DNA from: Legionella oakridgensis ATCC 33761 = DSM 21215 | GTDB taxonomy: Bacteria > Pseudomonadota > Gammaproteobacteria > Legionellales > Legionellaceae | DNA: 64,000 bases | Assembly (NCBI RefSeq): GCF_000512355.1 | Contig: NZ_CP004006.1 | Span: forward strand, 549,001 to 613,000 | Reading direction: 5' to 3' | Shown here: positions 1 to 64,000 of the stretch, one piece after another | Position numbering within the stretch: the stretch's first letter is position 1 | Layout of the letters: the number at the start of each line of letters is the position of its first letter | Made by a program: the position numbers and the translations under genes | The notes under the pieces: generated by a model | What the model was told of the DNA's origin: nothing | Seen by the model: only the letters and a program-made list of their open reading frames with translations | The model's database searches: none

Positions 1-1554
1 ATAGAAGCTTCGATAAAATGCCGGCCTCATATTCGTTATCTTGCTTGTGACGGTTTGAATATTGCGGATTGTTATGCAAAAGCCAAAGAAGCTGACTATT
101 TGGCACGCGTCAAAAAACAAGTGGTTTTTTTACACATGCGTTGTGTGCGCTTGTTAGGGCACGCCGGTTCAGACATTGAATCGCAATATCGCAGCGAGGC
201 TGAGATAGAAGCTACGGAAGCGGACGATCCATTACTACATACGGCTGGCCTATTATATCGAGAAGGATGGATGACATTACAGGGAATTGTCAGTTTGTAT
301 GAAAATAATCACGCTTTGATCGAGGCTAAGGCTTTGGAAGTGGCTCATAGCCCGCAGTTAGCGAACGCCGTGGAGGTCATGGCGTCCTTATTCCCCAACT
401 CTCGCCAAGTGAATCATTATTCATTGCCTGATGAAACCCGGCGGGCGCAAGTGTTCGCTGCTTCTTATTCGCAATTGCCAATGAAACGCAATTTATGTCA
501 GCACATTAATTTTGCTTTGACGGATTTGCTCATGCAATACCCCAACATGGTCGTGTTCGGAGAAGATGTGGGTAAAAAAGGCGGGGTGTATCGGGTAACG
601 GCCGACTTGCAAGCTCGTTTTGGGCGACGACGGGTATTTGATACGATTCTTGATGAAACGACCATTCTGGGAACAGCGATTGGAATGGCACATAATGGCT
701 TTCTACCTGTGCCGGAAATCCAGTTTTTGGCCTATTTCCACAATGCAGAAGATCAGCTAAGAGGTGAAGCATCCACCTTGTCCTTTTTTTCAAATGGTCA
801 ATATCAAAATCCGATGGTAATACGCATAGCTTCGCTGGCTTACCAAAAAGGTTTTGGTGGTCATTTTCATAATGACAATTCGATTGCTGTTTTTCGTGAT
901 TTACCCGGTGTTATCGTGGCCTGTCCATCTAATGGTCCGGATGCCGTGAAGTTATTGCGAACTTGCATGCAACTTGCGCATCAGGAAGGGCGTGTGGTTG
1001 TTTTTCTAGAGCCTATTGCTTTATATATGACCAAAGATCTTCATGAGCCAGGGGACAATGGCTGGTTATTTGAGTATCCACCGCTTAATGAGCGTATTTT
1101 ACCTGGGGAAGTGGGGATACATGGTAAAGGAGATACAGTGATTCTAACTTATGCCAATGGTTATTATTTATCCCGTCAGGCTGCAAAGATATTGGCCGAG
1201 CGCTATGATATCAAGGTAAAAGTCGTTGATTTGCGTTGGCTTAGTCCTTTGCCCAAAGAAGCTATTTTACATGAAGTGTCAAAAGCAAAGCAAGTATTGA
1301 TTGTGGATGAAGGACGGAGAAGTGGTTCGGTGAGTGAGGGCTTAATGACGTTATTGATGGAGCATGGTTTGTCGCATTTAAAAATCCGACGCCTGACCGG
1401 AGAGGATTGTTTTATTCCTTTAGGAAGTGCTTGGCAGCATCTTTTGCCCAACAGGGACAAAATCATAGCAGAAGTCATACGTATGATGGAGAATGGCAGG
1501 GCGTCTGAGAAAAAATCAAGCCGAACGAAAGCCGCGCAGCCATTTGTTAAATAA
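1..1554 (+). CDS. 2-oxoacid dehydrogenase E1, fused alpha and beta subunits (5' partial)
   Basis: The reading frame is open from the first base, so the gene begins upstream; a TTG at 55 is probably internal. The first ~120 visible residues match the end of a thiamine-diphosphate E1 alpha subunit (RLLGHAGSDIESQYRS, then the helical tail). From about residue 145 the protein becomes an E1 beta subunit (VVFGEDVGKKGGVYRVT, FDTILDETTILGTAIGMA, the acidic and glycine segments of the transketolase-like fold) and ends with the transketolase C-terminal domain (VLIVDEGRRSGSVSEG). The fused enzyme would decarboxylate a 2-oxoacid, probably branched-chain, and pass the acyl group to an E2. No E2 or E3 is visible. 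A glutaryl-CoA dehydrogenase-type gene follows 59 bp later, consistent with a catabolic operon. Exact substrate is not decided by sequence. Confidence 0.87.
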   Translation: MEASIKCRPHIRYLACDGLNIADCYAKAKEADYLARVKKQVVFLHMRCVRLLGHAGSDIESQYRSEAEIEATEADDPLLHTAGLLYREGWMTLQGIVSLYENNHALIEAKALEVAHSPQLANAVEVMASLFPNSRQVNHYSLPDETRRAQVFAASYSQLPMKRNLCQHINFALTDLLMQYPNMVVFGEDVGKKGGVYRVTADLQARFGRRRVFDTILDETTILGTAIGMAHNGFLPVPEIQFLAYFHNAEDQLRGEASTLSFFSNGQYQNPMVIRIASLAYQKGFGGHFHNDNSIAVFRDLPGVIVACPSNGPDAVKLLRTCMQLAHQEGRVVVFLEPIALYMTKDLHEPGDNGWLFEYPPLNERILPGEVGIHGKGDTVILTYANGYYLSRQAAKILAERYDIKVKVVDLRWLSPLPKEAILHEVSKAKQVLIVDEGRRSGSVSEGLMTLLMEHGLSHLKIRRLTGEDCFIPLGSAWQHLLPNRDKIIAEVIRMMENGRASEKKSSRTKAAQPFVK

Positions 1555-1613
1555 GGTCGAGCGATACCTTCGTATTAGATACTCAAAGCAATTGATAGAT
1601 AAAGGAGAGAGAA

Positions 1614-2768
1614 GTGGACGACTTGCTATTTCTGGATGAACAGCTACGTGATGATGAGCGTATGATTCGTGACAGTGTCGGACGTTTTGTCAGCCATGAC
1701 GTCGTCCCACTCATGGCCGAAGCATTTGAACATGCAACTTTCCCGCGTGAACTGATTAAAAAATCCGCCGACCTGGGGTTGTTAGGATTGACTTTACCAG
1801 CGGAGTACGGTGGAGCTGAAGCCTCTTACGTGGCCTATGGTTTGGTTTGCCAGGAATTGGAGCGTGGTGACAGTGGTCTTCGCAGTTTTGTATCTGTGCA
1901 AAGCTCGTTATGCATGTATCCTATTTTTCGTTATGGTAACGAAGAGCAAAAAAAGCGGTTCTTGCCGGCAATGGCTGCTGGCGAAATCCTTGGTTGCTTT
2001 GGCTTGACGGAACCGGACTCGGGTTCGGATCCTGGCAGTATGCGTACTGTTGCTAAAAAAGTGAAAGGTGGCTGGCGCTTGAGTGGCTCAAAACTCTGGA
2101 TAACCAATGCATCAATTGCCGATATTGCCATCGTCTGGGCTAAAACCGATGAAGGAATTCGGGGATTTATCGTTGAAAAAGACTTTCAAGGGTTTGTGCG
2201 TAATGAAATCAAATTAAAACAGTCATTACGCGCTTCCATCACCGGGGAATTGGTGTTTGAGGATGTTTTTGTCCCAGAAGCGAATTTATTACCGGAAGCG
2301 CGCGGATTGAGTGCTCCATTAAGCTGCTTAAGCCAGGCACGTTATGGCATTGCCTGGGGAGCAATGGGAGCTGCCATGGCGTGTTTTGATATCACCCGTG
2401 ATTATTTGCTCGAACGCAAGCAATTTGACAAGCCCATCGCTTCATTTCAGCTCATCCAAAAAGATTTAGCGGATATGTATACCGAAATTGTGAAAGCACA
2501 ATGGTTAAATTTGCAAATTGGCCGTCTGAAAGATGAGCAACGTGAAACTCCTGTCATGATTTCGCTGGCCAAAGGCAATGCATGTCGTGAAGCATTAAAA
2601 ATTGCTCGTACCTGTCGGAATTTACTGGGAGCAAATGGCATCAGTCTGGAATATCATGTCATTCGTCATATGCTGAATTTGGAGTCTGTTTTTACCTATG
2701 AAGGTACTGACAATGTCCATACATTGGTTTTGGGTAGGCATATCACAGGCATTAATGCATTCAGTTAG
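1614..2768 (+). CDS. gcdH: Acyl-CoA dehydrogenase, glutaryl-CoA dehydrogenase type
   Basis: FAD-dependent acyl-CoA dehydrogenase of 384 residues, GTG start preceded by AAGGAGAG. The flavin-binding segment GCFGLTEPDSGSDPGS and the C-terminal YEGTDNVHTLVLGRHITG are present; the Glu of YEGT is the catalytic base position in this family. Several stretches are specific to the glutaryl-CoA branch: SVQSSLCMYPIFRYG, QARYGIAWGAMGAA and QFDKPIASFQLIQKDLADM. Known family members oxidise and decarboxylate glutaryl-CoA to crotonyl-CoA in lysine and tryptophan breakdown. Length is normal for the bacterial enzyme. It sits downstream of the E1 fusion in the same direction, so co-transcription is likely. Substrate assignment rests on motif similarity only. 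Confidence 0.88.
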   Translation: MDDLLFLDEQLRDDERMIRDSVGRFVSHDVVPLMAEAFEHATFPRELIKKSADLGLLGLTLPAEYGGAEASYVAYGLVCQELERGDSGLRSFVSVQSSLCMYPIFRYGNEEQKKRFLPAMAAGEILGCFGLTEPDSGSDPGSMRTVAKKVKGGWRLSGSKLWITNASIADIAIVWAKTDEGIRGFIVEKDFQGFVRNEIKLKQSLRASITGELVFEDVFVPEANLLPEARGLSAPLSCLSQARYGIAWGAMGAAMACFDITRDYLLERKQFDKPIASFQLIQKDLADMYTEIVKAQWLNLQIGRLKDEQRETPVMISLAKGNACREALKIARTCRNLLGANGISLEYHVIRHMLNLESVFTYEGTDNVHTLVLGRHITGINAFS

Positions 2769-2869
2769 AAACGGGAGTGATGTTCGGGATTTATTCATTT
2801 TTTCTACTACACTTAAAGTATAACTAGAAAAGTCCATTTTAACGCGATGGATTTATTTAGGAGATACTG

Positions 2870-3241
2870 ATGAGTATAAAATTGGAACCGGAACCAGATA
2901 CATTATTAAATCCCGAACAGTTAAAACAAGATCTTATGGATATAAAATTACAGGGAGAGCCTAATACAGAATTAAGCCCTATGGAAGTAAAAAAAGCACT
3001 GCAAGAAGAAGGTTCCGATAATGAGCTGCTGCAAAAAAGTTTTATGGGTGCAGATATGGTTGATTCCGTGGGAGAAGGTACTCCTGGCTATCAAACCACG
3101 GGTGAAGCGGACGGATTTGGTTATGGAGCTTTACAAGAAGAAACCAGCGGTGTGGTAGAAGTAAGTGATGAGCAGCAATACGAAGATGAAATAGACGCCC
3201 CTGCGCCTACGCCGTCTCCTTTCCGAAAGAGACCCTACTAA
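2870..3241 (+). CDS. Small acidic protein of unknown function
   Basis: A 123-residue protein with a strong ribosome site (TTTAGGAGATACTG) just before its ATG. It is rich in Glu, Asp, Gln and Pro, with no membrane segment and no recognisable domain. The first half has a loosely repeated pattern of acidic helices (PEQLKQDL, SPMEVKKALQEE); the second half is Gly/Glu-rich and probably disordered, ending in a basic-aromatic tail (PFRKRPY). I do not recognise the family. It lies alone between the dehydrogenase gene and tRNA-Pro. Confidence 0.68.
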   Translation: MSIKLEPEPDTLLNPEQLKQDLMDIKLQGEPNTELSPMEVKKALQEEGSDNELLQKSFMGADMVDSVGEGTPGYQTTGEADGFGYGALQEETSGVVEVSDEQQYEDEIDAPAPTPSPFRKRPY

Positions 3242-3331
3242 AAAATAACACAAGCAATTCTTCGGGATCGCTTCTTGGATTAAGCGTTATCTTGTTATTT
3301 ATTCAAAGACCAGTTATTATTCGCATGCAGT

Positions 3332-3408
3332 CGGGGCGTAGCGCAGCCTGGTAGCGTACTAGCATGGGGTGCTAGTGGTCGAAGGTTCAAATCCTTCCGT
3401 CCCGACCA
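3332..3408 (+). tRNA. tRNA-Pro (anticodon GGG)
   Basis: A complete cloverleaf: acceptor stem CGGGGCG pairs with CGTCCCG (one G-T), D arm from GCGC, anticodon stem CTAGC/GCTAG around the loop ATGGGGT giving anticodon GGG, T stem GAAGG/CCTTC around TTCAAAT, discriminator A and an encoded CCA. The 3' half is duplicated in inverted orientation at 4845-4888, next to an integrase gene, so this tRNA is very probably the attachment site of the island to its right. Confidence 0.96.
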
Positions 3409-3417
3409 TCAAATTTC

Positions 3418-3545
3418 GGCTCTTTCCCATTTAAGGGGGCAGCTTTAATCACCCGCAGAGGACCTTAACACGTACTCTATAATTTTCAAAATTTCTAAAA
3501 CCATAAGCTCTTCGCTGAATGAGTTTCATTTTGCGATGAAAGCCT
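3418..3545 (-). mobile_element. Inverted 128-bp remnant of an ISL3-family element (3' end)
   Basis: These 128 bases are the exact reverse complement of the last 128 bases (4706-4833) of the intact ISL3 copy that starts immediately afterwards at 3546. The fragment carries the terminal repeat GGCTCTTTCCCATTTAAGGG and the end of the transposase gene. It is fused head-on to the intact copy with no spacer. Together with the inverted tRNA fragment on the other side it forms a long palindromic arrangement around the intact element. Confidence 0.9.
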
Positions 3546-4833
3546 GGCTCTTTCCCATTTAAGGGGGCACTTTAATCAAATTAGTCTAGACTAAGTCCTT
3601 GATTTAGCGATCAAAAGGAGATTAAAGTGCCTAAGAACAATCTTATCCTAAATTTACCTGGATTTTCCATATTAAAAGTGAGTGGGTATCAACCCTTATT
3701 ATTAGATGTAACTTATAACCGATTAGCTCGGTGTAGTCATTGCCAAAGTAAGCAGGTTCGCAAGAAATCATCGTATGTAAGAACAGTACACCATGAGTTA
3801 ATAGGGCATCGTCGAAGTGTATTGAGGTTTAAAGCGTATAAGCTTTATTGTCATACTTGTTGTCGCTATGGTAATCAACAGTTTCCCGGTATCAATAAAC
3901 ATCAACGTGCTACTTGGCGAGCTCAAGCTGCAGTGTTTCATGAGCATAGCCGCGGGGTATCGCAAAAAGATTTATCAGAGCGTTATAAGAAAGGAAAAGC
4001 GACCATAGAGCGCTGGTATCAGCGGCATTATGAAGAGCAACATCGAGAATTAATCAATAAACCATGTCCTGTGGTACTGGGTATTGATGAACATTTTTTC
4101 AGTAAGAAAGAAGGGTTTGCAACTACTTTTTGTGACCTAAGAAAACATAAGATATTTGATGTGGTTCGTGGCCGTCGTGAGCAAGAATTAAAAGAATATC
4201 TCCAGCAATTACCTGGAAAAGAACGTGTCAAAGTGATTTGTATGGACTTGAGCAGTACATACCGTTCCTTAGTAAAGAAGTACTTTCCTAATGCTATGAT
4301 AGTGGCTGATAGGTTTCATGTAATCCGTTTAATTCAACATCAGTGTATGATGACCTGTCGAGAACTCTCCACTGAAATTAAAAACAATAGAGGTATCTTA
4401 GCCTTATTAAGAACAAGACCTGATAACTTAAGTGATGAGAAGAAAGTCAAAAGAGATGCGTTTTTCACTGAAAATCCTGCAATAGAGGCTATATATCAAT
4501 TTCAGCAACAACTGCACTCACTATTAATGAAAAGGGCGCTAACACAGCATGAGTGCCGTAAAGTAATACCTACTTTCTTAGAAATGTTGGCTGAGTTAAA
4601 GCAAAGTGGTTTTAAAGCATTAGCATCATTAGGTAAAACACTTTGGGCTTGGAAAGATGAAGTGGCCAGAATGTGGCGATTTAGTAAGTCAAATGGAATA
4701 ACAGAAGGCTTTCATCGCAAAATGAAACTCATTCAGCGAAGAGCTTATGGTTTTAGAAATTTTGAAAATTATAGAGTACGTGTTAAGGTCCTCTGCGGGT
4801 GATTAAAGCTGCCCCCTTAAATGGGAAAGAGCC
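3546..4833 (+). mobile_element. ISL3-family insertion sequence, copy A (1288 bp)
   Basis: Bounded by terminal inverted repeats, GGCTCTTTCCCATTTAAGGG on the left and its complement on the right, containing one transposase gene. Its length equals copy B at 29358-30645. Unlike copy B, this copy has no matching 8-bp target duplication: the flanks are GAAAGCCT and CCGAAATT. That fits insertion into, or rearrangement with, the inverted remnant at 3418-3545. Confidence 0.92.
3627..4802 (+). CDS. ISL3-family transposase (copy A)
   Basis: 391-residue DDE transposase. An N-terminal zinc-finger with paired cysteines (CSHCQ, CHTCCRYG) is followed by a helix-turn-helix (KDLSERYKKGKATIERWY). Catalytic acids lie in VLGIDEHFF, ICMDLSSTYRSLVKKYFP (next to VADRFHVIRL) and the C-terminal NGITEGFHRKMKLIQRRAYG. 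The order and spacing are those of the IS204/IS1001/IS1165 group. The protein differs from the copy-B transposase by a single Val/Ile exchange near residue 51, so both copies are recent and probably active. The ribosome site AAAGGAGAT precedes a GTG start. Confidence 0.95.
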   Translation: MPKNNLILNLPGFSILKVSGYQPLLLDVTYNRLARCSHCQSKQVRKKSSYVRTVHHELIGHRRSVLRFKAYKLYCHTCCRYGNQQFPGINKHQRATWRAQAAVFHEHSRGVSQKDLSERYKKGKATIERWYQRHYEEQHRELINKPCPVVLGIDEHFFSKKEGFATTFCDLRKHKIFDVVRGRREQELKEYLQQLPGKERVKVICMDLSSTYRSLVKKYFPNAMIVADRFHVIRLIQHQCMMTCRELSTEIKNNRGILALLRTRPDNLSDEKKVKRDAFFTENPAIEAIYQFQQQLHSLLMKRALTQHECRKVIPTFLEMLAELKQSGFKALASLGKTLWAWKDEVARMWRFSKSNGITEGFHRKMKLIQRRAYGFRNFENYRVRVKVLCG

Positions 4834-4844
4834 CCGAAATTTGA

Positions 4845-4888
4845 TGGTCGGGACGGAAGGATTTGAACCTTCGACCACTAGCACCCCA
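4845..4888 (-). repeat. Inverted 44-bp copy of the tRNA-Pro 3' half (att-like)
   Basis: Exact reverse complement of bases 3365-3408, from the anticodon loop to the terminal CCA. A 3' tRNA half of this extent is the usual core of tRNA-targeting integrases. The adjoining 9-11 bases are also shared with the left side. It lies between ISL3 copy A and the integrase gene, but in the opposite orientation to a normal attL/attR pair. Confidence 0.88.
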
Positions 4889-5062
4889 TTCTTAAAAAGA
4901 CCATTTTCAAACAGTATCATTTGATATCAAAAAGAATCATTAACTCATTGTATTTTATTAATTTTTATCATCTGCTATACTTCAAAAAATATCAAACGAT
5001 TTCATGTGAGAACTCACGAAAGTACACCTAGAAGTACACCTAATTTTTTAAGTGGTGCAATA

Positions 5063-6307
5063 ATGGAAAGACAATTTACAGACGCCTATATTCGATCGCT
5101 AAAACCAAGATCTTCTCGCTATGAAGAATTCAGAGATGGGGGTTTTGGTATACGAGTCACCCCCAAAGGGCTAAAAACATTTCTATACCGTTATAAAATC
5201 AACGGCCAAAGGCATTTCATCACTATAGGCCACTACCCTGCTATGAGTTTATCCGAAGCCAAGAAACGTTTTATCGATTTAAGCGACATACGCCATGGCG
5301 AAGTAAATCCTAAAGAGCAGATCGCAGAACAAAAACAGAAAGACCAAAGTACCGTAAAAAATCTGATACTCCACTGGTACACCAACTACATTGAAAAACA
5401 CCGCGCCCAACCGCTGCAAATCTGGCAGCATATCAAAGTGGATATCATTCCCCTATTGGGCAATAAAAAACTAGAACACTTAAAAACGAGGGAAATAACT
5501 CAAGCTCTCGATAAAATCGTTGGTCGCGGTTCACCCGTACATGCCAATAAAGTACTGAGCACACTAAAACAAGCATTCAACTACGCAGTAAGCCGAGGCG
5601 AAATGCTGCTAAACCCTGCAATGACCATACGAGCCAGAGACATAGGTGGTATAGAAAAACCCAGAGAACGCTATTTAACCCTCGATGAAGTAAAAACCCT
5701 ATGGCAATTCCTAGACAGCGAAGAACATGGAACATCTTTCCAGATCCGAGCAGCTCTGAAAATCATCCTACTTACAGGCGTAAGAACAGGAGAAATCCGA
5801 GTAGCCAAATGGTCAGAGTTCGACTTCGAAAACTCCTTATGGACTATCCCAGCCGAGAATACCAAAACCAACATAGTCATGAGAATCCACCTCACAGAAA
5901 TGACTAAAAAGGTATTGAGAGAACTCAAAGCACACAGCAATTCAGAATATGTCATTACAGGCGCAGACGACCAAAGTATTTTATCAGATCGGGCTATGCC
6001 AAGAGCTGTAATCCGAATACAATCACGAGTCGGTATTCCGCACTGGACAGCACACGACTTAAGACGAACCTTTGCAACCCAGCTTGGTGAGGCTTTGCAT
6101 ATTGATCCCGTGGTGATTGAGAAATGCTTAGGGCATAAGATGCCTAAAATAATGGCCACCTATAATAAGAATGAAATGCTGCCTCAAAGAAAGGAAGCCC
6201 TTATTCGGTGGGAAGAACGTATTAAGCAACTTATAGAATCAGACTCCCCCAAATTAGCTGTATATTGCAAAGATGCATTAAACAAAGCAGAAATTACGAT
6301 TGGATAA
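5063..6307 (+). CDS. P4-type tyrosine recombinase (island integrase)
   Basis: Site-specific recombinase that would integrate and excise the island at the tRNA-Pro gene. The N-terminal arm-binding DUF4102-type domain (FTDAYIRSLKP, FRDGGFGIRV, YPAMSLSEAKKR) is followed by a core-binding helical domain and the catalytic domain. Counting from an upstream ATG at 5006, the catalytic residues are R260 (LLTGVRTGEIR), H350 and R353 (TAHDLRRTFATQLG), H377 (CLGHKM) and Y386 (ATYNKNEM). The ATG at 5063 is preferred because family members begin close to the arm domain. The stretch 5006-5062 contains a direct repeat (AGTACACCTA twice) and may be non-coding. The next gene starts 6 bp after the stop. Confidence 0.93.
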   Translation: MERQFTDAYIRSLKPRSSRYEEFRDGGFGIRVTPKGLKTFLYRYKINGQRHFITIGHYPAMSLSEAKKRFIDLSDIRHGEVNPKEQIAEQKQKDQSTVKNLILHWYTNYIEKHRAQPLQIWQHIKVDIIPLLGNKKLEHLKTREITQALDKIVGRGSPVHANKVLSTLKQAFNYAVSRGEMLLNPAMTIRARDIGGIEKPRERYLTLDEVKTLWQFLDSEEHGTSFQIRAALKIILLTGVRTGEIRVAKWSEFDFENSLWTIPAENTKTNIVMRIHLTEMTKKVLRELKAHSNSEYVITGADDQSILSDRAMPRAVIRIQSRVGIPHWTAHDLRRTFATQLGEALHIDPVVIEKCLGHKMPKIMATYNKNEMLPQRKEALIRWEERIKQLIESDSPKLAVYCKDALNKAEITIG

Positions 6308-6313
6308 AAATTT

Positions 6314-7765
6314 ATGATAAAAAATCTAATTACACAACAAGAAGGAAAAACACTCGAGTTTAAAAGAGATTTATCATCACCAAAATCACTACTTAAATCT
6401 ATCGTTGCTTTTGCAAATACAGCTGGCGGTCACCTGATTATTGGGGTCAATGATGAAAGACAAATAACAGGTGTTGAGCATCCATTAGACGAAGAGGAAC
6501 GTCTATGTAATCTGATTGCTGATTCTATCTCACCACGCCTTATACCTAGTATTGAATTGGTAACACTAAATAATAAAACACTGCTGGTAATTGAAGTATT
6601 TGTCAGCAATACAGGACCTCATTGGATCAATTCAGAGGGATCAACACAAGGTATTTATGTCCGACTAGGTTCCACAAATCGTCAAGCAGATCAAGAGCTT
6701 ATCACAGAATTACACCGTCGCTCAGAAGGAGTAAATTTTGATGAAATGCCCATGCCTGAGCTTTCTGTCGATGATGTTGATATAACGAAAGCTCAAGAAC
6801 TATTTTCAGATATTAAATCGCTGAATGAAAAAAACCTCCTGACTTTAAAGCTCATCACTTCTCATCAAGGAAAATTAGTTCCAACAAAAGGCGCGATATT
6901 GTTATTTGGAAAAGAACGCAATACATATTTTCCTGATGCCTGGGTACAATGTGGCCGTTTCATTGGTAAAGACAAATCCCGTATTTTCGATCATGTTGAT
7001 ATCTATGACTATCTTCCCAATGCAGTTGAGAGCATCATGATGTTTTTGAAAAAGCACGCTTTACGTGGCGCTGATTTTTCAGCAGTACAAAGAAAAGATA
7101 TTTGGAGTATCCCTCTTCTTATGTTGCGCGAAGCTGTTATCAATGCACTTGTTCATACTGACTACTCTCAACGTGGTGCGCCAATTCGAATTTCCTTTTT
7201 TGACGACCGTATAGAAATAGAAAACCCTGGAATTCTTTTGCCAGGACTAACAATTGAAGATATGCGACAGGGTATATCAAAAATTAGAAATCATGTCATT
7301 GCCAGAGTTTTTCGTGAACTTAATTTAATTGAACAATGGGGAAGTGGCGTAAGTCGTATCTACTCCGAAGCTATAGAACAAAAATTACAAGAACCCGAAA
7401 TTATCGAAATTGGGATGCGAATACGCTTTATAATATACCTTGCACAAGCTATACCAATTGACACTATTTTCGATAAAAGGGATGAACAATTAGAGTCACG
7501 GCTAGAGTCACGGCTAGAGTCACGGCTAGAGTCAAAACTTGCGGCTAGAGTCATTTTGATATTACAAAATGAAGAAATTGGCAAATTACAAATTGCTCGT
7601 GCCTTAGGTCATGAAACCGTTTCTGGTGAACTAAATAAGCAAATTAAACAACTTATAACACTTGGAATGATAGAAATGACTATTCCAGACATACCCAACA
7701 GCCGATTGCAAAAATATCGCTTAACTACAAAAGGATTAGATTTAATAAATGAATCCCAACATTAA
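6314..7765 (+). CDS. AlbA_2/Schlafen-type putative ATP-binding regulator
   Basis: 483 residues. The N-terminal AlbA_2 (divergent AAA_4) domain shows EGKTLEFKRDL and ANTAGGHLIIGVND. A central GHKL-like segment follows (REAVINALVHTDYSQRG, RIEIENPG), then QWGSGVSRI, and a C-terminal winged helix. Such proteins are often annotated as RecG-like or as transcriptional regulators and frequently travel with integrases. It starts 6 bp after the integrase stop, so the two are probably one operon. Between the GHKL part and the winged helix a 12-bp DNA repeat encodes ESRL four times (7490-7536). Function in the island is unknown; it could regulate or defend it. Confidence 0.82.
   Translation: MIKNLITQQEGKTLEFKRDLSSPKSLLKSIVAFANTAGGHLIIGVNDERQITGVEHPLDEEERLCNLIADSISPRLIPSIELVTLNNKTLLVIEVFVSNTGPHWINSEGSTQGIYVRLGSTNRQADQELITELHRRSEGVNFDEMPMPELSVDDVDITKAQELFSDIKSLNEKNLLTLKLITSHQGKLVPTKGAILLFGKERNTYFPDAWVQCGRFIGKDKSRIFDHVDIYDYLPNAVESIMMFLKKHALRGADFSAVQRKDIWSIPLLMLREAVINALVHTDYSQRGAPIRISFFDDRIEIENPGILLPGLTIEDMRQGISKIRNHVIARVFRELNLIEQWGSGVSRIYSEAIEQKLQEPEIIEIGMRIRFIIYLAQAIPIDTIFDKRDEQLESRLESRLESRLESKLAARVILILQNEEIGKLQIARALGHETVSGELNKQIKQLITLGMIEMTIPDIPNSRLQKYRLTTKGLDLINESQH
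7490..7536 (+). repeat. 12-bp coding minisatellite (ESRL repeats)
   Basis: About four tandem copies of CTAGAGTCACGG inside the AlbA_2-type gene. The unit is a multiple of three, so copy-number change would lengthen or shorten a linker without breaking the frame. Confidence 0.85.
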
Positions 7766-7771
7766 ATATTT

Positions 7772-7804
7772 ATTCAGTTGGTGACATTTTGTCACCAACT
7801 GAAT
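7772..7804. terminator. Strong hairpin after the integrase operon
   Basis: A perfect inverted repeat with arms ATTCAGTTGGTGACA and its complement around a TTT loop, starting 7 bp after the stop of the AlbA_2-type gene. There is no U-rich tail, so termination efficiency is uncertain. Confidence 0.6.
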
Positions 7805-8061
7805 TTAGCAGTTATGATCAATGTTAGATTAAGGGTAGAGGTATATTGCCACCTCCATTTTAATAAGGTAGTTAGAAAAAGGGATGGCAAATATTGCTTA
7901 TAACAACCTGAGCAGATGTTTCCAAATGGAAATAACTGAAAAATGAGCAACTGTTTCCATTTTGGAAATGGTTCAAAATAAAACATACTAATAGCTTTTC
8001 ATACACAGCAATCAAAAAATACATAGGTTCCAAAATGGAACATATGCTCTTTTATATCCCA
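7805..8061. other. Non-coding stretch with three TTCC-N4/5-GGAA dyads
   Basis: I see no credible gene here. Three short palindromes of one type occur: TTTCCAAATGGAAA near 7919, TTTCCATTTTGGAAA near 7954 and GTTCCAAAATGGAAC near 8028. They could be operators for a dimeric repressor. The right side ends at the IS1634-type element. Confidence 0.5.
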
Positions 8062-9769
8062 CATTCCGCATTAAAATTTACGAATAATATTTCCAGTAGG
8101 GCTCACCAAGGCATTCGAGAATTATTCTATGCCTGTCAGTTAAGTTTATAACCAAGTTAACACTGTTATTGACGGTTAGAAGATCTACACCCTGAAAGCA
8201 AGAGAAGACCCATCTTGCCGTAGGTTTTTGCGTTGGTTTTTTTTCATATCAGGGAAGAACATCGCCTTAGCAACAAGTTGGATTCTAATTAAGTGCTCAA
8301 TAGCAGCATATACCATTAGGCTACAAGTCATTACCATAAGCAACGACTCTATTCTTTCTGGCTTTTTTAAGTACAAAGATGAGGTGAGGAACTCAGGACT
8401 TTTTAAAAAACGAAAACCGCGTTCCACAGCTTGTTGTGATTTATATTCATCAAGTAAAAACTGCATGCTCATAGCATCTGATAGGTCATTGGTTGCAAGT
8501 ATAAAAAGTCCGGTGTTTTGCTCTGCCTCTTCGCACAAATTCAGCTTTGTACATAAGTTACCGGATATTTGGTAAGTTATTTTTACAGGACTGTTGGTAC
8601 TAGGTCGTCCCCTCCGCTCTTGCTTTGTATGCTTAACAAAATCAATGTTTTCTACACTAACGAACTTTTGGCTTTCAAGCCAAAGACTAAGAGCTTTACT
8701 AGCATCTTTATCACAAGCAAAGGAACGGCGGTATAATTTTTTAAATGACTTCACTGCCTGTTCTGTATCCCTTGAAATAGCCTTATGCAAAATGCTGCTT
8801 TCTCTTTGCTTGGCCTGTTGGCTACGGACTAACAACCATCTCTGAGCTATACCACCATATGAAGCAGCAAACCAAGAACCAGAGTAACCATTTTCTAGAG
8901 GCTCCCAGTCGACATTCGACGCTTGCTGTATGATAGATTTTGCTTCAACTAACTTTTGTGGTACCCGTGTAATAAATAGCTGTTTTTGCTCAGATAAAGA
9001 ACGAATGCACTCTTCTGTATAAAGTGCGGCGTCTCCTATCAAATAGGTATTGTTGTACGCTGCTTTTAAACTTGATAAATGAGATTTCACCAATTGTTTG
9101 AATGTTTCCATATCATTTGCATTGCCACTGCAGGCTTGCATATATAATGGAATGCCAGCTTGATTTTCCGTAAGTAAGTTTAAAACAACTTGATTTAACT
9201 CGGGGCGGTGGTCGCGACTATACCCTTTGGTTATTTTTATACACTGGGCATCAATATCTTGTTCGTACTGACCATCAGTATGAAAGCTGGTTGTATCGAT
9301 ATTCATACTTTTACAATCAAGACCTAAATAATCAGTTACCTTCAAGGCAAGACCTGCATAAATCTTTGAAACACCTTCATCGTAAAACGCATCCAAGCTT
9401 CGACCGGTTGCGTCATCGTTTAGTTGCTCAGGCATAACTCCTGAACCAAGCAAATGTTCCGTTGCTTTTTCTGAAAAGTATTCTGGGTACATATGTAATG
9501 TACGGCTAACAAAGCCCAAACCGTTTAATATCATTGCGGTTAAAAGCGTGCCATGAGATAGCCCACTTTGATTTGATTTTTTTGGAATTAAATTGTCAAT
9601 ATATTCCTGTAAGCCTATTGATTCACAAAACCCTGCAACCAAGCCAAGGTGATCAATGCTTTGGCTAACATAATTCGTACTATCCATTACTCAACTCCAA
9701 AAGGGAGTAATAGATCAAAATGGCAGAGGTATGTCAAGAAAGTTTAATTTAATTTTCTACTGCGGAATG
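8062..9769 (-). mobile_element. IS1634-type insertion sequence
   Basis: The transposase gene is flanked by imperfect terminal inverted repeats: CATTCCGCATTAAAATT starting at 8062 and, reversed, TTTTCTACTGCGGAATG ending at 9769. No convincing target duplication is seen (flanks end in TATATCCCA and begin ACGGCTTG). The right flank cuts into a SnoaL-like gene whose 5' part is missing, so an adjacent deletion probably accompanied or followed insertion. Confidence 0.8.
8078..9687 (-). CDS. IS1634-family transposase, frame break near the C-terminus
   Basis: DDE transposase with an N-terminal DUF4277-type domain (LGLVAGFCESIGLQEYID) and catalytic segments NIDTTSFHTDGQYE, YLIGDAALYTEE and SQQAVERGFRFLKSP. 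The uninterrupted frame stops at 8185 after an atypical tail. Reading one base back at a run of eight A residues (coding strand; 8237-8244) restores the family-typical ending PTQKPTARWVFSCFQG and continues to a stop at 8078. The break could be a one-base deletion, a sequencing error, or productive -1 slippage on A8. Upstream lies the terminal repeat; no passenger gene is present. Confidence 0.88.
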
Positions 9770-9770
9770 A

Positions 9771-10073
9771 CGGCTTGATGAGTATCGTGAAGGCTTAAAG
9801 GAAATCGAAATGCAATTGCTCAGAGATTGGAGTCAGTCCGAGCACGGTGAGATTAAAATCATAAAATTTGTACCTACTTTGCAAGATGCTTTTTGGTCTG
9901 CAGCAATTTGCAATGCTCATATAATCATTGATGGTACCCAACATACCTTTGAGCATTTACGAGGTACGCTTATTGCTGAACAAGAAGATGGAGTTTGGAA
10001 AATTGCGCATACGCACTGCTCTTTCCCAGATTATCGCAATGCGGAAAATAATTCTTTCCCAGTGAATGGTTAA
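9771..10073 (+). pseudogene. SnoaL/NTF2-like protein, 5'-truncated by the IS
   Basis: The open frame begins directly at the IS end (in-frame TGA at 9768-9770) and has a possible ATG at 9810. The remaining residues look like the second half of an NTF2/SnoaL-like or DUF4440 fold, ending GVWKIAHTHCSFPDY, where the TH-x-S strand is typical. The N-terminal helices that complete the cone fold are missing, and nothing matching them is seen left of the IS. A short protein from 9810 may still be translated but is unlikely to fold normally. Confidence 0.55.
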
Positions 10074-10081
10074 AGTATAAT

Positions 10082-10107
10082 AATGTTGGGTCAAATGACC
10101 CAACATT
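10082..10107. terminator. Bidirectional hairpin terminator
   Basis: Arms AATGTTGGGTC and GACCCAACATT around AAAT, with T-rich sequence on one side and A-rich on the other. It lies between two convergent genes. Confidence 0.75.
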
Positions 10108-10114
10108 TAATGGA

Positions 10115-12001
10115 TTAGATAGCAAGAGAATCCATTCTATCAAAAGTATCTTCTACAACATCTAACGTTTGTTTCACTGCAGAAACGTCAGCTTTGGGCT
10201 TGAAAAGACTATATCCAGTTAGTACTCCTGCCGTAACTCCAACGGTTCCTGCAGCGGCGAGAGTGAGTGAAGCGGCTGCGCTACCTGCCATCACGCCCGT
10301 AAAAAACGCTCCTGGACCTGTCCATAGGCCTAAAGCAAAACCAATGCCAAAACCAACAGCTCCTGCTAATACAGTAGCAACAGATACTGCTGCAATGGTC
10401 AATATGGTTTTCAGTATATTAGGATGCTTTCCATCTAATGTTTCACGACAATGTTGAGCAAATTGAACATAAGCAGTATGTACTGCTTGTGAATCATTAG
10501 CGTATTCAACCGTTCTCAAAAAAGCAGTCATATGATCGCGAATTTCTTCTTGCTTTTTCTTATCTTGTAAACCAGAAACTGCCTTGGTTAATAAAGCTTG
10601 AATTTCTGGTAATAACTCTCCATGTGTTTTTAACAGATTAGATGCTTCTGTATGAATGGCTGTTCGTGCATTTTCAAATTGCTCAACATTCCAAATATTT
10701 TCTACAAGCAATGTTCCATTATCTAAACATTCGTCATAATTCGCTAATCCAATCAATAAATGGGAGAATTTAACTTTTCTAAATTGCTCCAGTCCCTCAA
10801 GGAGTGTTAAGCGCTCAATTTCAGAGCCTGCAATATCATCACCAAACTCACCTTCTACACCATTAAATTTCGCTTTAAACCAATCTTCCAATGGCATGCC
10901 AGTCATGATAAAGCTGTGAGACAATTGTGAACCACCTAATGCGCGAGTATCCAGATACTGTTGAATATCCACATGTTTTGTGTTTTCTTTTACGTAAGCA
11001 AAAGCTTCTTCGAATAATGGGGTTAATTCAAACGTTTGTACCTGAACAATGGCACGTAGTTCTACAAGCGATTTAAGCATGGCTTGTTTTCTGCCTTGTT
11101 CTTCTCTGCTTGATGGTTCTACTGCCTTGATTACTTCTATTTGGTGATCAAGTTCAGCAACAATGGCTTGCAGGCGAACGCTATTATTTCCCTCTTCATC
11201 TATTTGTTGCTTCAACCAGTCCTGAAATTCAGGAGCTAATGATTTAGCTTGTTTACTTTCAAAGGCTCTTAGTAATGCTGCATTAAATGCTTCTTTATCT
11301 AATTGATCATAGAGTTCAGCGGCTTTAATATGAAGATTGGCATGTTCTTCTTCTAAATGCTCTTCCAGCATTTTGTGCTTGAGCTCATCAATTCTTGCAG
11401 AGTTGGTTATTTCTACCATCCCGCCGCCAGGTAAAAGATATAAACCAAATCTTTTTGCAAAACGAATTCGTCCTTGGGCATCGGCGCATATTCTATCGAC
11501 TGCTTCATTTTCAAGCTTACCAAGCATTTGAATTTGAATTGGGTATAATTGCGTTGCAGGAGGATTTAAGATATCCAGCTGATCTAAATCAAATAGATGA
11601 GTTTTATTGGTTTTTATAAGATGTGCTTTTTGTGCCGCACGAAATTGTTGCCAAATTTCAGGCGTATACTCGCTGATTGGATGGGTTAATCTCATTTGGC
11701 CTGGATTACCAAATTCAAACCATTCTTGTAATTCTTCATCCAAATCCATCTTATAGAAATCAAACAAGATATCAAAATACTGCTGATTTTCCATGCGTCG
11801 TAATACATCAGCATAATTGATTAAAGTGGCGGCATACGCTAATTTTTTGTAATGCTCTTTTGCATCATCTTTACTTTTTACCACGCCAGATAGTTTTTCT
11901 ACTTCTGCCATTGCATCAAGCAACATGGCTTGTCGGCCAATGGCATTTGCATTTTTGTATTGAAGCAGCATGGGGCCTATATCAGTATATAACTGAGGCA
12001 T
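10115..12001 (-). CDS. Large helical protein with C-terminal membrane hairpin (effector candidate)
   Basis: 628 residues, unrecognised. Residues 1-530 are mostly charged helices with coiled-coil character (for example EEHLEEEHANLHIKAAELYD). Residues ~535-600 form a long Gly/Ala-rich hydrophobic block that can make two membrane-spanning helices (AAVSVATVLAGAVGFGIGFA and a second segment ending GVLTGYSLF). A short acidic tail follows. There is no signal peptide. A cytosolic helical body with a C-terminal hairpin and acidic tail is common among Legionella Dot/Icm substrates that anchor in host membranes; that role is inference. AGGAGAT precedes the ATG. Confidence 0.7.
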   Translation of the reverse strand: MPQLYTDIGPMLLQYKNANAIGRQAMLLDAMAEVEKLSGVVKSKDDAKEHYKKLAYAATLINYADVLRRMENQQYFDILFDFYKMDLDEELQEWFEFGNPGQMRLTHPISEYTPEIWQQFRAAQKAHLIKTNKTHLFDLDQLDILNPPATQLYPIQIQMLGKLENEAVDRICADAQGRIRFAKRFGLYLLPGGGMVEITNSARIDELKHKMLEEHLEEEHANLHIKAAELYDQLDKEAFNAALLRAFESKQAKSLAPEFQDWLKQQIDEEGNNSVRLQAIVAELDHQIEVIKAVEPSSREEQGRKQAMLKSLVELRAIVQVQTFELTPLFEEAFAYVKENTKHVDIQQYLDTRALGGSQLSHSFIMTGMPLEDWFKAKFNGVEGEFGDDIAGSEIERLTLLEGLEQFRKVKFSHLLIGLANYDECLDNGTLLVENIWNVEQFENARTAIHTEASNLLKTHGELLPEIQALLTKAVSGLQDKKKQEEIRDHMTAFLRTVEYANDSQAVHTAYVQFAQHCRETLDGKHPNILKTILTIAAVSVATVLAGAVGFGIGFALGLWTGPGAFFTGVMAGSAAASLTLAAAGTVGVTAGVLTGYSLFKPKADVSAVKQTLDVVEDTFDRMDSLAI

Positions 12002-12222
12002 AATATCTCCTTAATTAATAGTAAGAACTACAGCTTGTACATTATTGATCGGAGTGCATTTTTAACACATATTGCATATGATTTACAACAAAAAATAAAA
12101 ATTGTTAGGTGTCGTTCATAAATAATTTTCCAACTAATTCTGATTTCTTTGTTTATATTCAATAAGTAGGATAATTTCAGCGCAGAGCGGGGATTTGGAT
12201 GGTAGAAGCCATGGGCATCATG

Positions 12223-12700
12223 TTAATGTATGCCAATGTAAAAAGGTTGGCCTTCACGCACTACGAAAAACTTTTTCTCTGACACGTGAGCCTTTGTGCG
12301 TGCAAGTCTTAAATCTTTTATTGGCTGGGTAATGGATTCTGCACTTAACTGAAAAGTTCCCCAATGGATGCTCATGCTTTTCTGGTTTCCTAATATTAAG
12401 TGTCCAATTGTAATCATGTAACCAACGTTGTGAGCTATGATGGGCTGGTAAAAAGGTCACTTTGGCATTTTTAATGTTAATGGACTACCACCAATCCATT
12501 TACACAACATGTTTGATGTCATATGCATTTAGTAAAACTTTATTGCCTAAATGGACAACGAACAGAGGATGAAATGTTTTATCCAAATGTTTCAAGGTAG
12601 GTATGTCCATATGATCATAATGATTATGAGAAATTAAAACGACATCAATTGGTGGAAGTTTAAAATAACGATATGGCGCATGGAGAAACATTCCCTGTTT
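12223..12700 (-). pseudogene. Decayed metallo-beta-lactamase-fold hydrolase (RomA/NAPE-PLD-like)
   Basis: Fragments in three frames follow the order of the family. First comes PPIDVVLISHNHYDHMD with the zinc-binding HxHxDH motif, then VTFLPAHHSSQRW, then SIHWGTFQLSAESITQP near the C-terminus. Between the second and third parts, the segment holding the GDTG and IGAYEP-type motifs is missing, and several stops interrupt the frame. The loss of an internal block shows real decay rather than a single sequencing slip. The 5' end is also absent. Confidence 0.8.
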
Positions 12701-12778
12701 ATTAACGTGGTAAGTATAGAAGATAATGAAAAATGTATGCCATTAATTTGAGAGTCACTGAAAATGAATCAGCTATGG

Positions 12779-13885
12779 TCATAGGTTAAGGGCAAAATCT
12801 TTTTGTCCAGTCCTGTGCTCTACCTCTTGCAAAGCACTCTCTTGAGCCTGTTTTATGCTCGGTTTAGAAAAGAAACTATAAGCACAAAGAGCTGCGCCGC
12901 CTATTATTAAAGCTGCTCCACCCATGGTACTTATACTCATGAGGAGCACGACCAATCCCGCTGCCATTGCTGTTATGCCAGCAAGAGCAGTCAGGCAATT
13001 TAAATAAAATGAAGAATTAGTGGGTTGTTGCTCATGTTTGCCTGGTTTCAATGACGCTGAATCCAGAGTAAACCCATAGGGGTTATTAGCGCAAAACTCT
13101 TTGAAAACAGCATCTTGTGAGCCTGCAATTTTTTGCTCATTATAGGTAATATCAAAATAAGTATTATCTTTGCGCATCACCTGTGGGTTCAAATAATAAG
13201 CCCGATTTTCTTTATGAATTCTACGTGCCACAGAGATAACTAAGGCATCTACCTCGTCTGATAAAGAGGCCGATTGTAGCAATACTTCTTCAGGAAGTTG
13301 CATAATTGGTAAATGATGATAATCAAATACACGGCGTACCCGAATGACTTCGAGGGTGTCTGCCATATTGACTAACTGCCGTACATAATCAGCATTGATA
13401 TTAGTCGCTGTCAGGTGCGCAAGTTTTGGTATTTGGGAAGATTCAGCGATAAATGCTGCTTGATTATCTTTATATTGTATTGCTAATTTTAATAATTGAG
13501 CTAATTCGGGTGCAATATTTTGCGTGATTAAGAAATTATAAAGATTATCACTACTTTCCTTATCCCAATAATCAATTCCATCGCCTTGACGCCCTGAGTC
13601 ATGAAATAGCGCTGTTGCTTGAATTAAAGTAAGAAGGTCTTCAGATGAGATTTTAAAAGCGTTAGCCAATTCCGCTATCGTATGTTCATAGTTATAAACA
13701 TGGGAGCAATATAGTTTGTGAATTTTCGGAATAAGTTCCATGCATCCTATGGCGTGGAGAATACCATGATGATGGCGATAACTTGCTTTTAGTACAGGAA
13801 GGGGGCGGTTGTCGTAAGGTTTTCCATAATATTCGGTATACGCTTTTTTTAATGCGTGTTTTAAAATATCAATGCTCATTTTCAC
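12779..13885 (-). CDS. HD/SidE-phosphodiesterase-like protein with C-terminal hairpin
   Basis: 368 residues. A His-rich motif RHHHGILH (residues 37-44) is followed by ATALFHDSGRQGDGIDYWDKES (91-111) and a helical region with MADTLEVIRVRR. This His-pair, FHDxGR and Asp/Trp/Glu layout resembles the phosphodiesterase domain of the SidE/Dup effectors, which act on phosphoribosyl-ubiquitin; it is also compatible with a general HD-type hydrolase. Residues ~293-345 are hydrophobic (ALAGITAMAAGLVVLLMSIS, GAALIIGGAALCAYSFF) and would anchor it in a membrane. No other SidE domain (mART, DUB) is present. Assignment is from motif memory and needs structural comparison. Confidence 0.6.
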   Translation of the reverse strand: MKMSIDILKHALKKAYTEYYGKPYDNRPLPVLKASYRHHHGILHAIGCMELIPKIHKLYCSHVYNYEHTIAELANAFKISSEDLLTLIQATALFHDSGRQGDGIDYWDKESSDNLYNFLITQNIAPELAQLLKLAIQYKDNQAAFIAESSQIPKLAHLTATNINADYVRQLVNMADTLEVIRVRRVFDYHHLPIMQLPEEVLLQSASLSDEVDALVISVARRIHKENRAYYLNPQVMRKDNTYFDITYNEQKIAGSQDAVFKEFCANNPYGFTLDSASLKPGKHEQQPTNSSFYLNCLTALAGITAMAAGLVVLLMSISTMGGAALIIGGAALCAYSFFSKPSIKQAQESALQEVEHRTGQKDFALNL

Positions 13886-14254
13886 GTTTTCAAGATCAAT
13901 TAAGGAGCATATAGTACATTAAATTTAATAAAAACTATAATTCAGTGCCTCTGTAGGAACATATTGAATGAATGCACTCTCAAGAGTGCATTCGTTGCCT
14001 GGGTGCTTGATAAAATTTTTCATTAATCGTTCAACTCGTTGTATTAATCCAGCGGCTAATTCCATCCATTTAAACGATCATTAAATAGGAAGCGAAAGGT
14101 TCAATAAAATCCTATCCATGATTATTGCTTATTTTAAATCTTTGTTGTTAAAATATATTCCATTTTGATCTTGTATTGTAGAAAATGCCATGTATCTATT
14201 AGTTTTGAGCAGTCTTAATTCCATAAATGCCTAAATGATTTTTTGTGAATTACT
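13886..14254. other. AT-rich intergenic region with one strong hairpin
   Basis: No gene seen. At 13970-13993 a near-perfect inverted repeat (GAATGCACTCT, loop CA, complement) could be a terminator or RNA structure. The rest probably holds the divergent promoters of the flanking genes, but no clear -35/-10 pair stands out. Confidence 0.5.
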
Positions 14255-14989
14255 ATGCCGTTATTATCAAGAGAACAATTTGTTAAACTATGTACTGAAG
14301 CTATTTTGTATACTAGAAATACAATAACAATCAATAATCAAATCAGCGGATATAAAAAATTTCACCGAGAAATTAAAGAAAATCATTATTTCTTTGCCAA
14401 TGTTCGCGCTTCATTGATAGATACCAGAGAGCATGAATACATGTACAGGCATGATTTGCTTGCACATGTTGGTTTAGGTCATTGTCATGAATTAGCAGAT
14501 TTTCTTCTCGTAGAAATTGGTAAAGCCTTGGAACTCAAGGGTGCATTTGCAAGAATTCGTATTGTTCGCTCTGTTAAATATGATCATGTTTATCTGGAAA
14601 TAAAAATCCAATTAAAAGATGAAAAGGATTATTCTTACTGGGAAGTGGACGCTTGGGATCCTCGTGTCATTGATATCAGTACTCGCCCCGATGGTTCCAT
14701 TAAAAATCATGAAGCGCTTGAGTATGGATATTCAGCCGATGTAAAAAATTCTGTATATTCCGATGAAATTAATTATCAGCAAAGATTTACCTTTTTTGGA
14801 GGTATACCAAAACCTTTGCCAGGAGCGCCTAATGGGAGAGCAACACCCGAAGCAGAGATGTTAGACAAACATGCTGAGATGTATAGTGATTATACGATGG
14901 AAGAAGCGATGGAAAATGGAAAGCTTGACCCTTCTGGACAAATTCACTATTTACAAGAAGTTTCAAAGTGGCAGCTCTCCTCCCACTAA
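14255..14989 (+). CDS. Putative Cys-His-Asp enzyme (effector candidate)
   Basis: 244 residues with no signal peptide or membrane segment. Three segments recall papain- or transglutaminase-like effector enzymes: GLGHCHELADFLLVEIG (C77), YDHVYLEIKIQ (H111) and WEVDAWDPRVID (D132 or D135). In that fold the Cys starts a helix, and the His and Asp lie on adjacent strands, matching the order here. The remaining sequence, including the Gly/Pro-rich stretch GGIPKPLPGAPNGRATP and an acidic C-terminal helix, is unrecognised. Peptidase, deamidase and acyltransferase activities are all possible; this is inferred from spacing only. Confidence 0.55.
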   Translation: MPLLSREQFVKLCTEAILYTRNTITINNQISGYKKFHREIKENHYFFANVRASLIDTREHEYMYRHDLLAHVGLGHCHELADFLLVEIGKALELKGAFARIRIVRSVKYDHVYLEIKIQLKDEKDYSYWEVDAWDPRVIDISTRPDGSIKNHEALEYGYSADVKNSVYSDEINYQQRFTFFGGIPKPLPGAPNGRATPEAEMLDKHAEMYSDYTMEEAMENGKLDPSGQIHYLQEVSKWQLSSH

Positions 14990-15046
14990 GGGGTCTTAAA
15001 AGATTTCAGTGTCGTATGAGAAATAAATATAGAGATTTGATCAGTC

Positions 15047-15886
15047 ATGCCACTTATAGTTAACTTATCTTCCATTCATACCCTGCATCCAATTAGTAAA
15101 AGCGTCGATGCCTTTGCGCAATTGTGCAATCGGTATTCTGCAGGGTGTTTTAATTCTTGTCCTACCTTCTTTAAATCCTGGTCAAATTATGCTTGGGTGA
15201 TGTATCAATACAGTAGGAATGACAGAAAGCTTATTCAGCCCTATAGGTTGGGTGCTATTGATACTGAGCAGTTTTTACAAAATTTACTAAGAATTTTTCC
15301 ATTCCTTCAAGACGTTGAGGCTGAACAGGAAATGATGATTGGGTTAAATGAGGGGGAGTCGTATTCAAGAGAGTTTGCCTTGTCATTACTGGAAAATGCC
15401 TGGAATGCAATGATTGACATGGATGAGACGAGGGCTTCTCGTTTCCCCGCGTTATTCGAGCAAGCCCGTACTGAGCCTGTTTATTTGATATCCAATACCA
15501 ACGAGTTGAATGTTTTAAAAATCCTTAGGCTTTTAAGAAGGCAAAACCCAGACATAAGGTTTTATACCCCTCTTGATTTAAGCGTGCGAGAAAGCAGGGA
15601 GCCTATTGAAATAGCTCCTAATGTATTTCTGTGCTTATCCTATCGCTACCAATTATTTAAAACCATGGCAGACAATCGTAGTCTCAACCCTCATTCCACC
15701 ATGTCGTTGCTAAACCATTTGATCAAAGGACAATTAACCAGTACAGCGGTTTCTGACATCCGCGTAGTTAGCCAATTTCCTGGTGATTTAGAGGAAGCCG
15801 CGAAACTTGGTATTCCCAAAGAAAATACTTGCCATGCGGATGTGTTTTTTAATGAAGTGGTATTGGGGATGAGGAAAACTGCCTAA
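15047..15886 (+). CDS. HAD-like protein lacking the catalytic nucleophile
   Basis: 279 residues. The central part resembles a subfamily-I HAD phosphatase: a helical cap (RLGAIDTEQFLQNLLRIFP), then AWNAMIDMDETRASRFPALF and the motif-II strand VYLISNTNELNVLKIL. The expected N-terminal DxDxT nucleophile motif is replaced by MPLIVNLSSIHTLHP, with no Asp. Motif III/IV acids are also unclear. It is therefore more likely a binding or regulatory protein than a phosphatase, unless the N-terminus is misassigned. It follows the Cys-His-Asp candidate in the same direction after 57 bp. Confidence 0.5.
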   Translation: MPLIVNLSSIHTLHPISKSVDAFAQLCNRYSAGCFNSCPTFFKSWSNYAWVMYQYSRNDRKLIQPYRLGAIDTEQFLQNLLRIFPFLQDVEAEQEMMIGLNEGESYSREFALSLLENAWNAMIDMDETRASRFPALFEQARTEPVYLISNTNELNVLKILRLLRRQNPDIRFYTPLDLSVRESREPIEIAPNVFLCLSYRYQLFKTMADNRSLNPHSTMSLLNHLIKGQLTSTAVSDIRVVSQFPGDLEEAAKLGIPKENTCHADVFFNEVVLGMRKTA

Positions 15887-16098
15887 ATAAAATGTGTGGT
15901 GTTCTATTTATTACAAATAAGATATTGCATTTTTATGCAGTTCAATGTAATTGATAACAAATGTAATTTAAACAGTTTAGTTAAACAGATATTATTTTTA
16001 TAACATAAAATAGTTTATAATTTCATATATGGTAATTTAATTGATTTTAAAATCATATTATGTTAATTTTGAACAAATTTATAGTTAATTAAAATGTC

Positions 16099-16737
16099 AT
16101 GATTCTTAAAAGAGGAAAGAAGAATATATTTCTTAGAAAAAATCTAGATTATTTGCTTGCGCAGCACTCTCTAGATATTAAAAACTTATCCATTGAAACT
16201 GGTGTCCCTCCTGCAACTTTATCTCGTCTACGAAAAGATGGAAGTAACCCTACTTTATCTTCTATTGAGCCGTTACTTGAATTTTTTAGAGTTGATATGG
16301 ATTCATTTCTTTATCAGGATATGTCTAGTTTAAGCTATCAAAATAAAAAGAGAATGGGAGATCTTGTTCATATTTCTGTCTATTCTATTGAAGAAATATC
16401 AAAAGATAGAAGTAAGGCAAAAGTATCAAAATTTATTGGGGCTGCAGGGATAACTGGAAAAAATGTATTTGGAATATCTATTAATAGCGAAGCCTTGGCT
16501 CCTGCATTTCAAAATAACTCTATTGTTATAATAGACCCAGATCTTAAACCAATTGAAGGAGATTATGTGTTATGTTGCCTAGGAGCTGGGGAAGATATTC
16601 CCGTATTTAGGCAATTGTTTATAGATGGAAATGATTACTACTTTAAACCAATCAATCCTGGGTTTGGAGAAATGAAACACTACGAATATTTTAAAATTCT
16701 AGGAGTAGTTATTAAATCAATTGAGTCATATAGATAG
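16099..16737 (+). CDS. XRE/S24 (LexA/CI-like) repressor
   Basis: 212 residues. An N-terminal helix-turn-helix (LSIETGVPPATLSRLRKDG) is followed by a C-terminal S24 fold (VFGISINSEALAPAF, SIVIIDPDLKPIEGDYVLCC). The S24 Ser lies in INSEAL, but the Lys of the autocleavage dyad is not obvious, so it may act as a sensor without self-cleavage. It is separated from the downstream VUT transporter gene by 5 bp and is probably its regulator or operon partner. Base composition is markedly AT-rich from here to about 25.7 kb. Confidence 0.8.
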   Translation: MILKRGKKNIFLRKNLDYLLAQHSLDIKNLSIETGVPPATLSRLRKDGSNPTLSSIEPLLEFFRVDMDSFLYQDMSSLSYQNKKRMGDLVHISVYSIEEISKDRSKAKVSKFIGAAGITGKNVFGISINSEALAPAFQNNSIVIIDPDLKPIEGDYVLCCLGAGEDIPVFRQLFIDGNDYYFKPINPGFGEMKHYEYFKILGVVIKSIESYR

Positions 16738-16742
16738 AGAAA

Positions 16743-17480
16743 ATGAAAAATAAAGGAATACAAGAATTTCAACCCTCTCATATTCGCCCCAGAGATTACA
16801 ACCATTATAATTATATATATTTTTTTATGATGTTATTTATCACTATTTTTATTGCATGTGATATAACAGCATTTAGAATGACTACATTATTTGGAGCGAA
16901 TGTACCTGTAAGTGGTTTAATTATTCCAATAGTATTTGCATTGGGAGATTTAATAGCAGATATTTATGGCTATCAAATATCAAGAAAATTGATTTGGAAT
17001 GCTCTTATTTGCCAGTTCATTTTTGGGATAGTAATTACATTAGCAGTTAATTTCCCAAGTCCAGAAAATGATTTAAATAATTTTCACTATAATGAGGCTT
17101 TCAAGCATATAATTAGGACTAATATTACGAGCTGCATGTCAGTTTCAAGTGGAATGTTTACTAATGCATTTCTTATGTCAAAGATTAAGATTTGGATGAA
17201 TGGTAAGCGTTTTTGGATAAGAACTATTTTATCTAGCTCAATTAGTGAGTTTGTACTCTGTTTTGTTGCATACACCACACTGTATCTAGGTTTAAAAAGT
17301 CCAATAGAAATTTGGAAAATTATCTTTAGTGTTTGGTATTATAAATTATTATTTGCTTTATTTGCTGCTCCATTAGTTTCCATCGTTGCTTCTAAAATAA
17401 AAGAATGGGAAAAAAGCGATGTATTTGATTATGGAGTAAATTACAATCCATTTATTTACAATTATGATGAAAAAATATAA
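16743..17480 (+). CDS. VUT-family (YhhQ-like) transporter, queuosine-precursor type
   Basis: 245 residues with about six membrane segments. Characteristic VUT segments are present: IPIVFALGDLIADIYGYQISRKLIW and the later NAFLMSKIKIWMNGKRFWIRTILSSSISEF. Known relatives import preQ0/preQ1 for tRNA queuosine synthesis; the substrate here is not shown. It lies 5 bp after the XRE/S24 regulator and 55 bp before the next gene, suggesting one operon. Confidence 0.82.
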   Translation: MKNKGIQEFQPSHIRPRDYNHYNYIYFFMMLFITIFIACDITAFRMTTLFGANVPVSGLIIPIVFALGDLIADIYGYQISRKLIWNALICQFIFGIVITLAVNFPSPENDLNNFHYNEAFKHIIRTNITSCMSVSSGMFTNAFLMSKIKIWMNGKRFWIRTILSSSISEFVLCFVAYTTLYLGLKSPIEIWKIIFSVWYYKLLFALFAAPLVSIVASKIKEWEKSDVFDYGVNYNPFIYNYDEKI

Positions 17481-17535
17481 AGGATTAGTCTTTTAATAGA
17501 AGATTTTGAAATTAAGGAATGAGGAGATTAATTGT

Positions 17536-18093
17536 ATGAAGGTAAAAGCTAATAATGTTATAAGCTATGTAGGTAATTTAGTTAATAAAATAGAGCCAAA
17601 ATATACACTAAGATTAGAGGATATAATTTATAGTAAATCGCATGGACATGAAATATGTGTCATGCAGTTAGTTGGAAAAAATGCTTTTCCAAAATATACT
17701 CCAGAAGAATTGTTATCTGATCCAAATGCAATGGTGGGATTAAGCCCTCAAGATGCAGTTACAATTACTCGTCTAGAGTATATCATAAAAGAGCGCAAGA
17801 AGAATTTACGAGTACTAGAGATAGATAGAAATGGAACAATTCTACTTAGGGATTCTTCTGGAAGAGAATACCGATATTCAGAAAAATATATTTCCTCTTC
17901 TAGAGAAATGATAAAAAAATTAAAAAGTGAAGATGCTCATGATTTAGGATATAGAGTAGGATTTAGAGAAGGACTTGATGCAAAAAAATATAAAAAACAA
18001 CTTTCTGGAAATATTAGATCTAAGTTTATGAAATTTATTCCTTTTCGTCAAAAGGAAGCAGAGCATCTTCAAGTTAATTCATCCTTTAAATGA
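17536..18093 (+). CDS. Unknown protein downstream of the VUT transporter
   Basis: About 185 residues from the ATG at 17536, chosen because GAGGAG lies 9 bp upstream; an in-frame TTG at 17506 lacks such a site. Soluble and Lys/Arg-rich. The middle (RVLEIDRNGTILLRDSSGREYRYSEKYI) looks like a small beta domain, and the tail is strongly basic (RSKFMKFIPFRQK). I do not recognise it. Its stop abuts the stop of the convergent DUF2520 gene with no spacer. Confidence 0.6.
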   Translation: MKVKANNVISYVGNLVNKIEPKYTLRLEDIIYSKSHGHEICVMQLVGKNAFPKYTPEELLSDPNAMVGLSPQDAVTITRLEYIIKERKKNLRVLEIDRNGTILLRDSSGREYRYSEKYISSSREMIKKLKSEDAHDLGYRVGFREGLDAKKYKKQLSGNIRSKFMKFIPFRQKEAEHLQVNSSFK

Positions 18094-19446
18094 TTAAAAA
18101 AATGAGTAGGACATATATAATATGTCCTCTTCTTCGAGTTTGAGAGCCATTTTAATTGCTTCAGTTTTATTTTGATCATGAGTTGTTAAGGGAAGAGTTG
18201 CTTCTCCAAGCTCAGAATATAGTTTTTTTCGGGTTCTGTCTGGAAATGAATCCATATGTTTTTTAATTGTGGAGATGTCACCTCTTTGTATTGGCCCCGT
18301 TAATGATTGTCTTGGGGATAAAGTTTGCTCAAGATTAGAAACGGTTCCTCTCATTATATTAGTAATTATATGCATTGCCATTATATCTTCGACGCCCGCA
18401 TCTTTTAGACAAACAAGAGCTTGTTGTGAAAGTGTGACTAAATAGTTCGAAGCGAAAACACCTGCTGCCTGGTATAAAGATTTTTTATTATCAATTCTGT
18501 AACCGGTTAATCTCATGGAAGTAAAAAAAGGGTTTGCTGTGTATTGAGTTGTTTCATTTACCCTTGTTACATAATATGTGTCTCTATGTTGGATACTTTT
18601 GAGAGCGATTCTAATTGCTTCAGTTTTATTTTGATCATGAGTTGTTAAGGGAAGAGTTGCTTCTCCTAGCTCAGAATATAGTTTTTTTCGGGTTCTGTCT
18701 GGAAATGAATCCATATGTTTTTTAATTGTGGAGATGTCACCTCTTTGTATCGGCCCCGTTAATGATTGTCTTGGGGATAAAGTTTGCTCAAGACTAAAAA
18801 CCGTTCTTCTCATTATATTAGTAATTATTTGCATTGCCATTGCATCTTCGACATCTGCATCCTTTAGACAAGCAAGGGCTTGTTGTGAAAGTGTGACTAA
18901 ATAGTTCGAAGCAAAAACACCTGCTGCATGATATAAAGATTTTTTATTTCTATTAATTCGATAAGTAATTGATCCTATAGAAGTAAAAAGTGGAGCTATT
19001 ACAGATAGAGCCTCACTATCTCCCTCTAGAGCACAATATGTGCCGCTATACTGTTCAACGCTTAATTTAGGTTTAGCAAAACTTCTCATTGGATGTGCAC
19101 TTGCTATGTAGCATCCTCTCTTCTTAATTGAAGTTAAGGCATCTGAGGTAAGAGAACCACTACAATGCATAACTATACTATCTTTTTCAATAAATCTGTT
19201 TGTAACTAGAGTTTCGCATGTAGAAGATATAGCATCATCAGGCGTTGTTATGAAAGTAATATTCGCGGCAGGTAATTCATCAAGTGAAGTACAATATTTA
19301 CCTTCACCAATAAATTCAATTGCGGAGATAGAACTTTCAATAGATGTATTAAAAATGGCACCAACTTTAACTAATTTGTTTTTTACCAATAGACGTCCGA
19401 TTGTTTTTCCTAGATGGCCAGCACCAATAATATTTATTAAAAGCAT
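18094..19446 (-). CDS. Rossmann/DUF2520 protein with a duplicated DUF2520 domain
   Basis: 450 residues. Residues 1-150 form a Rossmann NAD(P)-binding domain (INIIGAGHLGKTIGRLL) like that of DUF2520 oxidoreductase-type proteins, which resemble pyrroline-5-carboxylate reductase. Normal family members have one helical C-terminal DUF2520 domain and about 280-300 residues. Here that domain is present twice, starting near residues 163 and 316, each with KKSLYxAAGVFASNYLVTL and PRQSLTGPIQRGDISTIKKH. The duplicated DNA is almost identical with an offset of 459 bp. The protein may be a natural in-frame duplication that still folds, or a dead end. Its substrate is unknown. Confidence 0.78.
   Translation of the reverse strand: MLLINIIGAGHLGKTIGRLLVKNKLVKVGAIFNTSIESSISAIEFIGEGKYCTSLDELPAANITFITTPDDAISSTCETLVTNRFIEKDSIVMHCSGSLTSDALTSIKKRGCYIASAHPMRSFAKPKLSVEQYSGTYCALEGDSEALSVIAPLFTSIGSITYRINRNKKSLYHAAGVFASNYLVTLSQQALACLKDADVEDAMAMQIITNIMRRTVFSLEQTLSPRQSLTGPIQRGDISTIKKHMDSFPDRTRKKLYSELGEATLPLTTHDQNKTEAIRIALKSIQHRDTYYVTRVNETTQYTANPFFTSMRLTGYRIDNKKSLYQAAGVFASNYLVTLSQQALVCLKDAGVEDIMAMHIITNIMRGTVSNLEQTLSPRQSLTGPIQRGDISTIKKHMDSFPDRTRKKLYSELGEATLPLTTHDQNKTEAIKMALKLEEEDILYMSYSFF
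18145..18960. repeat. Tandem direct repeat, 459-bp offset, inside the DUF2520 gene
   Basis: Two near-identical copies of about 340 bp or more, for example TTGCTTCAGTTTTATTTTGA at both 18155-18180 and 18615-18640. The offset is divisible by three, so the frame is preserved. The two copies differ at scattered positions, so the duplication is not brand new. Confidence 0.88.
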
Positions 19447-19653
19447 ATTTTATTCCATAAATTATATTTTTATATAATAAAATAACATTGCATTTAAAAA
19501 TCATCAAATAAAATATTTAATAGTATTGAAATGCTTTAAAAATCCGTTTATGATTTTATAAAATTATAAACGGATACTAAATAAAATAAAGTATTCTGAA
19601 GACTAAAACTAAAAGAATTAAAAAGTCACAGCCATCTTTGAGGAATTTTTAAC

Positions 19654-19893
19654 ATGGAATGTATCATAGAATTTCAAAAACCATTGGTTCGATATGAATT
19701 TAGTTGTAGAACCAAACAGAAAATCTTGCTTGAAGTATTATTAAAATATAGCAAATTAAACTTAATTGATCTTGCTTTAATGTTGGATATATCAATAGCA
19801 ACTTTACTAAATGCCTATAAAGGTAAAGAATTTCTTCAGGGAAAACCAGCAATTAATTTAGTTCATCTTTTGTTTATTTTTTTTGGCGAATAG
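19654..19893 (+). CDS. Small helix-turn-helix protein upstream of the RiPP precursor
   Basis: 79 residues. The segment LIDLALMLDISIATLLNAYKG fits an XRE-like helix-turn-helix, and INLVHLLFIFF the closing helix. GAGGAATTTTTAAC precedes the ATG. It lies 152 bp upstream of the double-glycine precursor gene and in the same direction, so a regulatory role for the cluster is a reasonable guess. Short length and AT richness limit confidence. Confidence 0.6.
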   Translation: MECIIEFQKPLVRYEFSCRTKQKILLEVLLKYSKLNLIDLALMLDISIATLLNAYKGKEFLQGKPAINLVHLLFIFFGE

Positions 19894-20045
19894 TGAGAAT
19901 AATATAATCAAAATTTATTTATAAAATGCAACATAAATAGTTGTTATTTTTTTTAATAAAAAATTTATGGGAAATATAAAGAAAATAACTTCATAAAAAT
20001 TAAAAGAATTTTATGTTATATTTTTAATAAAAATAGGAGGTTGAA

Positions 20046-20222
20046 ATGGAAGACAATAACGTTCGTGTTTTAGCATATACTCTGGCGAGAATAATAGATA
20101 ATAATGAATTATCTAAAGTATCTGGAGGTGCATCTCAAATGACTCATTCAGAGACGGTTAAAGGAACGGGTGGGAGCGGTCAAGGTGTGGATGTTGTATA
20201 TGATCAAAGTGTTGATTGGTGA
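20046..20222 (+). CDS. RiPP/bacteriocin precursor peptide with double-glycine leader
   Basis: A 58-residue gene with an excellent ribosome site (AGGAGG, 5 bp before the ATG). Residues 1-28 make a typical double-glycine leader: acidic-amphipathic helix (VRVLAYTLARIIDNN), then ELSKVSGG, where the conserved L-S-x-V-S-G-G pattern is the recognition and cleavage site of C39-peptidase exporters. The 30-residue core starts ASQMTHSET, contains TGGSGQG and ends VYDQSVDW. It holds no Cys, but has Ser/Thr hydroxyls, one Lys and acidic residues, the groups joined by graspetide-type ATP-grasp ligases. The ligase gene follows 73 bp later, and the C39 exporter lies 3.3 kb downstream. The core has no microviridin-like PFFARFL motif, so it would be a new sequence class. 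Confidence 0.85.
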   Translation: MEDNNVRVLAYTLARIIDNNELSKVSGGASQMTHSETVKGTGGSGQGVDVVYDQSVDW

Positions 20223-20241
20223 GCATATATTAGAAATATAT

Positions 20242-20258
20242 GGGCTCTAAAAGAGCCC
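20242..20258 (+). terminator. Stem-loop between precursor and ligase genes
   Basis: GGGCTC/GAGCCC stem around TAAAA, 20 bp after the precursor stop, followed by an A-rich rather than T-rich stretch. It may be a partial terminator or mRNA-stabilising structure that keeps precursor message in excess over the enzymes; this is inference. Confidence 0.5.
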
Positions 20259-20295
20259 TAAAAAGTTAAAAAATAATTAATAGATATTGTCTAAA

Positions 20296-21411
20296 ATGGA
20301 AAAAATGAAATTTCTAATTTTAACTGAGCCTGATGATACTCATGCTGTTATTGTAAAAATTGCCTTAGAAAAAATAGGGCATCATGTAAGGCTTTTGTTT
20401 ACTGCTGATCAGCCAACTAAACAGAAAAATTCAGTTTTTATTGATAATGATAGTTATCAATGGAAGAGCACGGATAAACATGGCACTATTTTAGATCATG
20501 ATTATGATGTCGTATGGTGGCGACGTGTACGGAAACCCTATTTACCAGAGAAAATTATACATCCAGAAGATTATAAATTTGCTATAAGAGAAAATAATTT
20601 ATTTTATGAATCACTAACTAATAATATAGCGCCTAATGCCTGGTGGATTAATGCTAAAGAAGCATCAATTAGAGCAAATTCTAAATTATTACAATTAAGA
20701 ATTGCTAGTCAGTGTGGAATGTTAATTCCAACTACACTTTGTTCGAATGATCCAAATGATATCCGTTATTTCCTATTAAAACATGAAAAAGATGGGGTTA
20801 TATATAAACCATTATGTTCAAATTTTTGGTTTGAAGAAAAGCAAGTTAAGATTGCATACACATCAAAAATAACTTTTTTAGATCTCCCCAATAATAAATT
20901 ATTGCAACTTTTGCCTGGAATATTTCAAAGAGAAATCAAGAAAAAATATGAACTAAGAATTACTTGTTTTGGTGACTATATTATTGCTGCAAAATTAAAT
21001 TCCCAAATTCATCCAGAAGGTAGAATTGATTGGAGGGCAATACCTGAAGGAAAAATGAATATCGAGCCCTATAATCTACCTCATGATATATCGAATAAAA
21101 TACGAGAATTTATGCGAAGGATTGGAATAATTTTTGGCTCATTTGACTTTATTGTTACTCATGATGATAAATATATATTTCTTGAAGTAAATGAACAAGG
21201 TCAATTCTTATGGATAGAAGAATATAACTCAAATTTCAGAATGTTAGATATTTTCATTAATTTTATTATTAATAGATCCAGGAATTTTGTTTGGAACCAA
21301 CATGAATTTAGGCACGAAATTAAAATATATAAACATGAAGTTAGACATATAGTTAATCAAAATATTAAGAATCATGTTGATTTAAATAGTACACAAATAA
21401 AAAAATCGTAG
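20296..21411 (+). CDS. ATP-grasp peptide ligase (MvdD/GwsG-like, RiPP maturation)
   Basis: About 370 residues. Numbering from the in-frame TTG at 20287, the pre-ATP-grasp domain includes VVWWRRVRKPYLP (R79, R80), the WxRR hallmark of ATP-grasp RiPP maturases. The ATP-grasp domain follows: SKLLQLRIASQCGMLIPTT, VIYKPL, FQREIKKKYELRIT and GSFDFIV, then FLEVNEQGQFLW (E300, N302), the Mg-binding acid and Asn. Known relatives form ester or amide side-chain crosslinks in microviridins and other graspetides. Placement directly after a double-glycine precursor supports the same role here. The ATG at 20296 is preferred to the TTG. The Lys/His-rich tail is unusual. Confidence 0.83.
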   Translation: MEKMKFLILTEPDDTHAVIVKIALEKIGHHVRLLFTADQPTKQKNSVFIDNDSYQWKSTDKHGTILDHDYDVVWWRRVRKPYLPEKIIHPEDYKFAIRENNLFYESLTNNIAPNAWWINAKEASIRANSKLLQLRIASQCGMLIPTTLCSNDPNDIRYFLLKHEKDGVIYKPLCSNFWFEEKQVKIAYTSKITFLDLPNNKLLQLLPGIFQREIKKKYELRITCFGDYIIAAKLNSQIHPEGRIDWRAIPEGKMNIEPYNLPHDISNKIREFMRRIGIIFGSFDFIVTHDDKYIFLEVNEQGQFLWIEEYNSNFRMLDIFINFIINRSRNFVWNQHEFRHEIKIYKHEVRHIVNQNIKNHVDLNSTQIKKS

Positions 21412-21418
21412 AGACATT

Positions 21419-22474
21419 ATGATAAAAATATTTATACTGACATTTTTTTTGGTATTTTCTATTGACTTACCAGCATCAAGTATAGTTGATTTATATGGAG
21501 ATGATTCTGCTTTGTCAGAGATAATATTAAAAAAATACTCAAAAAGAGTTGGTGAAATTGAATCGTTATTTCAAGAAAAAATTAAAAAAAAATTACAGAA
21601 TAATGATTTGGATTTTTCAATGGGTAAAGTTATAGAAAAAAAGAATAAATTAATTGAGGAAATAAAAAAAGAAGGTGGTTTTTTATATGTAAATTTTAGT
21701 ACGGTTTTATATCCTGGAAGTAATAATAAATACACTACTATAGAAGTTGTTAATAAAAATCAACCAGATAGGCTTCGATTTGTCACATCAGAAATTAATG
21801 TTAAAAATGATAATAATAAAAAAGATGATTTAATAAATCAAATGATTATTTTTAGAAATATTGAAATAATATTAATCATAAATAATAAATTAAATATAAA
21901 AAATATGACATGTCCTGTTTATCACTGTATTAGTGGATTCAATCACGTTAAATTAAAGCCTTATTTGAAAATTTTTAATGATGGTGCAATCAAAGAAAAA
22001 AAACTAATTATTGATACTTTAAATAAAGATCATAATTCGGAAAGGCGAGCTGCTGCTGCCTTTTTGATAGGTCATTTTAATGACCCAGAAGAAATTATTA
22101 GTTTGTTATTACCCCATATTAATGATAACAATAATATTGTTAGAAATAATGTTATGCGAGTTATTGCTTCTACTATGTCTAAAGCAAAAATATATCATAT
22201 TAATATGATACCATTTTTAGATTTACTAGATTCCCCGGAAAATACTGATAGAAATAAGGCATTGTATATACTCTCAAAAGCAATATTATCACCTTTTTCA
22301 AAAAAGAATATCATTATAAAAAATGGTGGTAATAAATTATTGGCATTATTGCGACTTAAACAACCTAATAATCATGATATTTCTTATGAAATCTTAAAGA
22401 AAGTTAGCGGAAGAGATTTTGGAGATAAAAATATAGATTCTTGGAATAAATGGCTAAGATCTGTCCAAAATTGA
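21419..22474 (+). CDS. Exported HEAT-repeat-like protein of the RiPP cluster
   Basis: 351 residues with a clear signal peptide (MIKIFILTFFLVFSIDLPAS), so periplasmic or membrane-attached. After a charged helical region and a beta-rich middle, residues ~205-300 show HEAT-like helical pairs (ERRAAAAFLIGHFNDPEEII, NNIVRNNVMRVIASTMSKAK). It begins 7 bp after the ATP-grasp stop, so it is in the same operon. Possible roles are immunity to the peptide, or a scaffold during maturation and export; neither is shown. The sequence is very AT-rich and unlike its distant neighbours. Confidence 0.68.
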   Translation: MIKIFILTFFLVFSIDLPASSIVDLYGDDSALSEIILKKYSKRVGEIESLFQEKIKKKLQNNDLDFSMGKVIEKKNKLIEEIKKEGGFLYVNFSTVLYPGSNNKYTTIEVVNKNQPDRLRFVTSEINVKNDNNKKDDLINQMIIFRNIEIILIINNKLNIKNMTCPVYHCISGFNHVKLKPYLKIFNDGAIKEKKLIIDTLNKDHNSERRAAAAFLIGHFNDPEEIISLLLPHINDNNNIVRNNVMRVIASTMSKAKIYHINMIPFLDLLDSPENTDRNKALYILSKAILSPFSKKNIIIKNGGNKLLALLRLKQPNNHDISYEILKKVSGRDFGDKNIDSWNKWLRSVQN

Positions 22475-22559
22475 TAATATCAAATATATCTATAATATAT
22501 TTTAAATTTTTTATTTTAATGATAGCAATCATTTTTAAATAATTGTCGAAATATCTATT

Positions 22560-23578
22560 ATGGAAGAGATTAATTTATTTAGAAAAGAAGTAATTGAAAA
22601 TAAAAAAAATCAAAATCATGGATATATCTATATCAATACTCCTCCAAAATATATGACTATATCTATTGGGATTACAGTCATAGTAATATTGGTAGCTTTG
22701 TTTTTTATTTTCGCTGAATTTTCAGAAAAATTTAATGTGTTAGGATATCTTAATTCAACTGAAGCGGTTGTTAACGTTTACCCTAAAACCAAAGGAATAA
22801 TTATTAAAAGCTATTTTCATAACGAAGATAAAGTAAGAAAGGGAGATAAACTATTTTTAATTGATACCTCGTATATTGGCATACATAAAAAGGAAGATAA
22901 TAAGATATTTAAATTCTTGGAAAAAAGAAAAATATCTATTGAAAATGAGATTAAATATAAAACGCAATATCTGTATGAATTAGAAAAATTATTACAGAAA
23001 AATATTTATCATTGACTGTATACAATAAAAATAAATCAGAGCTAGTAGAGCTTAAAAATAAGAAAAATATTATTGATATGGATATCATTAAACATAAACA
23101 AAAAGACTCGTATGTAATTTATTCCCCAATAGATGGTATTATTTCTAGTGTTATGTATAAAAACGGACAATATGTAGATATACATAAGCCGTTATTAAAG
23201 ATAGCTCCTTGTAATTCTGACCTGGTGGCTGAATTATTTATTCCAATAAAAAAATCAGGTTTCTTGAATAAAGATAATAAAATTATTATTAGATATGATG
23301 CTTATCCGTATGAGCGTTTTGGGAGCTATAAAGCTACGGTAAAAGAAATTAGCCAAAGCATTATGATGGATAATGAAGAAGAAAAACCAATATTAATTGG
23401 AGAGCCTTATTATAAAATTATAGCAAAATTGGATAAACAATATGTCATGATATATGGGAAAGAAAAAAAATTGCAGCATGGAATGACAATATCAGCAGTT
23501 ATAGTTGGTCAAAAGAAAAAAATTTGGCAATGGGTATTAGACCCTTTATATAGCTATTATGGAACGCTATTTTTATGA
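22560..23578 (+). CDS. HlyD/CvaA-type membrane fusion protein (frame break at 22998-23002)
   Basis: Adaptor for the C39 ABC exporter. One membrane segment (ISIGITVIVILVALFFIFAEF), a first half-barrel with the lipoyl-like YPKTKGIIIKSYF and VRKGDKLFLID, a coiled coil, then the second half (YVIYSPIDGIISSVMYKNGQYVD) and the membrane-proximal barrel. The frame stops at 23015 and resumes from 23012. Adding one A to the A5 run at 22998-23002 joins the parts without gap (LLQKKYLSLTVYNKNK). A functional gene is therefore likely if the base call is wrong. The stop overlaps the start of the exporter gene as ATGA, a coupling signature. Confidence 0.8.
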
Positions 23579-25669
23579 ACTTTAATAAAAAGATTTGTTT
23601 TGAAAGAAGTTATAAACTACCAATTATTCTTCAGGATGAAATTGCAGAATGCGGTTATGCATGTCTCGTGATGATAAGTAATTTTTGGGGGCATGATCTT
23701 GATCTACAAGCGATTAGAAAAATTAAAAAAATATCTAATAGAGGTATTACTTTGTTAGAATTAAAGTATTTATTTGAAGATTTGGGATTTATAGTACGAG
23801 CATTGAAAGTACCATTAGATGAATTTCATATGATTAGGTGCCCTGCAATATTACATTGGAATATGAATCATTTTGTTGTTTTGAAGAAAGTTAAAAAAAA
23901 ACTCTATTATAATTCACGATCCAGCAATTGGAGTTAGGTATTGTAATATGGAGGAGGTCTCTAAATTATTTACTGGCATTGTCTTGGAAGTTGAAAGATC
24001 AATAAATTTTAGGAAAATTAAAAATAAAAATAAATTCAATTTATATGAATTATTTAAAAAAGTTAGTGGTATAAATAAATTTTTTATTTTCTTAATTTTA
24101 CTTTCATTATCTATTGAAGTCTTAAGCTTATTAAATCCTTTATTCATACAATATATAACAGATAATGTAATTATTTCCAACGATGTAAGTAATTTGTACG
24201 TTATCTCAATAGCTTTTATTATATTAATATTTGTTCAAATTTATACGGAATATATTCGAGGTAATATGATAATATATTTAACGAAGAACTTAACTGAAAA
24301 ATTTTCTTCAAACGTGGTTAAATATATTTTAAAACTACCTTTGGATTTTTTTGAAAAAAGACATAAAGGGGATATTCAATCAAAATTTAATTCTATCGAT
24401 CAAATTCAGAAAAAAATTAGCACAGACTTTGTCAATACTGTCTTAGATGGGTTAATGGTCATCATTAACATAACAGTAATGTTTATTTATAATAAGATGT
24501 TAACAATGGTAGTAATTTTTACTTTGTTTATCTACTTTACTATAAGATATACGACTTATCATGTTGTAAAAAAACAGACAGAATCATCGATATTTCAATA
24601 TGCCAAATCTGCATCAATATTTCTTGAAACTTTGCAATGCATAATTCCTATCAAATCCTTCTTGAAAGAGCATATCAGATTTAATGCTTGGAGAAACTCA
24701 TATATTAATTTTTTAAATGCAGATATTAGAGTAGCTAAGATTAATGTTATCTATAACATTATAAATCAATTTTTGTTTAATATAGAGCATATTTTTGTGA
24801 TATGTATTGGTGCATATCTCGTTTTAGTAAATAAATTTTCCGTAGGAATGCTAATTGCTTTTCTTTCTTATCGTCTCTCCTTGGTTAATAAGGCATCTTC
24901 ATTTATTCAAAATATATTTGATTATAAATTAATTTCAATTCAGTTAAGACGGTTGAGTGACATATTATTTCAACAACCAGAAGTTATTGATACAGGTTTT
25001 GGTAATATTGAACAAATAAAAGGAGCATTATCTGTAAAAAATATTTCTTTTAGATATACTCTAAATGATAAATATATTTTAAATAATATTAGTTTAAATA
25101 TAGAAGCTGGTGAAAAGGTTGCGATTATTGGTCCTTCTGGATGTGGTAAATCTACATTTTTAAAAATTATGATGGGATTGCTTGATAAAACGGAAGGTGA
25201 AATTTTTATTGATGGTATATCTATTAAAGATTTTGGATTAAGAAATTATAGATGTCTAACAGCTTGTGTAATGCAAGAAGATTCGCTAATGAGTGGTTCA
25301 ATATTAGATAACATTACTTTTTTTGATGAAAATATTGATATAGAAAGAGTTTACAATGTGGCAAAACTATCCTTTGTGCACGATATAATATGTAAATTAC
25401 CAATGGGATATGAAACTTTGATTGGTGATATGGGATCAACTCTATCGGGAGGGCAGAAACAAAAAATATTATTGGCTAGAGCATTATATAAAAAGCCTAA
25501 AATATTATTTTTAGATGAAGCAACAAGTCATTTGGATATAGTAAACGAAAAAAATATCAATAATTCCTTAAAATCTTTAAGGATTACCCAAGTTATAATT
25601 GCTCACCGCTTGGAAACTATTCAGATGGCTGATAGGGTAATAGATCTAGAAAGTATTAATAATTTGTGA
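23575..25669 (+). CDS. C39-peptidase-containing ABC exporter (CvaB/LagD-like; frame break at 23893-23901)
   Basis: Bifunctional transporter that cuts double-glycine leaders and exports the peptide. The N-terminal C39 domain has the catalytic Cys in DEIAECGYACLVM, the His in LHWNMNHFVVL, and the Asp in IIIHDPAIGVRY once the frame is corrected. A six-helix membrane domain follows, then an ATPase with Walker A (GPSGCGKST), Q-loop (CVMQEDSLMSGSI), signature (LSGGQKQK), Walker B (ILFLDEATSHLD) and AHR switch. An A9 run at 23893-23901 shifts the frame; removing one A gives KKVKKNSIIIHDPAIG. The reading frame is otherwise intact. It ends the cluster and matches the leader of the 58-residue precursor. 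Confidence 0.88.
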
Positions 25670-25916
25670 AGATTCATGATGGAATTCTTGATGTGATTAT
25701 AGGTAAGATTGATACCTCTCTCTATGAAATTAATTACATCTCAAAATACCCTGTATGCAGGCAATAATAATATTCCTTATTTCAAAAATAGACATAGGCT
25801 TAGGCTCTGTAAGTAAAATAGCAAGAAAGTGTGGGATTCCAGGAGTAGAAAAATCCTTTATTATATATAGTACAAAAAACCAAAAAATTAGCTAAACAAA
25901 AAACAACCAAAGAATT

Positions 25917-27146
25917 CTCTGTGCAGGACAAAATTTCATGAAGCAGCGCCTGTTATGAAATTAAGAGGAATAAGATGTTGGATAATTTTTCTAAATTCGG
26001 CAATTTTGCAACCAAAAGAGCTGAGTTTATCGCGAATAAAATCGAGACCATATTTGAAAAAGCTGGTTCTTGGCCTTAGTTGTTTTTTAATGGCTGTCCA
26101 CTTAATTGGCCGTTTAATTGCCTGCCACTCCCCGGTTTTATGAGCCCAGGCAAAGGCAATAGCCATAAAAGCGAGCATTTTTTCTAATCGTGCAGAATGA
26201 GTAACCTGCGTTGACTCAAACTGAAATCCCCTCTGTTTAAAGGCTTGAAAAAGACATTCGATTTCCCACCGTCTTAAGTAGGTAGCTAGAGCAACTTTAG
26301 GGTTGGCATTAGTCACGATAATCATCAATTCATTGCGTTCGTTTTTACTGGCGGCAAGATAGAGTTGATGCTGAAACAAAGTCAGGCGCATATGAAAGAC
26401 ATGATGTACTCTTGGACTTAATCCTGCAAAGATTTCACCGGCGGATTTATATTTTTTGGCCCGGATTTTGACAGCCGTGTCATGCTTGATTCTCATATAA
26501 AAGGGTATATTGTGCTCTTGAAGCCAGGATATAAACGTTTTGTTGGGAAACTCCCTATCGGCAAGAACCGCTTCAATCGGATGAGTACCAAATTGCTGGA
26601 TAAACCGCTTTAATAATGCAATTTGTTCCCTACCCGTCGAATGGCCCGCTTTAGGAAGCAAACGCCAATAGATAGGGATTGCAATACCTTCATAACAAAT
26701 GGATAGCATGAATATATTGATTTTGCTTCGACCCCAAAACCAATTGGTTCGGTCAATGGATAAATAGAGTTTATCTGAGGAATGAAAGAACAATAAAAAT
26801 AACCAGCGGGCTATAAAATCAAAATCAATCTCAAAGTCGCGAAAAAACCGCTGAATCCTTTTATAGCGTGATTCAATCAACGCCAATGAAGGCATAAAAA
26901 CCGAAATCTCTTTAAAATTAATGCTCCGGGCCAGCAAAAAACCAATTAAAGCTCGCGCAAAAAAATTAATTCGAGCCTTGTGCCAACCTAAATGTTGACC
27001 TAATATGCCCTTTAACTCGCTGATGTTCTTCATTTATACCTCCTTTTTCGCGAAATGAAGTATAAATTATTTGAATTTAATCAGCGAGTTACCTTTGCTT
27101 CACCTCTAAATCCTCAAAAACCATCTAAATTTTGTCCTGCACAGAG
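25917..27146 (-). mobile_element. IS4-type insertion sequence with 9-bp target duplication
   Basis: Terminal inverted repeats CTCTGTGCAGGACAAAATTT (left) and its complement (right) enclose one transposase gene; total 1230 bp. The target CAAAGAATT is duplicated at 25908-25916 and 27147-27155, so this is a clean simple insertion. It separates the RiPP cluster from the kinase-like gene. Confidence 0.95.
25936..27033 (-). CDS. IS4-family transposase
   Basis: 365 residues. Catalytic segments are LYLSIDRTNWFWG (first Asp), EAVLADREFPNKTF (second Asp) and YLRRWEIECLFQAFKQRGF, which matches the IS4 signature Y-x2-R-x3-E-x6-K with the catalytic Glu. The frame is complete, AAAGGAGGTATAA precedes the ATG, and both element ends are intact, so it may be active. 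Confidence 0.93.
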   Translation of the reverse strand: MKNISELKGILGQHLGWHKARINFFARALIGFLLARSINFKEISVFMPSLALIESRYKRIQRFFRDFEIDFDFIARWLFLLFFHSSDKLYLSIDRTNWFWGRSKINIFMLSICYEGIAIPIYWRLLPKAGHSTGREQIALLKRFIQQFGTHPIEAVLADREFPNKTFISWLQEHNIPFYMRIKHDTAVKIRAKKYKSAGEIFAGLSPRVHHVFHMRLTLFQHQLYLAASKNERNELMIIVTNANPKVALATYLRRWEIECLFQAFKQRGFQFESTQVTHSARLEKMLAFMAIAFAWAHKTGEWQAIKRPIKWTAIKKQLRPRTSFFKYGLDFIRDKLSSFGCKIAEFRKIIQHLIPLNFITGAAS

Positions 27147-27407
27147 CAAAGAATTAGAATTAGAGGAAATTATTTTATTCATCCGCAATAAACATAATTT
27201 TAGATCTCTCTAATATGGCATGGCCTGAGCCAATCTGATATTGCTAGAAAACTGAATATTAGTAAGACGCTTTCTCAAGAAAAAATAATAGTTATCGAAT
27301 TCTCAATAGAATTACTGGTTCATATTTTTATATGGACGCCATTTTTAAGAGTGCATGTTACTATCTGCCGTTGATTTGAATGTCAAGGAAGTAAAAGGGG
27401 TATCACA

Positions 27408-27593
27408 ATTGAAAAAATTGAAGAAAACGAGCATGTTGAATATAAAGGTGACGTCCGAATTACTGGTAGTATCGGTAAAAATGCTATTGTAATTATTAAA
27501 GATGGCCACTTAATGATTGATGGAAACATAGAATCTAACGCTAAAATTACTTTATCTCAGGAATGTTATGGTGTAGTCGTTACTGGGTGCTAA
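27408..27593 (+). pseudogene. Fragment of an unknown beta-rich protein
   Basis: An open stretch without a good start codon encodes HVEYKGDVRITGSIGKNA and GHLMIDGNIESNAKITLSQE, a repetitive beta pattern reminiscent of polymer-forming or FapA-type beta-helices. It ends at a TAA after VVVTGC. Downstream Gly-rich codons (NNDGAGYGM, GSSEGPGYGI) suggest the original protein was longer. No ribosome site is visible. Treated as a remnant; the rest of 27594-27750 shows no gene. Confidence 0.35.
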
Positions 27594-27750
27594 TAATGAC
27601 GGGGCTGGATATGGTATGATACCTTGTGGATCAAGTGAAGGCCCAGGGTACGGTATATAGAATGTAGAGTAACTTATAAAAAGTGAACGGAGTTTACAAA
27701 AAGATTAATGCTCCAGGACAAAAGCATGTAAGGACTCGAAGCAATCGCCG

Positions 27751-29243
27751 TTAAAACACGGCGATGCTATTTAATTGATTAAAATCTTTTTCCATTTTCG
27801 TTGCACCTTGAGCTGATTCTGTTTGTGCGAAGAAGGTGAATCGTCCAGTTGCAGCATAATGAATTCCAGCAATAATAGGATACAGTACAATAAGCGAGCA
27901 AAAAATCACGCTTACTTCTGCCCAGATATAATTAGTATTCCGATGAATATCGAGTAAATGTTGATTTTCTTGTAACAGCCTTTTGCAGGTGTTGCCACAC
28001 TCCACTAACTCACTTTTTGTTTTTCAGGAGGGAGGTAGTGTGCATTAAAGGTTCTTTCTCTCAACTGATGTACCAAGGCACAAAGTTGCTCCCCTTCGCG
28101 TTTATGCGAGGTAGCCATCAAGGCTTTCCCCTTGTTTTCCAACAACTGAAAATAAGCATAGATTTCATTAAATAATTGTTGTTTTTGTGGATTATTAGTG
28201 AATATTGGATAGGGGAAAGTATCAAGTTTAATACCAGCTTTCACTAGGCTCTCTTTGCAATGCTGTATGGCTTCTTTTAAAAGATCTACATCGTTGGAAC
28301 TGGAGTGCTCCACTGCTTCTAATAAATCACTTTTTAAGCGGCTAGCTAATTCTTGGTGGGTTTTTTCCAATTCTTTAAGATAAGCGAGCATTGATTCTAA
28401 TGGTTTCTGTGTTTGAGGATTAGGTGATGCAACTGCCTCATTAAAGAATGTTATATAATCAGTTAAAGAAGAAGAATTGCTATTGAGTAATTGCGCGATA
28501 GGGGTAGGCCAATCGGACTCGGAAGACCATAATTGTTGTATGGTTAAAGATAAAAAGTTTGCAATGTCTGTGTAGGGCTTATTTAAATAAAGTGTTGGAT
28601 TGAAATTTGCTAAACCATAATCAACGACATTGATTATAAATTGTTTGCGTGGACCTTGGTTATCCACGTGGACTAAAATATTACCTTGGTGAAGATCATT
28701 ATGAATCAAATTTCTATCTACAACCTGTTCTTTAAATGCGTTAAGTAATGCTTTAGTTAATTCCAATTTTTCTGCACGTGTTAGATACGTTGACAACAAA
28801 AAGCGATGTAAGGTTTGGCCTGGTATTTCCCGCATTACCATAAGACCTTGATTAGGTACTTTCACATGTAAATGATCGGTAAAACGAGCGGATTGGAATT
28901 CATATAAGGCATCACGATGCGATTGATATTTTGCTACGCGATGCTTATTTTGCGCTTGAAAATGTCCATTTTTTCCTAAGCTTATTGTACATGCAACGCG
29001 ATAGATTGCCCCATACGCTCCTCTTCCGAGTTGTTCAGAAGATAACATTTCATAGGCATAACCACGTTTGGGATCTTTTCTTTGTCGTGCAAAAACGATT
29101 TGTTGGAATGTGTAATCAGTGCCATTGTAAGTGAATTTTTCTCCTTGATGCCAAATGGATTTTCCTAAAAGACGCTGAGACTCTAAAAAATCCCAGATCC
29201 ATTCATTCTGTGCTACATTGGTTGAATTGATTTGGATGGTCAC
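27751..29243 (-). CDS. Eukaryotic-like Ser/Thr protein kinase (LegK-type effector candidate; frame break at 28014-28018)
   Basis: The main frame (412 residues) holds a protein kinase domain: glycine loop LGRGAYGAIYRV (72-83), VAK lysine K105, catalytic loop LIHNDLHQGNIL (H181, D183, N188) and VVDYGLANF in place of DFG (D208). The essential Lys, Asp, Asn and metal Asp are present, so activity is plausible. A helical region follows. The frame stops at 28005; adding one base to the five-T run at 28014-28018 (A5 on the coding strand) joins it to an 84-residue segment with one membrane helix and the tail GIHYAATGRFTFFAQTESAQ. That tail resembles the end of the 38790 protein. Kinases of this sort in Legionella are Dot/Icm substrates; translocation here is inferred. 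Confidence 0.82.
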
Positions 29244-29357
29244 AATGTTATCTAAAAAGCGTGTATTTGATCTTATTGTACAATAATTGATGATCCATGA
29301 GAAGAGGCCTTTATTGCGGCCAGACTCTTTTCCTCCACTGCATGGACCAAAAATTCC

Positions 29358-30645
29358 GGCTCTACACCAATTAAGGGGGCACTTTAATCAAATTAGTCTA
29401 GACTAAGTCCTTGATTTAGCGATCAAAAGGAGATTAAAGTGCCTAAGAACAATCTTATCCTAAATTTACCTGGATTTTCCATATTAAAAGTGAGTGGGTA
29501 TCAACCCTTATTATTAGATGTAACTTATAACCGATTAGCTCGGTGTAGTCATTGCCAAAGTAAACAGGTTCGCAAGAAATCATCGTATATAAGAACAGTA
29601 CACCATGAGTTAATAGGGCATCGTCGAAGTGTATTGAGGTTTAAAGCGTATAAGCTTTATTGTCATACTTGTTGTCGCTATGGTAATCAACAGTTTCCCG
29701 GTATCAATAAACATCAACGTGCTACTTGGCGAGCTCAAGCTGCAGTGTTTCATGAGCATAGCCGCGGGGTATCGCAAAAAGATTTATCAGAGCGTTATAA
29801 GAAAGGAAAAGCGACCATAGAGCGCTGGTATCAGCGGCATTATGAAGAGCAACATCGAGAATTAATCAATAAACCATGTCCTGTGGTACTGGGTATTGAT
29901 GAACATTTTTTCAGTAAGAAAGAAGGGTTTGCAACTACTTTTTGTGACCTAAGAAAACATAAGATATTTGATGTGGTTCGTGGCCGTCGTGAGCAAGAAT
30001 TAAAAGAATATCTCCAGCAATTACCTGGAAAAGAACGTGTCAAAGTGATTTGTATGGACTTGAGCAGTACGTACCGTTCCTTAGTAAAGAAGTACTTTCC
30101 TAATGCTATGATAGTGGCTGATAGGTTTCATGTAATCCGTTTAATTCAACATCAGTGTATGATGACCTGTCGAGAACTCTCCACTGAAATTAAAAACAAT
30201 AGAGGTATCTTAGCCTTATTAAGAACAAGACCTGATAACTTAAGTGATGAGAAGAAAGTCAAAAGAGATGCGTTTTTCACTGAAAATCCTGCAATAGAGG
30301 CTATATATCAATTTCAGCAACAACTGCACTCACTATTAATGAAAAGGGCGCTAACACAGCATGAGTGCCGTAAAGTAATACCTACTTTCTTAGAAATGTT
30401 GGCTGAGTTAAAGCAAAGTGGTTTTAAAGCATTAGCATCATTAGGTAAAACACTTTGGGCTTGGAAAGATGAAGTGGCCAGAATGTGGCGATTTAGTAAG
30501 TCAAATGGAATAACAGAAGGCTTTCATCGCAAAATGAAACTCATTCAGCGAAGAGCTTATGGTTTTAGAAATTTTGAAAATTATAGAGTACGTGTTAAGG
30601 TCCTCTGCGGGTGATTAAAGCTGCCCCCTTAAATGGGAAAGAGCC
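29358..30645 (+). mobile_element. ISL3-family insertion sequence, copy B (8-bp target duplication)
   Basis: 1288 bp, same length as copy A. The target AAAATTCC is duplicated at 29350-29357 and 30646-30653, the 8-bp size expected for ISL3 elements. The right terminal repeat matches copy A; the outermost left repeat differs (GGCTCTACACCAATTAAGGG instead of GGCTCTTTCCCATTTAAGGG). Confidence 0.95.
29439..30614 (+). CDS. ISL3-family transposase (copy B)
   Basis: 391 residues, identical to the copy-A protein except for Ile instead of Val in SSYIRTVHHE. The zinc-finger, helix-turn-helix and DDE segments are intact, with the same GTG start and AAAGGAGAT ribosome site. Near-identity and the intact target duplication indicate recent transposition. 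Confidence 0.95.
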   Translation: MPKNNLILNLPGFSILKVSGYQPLLLDVTYNRLARCSHCQSKQVRKKSSYIRTVHHELIGHRRSVLRFKAYKLYCHTCCRYGNQQFPGINKHQRATWRAQAAVFHEHSRGVSQKDLSERYKKGKATIERWYQRHYEEQHRELINKPCPVVLGIDEHFFSKKEGFATTFCDLRKHKIFDVVRGRREQELKEYLQQLPGKERVKVICMDLSSTYRSLVKKYFPNAMIVADRFHVIRLIQHQCMMTCRELSTEIKNNRGILALLRTRPDNLSDEKKVKRDAFFTENPAIEAIYQFQQQLHSLLMKRALTQHECRKVIPTFLEMLAELKQSGFKALASLGKTLWAWKDEVARMWRFSKSNGITEGFHRKMKLIQRRAYGFRNFENYRVRVKVLCG

Positions 30646-30755
30646 AAAATTCCAGCACTCCTTTTGGACTACCTGTTCAATCAAATCTTTAATACGATGT
30701 TTATAATTAGACTACCTGTTGGGTTTGTTAAATAGGGCTTCTCATGCAAAGACTT

Positions 30756-31000
30756 AATAGCCTACTCACAGGTTTATCCACAGATTTTGTGGATAAATAT
30801 GAAAATCAACGATGATTAAATCTTGCGATAAGCCTTGTATTTATTGAGTTTATAGGGTTTTGAGTGCTTGGTTGGGGAAGGGTTTGCAGATTGATCAAAA
30901 AGATATCCACAGCTTGATGCATAAGCATTTTACACGGCTTGGCACTAAATCTTACCAGAGAAAATTTAAAAAAACAGACTTGACGATTAACTATTTTTTA
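30756..31000 (+). repeat. Dispersed intergenic repeat with DnaA-box dyad, copy 1
   Basis: About 245 bp shared with 44508-44753. It opens with CTCACAGGTTTATCCACAG and contains a perfect dyad of two DnaA boxes (TTATCCACA at 30774, TGTGGATAA ending at 30796). A further ATATCCACAG lies about 125 bp on. A block conserved almost base for base begins CTTGGCACTAAATCTTACCA and includes ACAGACTTGACGATTAAC. No gene is visible in 30654-31067 apart from this repeat. Confidence 0.85.
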
Positions 31001-31067
31001 ATGTAAAAAATATGTGATTTTTAATTATTCATATTGCTTATGCGAGAGACCATATTAATTCAAGGTA

Positions 31068-31601
31068 TTATGGTCGATTACTGTCTTGCTCTCCAAGATC
31101 TTCCTCGCCTGTCACAGCAGCCTTATCCGCTTTATATTGACCTTTAAATTTCTGTGTAATATTACCTTTTTCCTCAGGAGCGTCTTCTTCATCTTCTTGG
31201 AGTTGTATGAACTTAACCGCACAAACGGATTTGGATTTTAACTGCTCACAGCTGATTAGCCATTTTATATCATTATCTTTGGTATAAATGAACTCATAAC
31301 CATCTGCTGCAGAGACTCCTGCAAATTGACCAGTTTCGTTTTCTCTGAGGCCTTTAGCAGCTGCTGTTAAGGTAAAACTGTGAATATAACAATCAGAGCT
31401 TTTGTAAGAGCCCCACATCACAGCATCACTTTCTTTCAATGAAGTATAAAATCCTCTACCTCCAGCATTCACAAATCCCTGAGAAAGAGTTTTATTTTTC
31501 ATTAATTCCGCATCCGTTAAAAGTCGTTCATAATTAGTTCCATGAAAAACCGTTGTGCCTTCTTCTAAAGTATGTGCGTACAATTCGAATTTATTTTGCA
31601 T
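31068..31601 (-). CDS. ADP-ribosyltransferase-like protein (effector candidate)
   Basis: 177 residues. TTVFHGTNYERLL (H20, T22) and GGRGFYTSLKESDAVMWGS (Y52) recall the His and Tyr motifs of diphtheria-toxin-type (H-Y-E) ADP-ribosyltransferase folds, with a candidate acidic residue in DGYEFIYTKDN (E103). The tail after ~130 is acidic and probably disordered, a common feature of Dot/Icm signals. No signal peptide. RES-type or inactive ART folds are alternatives. It is isolated between the DnaA-box repeat and the AsmA-like gene. Confidence 0.5.
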   Translation of the reverse strand: MQNKFELYAHTLEEGTTVFHGTNYERLLTDAELMKNKTLSQGFVNAGGRGFYTSLKESDAVMWGSYKSSDCYIHSFTLTAAAKGLRENETGQFAGVSAADGYEFIYTKDNDIKWLISCEQLKSKSVCAVKFIQLQEDEEDAPEEKGNITQKFKGQYKADKAAVTGEEDLGEQDSNRP

Positions 31602-31791
31602 TTAAGCCTCACTTAGTAGTGACATTATCAAAAAAATCCATTTAAGTTTATGAGGAAATCTCAATAATACCCAATTCGACATTAGAAAATTGCAAATAGA
31701 TATATCGGTTATACAATGGGTTTTTAAGTCCGATGAATATGGGATTTGGATATTGAGTTATAACCAAATGTGTTGATAAAGAAAGAAGAGA

Positions 31792-33045
31792 ATGATGACG
31801 CGAAAAGATAATTGGACTTGGGGGCAAAAATTATTACTTATAGCCTTGGTTATTATCCTGTTTTTATTTGGGCTAAATTTTTTGTTAAGTTATATGGCTA
31901 ATCGTCTTGTCAAAAGCGCTAATGTCGTAGGGATTGATACGAAAACAAATCATCTTGATCTGAATCTAAAAATCAGGGTTTTCCCCTATTTCAAATTGGG
32001 TTTTACAAACCTTGAGTATTCCTATAAGAATAAACCAGTCCTCAAGATTGAAGAGGCAAGTGCCCACCTATCATTTTTTGAATTATTTAAAAAGCGTGTG
32101 CACATTTACAATATGACGTTTAAGAATGGAATGATTAATCTTACAAATTTACCCCAAATGACGGTGCAAAAGGAACGTTATCATCGAGAAAGCGACCATT
32201 ATGAGCAGGGGGCTGCCGATACAATAAAACAACAGAAAGAATCGCCCACGTCAACATTTAAAACGGCTTCTGAACGTGCTTTTAAGCTAGACCATGTTCA
32301 AATAAACAATCTTGATATTATTTACGCTAAATCTTCGACGAAACCTTTGCATTTTGAAAAAATCACCATGGAACATAATGCTGCCGACGAGTCATTTCTT
32401 ATGAACCTGAATGGTGAATTTGTTGGACAAACAATAACTGGTTTTGCAGGAATTTACCCGCAAAAAGAGAAATTGCTCGATTTTACTCTTTCTTTAGGTA
32501 AGAACGTGGTTTCCCTTGCTCTCAATGATGCTCATCCAATGTGGGAAGGGAATGTTCGTGGTTTATTGTCTGATCCTCAAATGATTAAACAGCTGTTCCA
32601 GATTGCTCCCGAGAAATTACCTCAAAAGCTAGAGGCGGTTTTTTTAATTGCCAATAATAAAATTACCGTTTCGCCCATTAAAATCTCATTTCCTGAAGCA
32701 ACACTTTCAGCGCGTTTTAGTCAAGAAGCTTCTTCTCCCATTAATATTGATATCAATATACCAGCTGCGCTTTTGACAACCTTATTTGATGTGCCAACTG
32801 CTTCTTGTCCGCTTCCAAATCTAATGACAAAACTTCTTAAAGGATTGAACACTAATATTATATTTATGATTGAAGCTAATAATCCGCAGACAGCTAGTGC
32901 TGTAAAAACGTCCGTTTTTATAGATCATGTAGGAATAAAATTTGACAATAATGCGTTACCTTCCAATTTTGAACAAACCTTGAAAGCTTGTTTTGATTAT
33001 CAATTAGAAGAGGAAGATAGTGCAGTGACTTATCATTTTAGATAG
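31792..33045 (+). CDS. AsmA-like inner-membrane-anchored protein
   Basis: 417 residues. One N-terminal membrane helix (LLLIALVIILFLFGLNFLLS) is followed by a periplasmic beta-rich body. The N-terminal pattern KIRVFPYFKLGFTNLEYSY ... LKIEEASAHLSFFELFKKRVHIYNMTFKNG matches the start of AsmA/YdbH-type proteins, which bridge the envelope and handle lipids. The middle has a polar linker (~125-165). Probable role in outer-membrane homeostasis; family assignment is by pattern. Confidence 0.58.
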   Translation: MMTRKDNWTWGQKLLLIALVIILFLFGLNFLLSYMANRLVKSANVVGIDTKTNHLDLNLKIRVFPYFKLGFTNLEYSYKNKPVLKIEEASAHLSFFELFKKRVHIYNMTFKNGMINLTNLPQMTVQKERYHRESDHYEQGAADTIKQQKESPTSTFKTASERAFKLDHVQINNLDIIYAKSSTKPLHFEKITMEHNAADESFLMNLNGEFVGQTITGFAGIYPQKEKLLDFTLSLGKNVVSLALNDAHPMWEGNVRGLLSDPQMIKQLFQIAPEKLPQKLEAVFLIANNKITVSPIKISFPEATLSARFSQEASSPINIDINIPAALLTTLFDVPTASCPLPNLMTKLLKGLNTNIIFMIEANNPQTASAVKTSVFIDHVGIKFDNNALPSNFEQTLKACFDYQLEEEDSAVTYHFR

Positions 33046-33133
33046 GTTATTAGCCTTGGTGCATGTTGACAAATGGTTGCTGTTTCACGGATTGCTATAC
33101 TGTAAATAGACCAACTCATAAAGAGAAGTTAAC

Positions 33134-33526
33134 GTGGATGTTTCAAAATTTCTAAGCAAGGTTATTGGCCTGTATGAAATCATCATTAGCCTTGCTATGC
33201 TCATCAACATGAATCAATTCATGGCCAACATTCATGGATTAATGAATAATGCTCACTTAATGGTATACATAGGTTGTGTCACCGCGATTATGGGGATTTT
33301 GTTGGTGGTAAGTCATAACATTTGGCAATGGCATTGGCGTGTGCTGGTTACTATTGTGGCGTGGATTGTTTTCTTAAAAGGTGCCAGCATCCTCTTGTTT
33401 CCGCATGCGTTGGATCAGCTTACCTTGCATTTCGTGACTAACAGCATGTTTGCTTATTCTGTCGCAGTCGTGGATTTGTTGTTGGGTCTGCTATTTTGTT
33501 ACTTCGGTTTCAGACATGAAACTTAG
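33134..33526 (+). CDS. Small integral membrane protein, four helices
   Basis: 130 residues with a GTG start after AAAGAGAAGT. Four hydrophobic segments (GLYEIIISLAMLI, LMVYIGCVTAIMGILLVV, VLVTIVAWIVFLKGASILLF, SVAVVDLLLGLLFCYF) connected by short loops. No conserved charged residues inside the membrane stand out. Function unknown. It overlaps the end of the convergent lumazine-binding gene by 4 bp. Confidence 0.68.
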   Translation: MDVSKFLSKVIGLYEIIISLAMLINMNQFMANIHGLMNNAHLMVYIGCVTAIMGILLVVSHNIWQWHWRVLVTIVAWIVFLKGASILLFPHALDQLTLHFVTNSMFAYSVAVVDLLLGLLFCYFGFRHET

Positions 33527-34164
33527 CATTTACAAGTTCTGTCTTCTATCTCAGCGGGTTCAGTGATATTAATTCGAGTACCTGGCTTAAGAGTTTGGTT
33601 AAATTGTGATTTTTCTCTGGTTTCTCGACCACAATAAATTGAAAATTTTATTAAATGGCTCTCTTTCGAGACGTCACGTGCTGTCAAACTAGAGCCGGCC
33701 AACCCTAAATGGCAATCTTGATGAATCACCGAGGCAAGGTTTGGTGGTGCCTCAAAATCAAGTTTTAAAGTATGTTCATGACCATGTAGTACGGAACAAC
33801 TCAGGTAGGTTACCTGGCTTAAAGCCGATGGTTGTAACATCCATAATTGCTCATGCGATATATCTTTTTCTGCTAATATCCCTAACGTTAATTTACTGCC
33901 CGGACTGAGATTTTTGATGGATGTATCGTTTACCAATTCAAAAGTACTGCAAGCTTTAAAATATGAGCCATTGGTTTCAATGACCTGAAAAAGCACGCCA
34001 TCGAGTTGTATGTAATCGTCTTTAGACAATGAATGCTTGCCAAGATTATGGCAAGTCAAAATAACTGTCTTAGTCTCAAGATGTTCTTGATATTCATGCA
34101 CCTCAATGTCTTGATGAGCAAAACCTGAGAAAAAACAAAATAAATCGTCATTACTTCTTGGCAT
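33523..34164 (-). CDS. Riboflavin synthase-like tandem lumazine-binding protein
   Basis: About 213 residues from the ATG at 34164. Two related barrels are visible: FFSGFAHQDIEVH ... DDYIQLDGVLFQVIE ... SPGSKLTLGIL and HLGLAGSSLTARDV ... LKPGTRINITEPAEI. They mirror the G-D-x-I-x-x-x-G-V-x-L-T-V and L-K-P-G-D-x-V-N motifs of riboflavin synthase alpha chains. The catalytic Ser/Cys positions and the standard MFTG start are changed, so it may only bind a lumazine or flavin. An upstream in-frame start at 34233 would add residues encoded by the inverted repeat at 34181-34219 and is considered artificial. The tail ends in CRTCKC. Confidence 0.55.
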   Translation of the reverse strand: MPRSNDDLFCFFSGFAHQDIEVHEYQEHLETKTVILTCHNLGKHSLSKDDYIQLDGVLFQVIETNGSYFKACSTFELVNDTSIKNLSPGSKLTLGILAEKDISHEQLWMLQPSALSQVTYLSCSVLHGHEHTLKLDFEAPPNLASVIHQDCHLGLAGSSLTARDVSKESHLIKFSIYCGRETREKSQFNQTLKPGTRINITEPAEIEDRTCKC

Positions 34165-34180
34165 AAAACGATAGTCTCGG

Positions 34181-34219
34181 TAACTTCCCACGTCATCCCG
34201 AGTGCAGCGAGGGATCTGC
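34181..34219. repeat. Inverted repeat, left copy (CCCGAGTGCAGCGAGGGATC type)
   Basis: About 39 bp starting TAACTTCCCACGTCATCC and continuing CGAGTGCAGCGAGGGATCT. It is matched in inverted orientation at 35848-35886 with only a few mismatches. Sequences of this type recur as dispersed intergenic repeats in many bacteria. The two copies enclose the GIY-YIG gene and the IS66 remnant. Confidence 0.88.
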
Positions 34220-34236
34220 CTGCAGTGGCACAATTT

Positions 34237-34527
34237 TTAAAGTAGCGATGGATACAAATCGTTCCATTCAGGATTCAATGCATTAATCAAATCATGCTTC
34301 TTTTTTCGAGACCACCCTTTGATTTGTTTTTCTCGCTCAATAGCCATGACGATGCCTGAACAAACTTCAAAATAAACCAGTCGATCCACATTGTATTTTT
34401 GGGTAAATCCAGCCACCAGTTTATTTTTGTGTTCATAAACACGGCGTATCAAATCATGGGTAACACCGGTATACAAAACATTATTGTGTTTATTGGTCAG
34501 AAGGTAAACGCAAGACTCCGTACGCAT
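34237..34527 (-). CDS. GIY-YIG nuclease, single-domain (UvrC N-terminal-like)
   Basis: 96 residues. VYLLTNKHNNVLYTGVTHDLIRRVYEHK contains the two catalytic tyrosine segments (here VYL and LYTG) and the Arg; REKQIKGWSRKKKHDLI is the standard C-terminal helix, with the Glu that binds metal. The small stand-alone family is often found beside dispersed repeats, as here (34181 and 35848). It may be a homing-type or repeat-associated nuclease. Confidence 0.85.
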   Translation of the reverse strand: MRTESCVYLLTNKHNNVLYTGVTHDLIRRVYEHKNKLVAGFTQKYNVDRLVYFEVCSGIVMAIEREKQIKGWSRKKKHDLINALNPEWNDLYPSLL

Positions 34528-34563
34528 ATACTATTCCTTGCTCTGTTGGACTGTATTGTTATC

Positions 34564-35790
34564 TCAGATTCCTGATAACACAGGGATAGTACCAGAAAAT
34601 ATAGATTGGATGGAACTGATAATGCTTAATCCTTGTTTACGGATCGTACTGATAAATCCTCGGATACGAGCAAATTGTTCAGCGCCTTGAGCGGTCCGAA
34701 AACCACCGGATATTTTTTGTTTGCATTTCATCATTCGTAAATCACGCTCAGCATCATTATTGGTAAATGGAACTGCCAGATCATGAAAAAACCGTAAAAC
34801 GTCTTGTTTGTAATGAAATAAACGCCACAAGAGGTTGTGACCTGTCCGTCGAGGTTGTCGACCCTGTTTGCCTTTGCATGGCAATGGCGGCAGCGTTTCA
34901 TGATACGCCAGCCCATCTCGAATAATCTTCTTGTAGATGTTGGTCAACCGCTTGATGCGAGCAACAGGTATTGCATGATGTTCATTAAAATGACGACAGC
35001 GAAGAGCAACACGTAATAGTCGGGTCATAGCCTGTGCCCATGGTTCTTTGTCATGCTCGGTTATTGCTTTTAATTCATGCAAGTGATGCTGGTTGCATAG
35101 GGCATGCTCCACACCTCCCAAATTGTAATAACTTTTCCAGTGATCATGAATGACGGTACCTGAAAGGCCATCCAGTAATGATTTTCGTTTTGGAGATATG
35201 TGATAATAAGTTGCCGTTTTAGTCGATGCCACATGCAACCATTGTGTTTTTCCGGCCACACGAAACCCTGTTTCATCCAGGTTTTTTACGGCAGCAGTTT
35301 TGACTGCAGACAATACCGATTCTTCAAATGATGCCAATGTATCAAAGGCAATCCGGTTATATCCAGTCCGTGTTGCAGTAGCCAGTTGAATTCCGTACAG
35401 GTCATAAAACAACTGTTGCAGCCTGTCTTCTGGAATAAAATGCTGATATTGATAATACACGCTCCAACTACGAATAACTTCACCGTATTGGACAGGGGCA
35501 AGAACACCTGCAGGAAATGCTGCTGTTATCGTTTTATTACAGCACTCGCAATATTTTACTTCAGCCTGATGTTCCGTGACTTCAATTTTGGGTGGTGGAA
35601 TATCAAAAACCTGGCGCTTCACAATTCCAATCACCGGCGTTGAAACTAATGAACCATAACAATCCGGGCATGTTAGCAATAGTCGTACGGGGTAGTTTGC
35701 CTAACCCGTCACTTGAGGGGGGCTTTGAGCTGTTGCTGCTATTCTTGTTCAGTCGTTTTTCCAGCTCTGCTATTCATGCAGCTATTTGAT
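34564..35790 (-). pseudogene. Decayed IS66-family transposase (TnpC)
   Basis: The long frame (34564-35679, 371 residues) contains the IS66 zinc-ribbon (CEC and CNK cysteines), KNLDETGFRVAGKTQWLHV, VIHDHWKSYY and TNNDAERDLRMMKCKQKISGG, the DDE acids and C-terminal signature. The N-terminus survives in another frame (ELEKRLNKNSSNSSKPPSSDG at ~35700-35770). The Gly/Lys-rich linker of about 35 residues normally between the two parts is missing. A real out-of-frame deletion has therefore occurred. No tnpA/tnpB genes and no clear IS66 ends are visible. Confidence 0.85.
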
Positions 35791-35847
35791 CATAACCGCA
35801 TAATTTTTCAAGTGTTTTTTACATTAATTTAATACCTGCCAGTTGCT

Positions 35848-35886
35848 GGAGATCCCTCGCTGCACTCGGGATGACGTGGGGAGTTA
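35848..35886. repeat. Inverted repeat, right copy
   Basis: GATCCCTCGCTGCACTCGGG followed by ATGACGTGGGGAGTTA, the inverse of 34181-34219. The 35791-36061 region otherwise holds no recognisable gene. Confidence 0.88.
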
Positions 35887-36061
35887 CTAGTCTCGTTAAA
35901 TTGCTAATATTTTATCATTTTTAGAGCGTGCAGTCATTATCATATCTTTTGAGGATTATAAAACAGGAGTTAAATCCCAGCGTCTTCAAATTGACAATCA
36001 TTTATCATGTGGTTAAAATCGATCCTAAATTACCATTTTATAGACATAGAGTAAAGTACGT

Positions 36062-37587
36062 ATGTTAACAAAACGAGGTATTGGATTAGCTTTAGAAAAT
36101 GAAATTTATAAAAATCCTTTCTTGCAACAATGGCGCTTATATTTTTCCAGCCACTCACCGGAATCAGAAAGTAATATAAGAGCCATATTGAAAGGAACGG
36201 GGTTTGAATTAGTTTCATTTTATTCTGGTAGAGAGCGACCTTATTTAGAAACGTACGATACACATATGGAAATCAGAAAAACTGAAGAGGCCAATCCATT
36301 ATGGAAGGATTTAATCCAACATATTATGGATGCTACCGAAGAAAATCGTAAGCGTCTCAGTAATGGTGTTAACCGCCTTTTAGCCGCCAATCCCACAGAA
36401 TCAGAATGGCAATTCAGACTTGAATCAATCTATGATCGGCGTGTAGTCGATGAGATTTGTACCCAACTTAATCAAGAGGGGTTTATCGCCAAGTATGAGG
36501 AAGGATACTATAACCCATTCGATAGTTATCCTGCGCACATTAAAATTATTCGACATAATGCGAAGCCTTCTGCTGGGAAATATTCAGCGAATATACAGCC
36601 TCTACCTCGGCGTAAAACTTACGATGAGATTGCAAGAGAGTTTTCTCCTGAATTTATAGATTTTTTTGAAAATGCTTTTCCCAATACAAGTTATCGCCCA
36701 TCCCCTTATTTTTTTGACGGTTATGGGCATTTTCAGTTATCAGAAACGCGTCAAGGTTATCTTTTTGAAGCTCGTATGGAGCAGGGAATAAATAAAAAAT
36801 TTTTGATTCCTTACGCTTATGATCCATTTAATCCTGGAATAAGATTACATACAGTTTATTTAGAACCAGATGTATTGTTATTATCGCCTCAGTCAGAGAA
36901 GATGGCATTGAATAATGAAAAACTTCATATTGTTTTCATGCATTTGCTGCTGATAAATACACATTTAAACGCTACCTATGAGGTATTGAAAGAAAAACCA
37001 ACGATTACCGTGCTACCATCATGCATTACTGACCATCTCGTTACTACTAAATCAAAATCTAAAAAAATGTCTGCTTTCGATGGATGTATAAAGCTTATTA
37101 AGCTTGCCGTTAATAACTTATTATTAATAGAACCTTTTAATGATGTACAAAGTCCAGAGCGTACGGCGTTAATGATGTTTGAGTGGAATGTTGGAAAAAA
37201 ATTAGAAGCACTCATGCTTGATCAGAGTAAACAACCTAAAGCATTCAATCCGGCAGAAGTGAGAGCTATGTATAACGCAGAAGTAAACACATTAATACAA
37301 ATATTAAAAAATCAAGAGCTAAAAAATAAAGTATATTCAGTCTTGATGGCCACTTGTGGTTTGGTATTAGGTGTTCTTGCTGCGGTACCTTTGGGCATTC
37401 CATTATGTTTTTCTTCTGTTAGGAGTTATATCGGCTCTTTTTTGTTTCCCCCCAAATGTCTGCACAGCAATTTCAAAGACAAATGCAAGAAACCATGATT
37501 CAGTTACAAGAAGTAATATCTAATCAAATAGAGGGGGCTGACATACCTGCTGTTATTAGACCTGAGACGTCGGAACTTGCGCTGTGA
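36062..37587 (+). CDS. Unknown protein with membrane hairpin (effector candidate; frame break at 37448-37453)
   Basis: About 508 residues after correction; the uninterrupted frame stops at 37498. The first ~420 residues are soluble and unrecognised. Residues ~430-465 are hydrophobic (SVLMATCGLVLGVLAAVPLG). At a C6 run (37448-37453) one extra C restores a better continuation: FPPQMSAQQFQRQMQETMIQ, ending IRPETSELAL at 37587. This tail, with polar residues and a hydrophobic last position, resembles Dot/Icm C-terminal signals. Inferred, not shown. Confidence 0.65.
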
Positions 37588-37713
37588 TACAAATATTTAC
37601 AGGGGCGCAAGATTAATTTTTTCTATCCATTGATTTTCTGCATTTTCTTACCTTTTTTATTAATCGATTATTTCCCTGGATTTATAATGAATAAATTTAC
37701 AGTTTAAAAAAGC

Positions 37714-37744
37714 TTGACTATGACGTTGCGTCATACATTAACCT
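37714..37744 (+). promoter_or_regulatory. MerR-type promoter with 19-bp spacer and operator dyad
   Basis: TTGACT (-35) and TAACCT (-10) are separated by 19 bp. The dyad TATGACG-TTG-CGTCATA (37719-37735) fills the spacer. Overlong spacers with a central dyad are the hallmark of MerR-controlled promoters, so the gene downstream is probably autoregulated. Confidence 0.75.
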
Positions 37745-37766
37745 TGGAAACAAGGAGGAAAAAACG

Positions 37767-38714
37767 ATGAAACAATGGCAAGCAAAAGAGTTTGCAAATC
37801 TTGCGCAAGTGTCAGTACGTACACTGCATCATTATGACAAAATTGGTTTGCTCAAACCCAGTTTGCGCCAAAGTAACAATTATCGTTTGTACTCCGAAGA
37901 GGATTTATTAAAGTTACAACAGATTATTGCGCTTAAATTTTTTGGTTTTGAATTATCTCAAATCCAGGAATTTCTTACCAGAAATGATGATGTGCCTGAT
38001 AACCTTGCTATGCAATCCAGGTTCTTACGGGAAAAAGCAGCATCATTAATGGAAGCAAGTGCCATATTAGATCGAATATCTCAAGATTGTAACAATAATA
38101 AATCCATCCCTTGGAAAAAAGTTATCGAACTTATTGAGGTATATAAAATGACGCAACAACTTGAAGATACCTGGGTTAAAGAAATCTTTACGCCCGATGA
38201 GCTGAAGGAGTATGCAAAATTCGAAACAGAGTTGAAATCAAATTCGACACCAGAACAAAAGGAAAGGTTTGAAAAAGATTGGTTTAATCTTGTTGAAGAA
38301 TTTAAGAATCATTTGCACGAGGATCCAAATTCCGAAACGGGTATTTATTTAGGGAAAAAATTGATGGATTGGGTTAACAATCTATATGGTAAGAAATATG
38401 CGCACCTTCGAACTAAAAAATTCGAAAAAGGTTTTGGTGAAGGAAAGGGACTTGAACAGCATGGATTGACGCCAGAAATTGTAGCTTGGATGGATAAGGC
38501 AATGGATGCTTATTTGAAACAACGTGCTTATAGCATTTTGGATAATGTTGGAAAAATTTCTTCATCTAAGTTATTGCAAAGCTGGAATCAATTAATGGAT
38601 GAAATATGTGGTGAGCAAATAGATAAAAAAGCGACTATCACAGCCATTGCCTTACAGGATGAAAAAATCAGTCCGAAAGCCAAAGAATGGTTAAAATCTG
38701 TATACAAGCTATAA
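37767..38714 (+). CDS. MerR-family transcriptional regulator, TipAL-like
   Basis: 315 residues. The N-terminal winged helix is typical (AKEFANLAQVSVRTLHHYDKIGLLKPSLR, YRLYSEEDLLKLQQI), followed by the dimer helix. The C-terminal half is a TipAS-like ligand domain (FTPDELKEYAKFETEL, DPNSETGIYLGKKLMDW), known in relatives for binding drugs or other small molecules. AAGGAGG precedes the ATG, and a MerR-type operator lies just upstream. Target genes other than itself are not evident; the next gene is convergent. Confidence 0.9.
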   Translation: MKQWQAKEFANLAQVSVRTLHHYDKIGLLKPSLRQSNNYRLYSEEDLLKLQQIIALKFFGFELSQIQEFLTRNDDVPDNLAMQSRFLREKAASLMEASAILDRISQDCNNNKSIPWKKVIELIEVYKMTQQLEDTWVKEIFTPDELKEYAKFETELKSNSTPEQKERFEKDWFNLVEEFKNHLHEDPNSETGIYLGKKLMDWVNNLYGKKYAHLRTKKFEKGFGEGKGLEQHGLTPEIVAWMDKAMDAYLKQRAYSILDNVGKISSSKLLQSWNQLMDEICGEQIDKKATITAIALQDEKISPKAKEWLKSVYKL

Positions 38715-38723
38715 GTGTTTAAG

Positions 38724-38753
38724 CCATGGCCTTCTTTTTATAGAAGGTCGTGG
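38724..38753. terminator. Bidirectional hairpin after the MerR gene
   Basis: A 12-bp stem, CCATGGCCTTCT with AGAAGGTCGTGG (two G-T pairs) around TTTTAT, between convergent genes. Confidence 0.65.
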
Positions 38754-38789
38754 TTGATCAGAGACTAAAATGTAATCTACTTTAGACGC

Positions 38790-40909
38790 TTATCTTGTTT
38801 TTGGTTTGGTATCTTCTGAGTTATCCTCAGTTATTTCATTTGACATTTTATGGTGAAGTTTTTCAAGTTTATCTTGACTATTTGTATTTGCGAAAAATAA
38901 AGCATGTCCAGTGGTCTTATAATGGAGATAGTGAACAGCACCTAATGTAAGTGCTGCAATAAAATTAACAACTCCTTTCAATATATATCGAGCAATTTTT
39001 GATGAGGTGCTTCTATCGTTACCTAAAACATCTCGACAGTAATTATCTTTTGCCAGATTAAGATTTTTAATTAGTTCATTTTTGCTATTTGAATCTTTTG
39101 AAAGCGCCGTATGGAAAGTTTCTAAGGCCTTGAAACAATCAATGAAGTAATATTTTGAATGTTCTACGGCACTTTGATGTTTACTTTTATTATCTTTTAA
39201 ATTTAATAAAATATCATTTACTGCTGAGTGAATTTTTTCTACGCTGGCGCAAAATTCTTTATTATCAATCATTAACTGTATTTGATCTTGTGTGAGTGTT
39301 TCTCCAGCCAAATCTACAATCGCTAAAAGAGCATGGTTTGATAGTTGTTCATGGTGTTCAACGAGTATTTTTCTAATAAATTCGTTGCTTGACAATAGAT
39401 GTAAATGTTTTGAGGTTAATGGTATATTTCTGTCGTTTAAGAGTTTAGAAACTTCAAAAAATTCCCTTGGTTTTTTATGTCATAGGTATCAATGATGTTT
39501 TGACGGAACTCAAAATAAAACTTTGCAATGTTATTATAATATTGCCTTCCTTTTAATTCATTACATTGCTTCATTAAATTATTTAATGTAAACAATAGTG
39601 ATAAAGCATCTGATTCATTGATTAGAGGTAACGAACTTAATACGTTATTGGCCAGTGCCATTACAATAACCTGTTCGGTGATTGCAAGATGATCGTCATT
39701 TTTAGCATAGGTGATCAGTAATTTCAGAGCATCTTGAGGTTTAAAATGATGAGCCAGATATATCTGCGCGGTCTGAACCAGGCAATCCAAATCGTCGGAT
39801 GCATCCGGACTAAGCCTAATTTGATCCACGACGCGGGCTAACGCTGTACTAAAATGCCCAAAACTATCTCTTTGATCGATAATGCCCCGTGAAGCATCTC
39901 TCAGCTCTTTTTGTGTGGATGTAACAAAATAAAGCTCATTGAGATTGGATAACATGTCTCGATGCTCTACAACCTTCCTGGAGGCAAGAGAGGTTTGGGT
40001 TAAAATATTTCTTAACAAAGCGCCGTTACTGAAATGTTGTTCTTTAATTTCTTCTAAGGTATCGCCACAAATAGAGCTAATATAAGCACCAACTCGAAGA
40101 TCTAAATGCTTTGCATAGTCTTCCCGAGAATATTCTTGCATCTCCCTAATGACATCACTGTCAAATTGGTCTTTTGAACAAATGGCCAACATGCGCCCAT
40201 ACTGTGCTTGATCTGCATGAATCATTCCAAATTTTTGATGGCTTTCGTGAATAATGATGGATAATTTTCCTGTATTGATTAAATGTTGAACTTCCGGATC
40301 TAAGTGCAAATTTTTATACAGAGCAGTTGTAGCATCAATAATCAAGGTAACAGGCTTTGTTCTTTTCGCCTCAATAATATTTCGTTTTACAAACTTATTA
40401 ATATCAACCCCAGGCGTTAAACCTTCTGGGTTTACTATAGGGCCAGCGGATAACACAAAAATATCAGCGTCCGCACTACTGGTTGTTTTGGTAATATAAT
40501 CAAATTCAAAATAGCTTGGTTTAAATACTTTAACTAATGGTGGTTCTCCTGATGGCGTTTTCATTTTCAATGCCAGCTTCATTGCTAGCATATACGCATT
40601 GGTACCAGACATTGCTGGACATGCCAGAAAACTGGCTTTATCCATAGTTGCACTGTCTATTGCTAATGATTTATCCAGCGTGTGCCGAGACTCTGTAAGA
40701 AAATCACTAAAGCCTTGCTCCAAATCTTCTGCTTCTGTTCGTTCTAGCAGGGAGAGGCTTATCTCATGAATGGTTGCGTATACAGAAAAAGCAAACTTAG
40801 GATAATCGTATTCATAAAACGTATTTGCCATGTCTATCATGCAGGCAATGCGTTGTATCGCTTCAGGTTTTATATTTTTAGGTAGATTTTTTAAAATTTT
40901 TGTAAGCAT
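38790..40909 (-). CDS. Effector candidate with PLP-enzyme-like core and C-terminal hairpin (frame break at 39471-39476)
   Basis: Two frames (40909-39437, 490 residues; 39395-38790, 201 residues) join smoothly if one base is added to the six-T run at 39471-39476 (DIKKPREFFEVSKLLNDRN). In the first part, SGTNAYMLAMKLAL (101), VTLIIDATTALYKN (188-200) and SIIIHESHQKFGMIHA (K226) follow the order of a fold-type-I PLP enzyme: phosphate loop, Asp for the pyridine nitrogen, and Schiff-base Lys. The similarity is weak. The second part is helical, with a membrane segment (NFIAALTLGAVHYLHY) and the tail TTGHALFFANTNSQDKLEKL, shared in style with the kinase-like protein. The upstream gene overlaps by 19 bp and may also be part of the same protein. 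Confidence 0.58.
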
Positions 40910-41736
40910 ACTGCTAATTTTTGCGTCGGATGATGAAGATCTCTTGCGATGAATGAGAGCTTATCATAAATGCTACTTTCGATTAATTCTTCGGAGGTTT
41001 TAGGTAAGTTATCATCCAGAGTTATTTTTTTGGGGATAACAAATTCATCTTTATTTTGAATATTAACAGCTATCTCCCACGGAGATGCGATTAGCCCTGC
41101 CGCTCTCAAGACGCGAATAATCTGTGCCTTATTATGGCCATGCTTTGGTAAACATAACAAACCGACGGAGTGATTTTCATCCCTGATAATTCGAGGAAGT
41201 TCATGTGGGAAAAAATGATTATATATTTCTAAAATGGGTGTATTTTTCAACAATGTAACAGGAATAAAGGTATGGCTGGCCTGTTCTTTTAGATCAATTC
41301 TAAATTCCTGTAGCAGTTTATCAAGCAAATCACCTGAAAGATCATCATCACGATGATAAAAAGCGCCTCTATGAATATATGGATTATTTATTCGATGTTT
41401 TGAGGAAAGATTCAATTCCGCGACATGCCTACCGAACATAATGTGTGATAGTAAGTATTGTTCATCACCTTTATCCATTAGAGAGAGGTAAGTAAAATAA
41501 GGACTTTCTACAATGGCCTGCTTTACTTTTCTTTTACGCCAAACTCTTTGGATGACTGTCGCTGCATGTGCCTTTTGTTGCTCATCAGGCTCTTTTCGTG
41601 GGCTATCGCTTCTGTCAGCATGAGTTGGCTCATGCTTTTTAGGCAGACTTAATTTAGCGACATTTTCTTCAATGAAGCGATTTAAATCTCGTAATGCTTT
41701 ATTGGCTTCAATTAATTTCATAATTATACAAAGCAT
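40891..41736 (-). CDS. IQ-motif protein, possible N-terminal part of the downstream effector
   Basis: 281 residues (or 276 from a second ATG). A Ser/Lys/Glu-rich N-terminus leads to ATVIQRVWRKRKVKQAI (59-75), which fits the calmodulin-binding IQ pattern [IV]Q-x3-[RK]-x4-[RK]-x2-hydrophobic, with Lys instead of the common Gly. Calmodulin does not exist in bacteria, so such a motif suggests action in a eukaryotic host, as with SidJ. The rest (GRHVAELNLSSKHRINNPYI ...) is unrecognised. Adding one base to the T5 run at 40918-40922 would fuse it in frame to the next gene (PTQKISSMLTKILKNL). Confidence 0.6.
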   Translation of the reverse strand: MLCIIMKLIEANKALRDLNRFIEENVAKLSLPKKHEPTHADRSDSPRKEPDEQQKAHAATVIQRVWRKRKVKQAIVESPYFTYLSLMDKGDEQYLLSHIMFGRHVAELNLSSKHRINNPYIHRGAFYHRDDDLSGDLLDKLLQEFRIDLKEQASHTFIPVTLLKNTPILEIYNHFFPHELPRIIRDENHSVGLLCLPKHGHNKAQIIRVLRAAGLIASPWEIAVNIQNKDEFVIPKKITLDDNLPKTSEELIESSIYDKLSFIARDLHHPTQKLAVCLQKF

Positions 41737-41943
41737 ATTGCCTTATATTTATATTAATTGAGTAATATTAAGTCTTTATTAAGTAGGCAGGTAGGCGCAC
41801 TCTTTATTTATATAAAGGTTGTTAAGAAGGAAATAAGCAGAAATTAAGGCGAAACTAATTTAATTGTTTTCAAATTGAGGGTTTAGCATGCCAATGAAAG
41901 TTTTCCCTTTGGGGAATTAACTTCAGGGAAAACGATGGATATG

Positions 41944-42585
41944 TTAGTTGATATCGGTTTTATATCTATTGGCCATAGCCTCTAATTTGTCTATGTCAGA
42001 GGAACACAGGTATGCTTTCATTTCATTTATTTTTTCGTCCGACCACTCATAAATATTGAGTGCTAACAGTCGCTTTATTGTCTCATTATCAAAACGTTTT
42101 TTAACGATTTTTGCGGGATTGCCTGCAATAATCGTGTAGGGTTCTACGTCTTTTGTAACGATTGCATTAGCGGCTATAACCGCACCTTCTCCTATTTGGA
42201 TGCCAGGCATTATCATTGCGCGCATGCCTATCCATACACCGTCACCTATCACGGTATCACCGCGCGATTCATAGGATTCGATGTAGTTATTTTTAAAGGG
42301 GTATAGACTAAACCAATCAACTCGATGATTATTATTGCCTCCTAGCATGATTACTGCTTCTGCAGCAATACAAACATAATCACCTATGTATAATTGATCT
42401 ATTTTCCAACGAGGTTCCCAATGATTGAGACTATATTCATCTCCATATAGATAGCGTACGACGGATTCCTCAAAATTATCGGTCCAGGCATTTGAGTAGT
42501 AGCTATGCGTGCCTTTAATATGAATATTTGGATTTTTAACACTTTGATGAAGTAGTTCTATCTTAGACCAATGCTTCTTAGTCAT
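41944..42585 (-). CDS. CatB/Vat-type hexapeptide-repeat acetyltransferase
   Basis: 213 residues. Left-handed beta-helix repeats (VIGDGVWIGMRAMIMPGIQIGEGAVIAANAIVTKDV) and the family loop NNNHRVDWFSLYPF with the active-site His identify a xenobiotic O-acetyltransferase of the CatB/streptogramin A (Vat) group. AGNPAKIVKKRF is the usual end of the helix domain. It would transfer acetyl from acetyl-CoA to a hydroxyl of a small molecule; whether it confers drug resistance is unknown. Stand-alone gene. Confidence 0.9.
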   Translation of the reverse strand: MTKKHWSKIELLHQSVKNPNIHIKGTHSYYSNAWTDNFEESVVRYLYGDEYSLNHWEPRWKIDQLYIGDYVCIAAEAVIMLGGNNNHRVDWFSLYPFKNNYIESYESRGDTVIGDGVWIGMRAMIMPGIQIGEGAVIAANAIVTKDVEPYTIIAGNPAKIVKKRFDNETIKRLLALNIYEWSDEKINEMKAYLCSSDIDKLEAMANRYKTDIN

Positions 42586-42682
42586 TTATTACTCAGGTAG
42601 CTATGAAATTGGCTAATATTCACACGTACTAGGGATTAGAGCAATAAAATATATTAAAGATTTTTGATAAAATTGTATCGTT

Positions 42683-43612
42683 TCATATTTGAAACGTTTG
42701 ACGTTGATTATCAACGGTCATTTGTTCTTCAAGTTGCGATTTAAGATTGATAAAGTCTATTGTTCGTATTTCATACAACGCTCGCATGGCGGCTAAATCC
42801 AAAAGTGCACGGCCATAGGGTACTGAGCGGGAGCCTTGTGCCGGCTGGCGGCTGTCCAAACCTTTCAATATAGCAAAATCAACACCTAATTTAGAATTAG
42901 ATGAAAACCAATTTTCGTGCTTACGAGTTAGCCAATTATAAAATTGTTTTGATGATTTTGGCTGTGAGGTAAAGTGAGGTACTGGGTAAAAAGGTTTGTC
43001 AGAGCAGTACTCATACACAACATGCATCGGTAGAAGTTTTTGTGCACCACCAACTCCTTCTCGCCATTGCTTATTAATAGCATCCCAATTTTTAATTCCG
43101 GGTACGTTCGTGGAATCCACTTGCGTTTGCAGTTCTTTAATGATGGTGTTTGCAAAATCAAAATGCTTTTCGGTGATTGTTTCTTCGTGAAATCTATAGG
43201 TGACGCCTTCTGTAATTACTTTCTCGTATTGAGAAAGTAATTTTGCTAATACTGCTTTACCTTCTTCGTTTTGGGGTATGCAATGAAGCATCATCGTCCA
43301 CATATGCTTATCCAGGGCCCAAAGCGCATATTCAAAAGCACTGATATGTTCAAAGGTTCGCCCAGAGCAATCCGTTATGCGATCCTTTTTAAACATTAAA
43401 CTCACGTCATTGTTTAATATCGTACGAACCGCATCATGCTCACCACGCACGATATGCCCTAACAGCTTGCGAACGTCCGCCATGGGTTTATATAAAGCCC
43501 TATACTTGGTTGAAGCGATAGAAAGTTTTAATAAATCAGCTGTGGATAAATACTGCGCTTTTTTTCTTTGGATTTCCTGCGGGAATTTATCAAGCAATTC
43601 AGTGCCTGGCAT
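42683..43612 (-). CDS. F-box-like/ankyrin-like protein (effector candidate)
   Basis: 309 residues. Residues ~5-45 (LLDKFPQEIQRKKAQYLSTADLLKLSIAS) fit a divergent F-box, followed by an ankyrin-like region (VRKLLGHIVRGEHDAVRTILNNDVSLMFKK) and the block TDCSGRTFEHISAFEYALWALDKHMWTM, which I recognise from a recurring Legionella/Coxiella effector family. F-box effectors recruit host SCF ubiquitin ligase. The second half is helical and unrecognised. No signal peptide or membrane segment. Confidence 0.7.
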   Translation of the reverse strand: MPGTELLDKFPQEIQRKKAQYLSTADLLKLSIASTKYRALYKPMADVRKLLGHIVRGEHDAVRTILNNDVSLMFKKDRITDCSGRTFEHISAFEYALWALDKHMWTMMLHCIPQNEEGKAVLAKLLSQYEKVITEGVTYRFHEETITEKHFDFANTIIKELQTQVDSTNVPGIKNWDAINKQWREGVGGAQKLLPMHVVYEYCSDKPFYPVPHFTSQPKSSKQFYNWLTRKHENWFSSNSKLGVDFAILKGLDSRQPAQGSRSVPYGRALLDLAAMRALYEIRTIDFINLKSQLEEQMTVDNQRQTFQI

Positions 43613-43798
43613 GCGTTTTGTCTTAATGGTAAGTCAATTTGGAAGAAGTATTATACCTGAGTCATTTGGATATTAATATATCTATGTGGGTTATAATAAT
43701 CCATAAATAATTGCTTTCAAAAACTTATACATCAATGTATTGCTGGTTGTGTGATTTCAACCAGTGATCTGACATTGCCTCTTTATAACCATTATCAT

Positions 43799-43821
43799 GA
43801 GAGTTTCCTCTGGAAACTCTC
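43799..43821. terminator. Hairpin downstream of the secreted protein gene
   Basis: A perfect 10-bp stem GAGAGTTTCC/GGAAACTCTC with a TCT loop, ~50 bp past the stop of the leftward gene at 43873. No U-tract follows. Confidence 0.5.
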
Positions 43822-43872
43822 AAATTAAAGGTGTCAATTAAGTCAAAACTGGTTCATATAAAGTAGGTTGTA

Positions 43873-44304
43873 TCAACCTGTAATCTGATTGCCAGATTTG
43901 ATGTCTTTATGAATAAGACTTTCAAAATTATTGTTGTCAGGGTTAACAAATAAATACCCATTTCCTAACGGATAAGTTAGGGCGCACACTTCTTTGCTAT
44001 TAAACCAGTGTTTCCAAGTTACGCATAAGGTACCATCATCTTTTACCCTCCAGGTACCATCGTCGGTTTGTGGGTCATTCCCTTGTGGTTTTTTAGTAAA
44101 TTTTCCTGTAATTTGGCCATTTTTATCGAAATAACCCATGAATGAGTCTGCAATGAGCCGGTTATCTAGATTTGCGAGTGGTATGCTTTTGATGGTCTTT
44201 CCCTGAAAGGTACTAAGTACTTCCTCTTTTGAGAGGCTCGTGAGCGTCTCGGCAAATGCTGAATAACTAAAAAGTACCGCAGATATCGCAATAGCTTTTT
44301 TCAT
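43873..44304 (-). CDS. Small secreted protein of unknown function
   Basis: 143 residues from the ATG at 44304, chosen because AAGGAGATATTTATT precedes it and a clean signal peptide begins there (MKKAIAISAVLFSYSAFAE). The mature part is beta-rich, with DGTWRVKDDGTLCVTWKHWF and a second Cys in NSKEVCALTYP, probably one disulfide. The Trp-Gly-x-Leu-Cys pattern is seen in small periplasmic DUF families. Function unknown. Confidence 0.75.
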   Translation of the reverse strand: MKKAIAISAVLFSYSAFAETLTSLSKEEVLSTFQGKTIKSIPLANLDNRLIADSFMGYFDKNGQITGKFTKKPQGNDPQTDDGTWRVKDDGTLCVTWKHWFNSKEVCALTYPLGNGYLFVNPDNNNFESLIHKDIKSGNQITG

Positions 44305-44507
44305 AATAAATATCTCCTTAATGTAATAGTCCATAAATTCTTAGGTAAAGATAAGTCATTTCATTATTAATAACAAATAAATTCATTAATCAGCTGTCAT
44401 TGTTTGATTAAGAGGTGTGTATATTATAAATACATTCAGGCCTTATTTATGGGATCAATGAATCGTCTCTAGTCATGAGATAAAGACGGTTATTTTTCAA
44501 GGTTTTT

Positions 44508-44753
44508 AATGGGCTGCTCACAGACTTATCCACAGATTTTGTGGATAAACTTGAAAGTCAGCAAGGATTAAACATGGTAATTAAGCTTATATTGATTGGA
44601 ATGATGTGATTTGAATGCGCGATTGGGAAAGAATCTGAAGATTGAATAAAAAAGATATCCACAGGTTGCTTCAGGATATATTCTACACTGCTTGGCACTA
44701 AATCTTACCAGAGAAAATTTAAAAAAACAGACTTGACGATTAACTATTTTTTA
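44508..44753 (+). repeat. Dispersed intergenic repeat with DnaA-box dyad, copy 2
   Basis: Homologous to 30756-31000. TTATCCACA (44526-44534) and TGTGGATAA (44540-44548) form the DnaA-box dyad; ATATCCACAG recurs near 44655. The block starting CTTGGCACTAAATCTTACCA (44690) is conserved. The rest of 44305-44959 shows no gene. Confidence 0.85.
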
Positions 44754-44959
44754 GAATGTACATTGATGAGTTTTAGTTGTTCAATTTGTTTATGCGATAT
44801 ATCTTTAAGTAGTTATACCAAGCAGTTGTCATGAAGATAACAAATTTCTTGGCAATATCCGAAAAAGCATCAAGAGTAATCCGGATAAAGATGTGTAGTG
44901 AGAACTGTTTATGATAAAATTGCTCGCATTCTGACTTTATTGATATTTAGGAGATAAAT

Positions 44960-45196
44960 ATGCTCTCAAAAGAGCAAATTCGTCGAAAGGCTGGTATTCC
45001 GGCTACTGATACGAGTCGGGATCAACATATTGCCAACCAAGCTAAAATTAGCGCTACCCTGGAATACAGGAAATGGGGTTTTTTTGGTAAATTAATCCCT
45101 ACAATTGATTATCTGCAAGCATCCTATGTTACTGGGGTTGCTGTTACAACTGCAGCAGAGAAAGCAATCGAAGCAGATACAATGATGAAACCATAA
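44960..45196 (+). CDS. Small protein of unknown function
   Basis: 78 residues, ATG preceded by TTTAGGAGATAAAT. Starts with a helical polar segment (MLSKEQIRRKAGIPATDTSRDQH), then a weakly hydrophobic stretch (YVTGVAVTTAAEKAIEAD). I do not recognise it. Followed after 88 bp by another unknown gene in the same direction. Confidence 0.55.
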   Translation: MLSKEQIRRKAGIPATDTSRDQHIANQAKISATLEYRKWGFFGKLIPTIDYLQASYVTGVAVTTAAEKAIEADTMMKP

Positions 45197-45284
45197 GCAA
45201 CAAAAACTTAAGTTGGCTTGATAATAAATTAAAGATTCGTTAGCAGATCAGGAAAATAAAGAGGATTTTAATAAGAGAAAGATT

Positions 45285-45869
45285 ATGCCAGTTATTAGTG
45301 AAAGGCAATTTGCAGAAATTAAAAACCAATTAAAAGAGAAGCAAGTGATTTGTGAGCAAATTGCTCATTGGAAACAACTCTCTCCCTGGCTAAAACAAAT
45401 CACATCCCAGCCAGAGTTTCCTCCAGATTTTATAAACGAGTTACGCGGGATTCGCTCAGCTATTCTATCGTTTAATATTGATAAAAACACATTGGGTTTG
45501 GCTGTGTTTTATAATGAACTTTGTAAACTTCTGGCTCTACCACAGCCACTATTAAAACCAATGGATACTAATATCATGATGAAGCATATAGCATTGTTCC
45601 AGAGGATTCGCGATTATGCCAAAAAAGTAGATGAATACATCACAAGTTTATATGAAGGTTCTCTCAAGGAGTTGGACTATAGCGAGTTTTGGAGGTTACT
45701 TGAAGATATAAGTGCTACTCCAGAAGAAGACACACGCAAGCAGGCAAAGGAAAAATTTGCTAACACTATATTTTCACGTTTATCGCAGTTCAATCCAAAA
45801 ATTTACATGGATACCATTTCTTATCTGGAAGAGCCCAATGAGTTAAATAGACTTAGGGGTTTCTCCTAA
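45285..45869 (+). CDS. Unknown helical protein
   Basis: 194 residues, soluble, almost entirely predicted helix by composition (ERQFAEIKNQLKEKQVICEQ, RKQAKEKFANTIFSRL). No motif is recognised, and there is no signal peptide or membrane segment. It may be an effector or an accessory to the small gene upstream. Confidence 0.55.
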   Translation: MPVISERQFAEIKNQLKEKQVICEQIAHWKQLSPWLKQITSQPEFPPDFINELRGIRSAILSFNIDKNTLGLAVFYNELCKLLALPQPLLKPMDTNIMMKHIALFQRIRDYAKKVDEYITSLYEGSLKELDYSEFWRLLEDISATPEEDTRKQAKEKFANTIFSRLSQFNPKIYMDTISYLEEPNELNRLRGFS

Positions 45870-46029
45870 TGCATAGTAATTGGTTATCTCTATGAGTTTT
45901 TAAGAAGGATGCTTATATATAATTTCTTGCAAGAGCCTGGACAATTTCTAACTCATCCAGCTGTTAAATAATTCTTAGCAGCTGAGTATATTCAGAGACA
46001 GTTGCCTATAAATAGTCGCAATCTGTATT

Positions 46030-48200
46030 TTAATTTGGTTGCTGATTATCTTTATCTGGTTTCGCAGGTTGTGCTCCTTCTGGAGATTGGGTCTTCTCAG
46101 GAGCTTGCATAGGTTCAGGAGGTTGTACGCCTTGTGAGGGTTGAGATTCTTGAGGAGCTTGCATAGGTTCAGGAGGTTGTACGCCTTGTGAGGGTTGAGA
46201 TTCCTGAGGAGCTTGCATAGGTTCAGGAGGTTGTATGCCTTGTGAGGGTTGAGATTCCTGAGGAGCTTGCACGGGCTCTGCAGGTTGAGCTTCTTCCTGA
46301 GGTTGAGATTCCTGAGGAGCTTGCACGGGCTCTGCAGGTTGAGGTTCTTCCTGGGGTTGAGATTCTTGGGGAGCTTGCACGGGCTCTGCAGGTTGAGCTT
46401 CTTCCTGGGGTTGAGATTCTTGGGGAGTTTGCACGGGCTCTGCAGGTTGAGCTTCTTCCTGGGGTTGAGATTCTTGGGGAGCTTGCACGGGCTCTGCAGG
46501 TTGAGCTTCTTCCTGAGGTTGAGATTCTTGGGGAGCTTGCACGGGCTCTGCAGGTTGAGCTTCTTCCTGGGGTTGAGATTCCTGAGGAGCTTGTGCAGGT
46601 TCTGCAGGTTGTGTTTCTTCTTTTGGTTGAGCTTCTTTGGCTGGCAAGGCTTGGTCAGTTTCTTTGACTGGTTCTGGAGTTTGTTGAGGATCTACAAGTT
46701 GCACTTGTGTCTCTTCTCCTGGTTTTTTAGGTTGCATATTCTGAGCTTCTTCTGCAGTTAAGGGCTCACCTGGATTTTTTGTGAGTAATTCTTGCTCTTC
46801 AGAAAATGGAACTGGGGCGGGGGCGGTTCAGTTTTCACGAGGACTGGTTTGTCCTCAATGGTTTTCGATGGTTGAGCCTCAGTTGGTTTTTCTCCTCCTA
46901 ATACACTTGTTTCTTCAGGAGCGATTGCAGCCACAGGCGTTACAGGCACATTTGCTAAATTTTTTTCAGTTACTGGAACATACGCTTCTTCAACAGGTTG
47001 GGATTGAACAAATGCTTGTGTTGGTACGGCAGTGACTGCATTGCCAATGGCAAGATTCTGATAATTAATCACCGTATTTGGGTTTTGATAGATATTGGTC
47101 ACATAAGTTTGATTAATGATGGTATTGCTAACATTGATTTGGGTAAAATAATTGCGGCTTACCTGGTAGGGAGGAATATATGCCTCTCCCGGTCCTAATG
47201 GGAACCAGGCAATGCCGACCGTATCTTCTGCAACAATGAAATTTCTCCCACCAACGAATGCAACCAGGGCAGGAGCATAAAGCGGCTCAGCAGCTACAGG
47301 TCCAGGAACCCAAGCCCATCTTCTCTCAATAAACACCCAACGTCCATAATGAAATGGGGCAAATCCCCACGGTTGATCATCCACCCATGTCCAACCCCAG
47401 CCTCGAATCCATACCCAGTGTCCATCTCGGTAAGGAACCCAGTCGGTCTCAACTCTATCAGGAACCCAGACATAGCCGTATTTTTTGACGGATTTCCATT
47501 GACCATGGTCAGCAAGATCTTCATAACCAATCATTGCTTTGGAAACGTGTTTTATGGCTGTTTTTTGAGCACGGCGATCTCGCTCCAGGCTCCAGCGATC
47601 AAATTCATCGATGGGACCGATGGCGTTACAAATGTACCCCTGAAGATTTCTTCCTTTAAACTGACATGATTTCCCTGCACTGATCTTCAATGCAGCCTTT
47701 TCACCATAAATGGTTGCTGTACCTTTCCTTACAGTCACGGTGGTGGAATTTTTTTCTACATCAATGCGGTAATATCCACGTGTTTGAATCGACAAGGCAA
47801 GGTTTGGTGTATTAACTTCATATCGTTGTTTAGGTTTTAAACGAGTTATGCTTAAAACCAGTGTTCCTTCAGTCAATTGAAATTGAGCGAGTTCATTATT
47901 AAAGTTCAGGATTTTTAAATTGGTTTGCTCCCCTGCACGAAGGGTGGCTAATCCAAGTTGTAATTCAATTCGAGCGTTTGTATCTAACCAAAGACTATCC
48001 CCAAGAATGAGAGGTCGATTAAGTTTTGCTTTTACCCATTTGGTGGTTCCAGCAGGTAAAAGACTGACAATGCCATTGGTGTAGCTTATGCGGGCAACGC
48101 GAGATGCAGGATCGGCGATGACGGTGTTTGACAGAATGAACGTCAAGAAAACAACAAGCACACAAGTTAAAGCACAAAATTTAGCGGATGTTGTTTTCAT
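46030..48200 (-). CDS. FecR-domain, Trp-rich (DUF6600) envelope protein with 18-residue repeat tail (frame break at 46814-46817)
   Basis: The frame 48200-46758 (480 residues) has an N-terminal membrane or signal segment (ALTCVLVVFLTFILSNTVIA), a FecR-type domain (VRKGTATIYGEKAALKISAGKS) and a Trp-rich block of YGYVWVPDRVETDWVPYRDG and WGWTWVDDQPWGFAPFHYG units (DUF6600-like). It stops at 46758 in PPPPQ. Adding one base to the G4 run at 46814-46817 continues it as PPPPPVPFSEEQELLTKNPG into the Pro/Gln-rich frame ending at 46030. That tail carries about ten 18-residue repeats (EPVQAPQESQPQEEAQPA). Probably a periplasmic, wall-associated or surface protein; function unknown. Confidence 0.8.
46063..46602 (-). 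repeat. 54-bp tandem repeat array (10 units of 18 residues)
   Basis: Ten in-frame units of two subtypes, EPVQAPQESQPQEEAQPA and EPMQAPQESQPSQGVQPP. The high DNA identity between units predicts copy-number variation between strains. Confidence 0.9.
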
Positions 48201-48550
48201 GATTAACTTCCTTGTTGAAAAGGATAACCTTATCCCTGGTTATGACAATTAATATATGCTCCATTTAAAATTATAGGTCAAAAACATGGACTCTGGATGA
48301 AGAAAACGCTTTTCATTTGAAAATGTCAGTTCGATAGATAAGTTTAAACAATTTTTATCAATCAGCTCTTCATTATGAATGATCTAAAGTTGTTTTATGG
48401 ATTGCTTCAAATGCATCATTGGGTACGTGGGTTGGGGTGTGTTAAAGTAAGATTAGGGAAATGATTGTGTATGCTAATATATAAAGAAGATAAAGAGGTG
48501 CCTTCACTGTTTAATTATTGCTTTAGATTCGCATTATTATAGAGGGTATT
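48201..48550. other. Intergenic region upstream of the FecR-type gene
   Basis: No gene seen. It separates two divergent genes, so both promoters probably lie here, but I cannot point to a clear -35/-10 pair. Confidence 0.4.
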
Positions 48551-48782
48551 ATGGTAGACATCATTAATCTTAATAAAAAAAGAAAAGCTAAAATTCGTTT
48601 GGAGCAAGAAAAAAAGGCTTCTGAAAATCGCATTAAATTCGGAAGAACAAAAAAGAAAACAATTAGAGAAACAAGATAATGAACGTGGTGAACGATATCT
48701 AGATGGCCATAAGTTGGAAAATAAAGAAAAAATTAAAGCAGGAAATTCTGACCATTTTCAATTTAGCGTTATAAATGTGTAG
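48551..48782 (+). pseudogene. DUF4169-family small protein, frameshifted
   Basis: AGAGGGTATT precedes an ATG opening MVDIINLNKKRKAKIRLEQE then ENRIKFGRTK, the conserved beginning of DUF4169 proteins. The frame ends at 48679. The expected ending (RYLDGHKLENK) is encoded one frame over, up to a stop at 48782. A single-base change near 48640-48660 would join them. Could be a sequencing slip or a true pseudogene. Confidence 0.7.
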
Positions 48783-48891
48783 CCATTTCAGCTATTCGAG
48801 CAATGTTTTTCGATATTCCAAAATCCAGTAGTACTTGCAATATGGCGCCCAAGTCAGTTTGATAAGGATCTACATAATTTATTGAAAGCAT
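48769..48891 (-). CDS. Possible 40-residue ORF after the FAH gene
   Basis: The ATG at 48891 lies just past the FAH-family stop, and the frame encodes MLSINYVDPYQTDLGAILQV and a helical end (ISKNIARIAEMATHL). It overlaps the 3' end of the DUF4169 gene. No family is recognised and there is no strong ribosome site; possibly spurious. Confidence 0.25.
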   Translation of the reverse strand: MLSINYVDPYQTDLGAILQVLLDFGISKNIARIAEMATHL

Positions 48892-48894
48892 TTG

Positions 48895-49740
48895 TTATTC
48901 TTTTATAACGTGCTTTTCCTGTTTTCCCAGTCCTTCTATTTCTAATGTTACCTGATCGCCAATTTTAAGATATTGCTCTCCCCAGAATTTGGCATTGCCT
49001 GGAGCCGAACCCATGGCGATAATATCTCCGGGGAATAAAGTAAAAAATTGACTTAAATAGCTGACCACTGATGCGGCATTATTGATGTAATCTCTGGTAT
49101 TAAAATCTTGGCGGATTTCTCCGTTAACCCAAAGTTTTACATTTAAATTCGTTGAGTCAGGGACTTCGTCCAGGGAAACCAGATAAGGCCCGATGGATGC
49201 AAATCCATCCATTCCCTTGCCTTTGGTGTACTGTTTATCAGCGGTTTCAAATTGCCAATAACGGTCAGAAATATCATTCACACAAAGAAAACCAAAGATG
49301 TGTTCTTCTGCCTGATGTTTTTCAAGGTATTTACCTTTTTTACCAATAACTACGCCTAATTCGGCTTCCCAGTCCAGTTTTCTGGTGTGCCGAGTATATA
49401 AAATGGGATCATAGGGTCCTGAAATAGCACAAGAAGGTTTTAAAAATACCATCATTTCTGATTCAGGAAGTGGGGAGGCTCCCATCTGCTGTGTATGCAA
49501 TAACGAATTATAGCCAATACACATGATTTTACCGGGTTGTTTAATTGGTGCGGCAATTGGAACATCCTTAGCTACTAATGGCAGTGTAGGGATGTTAATT
49601 AAAGTGAGCCTTTCTTTAATAAAGGCTAATGATGATGCATCAATATCATCCAATAACTCAGAGAGATCACGAATATTTCCTTGATCATCAATCAACCCAG
49701 CTTTCTCCTGACCGAATGTACCATAACGTAATAATTTCAT
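48895..49740 (-). CDS. Fumarylacetoacetate hydrolase-family protein
   Basis: 281 residues. The C-terminal FAH fold is complete: LDWEAELGVVIGKKGKYL with the metal-binding Glu pair, FLCVNDISDRYWQ, KGMDGFASIGPYLV and GDIIAMGSAPGNAKFWGEQYLKIGD. The N-terminal ~70 residues form the usual small domain (KLLRYGTFGQEKAGLID). Members hydrolyse C-C bonds or decarboxylate beta-diketone acids such as fumarylpyruvate or acylpyruvates. The exact substrate is open. Confidence 0.9.
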   Translation of the reverse strand: MKLLRYGTFGQEKAGLIDDQGNIRDLSELLDDIDASSLAFIKERLTLINIPTLPLVAKDVPIAAPIKQPGKIMCIGYNSLLHTQQMGASPLPESEMMVFLKPSCAISGPYDPILYTRHTRKLDWEAELGVVIGKKGKYLEKHQAEEHIFGFLCVNDISDRYWQFETADKQYTKGKGMDGFASIGPYLVSLDEVPDSTNLNVKLWVNGEIRQDFNTRDYINNAASVVSYLSQFFTLFPGDIIAMGSAPGNAKFWGEQYLKIGDQVTLEIEGLGKQEKHVIKE

Positions 49741-50053
49741 AATTACCTTTGGAATAAATTTTATAATGTCTCTATATAAATTTTAGCAGAAATGCTGTCA
49801 TAACTTATGGGTTGTATATTATCTATAAGTGTTGATGGCATGAACGTGGAAGTTTTCGAGAATTTAAAAAATTCAAGTCATAACGGTTAACTATCGGGAA
49901 AATTATACTTATTTTTTACTCTACGCTTAAATTCCTAAAATCATATCTTCGAACAAACGGATTTTGGATAATGCAAAAATAAATTGTAATCTGTTTTTTT
50001 ATCTGTTAGCATCCGCGCCCGCTATGTTAAATAAATAAACACAGAGAGATTAC
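49741..50053. other. AT-rich divergent intergenic region
   Basis: No gene or repeat recognised between the FAH gene (leftward) and the small gene at 50054 (rightward). Confidence 0.4.
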
Positions 50054-50293
50054 ATGAAGCAGATAGAAAAAATAACTCCACCTAAGGATTTCACACCTAA
50101 TGATGCTAATGCTCAGTCAGGCCAAGAATCAAATCCATCATCTAAACCAGAAGGAAGCAAACCAGTAAAAGCTGCTTCTTTATTGACTCGCGTTGGCATG
50201 TGGTCAAGGTCAAACACCAGCTGCCGACTAGAAGCTTTGCAACATGGATTTGGTTTCGATAATAATGATCGTGGTCCAGGCCCTGTTTGCTAA
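50054..50293 (+). CDS. Small unknown protein
   Basis: 79 residues, AGAGAGATTAC before the ATG. A polar, Pro/Ser/Lys-rich N-terminal half, then LLTRVGMWSRSNTSCRLEAL and a Gly/Asp-rich end GFDNNDRGPGPVC. No family recognised. Two Cys residues, no signal peptide. A hairpin follows at 50312-50337. Confidence 0.5.
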   Translation: MKQIEKITPPKDFTPNDANAQSGQESNPSSKPEGSKPVKAASLLTRVGMWSRSNTSCRLEALQHGFGFDNNDRGPGPVC

Positions 50294-50311
50294 TTATCGC
50301 CGATGTTTCAA

Positions 50312-50337
50312 ATGCTGTGGCATGTATGCCACAGCAT
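50312..50337. terminator. Strong hairpin between convergent genes
   Basis: Twelve-bp stem ATGCTGTGGCAT/ATGCCACAGCAT with a GT loop; probably a bidirectional terminator. Confidence 0.65.
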
Positions 50338-50386
50338 GACTTGCTTTTCCTATAACTTAAAAATACCACTAACTATTCTCTAAAGC

Positions 50387-51576
50387 TTATTGTTTATTTT
50401 TCTTCATTCTGGTCACTGCATGCCAATAAAATCCTATGGACAAAACCACCATACCGAACATTAGAAAAGCTGTTTTCATGATGGTTTCATGTCCATGAAA
50501 AGAACAGATGAACGTTGCCAACGAACTTACAGCCGCAGTGCCAATCGCCATGGAAGATAATGCAATATTTTTACTGACGTGTTCAAACTGTTCTATGATG
50601 TAAGTGTTGAATTTAGCGTAAAAAAAGTTAGACCCTAAAATATACCACGCAAGAGGGAGCACAAAAGCCAGGATGGATGGTGGGAAAAAAACGGCACAAA
50701 GAAATAGTAAAAAGCAACCCAGGAACGATAATCCGAAACCGATATTCATGACATGACGTTTGTAGGAGGTTTTTTCTACCAATAAACTGAGGGAGGTTCC
50801 AATAACACCAACCACTGTGAAGACGGCGCTGATTAAACCAATGACGTGTGGCTGATAATGTAAAACATGCACTAATGTATAGGTAATAGTGACATAAAAC
50901 GGTGCAGAAACAGCATTCACAGTACTATAGCTTAAAATAAGAGGAATGAATCCTGTTTCTTTGAGTAATATCAAGTACGTTTTTAAACGTATTTTTCCAT
51001 GTTTTTCTGATAGTGGTTGTGCCGTATTCTTGTCCATGCCATACACACCAATCCCAAGGACAAACACGGATAAAATAAGTAAAAAAACAAAACTGGCTTG
51101 CCATGAAAAAAAATACAGAATTAAACTGGTAGCTAACATGGCAATGGTGGGAGAGAAGCTCACAAAAATACAATAAATAACAAAGAAAGTCGTACGTTCA
51201 GAGCTGGAAGAAATCATGCTTTTCGATAAAATCTGTAGAATTCCTACTGCGATAGCTTGCACAAGCCGACCAACCATCATCGTATAGACATCTTCTGAAA
51301 ATGCACAAATAACAGTACCAATTAAAAAATAAACAGTCCTAACCAGAAACTTTTTGGAACTCCTAGCGTATCGATGAGAGGGCCTGAGAAAAATAAAGAA
51401 ACTGATAAACCAAAAAAGAAAACGGATACGGTTAATTTAATTAATTGTGGTTGTGAGCTTAAGCCAACAACAAGGATTGGCATTAATACATAATAAAAAT
51501 ACTGAGATGCTTGCGTTAAAAATCGCATGCTGGTGGAAAAATATAATGGTTTATAGCGTGGGTTTAATAAGTTCAT
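50387..51576 (-). CDS. MFS transporter, Bcr/CflA-like (frame break at 51334-51339)
   Basis: Two frames together encode a 12-helix major facilitator of about 395 residues. The N-terminal part (51576-51322) contains the first helices, with FFFGLSVSLFFSGPLIDTLG matching motif A. The remainder (from ~51280) begins MMVGRLVQAIAVGILQ. Adding one base to the A6 run at 51334-51339 gives the continuous LFIFLIGTVICAFSEDVYTM. The Bcr/CflA resemblance suggests drug or metabolite efflux. The closing helices (IGFYWHAVTRMKKNKQ) are complete. Confidence 0.8.
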
Positions 51577-51727
51577 GTTTAGTCTATTTTATTTTTCTAG
51601 CCATCATACGGTAAACCTATCCTTAAAAAAATATATTCAATCAATGAATAATACTTGATTGGAGCGATATCCCACCCTGCCCAGGTTGAATAAGCTTATG
51701 TTTAGGTAAAAAGTAATTAGAAATGGG

Positions 51728-53338
51728 CTAATAAGCCTGTACAGCTTTTTTGGCAGCTTTTAACAAAGCATCAGACATCGCCTTTAATTGTTTGTCTTTA
51801 CCATGGATGCCATATTCTTTTGCAAGCTTATATGGGTCAGTAATGCTCAGCCATATTTCGCCATTATCATCTTGCCGTGCCATGGCACGCAGTGGTAAAT
51901 CAAGAGCAATGCTGCCATTTTCCTTCATCAAACCCGTGCCTTTGCTAGGGTTGCCAATTAAGATTACTTGCGTTGCATTCAACTCTTGGTCAACCTTGCT
52001 GGCTTCACTGCTATGGTCAATGTGAGCAAATACTTTTCCTCCATTTGATAGTATGATTTCGGATAAACGCTTAATGGTTTCTTCTACGGAATAGGGGCTT
52101 TGCATGCTCGTTGCCCATTCAGCACTGGCTGGCGTGGCTAATTTAGAGTTATAGGCGCCAGCAATTTGATGTGCCAATACTTCCAAGTGTTCAATATTAC
52201 TCTTATTGGCAAGGATGGTGACGCAAAGCAATTCAGCTGGATCAGTAAAACGGCTTAAAAAAGTGGAATAACCTGGGACGTTCCCCGTAATGAACATAAG
52301 TCCACGATGGCCAGGGAATTGCCAACCTGCATTGGCAGGGATCTTCATCCCATTTTTTAAGGTAATGCTGTTATATAAAAATTCTCGATTCTTTGGATTT
52401 TTAACTAAAATGCCGCCAGCAAGGCCAATGTCCCAAATGCTGACATCTTGAGCGGAAGAAATGATTGCAGCATTGGCAAAGCTGGCTGATTGGCTATTCA
52501 TTTTTACTTTAACCAGCTTATCATCCTGGACTGTGTAGCCTGTAGCCGGTTCGGTGGGATTGATATAAATTGGATCAGTTTTAAACTGGTTATGTGTAAA
52601 AGGGTGGGTGTTATTGTTTACTTCGTTTTTAATATGTTTCAAAGTAGAAATAAAGCAAGTATTTTGTAGTCCCATGCGTTCAAATTGATGTTTAGTCACG
52701 AATTCTTCATAGCTTACACCACTGGTTTTCTCGATAATCATACCAAGTAAATAAAAGTCAGTTGCACTTTTGTTGACCTGTTCGCCTGCATGAAAAAGCA
52801 GCGGTTTATTGGCTACTAATTTAATAATTTGTTCTTGACTGTACTCGGAACTGTAGTCAAATCCTGGAGCTTCTATGTAGCTTGGAATGCCTGAACTATG
52901 AGTGATTAATTCACGAATTGTAATGTTAGCCCAGTCTTTTGGAATATTTGCCAAATAATTTTTAATTGGGTCATCCAATTTAAGTTTATTATCTTCCTCT
53001 AATTGCATGATGGCTACGGCAGTGTATGCGGTGGTCATTTCTCCAAGATTGAACATGGTGTTACTGGCTACCAATCTTTTAGTGCTGATGTCGGCAAAAC
53101 CATAACCGACCACTCGAGTAATATAAGGAGCTTGCACAATAGCAACAGAAAGACCAGGAATATTATTTTCCTCCATGAAATTAATCACTAAATCGTCCAC
53201 AGTTTGCCCATGATAAAAAGCCTGAATATCACCGCGCCCGGTCTTATTTTCAGAAGCAAAATTTCCTATTATTCTAAAAACAGATGATGTTAATCTTTGT
53301 AATAACTTGTTTGACATGTTTTTTCCTTTTATAGCCAA
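51728..53338 (-). CDS. Serine-beta-lactamase-fold pseudoenzyme fused to DUF302
   Basis: 536 residues. The domain (~45-410) follows class-C/PBP-like proteins: IPGLSVAIVQ, ITIRELITHSSGIPSY, GYTV and GHRGLMFITGNVPGYSTFL. The SxxK position is GEMT (FNLGEMTTAYTAV, residues 99-102) and the YxN position is KSA (190-192), so both nucleophile motifs are lost. Residues ~430-530 are a DUF302 domain (ATQVILIGNPSKGTGLM, ALDLPLRAMARQDDNGEIWL). This fusion of a dead hydrolase with DUF302 is unusual. The annotated ATG and an internal one (MSNKLL) are both possible starts. Confidence 0.82.
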   Translation of the reverse strand: MAIKGKNMSNKLLQRLTSSVFRIIGNFASENKTGRGDIQAFYHGQTVDDLVINFMEENNIPGLSVAIVQAPYITRVVGYGFADISTKRLVASNTMFNLGEMTTAYTAVAIMQLEEDNKLKLDDPIKNYLANIPKDWANITIRELITHSSGIPSYIEAPGFDYSSEYSQEQIIKLVANKPLLFHAGEQVNKSATDFYLLGMIIEKTSGVSYEEFVTKHQFERMGLQNTCFISTLKHIKNEVNNNTHPFTHNQFKTDPIYINPTEPATGYTVQDDKLVKVKMNSQSASFANAAIISSAQDVSIWDIGLAGGILVKNPKNREFLYNSITLKNGMKIPANAGWQFPGHRGLMFITGNVPGYSTFLSRFTDPAELLCVTILANKSNIEHLEVLAHQIAGAYNSKLATPASAEWATSMQSPYSVEETIKRLSEIILSNGGKVFAHIDHSSEASKVDQELNATQVILIGNPSKGTGLMKENGSIALDLPLRAMARQDDNGEIWLSITDPYKLAKEYGIHGKDKQLKAMSDALLKAAKKAVQAY

Positions 53339-53452
53339 TCAATGTAATGGAATAAGAAAAACAATCGTTTATTGCTTAAAGAATAGAAGAATCGTTCAAG
53401 GAAAAGAAGAACATTCCACAGAAAAGTTTGGAAACAATGAATTAGTTTGGGA

Positions 53453-54373
53453 TTAGATTGATAAATGCGTTAAGACTTGAGCCAGACTTGGCCAACCTTC
53501 GCCACTGCCAATAAAATCAGCGCCCCATGGACGCACACGTTGAGGGTCACTGACACCAAAAATGCCCAATGTATTAGCGCCTACCGCTGCAGCGAGATGC
53601 ATGGGGCCGCTATCATTGGCAAGTACTTGCTCGGCAAGAGCAAGAATGGCTGCGTACTCGCTTAAATTTAGTCCCGATAAAACGGTAACTTCTGAAGGCA
53701 AAGCAGCACATAAATGTTCTTCATTCTTTCCCGGACAGACCACCAGTGGGCGTTGTCCCAATTGTTGTGCCAATTCCCTCCAGTGCGGCCATATTTTTGG
53801 TTTGCCATCTTTACCTGTGCCATGAGCAAAAGGACATAACACCCAAAATGGTTTGGTGATGTTGGCGCGTTGTAATGCTTGTTTAGCTGTGGTTTTGGAA
53901 GTTTGGCTGAGAGGCAAAATGATTTTATCTGGAATTTGTTTTGGCCAGGAAATTTGCGGAAACCAGCATTCACTTGCAAAGCGTGCAAGATTCCAGAAAT
54001 ATTCTACTTCGTGTTGTATAGGGGATTTGGCAATCCCGGTTGTGAGTAACCATTGGCGACCATCTGTTTTATAGCCTATCTGTGTTTTACCGGCCAAACG
54101 TCCCATTAACGCACTGGAAAAACTGTTTGTCAGCAGCAAAAGTTTGTCCACATCGGCTAGCTTCGCTATTTTTTTTGTGGTTTGCCAAAATTTTTTTTCC
54201 AATGTAATGAGAGGCATGTCGGTAGCGGCGAATAAATCATTTACCCACGGTTTGCCGAGTAATTGCAATGCGATGCCGTTTTGTTTTATCACCTGCAGGG
54301 CAGGAAAAGCCATGATCACATCACCCACCCAATTTGGTAATCGTATCATGAGCTTTAAATTAGAATGAACCAA
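53453..54373 (-). CDS. GT9-family glycosyltransferase (heptosyltransferase-like)
   Basis: 306 residues. LMIRLPNWVGDVIMAFPAL is the N-terminal hallmark of the ADP-heptose:LPS transferase family. The second Rossmann domain has FWVLCPFAHGTGKDGKPKIW and VLANDSGPMHLAAAVGANTLGIFG, the nucleotide-sugar site. It would add a sugar to the LPS core in the cytoplasm. L. pneumophila core is reported to lack heptose, so the sugar may differ. A divergent O-antigen ligase gene lies 187 bp upstream. Confidence 0.88.
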   Translation of the reverse strand: MVHSNLKLMIRLPNWVGDVIMAFPALQVIKQNGIALQLLGKPWVNDLFAATDMPLITLEKKFWQTTKKIAKLADVDKLLLLTNSFSSALMGRLAGKTQIGYKTDGRQWLLTTGIAKSPIQHEVEYFWNLARFASECWFPQISWPKQIPDKIILPLSQTSKTTAKQALQRANITKPFWVLCPFAHGTGKDGKPKIWPHWRELAQQLGQRPLVVCPGKNEEHLCAALPSEVTVLSGLNLSEYAAILALAEQVLANDSGPMHLAAAVGANTLGIFGVSDPQRVRPWGADFIGSGEGWPSLAQVLTHLSI

Positions 54374-54560
54374 ATTAATTATCCGAAATTTCTGATTTTA
54401 ATAGCACAGCCCAGTTTATCATGTTTTTATAACAATCGTGTGGCGTAGATGGTGTTCGGCTTTATTTTTTCAAAAAAGCTGGGTATCATCAAGTGATAAA
54501 ATTTTCAACAAAATAGCGAATGCGAGTACGCCAAGCACGTTAACGTGTGTGCACAAATAA

Positions 54561-55772
54561 ATGGAGTCGGTCATGGTAGCACTTTCTATAAGTAGGTGGC
54601 AGGAGAAAGGCTGGGCGTCATTTTTCTTAGTGGCCATGCTTTTTGCCATTCCACTTAGTCCCTCATTGAAAAGTATTTTTTTAGTGTTATCCGTGCTGGG
54701 TGTTTTGGTGACCTTTACTCATAAGCAAGATTTTGCATTTGTTTTTTCTCAAGCATGGTGTAAAGCGGCGATCCTATTATTTTTGGTGACTATCGCTGCC
54801 TGTTTATGGGGGGAGGCTGATTCTCACACTCGTTTTGTGTTAATTGAGAAATACAGTAAATTGCTTTATTTACCTATTTTTGCCGTTGGGTTTTGTAATC
54901 GAAAAATTCGTATGATGGGGATATATGCGTACTTATCGGCTATGGTACTTACCTGTGTTATATCGGTTCTTAAAAGTAAAGGTTATTTGAATTTTCATTC
55001 CGAGGACCCTGGTCATGTGTTTCATAATCATATTGTGACCGGTTTCATGATGGCATTTGCTGCTTATTTAGCTGGATGGTTGGCAGGGCGTGAACAAGGA
55101 GGCAGACGCGTTTTATTTTTGCTGCTGACTTTGCTCTTTAGTTATGATGTATTGTTTATTAATACTGGGCGTATGAGCTATGTGATTTATTTTATTTTGA
55201 TGCTTGGTTTATTGATGCACTATTTACCTGTCAAATACCTGATTGGCGGTGTGGTAGGATTTTGCGTTTTGTTTGGAGTTTTTGTCAATCAAAGCAAGGT
55301 CATACACCAAGGGACTTATAGCATCCTGGATGAACTGCACCAATATCAGCAAGGGAATAAAGATTCTTCTGTGGGTTATCGTTTGCGATTTCATCAATAT
55401 GCGAAATCATTATTTTTATCCAGTCCTTTAATTGGTCAAGGTACTGGCGGTTTCTCCCATGGTTTTAAGAAGGATGATCCGGTTCCGTCCTGGTCCAATA
55501 AAAATTTACTCGACCCTCACAGTCAATATTGGTTAATAGCGGTCGAATTTGGTCTATTGGGTATTGCAGCGTTATTTTACTTTTTTGCAAATCTGTTGTT
55601 TGCCGCTTTTCGTTTGCAGGAGATGAAACCGGTCATGCTAGGTTTATTATCTGCATTCATGGTGGGTAATTTATCTGATTCACTGTTGCTTTATTCGGTC
55701 GTTGGCTACCTATTTATCGTATTTAGCGGGCTTTGCTTGAGTGAGTCTGTTGCAAAACAACATGAAAAATAA
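54561..55772 (+). CDS. O-antigen ligase-family membrane protein (WaaL-like)
   Basis: 403 residues with 10-12 membrane helices. The Wzy_C-type central region is present: YVIYFILMLGLLMHYL, then the periplasmic loop with SVGYRLRFHQYAKSLFLSSPLIGQGTGGF and LDPHSQYWLIAVEFGLLGIAALF (Arg and His typical of the family). It would ligate or polymerise LPS glycan at the periplasmic face. Adjacent to the GT9 gene, supporting an LPS role. Confidence 0.85.
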   Translation: MESVMVALSISRWQEKGWASFFLVAMLFAIPLSPSLKSIFLVLSVLGVLVTFTHKQDFAFVFSQAWCKAAILLFLVTIAACLWGEADSHTRFVLIEKYSKLLYLPIFAVGFCNRKIRMMGIYAYLSAMVLTCVISVLKSKGYLNFHSEDPGHVFHNHIVTGFMMAFAAYLAGWLAGREQGGRRVLFLLLTLLFSYDVLFINTGRMSYVIYFILMLGLLMHYLPVKYLIGGVVGFCVLFGVFVNQSKVIHQGTYSILDELHQYQQGNKDSSVGYRLRFHQYAKSLFLSSPLIGQGTGGFSHGFKKDDPVPSWSNKNLLDPHSQYWLIAVEFGLLGIAALFYFFANLLFAAFRLQEMKPVMLGLLSAFMVGNLSDSLLLYSVVGYLFIVFSGLCLSESVAKQHEK

Positions 55773-55881
55773 TGCCATTTTTGCCTGAGGGTTTCTGAAT
55801 CGCAAAGACGATACTTATTTCATAAGCAGGTTGCTATTTTCTTACATAGAACAATTCTAAGTCGATAAATTTTATTTAATA

Positions 55882-55911
55882 TTGACAATTAATAAACATG
55901 ATGGAATATAT
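55882..55911 (+). promoter_or_regulatory. Probable promoter of the 56031 gene
   Basis: TTGACA at 55882-55887 and an ATATAT-type -10 about 17-18 bp later, 120 bp upstream of the ATG. Confidence 0.45.
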
Positions 55912-56030
55912 ATAAATCATTTGCTTGTGTGTAAAAAAGTTGTTTGGTGAAATGGATAGAAAAAGACGTAAGTACGCCCATGAAAAATAGGAATAAATAG
56001 TACGGCAAAAGTGACTGGGGAGGATTCGAT

Positions 56031-58247
56031 ATGCCTACTCTTAGTGCAATAAAAGCTGCTGTTCAAGAATGTCTTAAAGAGCGAACTTGGCTTGCATCCG
56101 CTGCTGATGGTGTTGATGAAGCTCAAGCAACTGCAGACACGGCCAAGCGCATTGTCTGTCAGTTGGCCAATCGTTGGCAGCGTGAGGCTCCAAAACAAGA
56201 TTCCCATATACAATTTGCCACTTTTCTCCAAAATACCATGGCTGGTATTGCAGATAAGCCAGACAAGCATAAAAAAGCAAGAATAAGCAGGTATAGAAAA
56301 CTGCAACGGGAATTACAAACCTTGTCCAGCGCCGATTCTCCTGACGAAGCACAAATGGCGCTTATACGTTTAAGAATGGAAATTATTTTAGAACAGGGCG
56401 TCTCGGGACGTAAATCTTGGTTTGAAGCGGAATTAACTCGGTTAATTTTTGACCGGTTGGAATTATTATTAAATAAAGCCACAGTCCCTCCTCCAGCTTG
56501 GGCAATATTTTTATTCGAAATGCCGGCGAATGATATTGCGGCCTTGATAAGCCATGTGTATTACGAAATGAGCTTGCAGAAGTGGCGGCCCTATGATGCA
56601 CCACAAGAGTCTTCTATTTACCAGTGGATGTATGAAGAAGCAAGGATTATCAATTCGTTATCTTTTTCTGTTGCAGAAAAAGAACGTTTGTTTGCCATAG
56701 GTAACAGTTTGTTTGACCCTATTCTTTTATCGATTGCAACTAATCCGCGTTTTTGTAGAAACAATGGAGGACAATGGCGTTTATTAGATGCGGAAACGCT
56801 GGAAGGCATGCAGGCTACGGATGAAGATTACCGCACCTTAATTGCCACCATCGATGGTAGCGGACCAACGGGTATTGGCTATATTATGACTGCGCTGCCG
56901 GCTGAGGAATCAGAGGTTACCCAGACACTGGATATTATTTTGGGGGCGTGGCGTGCCAGATTTCCAATGGCGAAATTTACGGCAGAAGAGGAGGATTATG
57001 ATAAGCAAGTCGTTTTGTATCTTCATGAGCGGTGGCTGGATAATATCGACCGATTTCTGGAAAAATGCATCTGGCAGGCGCTTCCTGAAGAAGTACGTAA
57101 AATTCCTAAATGGGAGGGGCAACTCGAAGAAAAAGAGGAACATCTTGGTGAGTATCCTGATGATGTGGCCGAGTTACCCCAGCAAATTAGCGCTTTGGAT
57201 GAACAGCGCAATGCATTAATCGTTCAGCGCGAGCAACTGAATACAGAGCGGGTGGAGGCTGAAGAAGGTGAGGATGAAGAGCGTCTTGAGGAAATTGATG
57301 CGCAGCTGGAAGACTTGGGCGAACAATTGACGACTCTTGAGCAGGAACGAGATTCTTTGACTGAAACGGCAGAATCTTATGCCACTCTTCGTGCCGAAAT
57401 AGAAGAATTGCAAGCTCAACTTGATGCGGCCCGGACGTTACGCGATGAACTTGATGTCGAGGAGCTTAAGGCTAAAGCTCTTGAGCAAGCCCAGGTCGGT
57501 ATTGTTATTGCTGCAACAGAGCATCATGCGCGATGGAGTGCCTTGTTAAATTATAATTCTGATGAGCTTAATCAGGTGCTAACCGAGGAACAATTAACTG
57601 CTCTTGTCCATCATGCTACGGATGCTTTTATTGCTCGAGGGTATACCCGGCTTACAGAGGAAGAACCTGGTATACTGAGCCAGCACTTGGCGGCTCGCAG
57701 AGAATTGCAAAATGAAAAACGCTCCAATGCTGAGGGAAATTTACGCACCCAAGCTATGGCTGATGGAGAGCTCCGTTGGCTTGCTGCCAATGAGGTTCGT
57801 GATCCTTTGGTCCGTCAACTTTATATTGATGTAAGTGCCAGTACGGATGGCAGCTATTTCCGGGATATTCTTATCGGTGCCTGTTTATGGGCGATGGAAA
57901 TGCCTGAAGAAGCTGGTGTTTCTTTTGCTTTGCCTGAAAGTATTCGCGATTTTGTGGCGAGTCAATTAACAGAAGATCCTTTCTATCCTGATAAAGTAAA
58001 GCAAAGGTTAAAAGAATTTAAAGCAGGCCGTCTTGAGTTGCCGCCTGAGCAAATGGTTGTTTTGGCAAGTTATGGCTTGCAACCTATTCCCCCTATGCCT
58101 GCACCTGATTTGAGCTATGCTTCAGCCTCCGCCAGTCGCTTTGGTTTTCTCGCTCATGGTGGCAGCGGTATATTGGCTGCAGCAAGTATGGATGAGACGG
58201 CTACTTATGGTGCAACAAGTTCTATAGGGGGCAGTGGCCCTCCTTAG
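56031..58247 (+). CDS. Large coiled-coil protein (effector candidate)
   Basis: 738 residues, unrecognised. GAGGATTCGAT precedes the ATG. The N-terminal ~370 residues are helical with scattered Trp (ANRWQREAPKQ). Residues ~375-490 form a strong coiled coil (NALIVQREQLNTERVEAEEG, QLTTLEQERDSLTETAESY). A helical domain follows, and the tail is Ala/Ser/Gly-rich (SASASRFGFLAHGGSGILAA), ending in GSGP. No signal peptide or membrane helix. Followed by a good terminator. Long coiled coils are common in Legionella effectors; that link is inference. Confidence 0.65.
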   Translation: MPTLSAIKAAVQECLKERTWLASAADGVDEAQATADTAKRIVCQLANRWQREAPKQDSHIQFATFLQNTMAGIADKPDKHKKARISRYRKLQRELQTLSSADSPDEAQMALIRLRMEIILEQGVSGRKSWFEAELTRLIFDRLELLLNKATVPPPAWAIFLFEMPANDIAALISHVYYEMSLQKWRPYDAPQESSIYQWMYEEARIINSLSFSVAEKERLFAIGNSLFDPILLSIATNPRFCRNNGGQWRLLDAETLEGMQATDEDYRTLIATIDGSGPTGIGYIMTALPAEESEVTQTLDIILGAWRARFPMAKFTAEEEDYDKQVVLYLHERWLDNIDRFLEKCIWQALPEEVRKIPKWEGQLEEKEEHLGEYPDDVAELPQQISALDEQRNALIVQREQLNTERVEAEEGEDEERLEEIDAQLEDLGEQLTTLEQERDSLTETAESYATLRAEIEELQAQLDAARTLRDELDVEELKAKALEQAQVGIVIAATEHHARWSALLNYNSDELNQVLTEEQLTALVHHATDAFIARGYTRLTEEEPGILSQHLAARRELQNEKRSNAEGNLRTQAMADGELRWLAANEVRDPLVRQLYIDVSASTDGSYFRDILIGACLWAMEMPEEAGVSFALPESIRDFVASQLTEDPFYPDKVKQRLKEFKAGRLELPPEQMVVLASYGLQPIPPMPAPDLSYASASASRFGFLAHGGSGILAAASMDETATYGATSSIGGSGPP

Positions 58248-58270
58248 AGGGCTCAAAACAAAAGAGCCCT
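58248..58270 (+). terminator. Rho-independent terminator
   Basis: AGGGCTC/GAGCCCT stem around AAAACAAAA followed by TTTCTCTT, starting at the stop of the coiled-coil gene. Confidence 0.85.
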
Positions 58271-58299
58271 TTTCTCTTCACTTTAAAGGAAAGAGGCAT

Positions 58300-59501
58300 T
58301 TACAGACGTAAAACAGCACTATCATCTTTACGATCAGTTTCAGAAGGATCTGATGTAACGCTGGTTCCCCTTTGAGGATTAAGACAGATTTTCTCATCCA
58401 GACTTTTATTGGCTTCACAAAGTAAAGTTTTTAGACGTCTGGCATAAGACCCTACTGGATTAAAATCTGGCTTTTCAGCTTGATGGCGGTACTCACGTGC
58501 TAATAAGTTAGCAATGCCAGCAATATCCTTTTGCTCTCTAATGGCGTGCAAAAGCTCTTTTGCAGGACCAGTATGATGCCGATTCCAATGCAATTTAAAA
58601 AAATTACCAACGCCACTTGCATAATCAGCTAATAATTTTGCACACTGTTCCTTGAGAGCATTAAGCTCAGATTGTTCGCTTGTTAAAAGTTTGTCCCAAG
58701 CTTTAGGACGATATTGACTGGTTTCTATAACGGTAGGTGAGAAGCTGATAGCAGGTTCTTGTTCTGTATCATGAACGGTTGGTAATAAAACTTGCATGCC
58801 TTGCCAATAGGGATTGGCTTGATATTGCTGTTTAATACTATGACAGACCTCTGCTAAAAGAGCATGTTTATCAACAACGCCTAACTCATCCAGCGTTATA
58901 CTTGGAATATTATCGCTCGTTAATTCCGACATATTATTAAGGTCATGCACCGTAACTTCTGGCATTTGACTCTGCTCTGTCAAGGAAGTCTTAACGGTCT
59001 TAACAGCCTCTTCGATAATCCTGGCCGCTAATTTAGGGTCCCACCCATAAATCCCAGCACCCAATATAGGCAAAGATAATACTTTTTTCTGCTCACTGAC
59101 TGCCACTAAAAGTACATTGATAATCGCTTTATAGTAAGCAAGAATATCTTCATTCGTTGGTTTTCCTTTTCTGTTAACTTAGGGACAGTCATTCCATAAA
59201 TCGCAGTTTTACCATGAGTGCTATATCCAGAAAGCTCACCATAATTAACTACAGGGGCTATCTTAATGCCTGCCCCATCTACAGCATAAAGAGCATTCCG
59301 ACGATTTGCTAAGGCACTACCACCTTTTGCCGTCATTGGTTTATTCTGCCCGCCATTAAATTTGGTCGCAGCCTCTGGATTATCAGCAATAACCAAGGCT
59401 ATCCCATCTAATTTTGGGTCCTGGTAATAATCCGCCGAGGTAGAGTCTCCATGAGGGTCAATGATTATATTTCCATATGTAAACTTATCCCGTTTTGGCA
59501 T
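58300..59501 (-). CDS. Macro-domain-like protein (frame break at 59161-59164)
   Basis: Two frames (59501-59106 and 59106-58300) join when one base is added to the T4 run at 59161-59164 (EKEKPTNEDILAYYKAIINV). The assembled N-terminal domain has FTYGNIIIDPHGDSTSADYY, then NPEAATKFNGGQNKPMTAKG and, after the join, VLSLPILGAGIYGWDPKLAARII. The last matches the macro-domain segment FPxxGxGxYGxP that contacts ADP-ribose; the NGGxxK region would be the GGG loop. The C-terminal half is helical and unrecognised, with a polar tail. An ADP-ribose-binding or hydrolysing effector is plausible. Confidence 0.62.
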
Positions 59502-59611
59502 GGATATTCCTTTAAAAAATCAACATTCTTTTTATTATAGATGATTATTGCTAAGGGATTTCTTAATGCAAATTATGATTCTAGCCTATTCGAAAGACTT
59601 TCGAAGAACCA

Positions 59612-60988
59612 TCAAGCGGCGGATGATGGTTGCTCCGCTTTGTATCCTCCGGCAAGCTCTTGGTATAAATTAACCACGGTGATTAGCTGTTGGAGTTTAT
59701 CTTGATTCAAATCAATGTTGATCTTATCCAAAGCGATTTTACTTTTTAAAGTATCCACGTAGCTCTGAATTCCTCGTTGATATAAACAATGATTCAAATG
59801 GTAGGCTTTGGCTAGGTGCTTTTGCGCTAATTGGGTTTGGTTAAATTTATTAGTTAATCGTTCATTTGCTGCCAGAGCATTGGTGGCATCACGCAACGCT
59901 TTTTGCAGCGTGTCTATGTAGTTGAAAAAAGAGACTTTATCCAAACCACGAGCTTTGGCAATGTCACCAAGAACGGATAATTTCAACAGAGGTGTTTTTA
60001 ATAACTGATCATTAAAAAATACATTCTCTGTTGGGAAATTATAACGGTTATCGCCGGCTTTTACGCCTGAAACAATGTCGAGATCAATGGAGGGTAATAG
60101 TTTGCTTGCGGCTAATCCAATGCCTTCATTGGAGGCATGCAAACGGTTGGTAGCCATTTGCATATCGGGTCTATTTTCCAGGACGGTTAATGGCAAGGCG
60201 CCTGGAATCAATTGTTTGTTATTTAATTCCGTAAATTTTTTCCTGGCGTGAATTTCTCCTGGATTTTGATTCATTAAATAGCGAATGGCGTTGCGACTTA
60301 CCACAATGTTACGCTCAATAACTTCTTGCTCCCCATGAATTTGATTGACTTGACTGTATAGGGCTTGCGGATCAATATCTGACGTCAGTCCTCCGTGATA
60401 GACGTTGGTGGCAATGGTTGCTAGATGGGTCAAATCTTGGGCTAAAATTTGCAAGAGCTGTTTGCGCTCTATTTCAGCCTGATAGGTGAAATAACTTACC
60501 GCCATTTGCGATATAATCGTAAGCTTAATTGCATCATCTTCCGCTTTGACCGCAGCCAAGGCATATTTGGCTTTTTTCTGCTCTTTAATTTGTCCGAATA
60601 AATTCAAGGTGTAATTTGGAATAAAGGCGGCGACGCTACCTGGAAACCCTGTTGCAGGGTTTTTAGAATAACCAACCATGGAATCAACATCCGGGATCCA
60701 TTGCAAGCGGACTTTTTTCAATTCTCCCTCCGCTGCTTCGATGTGACCTTTCGACATATTCAGCGTATTGTTGTTTTGAATGGCTGCAGCAATTAATTGG
60801 TTTAAGGTTGAATCATGATATCCTTGCCACCAGGCCAGATAAGGCAAATTGTTTTCATTGATTTGATTAAGATTTCGATCCAGCACCGTCCATTGATTGG
60901 TTACTGGCACATTGGGTTTTTGATAAGGGCTGTAATAAGCACATCCTGTCGTAAGCAGAATGCAGAGTATATTAATGAGGTGCCTCAT
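59612..60988 (-). CDS. Outer-membrane efflux lipoprotein (NodT/OprM-like)
   Basis: About 458 residues from the ATG at 60988, chosen because it gives a lipoprotein signal MRHLINILCILLTTGC with Cys16 as the lipidated residue. Two TolC-type repeats follow (YLAWWQGYHDSTLNQLIAAAIQNN, LENRPDMQMATNRLHASNEGIGLAASKLLPSI). Forms the outer-membrane tunnel for the HlyD/FUSC pump encoded upstream. Its start overlaps the end of the preceding small gene. Confidence 0.9.
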   Translation of the reverse strand: MRHLINILCILLTTGCAYYSPYQKPNVPVTNQWTVLDRNLNQINENNLPYLAWWQGYHDSTLNQLIAAAIQNNNTLNMSKGHIEAAEGELKKVRLQWIPDVDSMVGYSKNPATGFPGSVAAFIPNYTLNLFGQIKEQKKAKYALAAVKAEDDAIKLTIISQMAVSYFTYQAEIERKQLLQILAQDLTHLATIATNVYHGGLTSDIDPQALYSQVNQIHGEQEVIERNIVVSRNAIRYLMNQNPGEIHARKKFTELNNKQLIPGALPLTVLENRPDMQMATNRLHASNEGIGLAASKLLPSIDLDIVSGVKAGDNRYNFPTENVFFNDQLLKTPLLKLSVLGDIAKARGLDKVSFFNYIDTLQKALRDATNALAANERLTNKFNQTQLAQKHLAKAYHLNHCLYQRGIQSYVDTLKSKIALDKINIDLNQDKLQQLITVVNLYQELAGGYKAEQPSSAA

Positions 60989-61244
60989 GCATCGCTCCAA
61001 GGATAGAATTGGGAATGACTCCAGCAGCAACGATGGTTTTTAACTGCTCCAAATCTGCTTGTATTTGCTGCAACAGTTGTTGGTAATCGTATTTCTGGTG
61101 GCGCTTGGTATAATGAGCAAAATAGAGGGCTTTTTGTCCAACAAAAATGCGATTGATGAGCTCTCTAAAGTCTTCAAATTCCTCACCAACGGCGCGTTTT
61201 GCACTAATTAGAAATTGCGCATTATGGACCAGATTATTAACCAT
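60972..61244 (-). CDS. Small helical protein of the efflux operon
   Basis: 90 residues. Soluble helices (EEFEDFRELINRIFVGQKALY, YDYQQLLQQIQADLEQLK) without a membrane segment. In composition it resembles the cytosolic C-terminal region of FUSC transporters and lies 14 bp after the second FUSC gene, so it may be a detached third piece of that protein. Ends overlapping the outer-membrane lipoprotein start. Confidence 0.6.
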   Translation of the reverse strand: MVNNLVHNAQFLISAKRAVGEEFEDFRELINRIFVGQKALYFAHYTKRHQKYDYQQLLQQIQADLEQLKTIVAAGVIPNSILGAMHEAPH

Positions 61245-61258
61245 GAATAAACTTCTTG

Positions 61259-61891
61259 TTAACTTAACACAGTCTTCAAACCATTCGCTGCGCCTAATTT
61301 TTTCTTATTCAATAAATTAGTTAATTTATTGAGACGGGCGACTACCTCGGTTTGTGTATCTTGAATGAAGCGGTGCATCATATGATATCGGCGAAACTCG
61401 AAATATTCGAATACTAGAATAATGGTAAATGCAATCAGCGTACAGATAAGATAATCAATCAAAAAAGAGGTGATGGAGAAAGAAGAGGAGGAGGGGTTAA
61501 AATATCCGGTTCCAATGATGGAAGTGTTCACGGTAAATACGGTGGGAATGCTGTAGGCTCGGCCTACCAGGAAATAGGCCAGGTAAACAGTCATTGGAAT
61601 AAGGATGATTAAGGTTCGATAGTCAATGTGTCCCAGAAACCAAAGAAAGTAACCGCTTAGCAAACCAAGAAGGACGCCTAAAAAACGCTGGTAAGCACGG
61701 GATAACGTTGTACCATTATCAAATCCCGCATAAATCATCATGACAGCAAAACCTGTCCATCCGGCACGAGGATAACGCAAGAATTCTTGCACAAATATGG
61801 TAAAAGTGAATACCACACTAATTTGTATGCCCCGAACTGCACGGTAATCTAGCGGTTCTTTTAGGAAGCGTTGTGGCATAGATGATTCCAA
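61259..61891 (-). CDS. FUSC/AaeB-like transporter, C-terminal half
   Basis: 210 residues, about five membrane segments (FLRYPRAGWTGFAVMMIYAG, FLGVLLGLLSGYFLWFLG). The motif region RAYQRFLGVLLGLLSG is the conserved FUSC signature (R-x2-R-x-x-G-x3-G). It overlaps the upstream gene by about 31 bp; the ATG about 13 bp into the frame (MPQRFLKEP) may be the true start. Partner of the N-terminal half. Confidence 0.8.
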   Translation of the reverse strand: MESSMPQRFLKEPLDYRAVRGIQISVVFTFTIFVQEFLRYPRAGWTGFAVMMIYAGFDNGTTLSRAYQRFLGVLLGLLSGYFLWFLGHIDYRTLIILIPMTVYLAYFLVGRAYSIPTVFTVNTSIIGTGYFNPSSSSFSITSFLIDYLICTLIAFTIILVFEYFEFRRYHMMHRFIQDTQTEVVARLNKLTNLLNKKKLGAANGLKTVLS

Positions 61892-62799
61892 CTTAATATT
61901 AAAGCACGTACCGTCCGCAGCATATTTGTGTGTTGCAGCATCTCCAAATCACGAGAAGTCATGGGAATTGGATGTTTGTTTCTGCAGGCTTCTGCCAGTT
62001 TGGTCAATTGTTTCTGAACGAGTATAAAATAGTGTAGATGAATTTGTTTGCGGAAAGAGCAGGCGTAAGACATTGCCATGATTAGGTCAAACGTTAAAAG
62101 GGTAATTTTTAAAATACTGTAATATTTCATTCGTCGGGAAAGCATATGGGAATAACGCTCCATCACGATGATTCCTGAAAAAATGGGTATGGTGTTAATC
62201 TCTTGTTTGTAAATTTTTTCTGAGATGGAGGCCAATGTTTCTAAAACTTCACAGAACGCCCGCCGCCAAATGGCAAAGTAATAACGCTTTGGAAAAAAAT
62301 ATAATCCGATAAAGATTAAAATCGTTGCGATGATTGTATAGAAAGCATGATTTAGAGCGATATAAAAATTACTGTTGGTATCGCCATAAATTAATGAATA
62401 AGCTGCCAAACTTAAAATTAGGGGGGCAGCTACAAACATGCTTTTTACTTTGCGAATGGCAATGTAATAAATGATTATAGAAAAGAAAAAAACAAAGAAA
62501 ATAAAAAATAATTTATATTCAGAGAGTAGGCCGAATAAAAATATTGCAATCGTACTTCCCATCAGAGTAAAAAATAAAAACAAATATTTTTCTTGTAGGG
62601 TGTTGCCTGAAATTTCAGCAGCAAATGCTGTTAATGGCACGTAGAAATAATAAAAATAAGCATCGGGAATGGTATAAATAAAATTAAAAAGAAAAAGAAT
62701 TTCCAAGACTAAGAGTGCTTTTAATGCATTCGTATGATGTTCGCCGTATGGATCATAGGCTTTTATCTTACTTTTGAGTTGAGATATAAACATAGGCAC
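61861..62799 (-). CDS. FUSC/AaeB-like transporter, N-terminal half
   Basis: 312 residues with about six membrane segments at the start (ALLVLEILFLFNFIYTIPDA, LFFIFFVFFFSIIIYYIAI) and a cytosolic helical domain. AaeB-type proteins expel aromatic acids together with an HlyD partner. In most bacteria one long protein carries both halves. Here they are two overlapping genes, either natural or the result of another frame error. Overlaps the HlyD gene by 32 bp. Confidence 0.75.
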   Translation of the reverse strand: MPMFISQLKSKIKAYDPYGEHHTNALKALLVLEILFLFNFIYTIPDAYFYYFYVPLTAFAAEISGNTLQEKYLFLFFTLMGSTIAIFLFGLLSEYKLFFIFFVFFFSIIIYYIAIRKVKSMFVAAPLILSLAAYSLIYGDTNSNFYIALNHAFYTIIATILIFIGLYFFPKRYYFAIWRRAFCEVLETLASISEKIYKQEINTIPIFSGIIVMERYSHMLSRRMKYYSILKITLLTFDLIMAMSYACSFRKQIHLHYFILVQKQLTKLAEACRNKHPIPMTSRDLEMLQHTNMLRTVRALILSWNHLCHNAS

Positions 62800-63830
62800 T
62801 CGCCCCGGGATTAAGCGGGTAATTGGGATCTGGGTCTAATATCTTGATTTGTACAGGGAACCGTTGAGGTAGCAATAACCACTCGTTTTCATTGGAAACG
62901 CGTTGCATCTGGGATTTTTCTGCCGTTACTTGCCGTTCTGCGGCCCATAAAGTATTAACCACAACGCCATGGAATATTTTGTCAAAATAATACATTCGCA
63001 AAATAATATAAGCTTTATCACCTGCCCTCACTCTACGTAAGTCAGTCTCATTAAAATTGGCTTGAATGTAGAAATTTGAAGTATCAATGAATGAAAATAC
63101 CGGTTGATGGATTTTAATGGGCGTATTAGGGGATAAATACATATTATCGATGACTCCATCCCCGGGAGCTCGCACAATGGTTAAATCCAGGTTTACCTTG
63201 GCATTATGCATTTTTGCTTGCAGGCTGGCGACGGTATGATGTTGCTGTTCAATTTTGGCTTTTAATACTTCAATCTCTTGTTGCAAGGAGGCCAAACGAT
63301 TACTCAATGTATTCACATCATACGACAATTTTTTGATTTCTAATGTGGATACAGCCTCGACGACCAGCTTATTTTTTTAAGCATTAATTCGTATTGTGCT
63401 TTTTCCAATTCTGCGGCCGTGGATTTAATTAATGCTCTGGTTTTATCGATCTGTTTTTCAAAGACAATGATTTTTTCAAGCCTTCTTGATAATTGGCCTG
63501 TGCTTCTTGGTATGCCAATTGATAAGGAACTCGATAAACTGTAAAAATAGGGTCATTTTTTTTGACTGCTTGTCCATTTTTTACATAAATCTTGGTAATA
63601 AAGCCTGAGACGTCAGCTGCAACGGGTGTGACATTGGTTACTACGAACGCATTGTCTGTAAAAGGAATTAAATAAGAAAATAAATGAAACAAACCCAGAA
63701 TGAGAACAGTCAACACAATAATGACTGGCAGGTTAAGATGGCTTTTGAAAAAATTTAATGCGCGAGGGCGCATATTTTTGCAAAAAGAGCGTATTCTTGT
63801 TGCCTGATTGAATAAAAAAGTTCTTTCCAC
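62768..63830 (-). CDS. HlyD/EmrA/AaeA-type membrane fusion protein (two frame breaks)
   Basis: GTG start at 63830. One membrane helix (LPVIIVLTVLILGLFHLF), then VTPVAADVSGFITKIYVKNGQAVKKNDPIF, a coiled coil and the second lipoyl half LTIVRAPGDGVIDNMYLSPN, ending in a beta-barrel. The frame is broken at T6 63471-63476 and T7 63372-63378. Adding a base at each gives a continuous coiled coil (EGLKKIIVFEKQIDKTRALI, NKLVVEAVSTLEIKKLSYDV). It begins the efflux operon HlyD-FUSC-FUSC-small-OMF. Confidence 0.8.
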
Positions 63831-64000
63831 GATTAATATATCATCTCGCGCTATTTACTACCGTTTTTAATGACGTCCGCATAAGAGCTAACTTTGAAAT
63901 TATAATAGCGATTCGCTGCCAAGACATCTAGTGGCTTATAGATAAAGAAAAATTTATTTTTGCGAGTGTCATGAGTTTAATCGTGAATCGAAAAGAAGTG

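What the first reader, a model, noticed from the sequence alone, without database searches (positions are those of the whole stretch)
19654..25669. Candidate new RiPP/bacteriocin cluster in a Legionella-like genome
In one AT-rich block, all on the + strand, lie a small HTH gene, a double-glycine precursor, a WxRR-type ATP-grasp ligase, a signal-peptide HEAT-like protein, a CvaA-type fusion protein and a C39-peptidase ABC exporter. Spacings are short from the ligase on (7, 85 and -4 bp), so they read as one functional unit. ATP-grasp ligases beside C39 exporters are established for graspetides and related RiPPs. The core sequence and the HEAT-like partner do not match any class I know.
Basis: partly seen in the sequence, partly recalled or inferred. 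Interest (0 to 1): 0.92.

Follow-up and report, generated by a model that had tools for sequence, protein, structure and literature searches.

The report
Legionella ladder-hairpin graspetide gene cluster
A Legionella-type genome carries genes for a small peptide and an ATP-grasp enzyme that is predicted to staple it into a ladder-like hairpin; the same gene set recurs across the Legionella family, but in this copy both exporter genes are split by frame changes, so the peptide may not be exported here.

Summary
The RiPP reading holds, but the class is known: graspetides. The unit is a GG-leader precursor (20046-20222), an MvdC/D-type ATP-grasp ligase, a secreted HEAT/armadillo protein, and HlyD and C39-ABC exporter genes. 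The upstream 'HTH' ORF has no homologue in the related loci.

The ligase occurs in 35 of 56 genomes of the family. Precursor cores follow a rule: T-x3-T-x3-T-G, loop of 6-7, D-x3-D-x3-D. A ladder of at least 2+2 rungs is in 67 of 71 cores (shuffled mean 4.3, maximum 10), and outer donor and acceptor mostly appear or vanish together. This predicts two or three nested ester links. A Legionella pneumophila graspetide with two precursors, each dehydrated three times, is published (PMC9576775); whether it is this family I could not check.

Not seen in the papers I could read: the matched-rung code, Cys in some donor rungs (possible natural thioesters), and a secreted HEAT partner inherited with the ligase rather than the exporter. 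New variant of a known kind.

The parts
20046..20222 (+). GG-leader precursor, 58 aa; leader MEDNNVRVLAYTLARIIDNNELSKVSGG, core ASQMTHSETVKGTGGSGQGVDVVYDQSVDW
   Evidence: leader motif R-V-L-A-Y-x-x-A and GG shared with related precursors; core fits the 3+3 ladder; single match in its genome
20142..20171 (+). predicted donor ladder of the core (T5-HSE-T9-VKG-T13-G14)
   Evidence: (display of the window core), placed on the sequence
20190..20216 (+). predicted acceptor ladder of the core (D21-VVY-D25-QSV-D29)
   Evidence: (display of the window core), placed on the sequence
20287..21411 (+). ATP-grasp ligase of the graspetide synthetase type (TTG start as listed; ATG at 20296 fits relatives better)
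   Evidence: TIGR04187 3.2e-53, TIGR04184 3.6e-52 (below cut-offs); family profile matches PDB 5ig9 1.1e-57, 7m4s 3.5e-55; D245 W246 R247 nearly invariant, full length
21419..22474 (+). protein with Sec-type N-terminus, a possibly POTRA-like N-terminal domain and HEAT/armadillo repeats
22560..23015 (+). first part of the HlyD/CvaA-type periplasmic adaptor, ends at a stop in this frame
   Evidence: residues 1-148 match residues 1-148 of the 339-aa intact relative in L061
23012..23578 (+). second part of the HlyD-type adaptor, in another frame
   Evidence: matches residues 153-338 of the same relative
23575..23937 (+). C39 peptidase part of the exporter, ends at a stop in this frame
23948..25669 (+). 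membrane and ATPase part of the C39-ABC exporter, in another frame
   Evidence: aligns to residues 124-695 of the 696-aa intact relative in L061

Best explanation
The window encodes a GG-leader precursor and an MvdC/D-type ATP-grasp ligase that likely joins Thr side chains to Asp side chains of the core at four-residue steps, giving a predicted hairpin with three nested ester rungs (a graspetide). Shown: the genes, their homology, the core rule over 71 cores, the two split exporter genes. Inferred: the leader guides the ligase, which would phosphorylate each Asp so that the Thr of the same rung attacks it; predicted pairs, counted from the first core residue, are T13-D21 (inner), T9-D25 and T5-D29 (outer). 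Inferred: in relatives with a whole exporter the C39 domain would cut after GG and the ABC/HlyD pair would export the peptide. Inferred, with low confidence: the Sec-secreted HEAT protein acts in the periplasm as a protective or peptide-holding partner of the product. In this genome both exporter genes are split by frame changes, so the copy likely makes the modified precursor without exporting it, unless these changes are sequencing errors.
For: Ligase: graspetide-maturase profiles at 3e-53 to 2e-51 and solved graspetide ligases 5ig9, 7m4s (AMdnB), 5ig8, 7mgv (CdnC) at 1e-57 to 1e-44 with the family profile. Core rule: period-4 ladder with at least 2+2 rungs in 67 of 71 cores and at least 3+3 in 37; 200 shuffles give mean 4.3, maximum 10, and mean 0.0, maximum 2; periods 2, 3, 5, 6 give 7, 2, 3, 9 of 71 with at least 2+2, within their nulls. 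Database proteins: 18 of 18 cores not in the first set fit 2+2 or more (shuffled mean 1.4, maximum 6), though the search profile itself contained the rungs. Rung matching: outer donor and acceptor both present 46, both absent 16, mismatched 9 of 71. T+S fill 180 of 209 donor slots and 15% of other core positions. Operon conservation. HEAT tied to the ligase: rho 0.76, against 0.35-0.37 with the exporter genes, over 31 loci without the window. Published: a L. pneumophila group 8 graspetide, two precursors with one ligase, each dehydrated three times (PMC9576775).
Against: No mass or structure data exist for this cluster. The ligase is below the curated cut-offs of the four NCBIfam graspetide models that it hits. 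In the template fit 9 of 71 cores mismatch at the outer rung, 8 lack the middle donor, 3 the inner donor and 4 the inner acceptor; donor and acceptor counts agree in 53 of 71 (permuted mean 36.8, maximum 49). The fit maximises matches, and related sequences are not independent, so p-values are too small. Sequence does not tell nested from crossed pairing. HEAT similarity does not follow core similarity once ligase similarity is taken out (partial r 0.04, p 0.35), which speaks against a core-specific immunity protein. The non-Legionellaceae relatives looked at have similar leaders but other cores, and no HEAT gene was found beside them. In 6 of 55 loci with room for it HEAT is not beside the ligase. 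PMC13097080 reports a graspetide whose ligase alone does nothing, so the ligase here may need a partner.
Confidence: 0.8

Rival explanations
1. The window copy is a decaying remnant: precursor, ligase and HEAT are still open, but the exporter module is dead and nothing is secreted.
For: Two separate frame changes in the two adjacent exporter genes; a DDE_Tnp_1 transposase directly downstream and other insertion sequences around.
Against: Each piece is an open frame that aligns nearly end to end to its part of the intact L061 genes at 54-71% identity, so the breaks are recent or errors; the C39 break lies in a stretch with a run of nine A, where sequencing errors or slippage are common (recalled); precursor and ligase are full length; a second, intact C39-ABC gene exists elsewhere in the genome, whether it could serve this precursor is unknown.
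Confidence: 0.4
2. The product is a linear class II-type bacteriocin; the ligase acts elsewhere or adds amino acids rather than making cross-links.
For: Weak matches of the precursor to PF10439 and TIGR01847; NCBI names two homologues 'bacteriocin' (P0246, P0248).
Against: Both matches are below cut-off; the four-residue ladder with matched rungs is not explained by a linear peptide; the ligase is of the graspetide type and lies beside the precursor.
Confidence: 0.07
3. Role of the mature peptide: a serine-protease inhibitor, as for microviridin and plesiocin, rather than a bacteriocin.
For: [quoted passage not shown]
Against: The loops vary freely, without a conserved reactive residue that I could see. 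Genes beyond the five mapped ones were not examined.
Confidence: 0.25
4. The HEAT protein is a maturation or export partner rather than a protective one, comparable in role to the partner protein MirC of rosaritide.
For: Inherited with the ligase (rho 0.76); present at four loci with at least 5.5 kb of downstream sequence and no exporter gene found (L091, L092, L099, L112); partner-dependent graspetides are published (PMC13097080).
Against: All 41 aligned HEAT proteins have a hydrophobic N-terminal stretch by a simple rule (for some rows I had set the start at an internal codon), which would put them in the periplasm, away from a cytoplasmic ligase.
Confidence: 0.3

Closest known systems
   Same: Legionella, one ATP-grasp enzyme with two precursors, three dehydrations on each, placed in the core for precursor A (digestion of B failed)
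   Different: Sequences not seen, so kinship with this ligase family is unknown; ring sites were not mapped there; no accessory protein is mentioned in the passages seen
Branch 1 graspetides of PMC8939145 (passages seen)
   Same: Most of their cores carry TxxxTx(6-10)Dx(1-4)D, which the two-rung form here would match; their loci often hold TPR-repeat proteins, also helical repeats
   Different: Cleavage site there mostly not GG and loci with metallopeptidases; no third rung or matched-rung rule in the passages seen; the main text has no occurrence of Legionell or HEAT
OEP6-1, fuscimiditide and amycolimiditide (stem-loop graspetides; PMC12291112, passages seen)
   Same: Nested cross-links in a hairpin: three, two and four respectively
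   Different: Here rungs are spaced by four residues on both arms with a loop mostly of 6-7; no methyltransferase among the window unit's genes; GG leader with C39 exporter
Microviridin-type ligases (5ig8, 5ig9; names MdnB/MdnC recalled), AMdnB, CdnC
   Same: Same ATP-grasp family over nearly the full length
   Different: Leader RVLAYxxA instead of PFFARFL (PMC8939145 passage); a single ligase per unit as a rule; other core motif (recalled)
Rosaritide (MirA/MirB/MirC; PMC13097080: abstract, sections 5 and 7, and passages seen)
   Same: Accessory protein tied to the ligase; three macrolactones
   Different: MirC is a PpiC-type isomerase-like protein that copurifies with the ligase; its links interlock; the HEAT protein here is predicted to be secreted

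Membership tests
Graspetides (omega-ester-containing peptides) | ATP-grasp ligase of the graspetide synthetase type beside the precursor | tested here: met
Graspetides (omega-ester-containing peptides) | Precursor with leader and a core with conserved Ser/Thr/Lys donors and Asp/Glu acceptors | tested here: met
Graspetides (omega-ester-containing peptides) | Side-chain ester or amide links in the product (loss of water per link) | not testable with these tools
NCBIfam MvdD, MvdC, SAV_5884 and grasp-with-spasm families (TIGR04184, TIGR04185, TIGR04187, TIGR04192) | Score above the curated cut-off | tested here: not met
   177.5 of 475, 174.8 of 425, 181 of 350, 103.4 of 230 bits
Class IIc bacteriocin (PF10439) | Score above the gathering cut-off | tested here: not met
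   18 of 27.1 bits
Graspetide group 8 (networks of published surveys) | Ligase and core inside the group 8 network and consensus | not testable with these tools
   group 8 consensus and accessions are in papers or supplements not held; group 8 is said to co-occur highly with NHLM-type transporters
C39 peptidase-containing ABC exporter | C39 domain fused to ABC membrane and ATPase domains in one open frame | tested here: not met
   all domains present but over two frames in the window; one ORF of 640 aa or more in 36 of 43 other loci with an HlyD hit
HEAT/armadillo repeat proteins | alpha-solenoid of helical repeats | tested here: met
POTRA domain | beta-alpha-alpha-beta-beta fold | tested here: inconclusive

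The most novel reading that the evidence does not exclude
This Legionellaceae family makes ladder hairpins whose chemistry is written rung by rung, and in some members Cys takes the donor place, giving natural thioester rungs, a link described in the graspetide papers seen here only as non-native. Cys fills 6 of the 29 donor slots that are not Thr/Ser, against 20 of 1620 other core positions; all six have an acceptor on the same rung, and five of the six cores have no second Cys for a disulfide. The window's own core has Thr in all three rungs.
Probability: 0.2. Interest if true: 0.7.

Novelty: new variant of a known kind. Interest (0 to 1): 0.5.

Why it matters
If right, a bacterial family known for living inside amoebae (recalled) shares one peptide-stapling system whose number of staples can be read from the sequence. 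That makes ring number and pairing in a little-characterised graspetide branch predictable and testable, offers candidate natural thioester links, and points to a secreted HEAT/armadillo partner of unknown role that is inherited with the ligase. What the peptides do for Legionella is open.

Tried and rejected
HTH ORF as regulator of the unit: no Pfam or NCBIfam match over cut-off and no homologue among the ORFs of the gathered loci. Defence-system reading: no PADLOC match for ligase, HEAT or HTH at E 0.01. Viral origin: one scan of viral contigs found no relative of the ligase. Plasmid origin: of 57 plasmid records with a ligase hit one is a Legionella, and it alone has the HEAT gene; that L. 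adelaidensis record carries dnaA, dnaN and rpmH, so it is likely a chromosomal piece. HEAT as a core-specific immunity protein: partial correlation with core similarity is nil. Omega-amide rungs: Lys sits in 1 of 209 donor slots. Foldseek on the HEAT model gave one PDB match under 1e-3, a designed armadillo protein; the lists show an alpha-solenoid, not a function.

Print: searches (with Legionella among the terms; without) gave PMC9576775 as the only Legionella graspetide that I found; of the others listed with both words or with Legionella, PMC12668002, PMC12542786, PMC11288058 and PMC8877877 were seen as listings only. Lee 2020 and Ramesh 2021, which define group 8, were not read (the latter is not held); their consensus may already contain the ladder, so 'not seen' is not 'new'.

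Limits of the counts: 71 cores come from 49 of 62 loci with unique ligases; 97 loci were reduced to 62 as duplicates, and ligases under 200 bits were left out. 'Legionellaceae-type' means these 62 without L116-L119; a few of them are MAGs titled only Gammaproteobacteria or Proteobacteria. The precursor rule was a regular expression fitted by eye on the first set. L090 was cut at the wrong GG by the script and counts as a miss, although its sequence shows a 3+3 ladder. At period 2 two cores had 3+3 against a shuffled maximum of 1. Database searches listed 120 of 413 HEAT and 120 of 530 ligase homologues; statements on names refer to those, and some names are cut off.
Full report
Setting. The window is G000:C1:549001-613000 of a 2.77 Mb genome in two contigs. 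The nearest named ligase relative in the scan of named genomes is Legionella feeleii (73%), followed by other Legionella, so I treat it as a Legionella; its species is not given. The unit sits in an AT-rich stretch (GC 26-31% from 16 to 26 kb, against 34-46% elsewhere), with a DDE_Tnp_1 transposase just downstream (25936-27033).

What is there. Precursor 20046-20222, ligase 20287-21411 (the ATG at 20296 fits the relatives), HEAT protein 21419-22474, HlyD pieces 22560-23015 and 23012-23578, C39 piece 23575-23937 and ABC piece 23948-25669. The ligase matches graspetide maturases (TIGR04187 3.2e-53, TIGR04184 3.6e-52, TIGR04185 2.3e-51, TIGR04192 1.4e-29, all below curated cut-offs), and its family profile matches the solved ligases 5ig9 (1.1e-57), 7m4s AMdnB, 5ig8 and 7mgv CdnC. 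The motif that PMC13097080 calls DFR (passage) may correspond to DWR here (D245 W246 R247, nearly invariant); that pairing is my reading. The precursor shows a weak bacteriocin-type GG signal.

The exporter is split in this copy. The two HlyD pieces align to residues 1-148 and 153-338 of the 339-aa HlyD of L061. The C39 profile hits two frames, positions 2-100 at window 23617-23907 and 93-131 at 23885-24001. Of 43 other loci with an HlyD hit, 42 have it as one ORF; the exception L097 (L. tunisiensis) is broken in all its larger genes. ABC ORFs are 640 aa or longer in 36 of those 43; the rest are L097 and six on contigs of 3.7-13.7 kb. Whether the window's breaks are real or assembly errors I cannot tell; one lies by a run of nine A. 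A second, intact C39-ABC gene lies elsewhere in the genome in another RiPP-like cluster; whether it could serve this precursor is unknown.

Distribution. The ligase is found in 35 of 56 genomes of the window's family and in 1 of 35 genomes outside it. A scan of named genomes gave 63 loci: 49 titled Legionella, Tatlockia, Legionellaceae or Legionellales, 7 unclassified Gammaproteobacteria or Proteobacteria MAGs, and 7 others (Massilia, Pseudoduganella, two Kordiimonadaceae, Caulobacter, Eilatimonas, a deltaproteobacterial MAG). After removal of duplicates and weak ligases 62 loci remained, 58 of Legionellaceae type, the window included. Among these 58: precursor within 1 kb upstream in 44 of the 53 with at least 600 bp upstream (of the 9 misses, L095 has a precursor that the rule overlooked, and L099 has one downstream); HEAT within 1.5 kb downstream in 49 of the 55 with at least 1.3 kb there (median gap 5 bp); HlyD in 30 and ABC in 31 of the 38 with at least 5.5 kb there (L069 has an exporter upstream instead). 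The Massilia and Pseudoduganella loci have exporter genes but no HEAT hit and another core (QRPRCTCSNGVPDACDA), though the leader is similar.

The core rule. Consensus of 30 precursors: MExxxxRVLAYxLAKxIxxxxLxxVSGGxxxxTxxxTxxxTGxxxxxxDxxxDxxxDx. In 71 unique cores (the window's included) a ladder of Thr/Ser at every fourth residue, a loop, and Asp/Glu at every fourth residue is present with at least two rungs on each side in 67 and at least three in 37; 200 shuffles give a mean of 4.3 and at most 10, and 0.0 and at most 2. Spacings of 2, 3, 5 and 6 give 7, 2, 3 and 9 of 71 (null means 5.9, 5.2, 4.1, 3.6; maxima 14, 12, 10, 11). A template fit gives 3+3 in 37 and 2+2 in 14 of 71; in the third (outer) rung donor and acceptor are both present in 46, donor only in 3, acceptor only in 6, neither in 16 (Fisher 1.6e-8, not corrected for kinship); the middle donor is missing in 8, the inner donor in 3 and the inner acceptor in 4; donor and acceptor counts agree in 53 of 71 (permuted mean 36.8, maximum 49); the loop is 6 or 7 residues in 57 of 71; Gly follows the inner donor in 56 of 71. 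The fit maximises matches, so some agreement is built in; the shuffles carry the same kind of bias and set the yardstick there. In the short forms the outer rung is the missing one, since the T-G and the loop length remain. Of 26 database hits, 8 were known and 18 new; all 18 fit (12 with 3+3), shuffled mean 1.4 and maximum 6, with the caution that the search profile contained the rungs. A similar two-donor, two-acceptor signature, TxxxTx(6-10)Dx(1-4)D, is published for another branch of ligases (PMC8939145, passage).

Mechanism proposed. From established graspetide chemistry (PMC13097080, section 5): the ligase phosphorylates an Asp or Glu side chain and guides a Ser, Thr or Lys to attack it. 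Here each Asp of the acceptor arm would be joined to the Thr or Ser of the same rung. For the window core ASQMTHSETVKGTGGSGQGVDVVYDQSVDW the predicted pairs, counted from the first core residue, are T13-D21 (inner), T9-D25 and T5-D29 (outer). Nested pairing is chosen because the rungs drop off from the outside and because nested hairpins are known (OEP6-1 three, fuscimiditide two, amycolimiditide four; PMC12291112, passages); crossed pairing is not excluded. Leader removal at GG and export by C39-ABC/HlyD follow from the families and are untested; here export would likely fail if the frame changes are real.

Cysteine in rungs. Six of the 29 donor slots without Thr or Ser hold Cys, against 20 of 1620 other positions (Fisher 3e-6, kinship not corrected); all six have an acceptor on the same rung. 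In the outer rung Cys keeps its acceptor in 3 of 3, other replacements in 3 of 19, one of them the mis-cut L090 (p 0.013, post hoc); in the middle rung every replacement keeps its acceptor, so nothing follows there. Five of the six cores have a single Cys. None of the 18 further cores has Cys in a rung. Graspetide synthetases can make thioesters with other donors, described as non-native (PMC13097080; PMC12291112). Natural thioester rungs are therefore possible; replacement of Ser by Cys under weak constraint is the plain alternative.

Two modules. Over 31 loci with all four genes whole (the window is not among them), pairwise identities correlate strongly between ligase and HEAT (0.76) and between HlyD and ABC (0.83) but weakly across the two pairs (0.35-0.38). 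All these correlations reach the floor of the permutation test (p 0.002), as expected for genes that share a history; the contrast in size is the finding. HEAT follows the ligase, not the core (HEAT-core given ligase r 0.04, p 0.35); the ligase follows the core weakly (given HEAT 0.15, p 0.044); ABC follows the core beyond the ligase (0.33, p 0.004). So exchange occurs between HEAT and HlyD. This favours a general partner of the product or its synthesis over a core-specific immunity protein; a periplasmic protective or holding role is my choice, with low confidence.

What is known. A L. pneumophila graspetide, Gra-7, was produced by refactoring: two precursors, one ATP-grasp enzyme, three dehydrations each, group 8, rings not mapped, digestion of precursor B unsuccessful (PMC9576775, section 11 and passages). 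None of the names visible among the 120 ligase homologues is L. pneumophila (some names are cut off), and the supplements could not be read, so kinship is open. PMC8939145 (passages only) has no occurrence of Legionell or HEAT in its main text; PMC13097080 has neither and says that group 8 has high co-occurrence with NHLM-type transporters. I found no paper on a HEAT protein in such a cluster.

Verdict. Not a new RiPP class; a variant of graspetides with a readable ladder code, a secreted partner found only in Legionella-type genomes in the part of the lists seen, and, in the window, a split exporter. On checking I lowered interest slightly, because a similar two-rung signature is published and the group 8 consensus is unseen.

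Noticed in passing
L129 (G000:C1:1841000-1850000): A second RiPP-like cluster in the same genome: GG peptide (4492-4686, -), intact C39-ABC protein of 734 aa, a second ABC protein, and by eye a PqqD-like, a sulfotransferase-like and an HPr-kinase-like protein (the last three names are recalled, not searched).
   Followed up: partly
window 18094-19446, - strand: DUF2520 protein with an internal repeat: two stretches match PF10728 and about 120 residues occur twice in frame.
   Followed up: no
window 3627-4802 and 29439-30614: Two near-identical ISL3 transposase copies; further transposase genes at 8185-9687, 25936-27033 and 34564-35679.
   Followed up: no
window 3332-3408 and 5006-6307: tRNA-Pro followed by a phage-type integrase gene, possible border of an integrated element; attachment repeats not searched.
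   Followed up: no
window 16099-17480: In the same AT-rich block: a Cro/C1-type HTH plus S24 peptidase-like regulator and a putative vitamin uptake transporter (PF02592).
   Followed up: no
L061, L110 and L069: Arrangements with two precursor-ligase pairs and one HEAT gene; in L069 an exporter lies upstream.
   Followed up: no
L124 (NZ_LR134435.1): L. adelaidensis record labelled plasmid carries dnaA, dnaN, rpmH, rnpA and yidC, so it looks like a piece of the chromosome.
   Followed up: no
L093, first precursor (4406-4582): Inner donor place reads G and inner acceptor place reads S in the alignment, a joint loss of one rung.
   Followed up: partly
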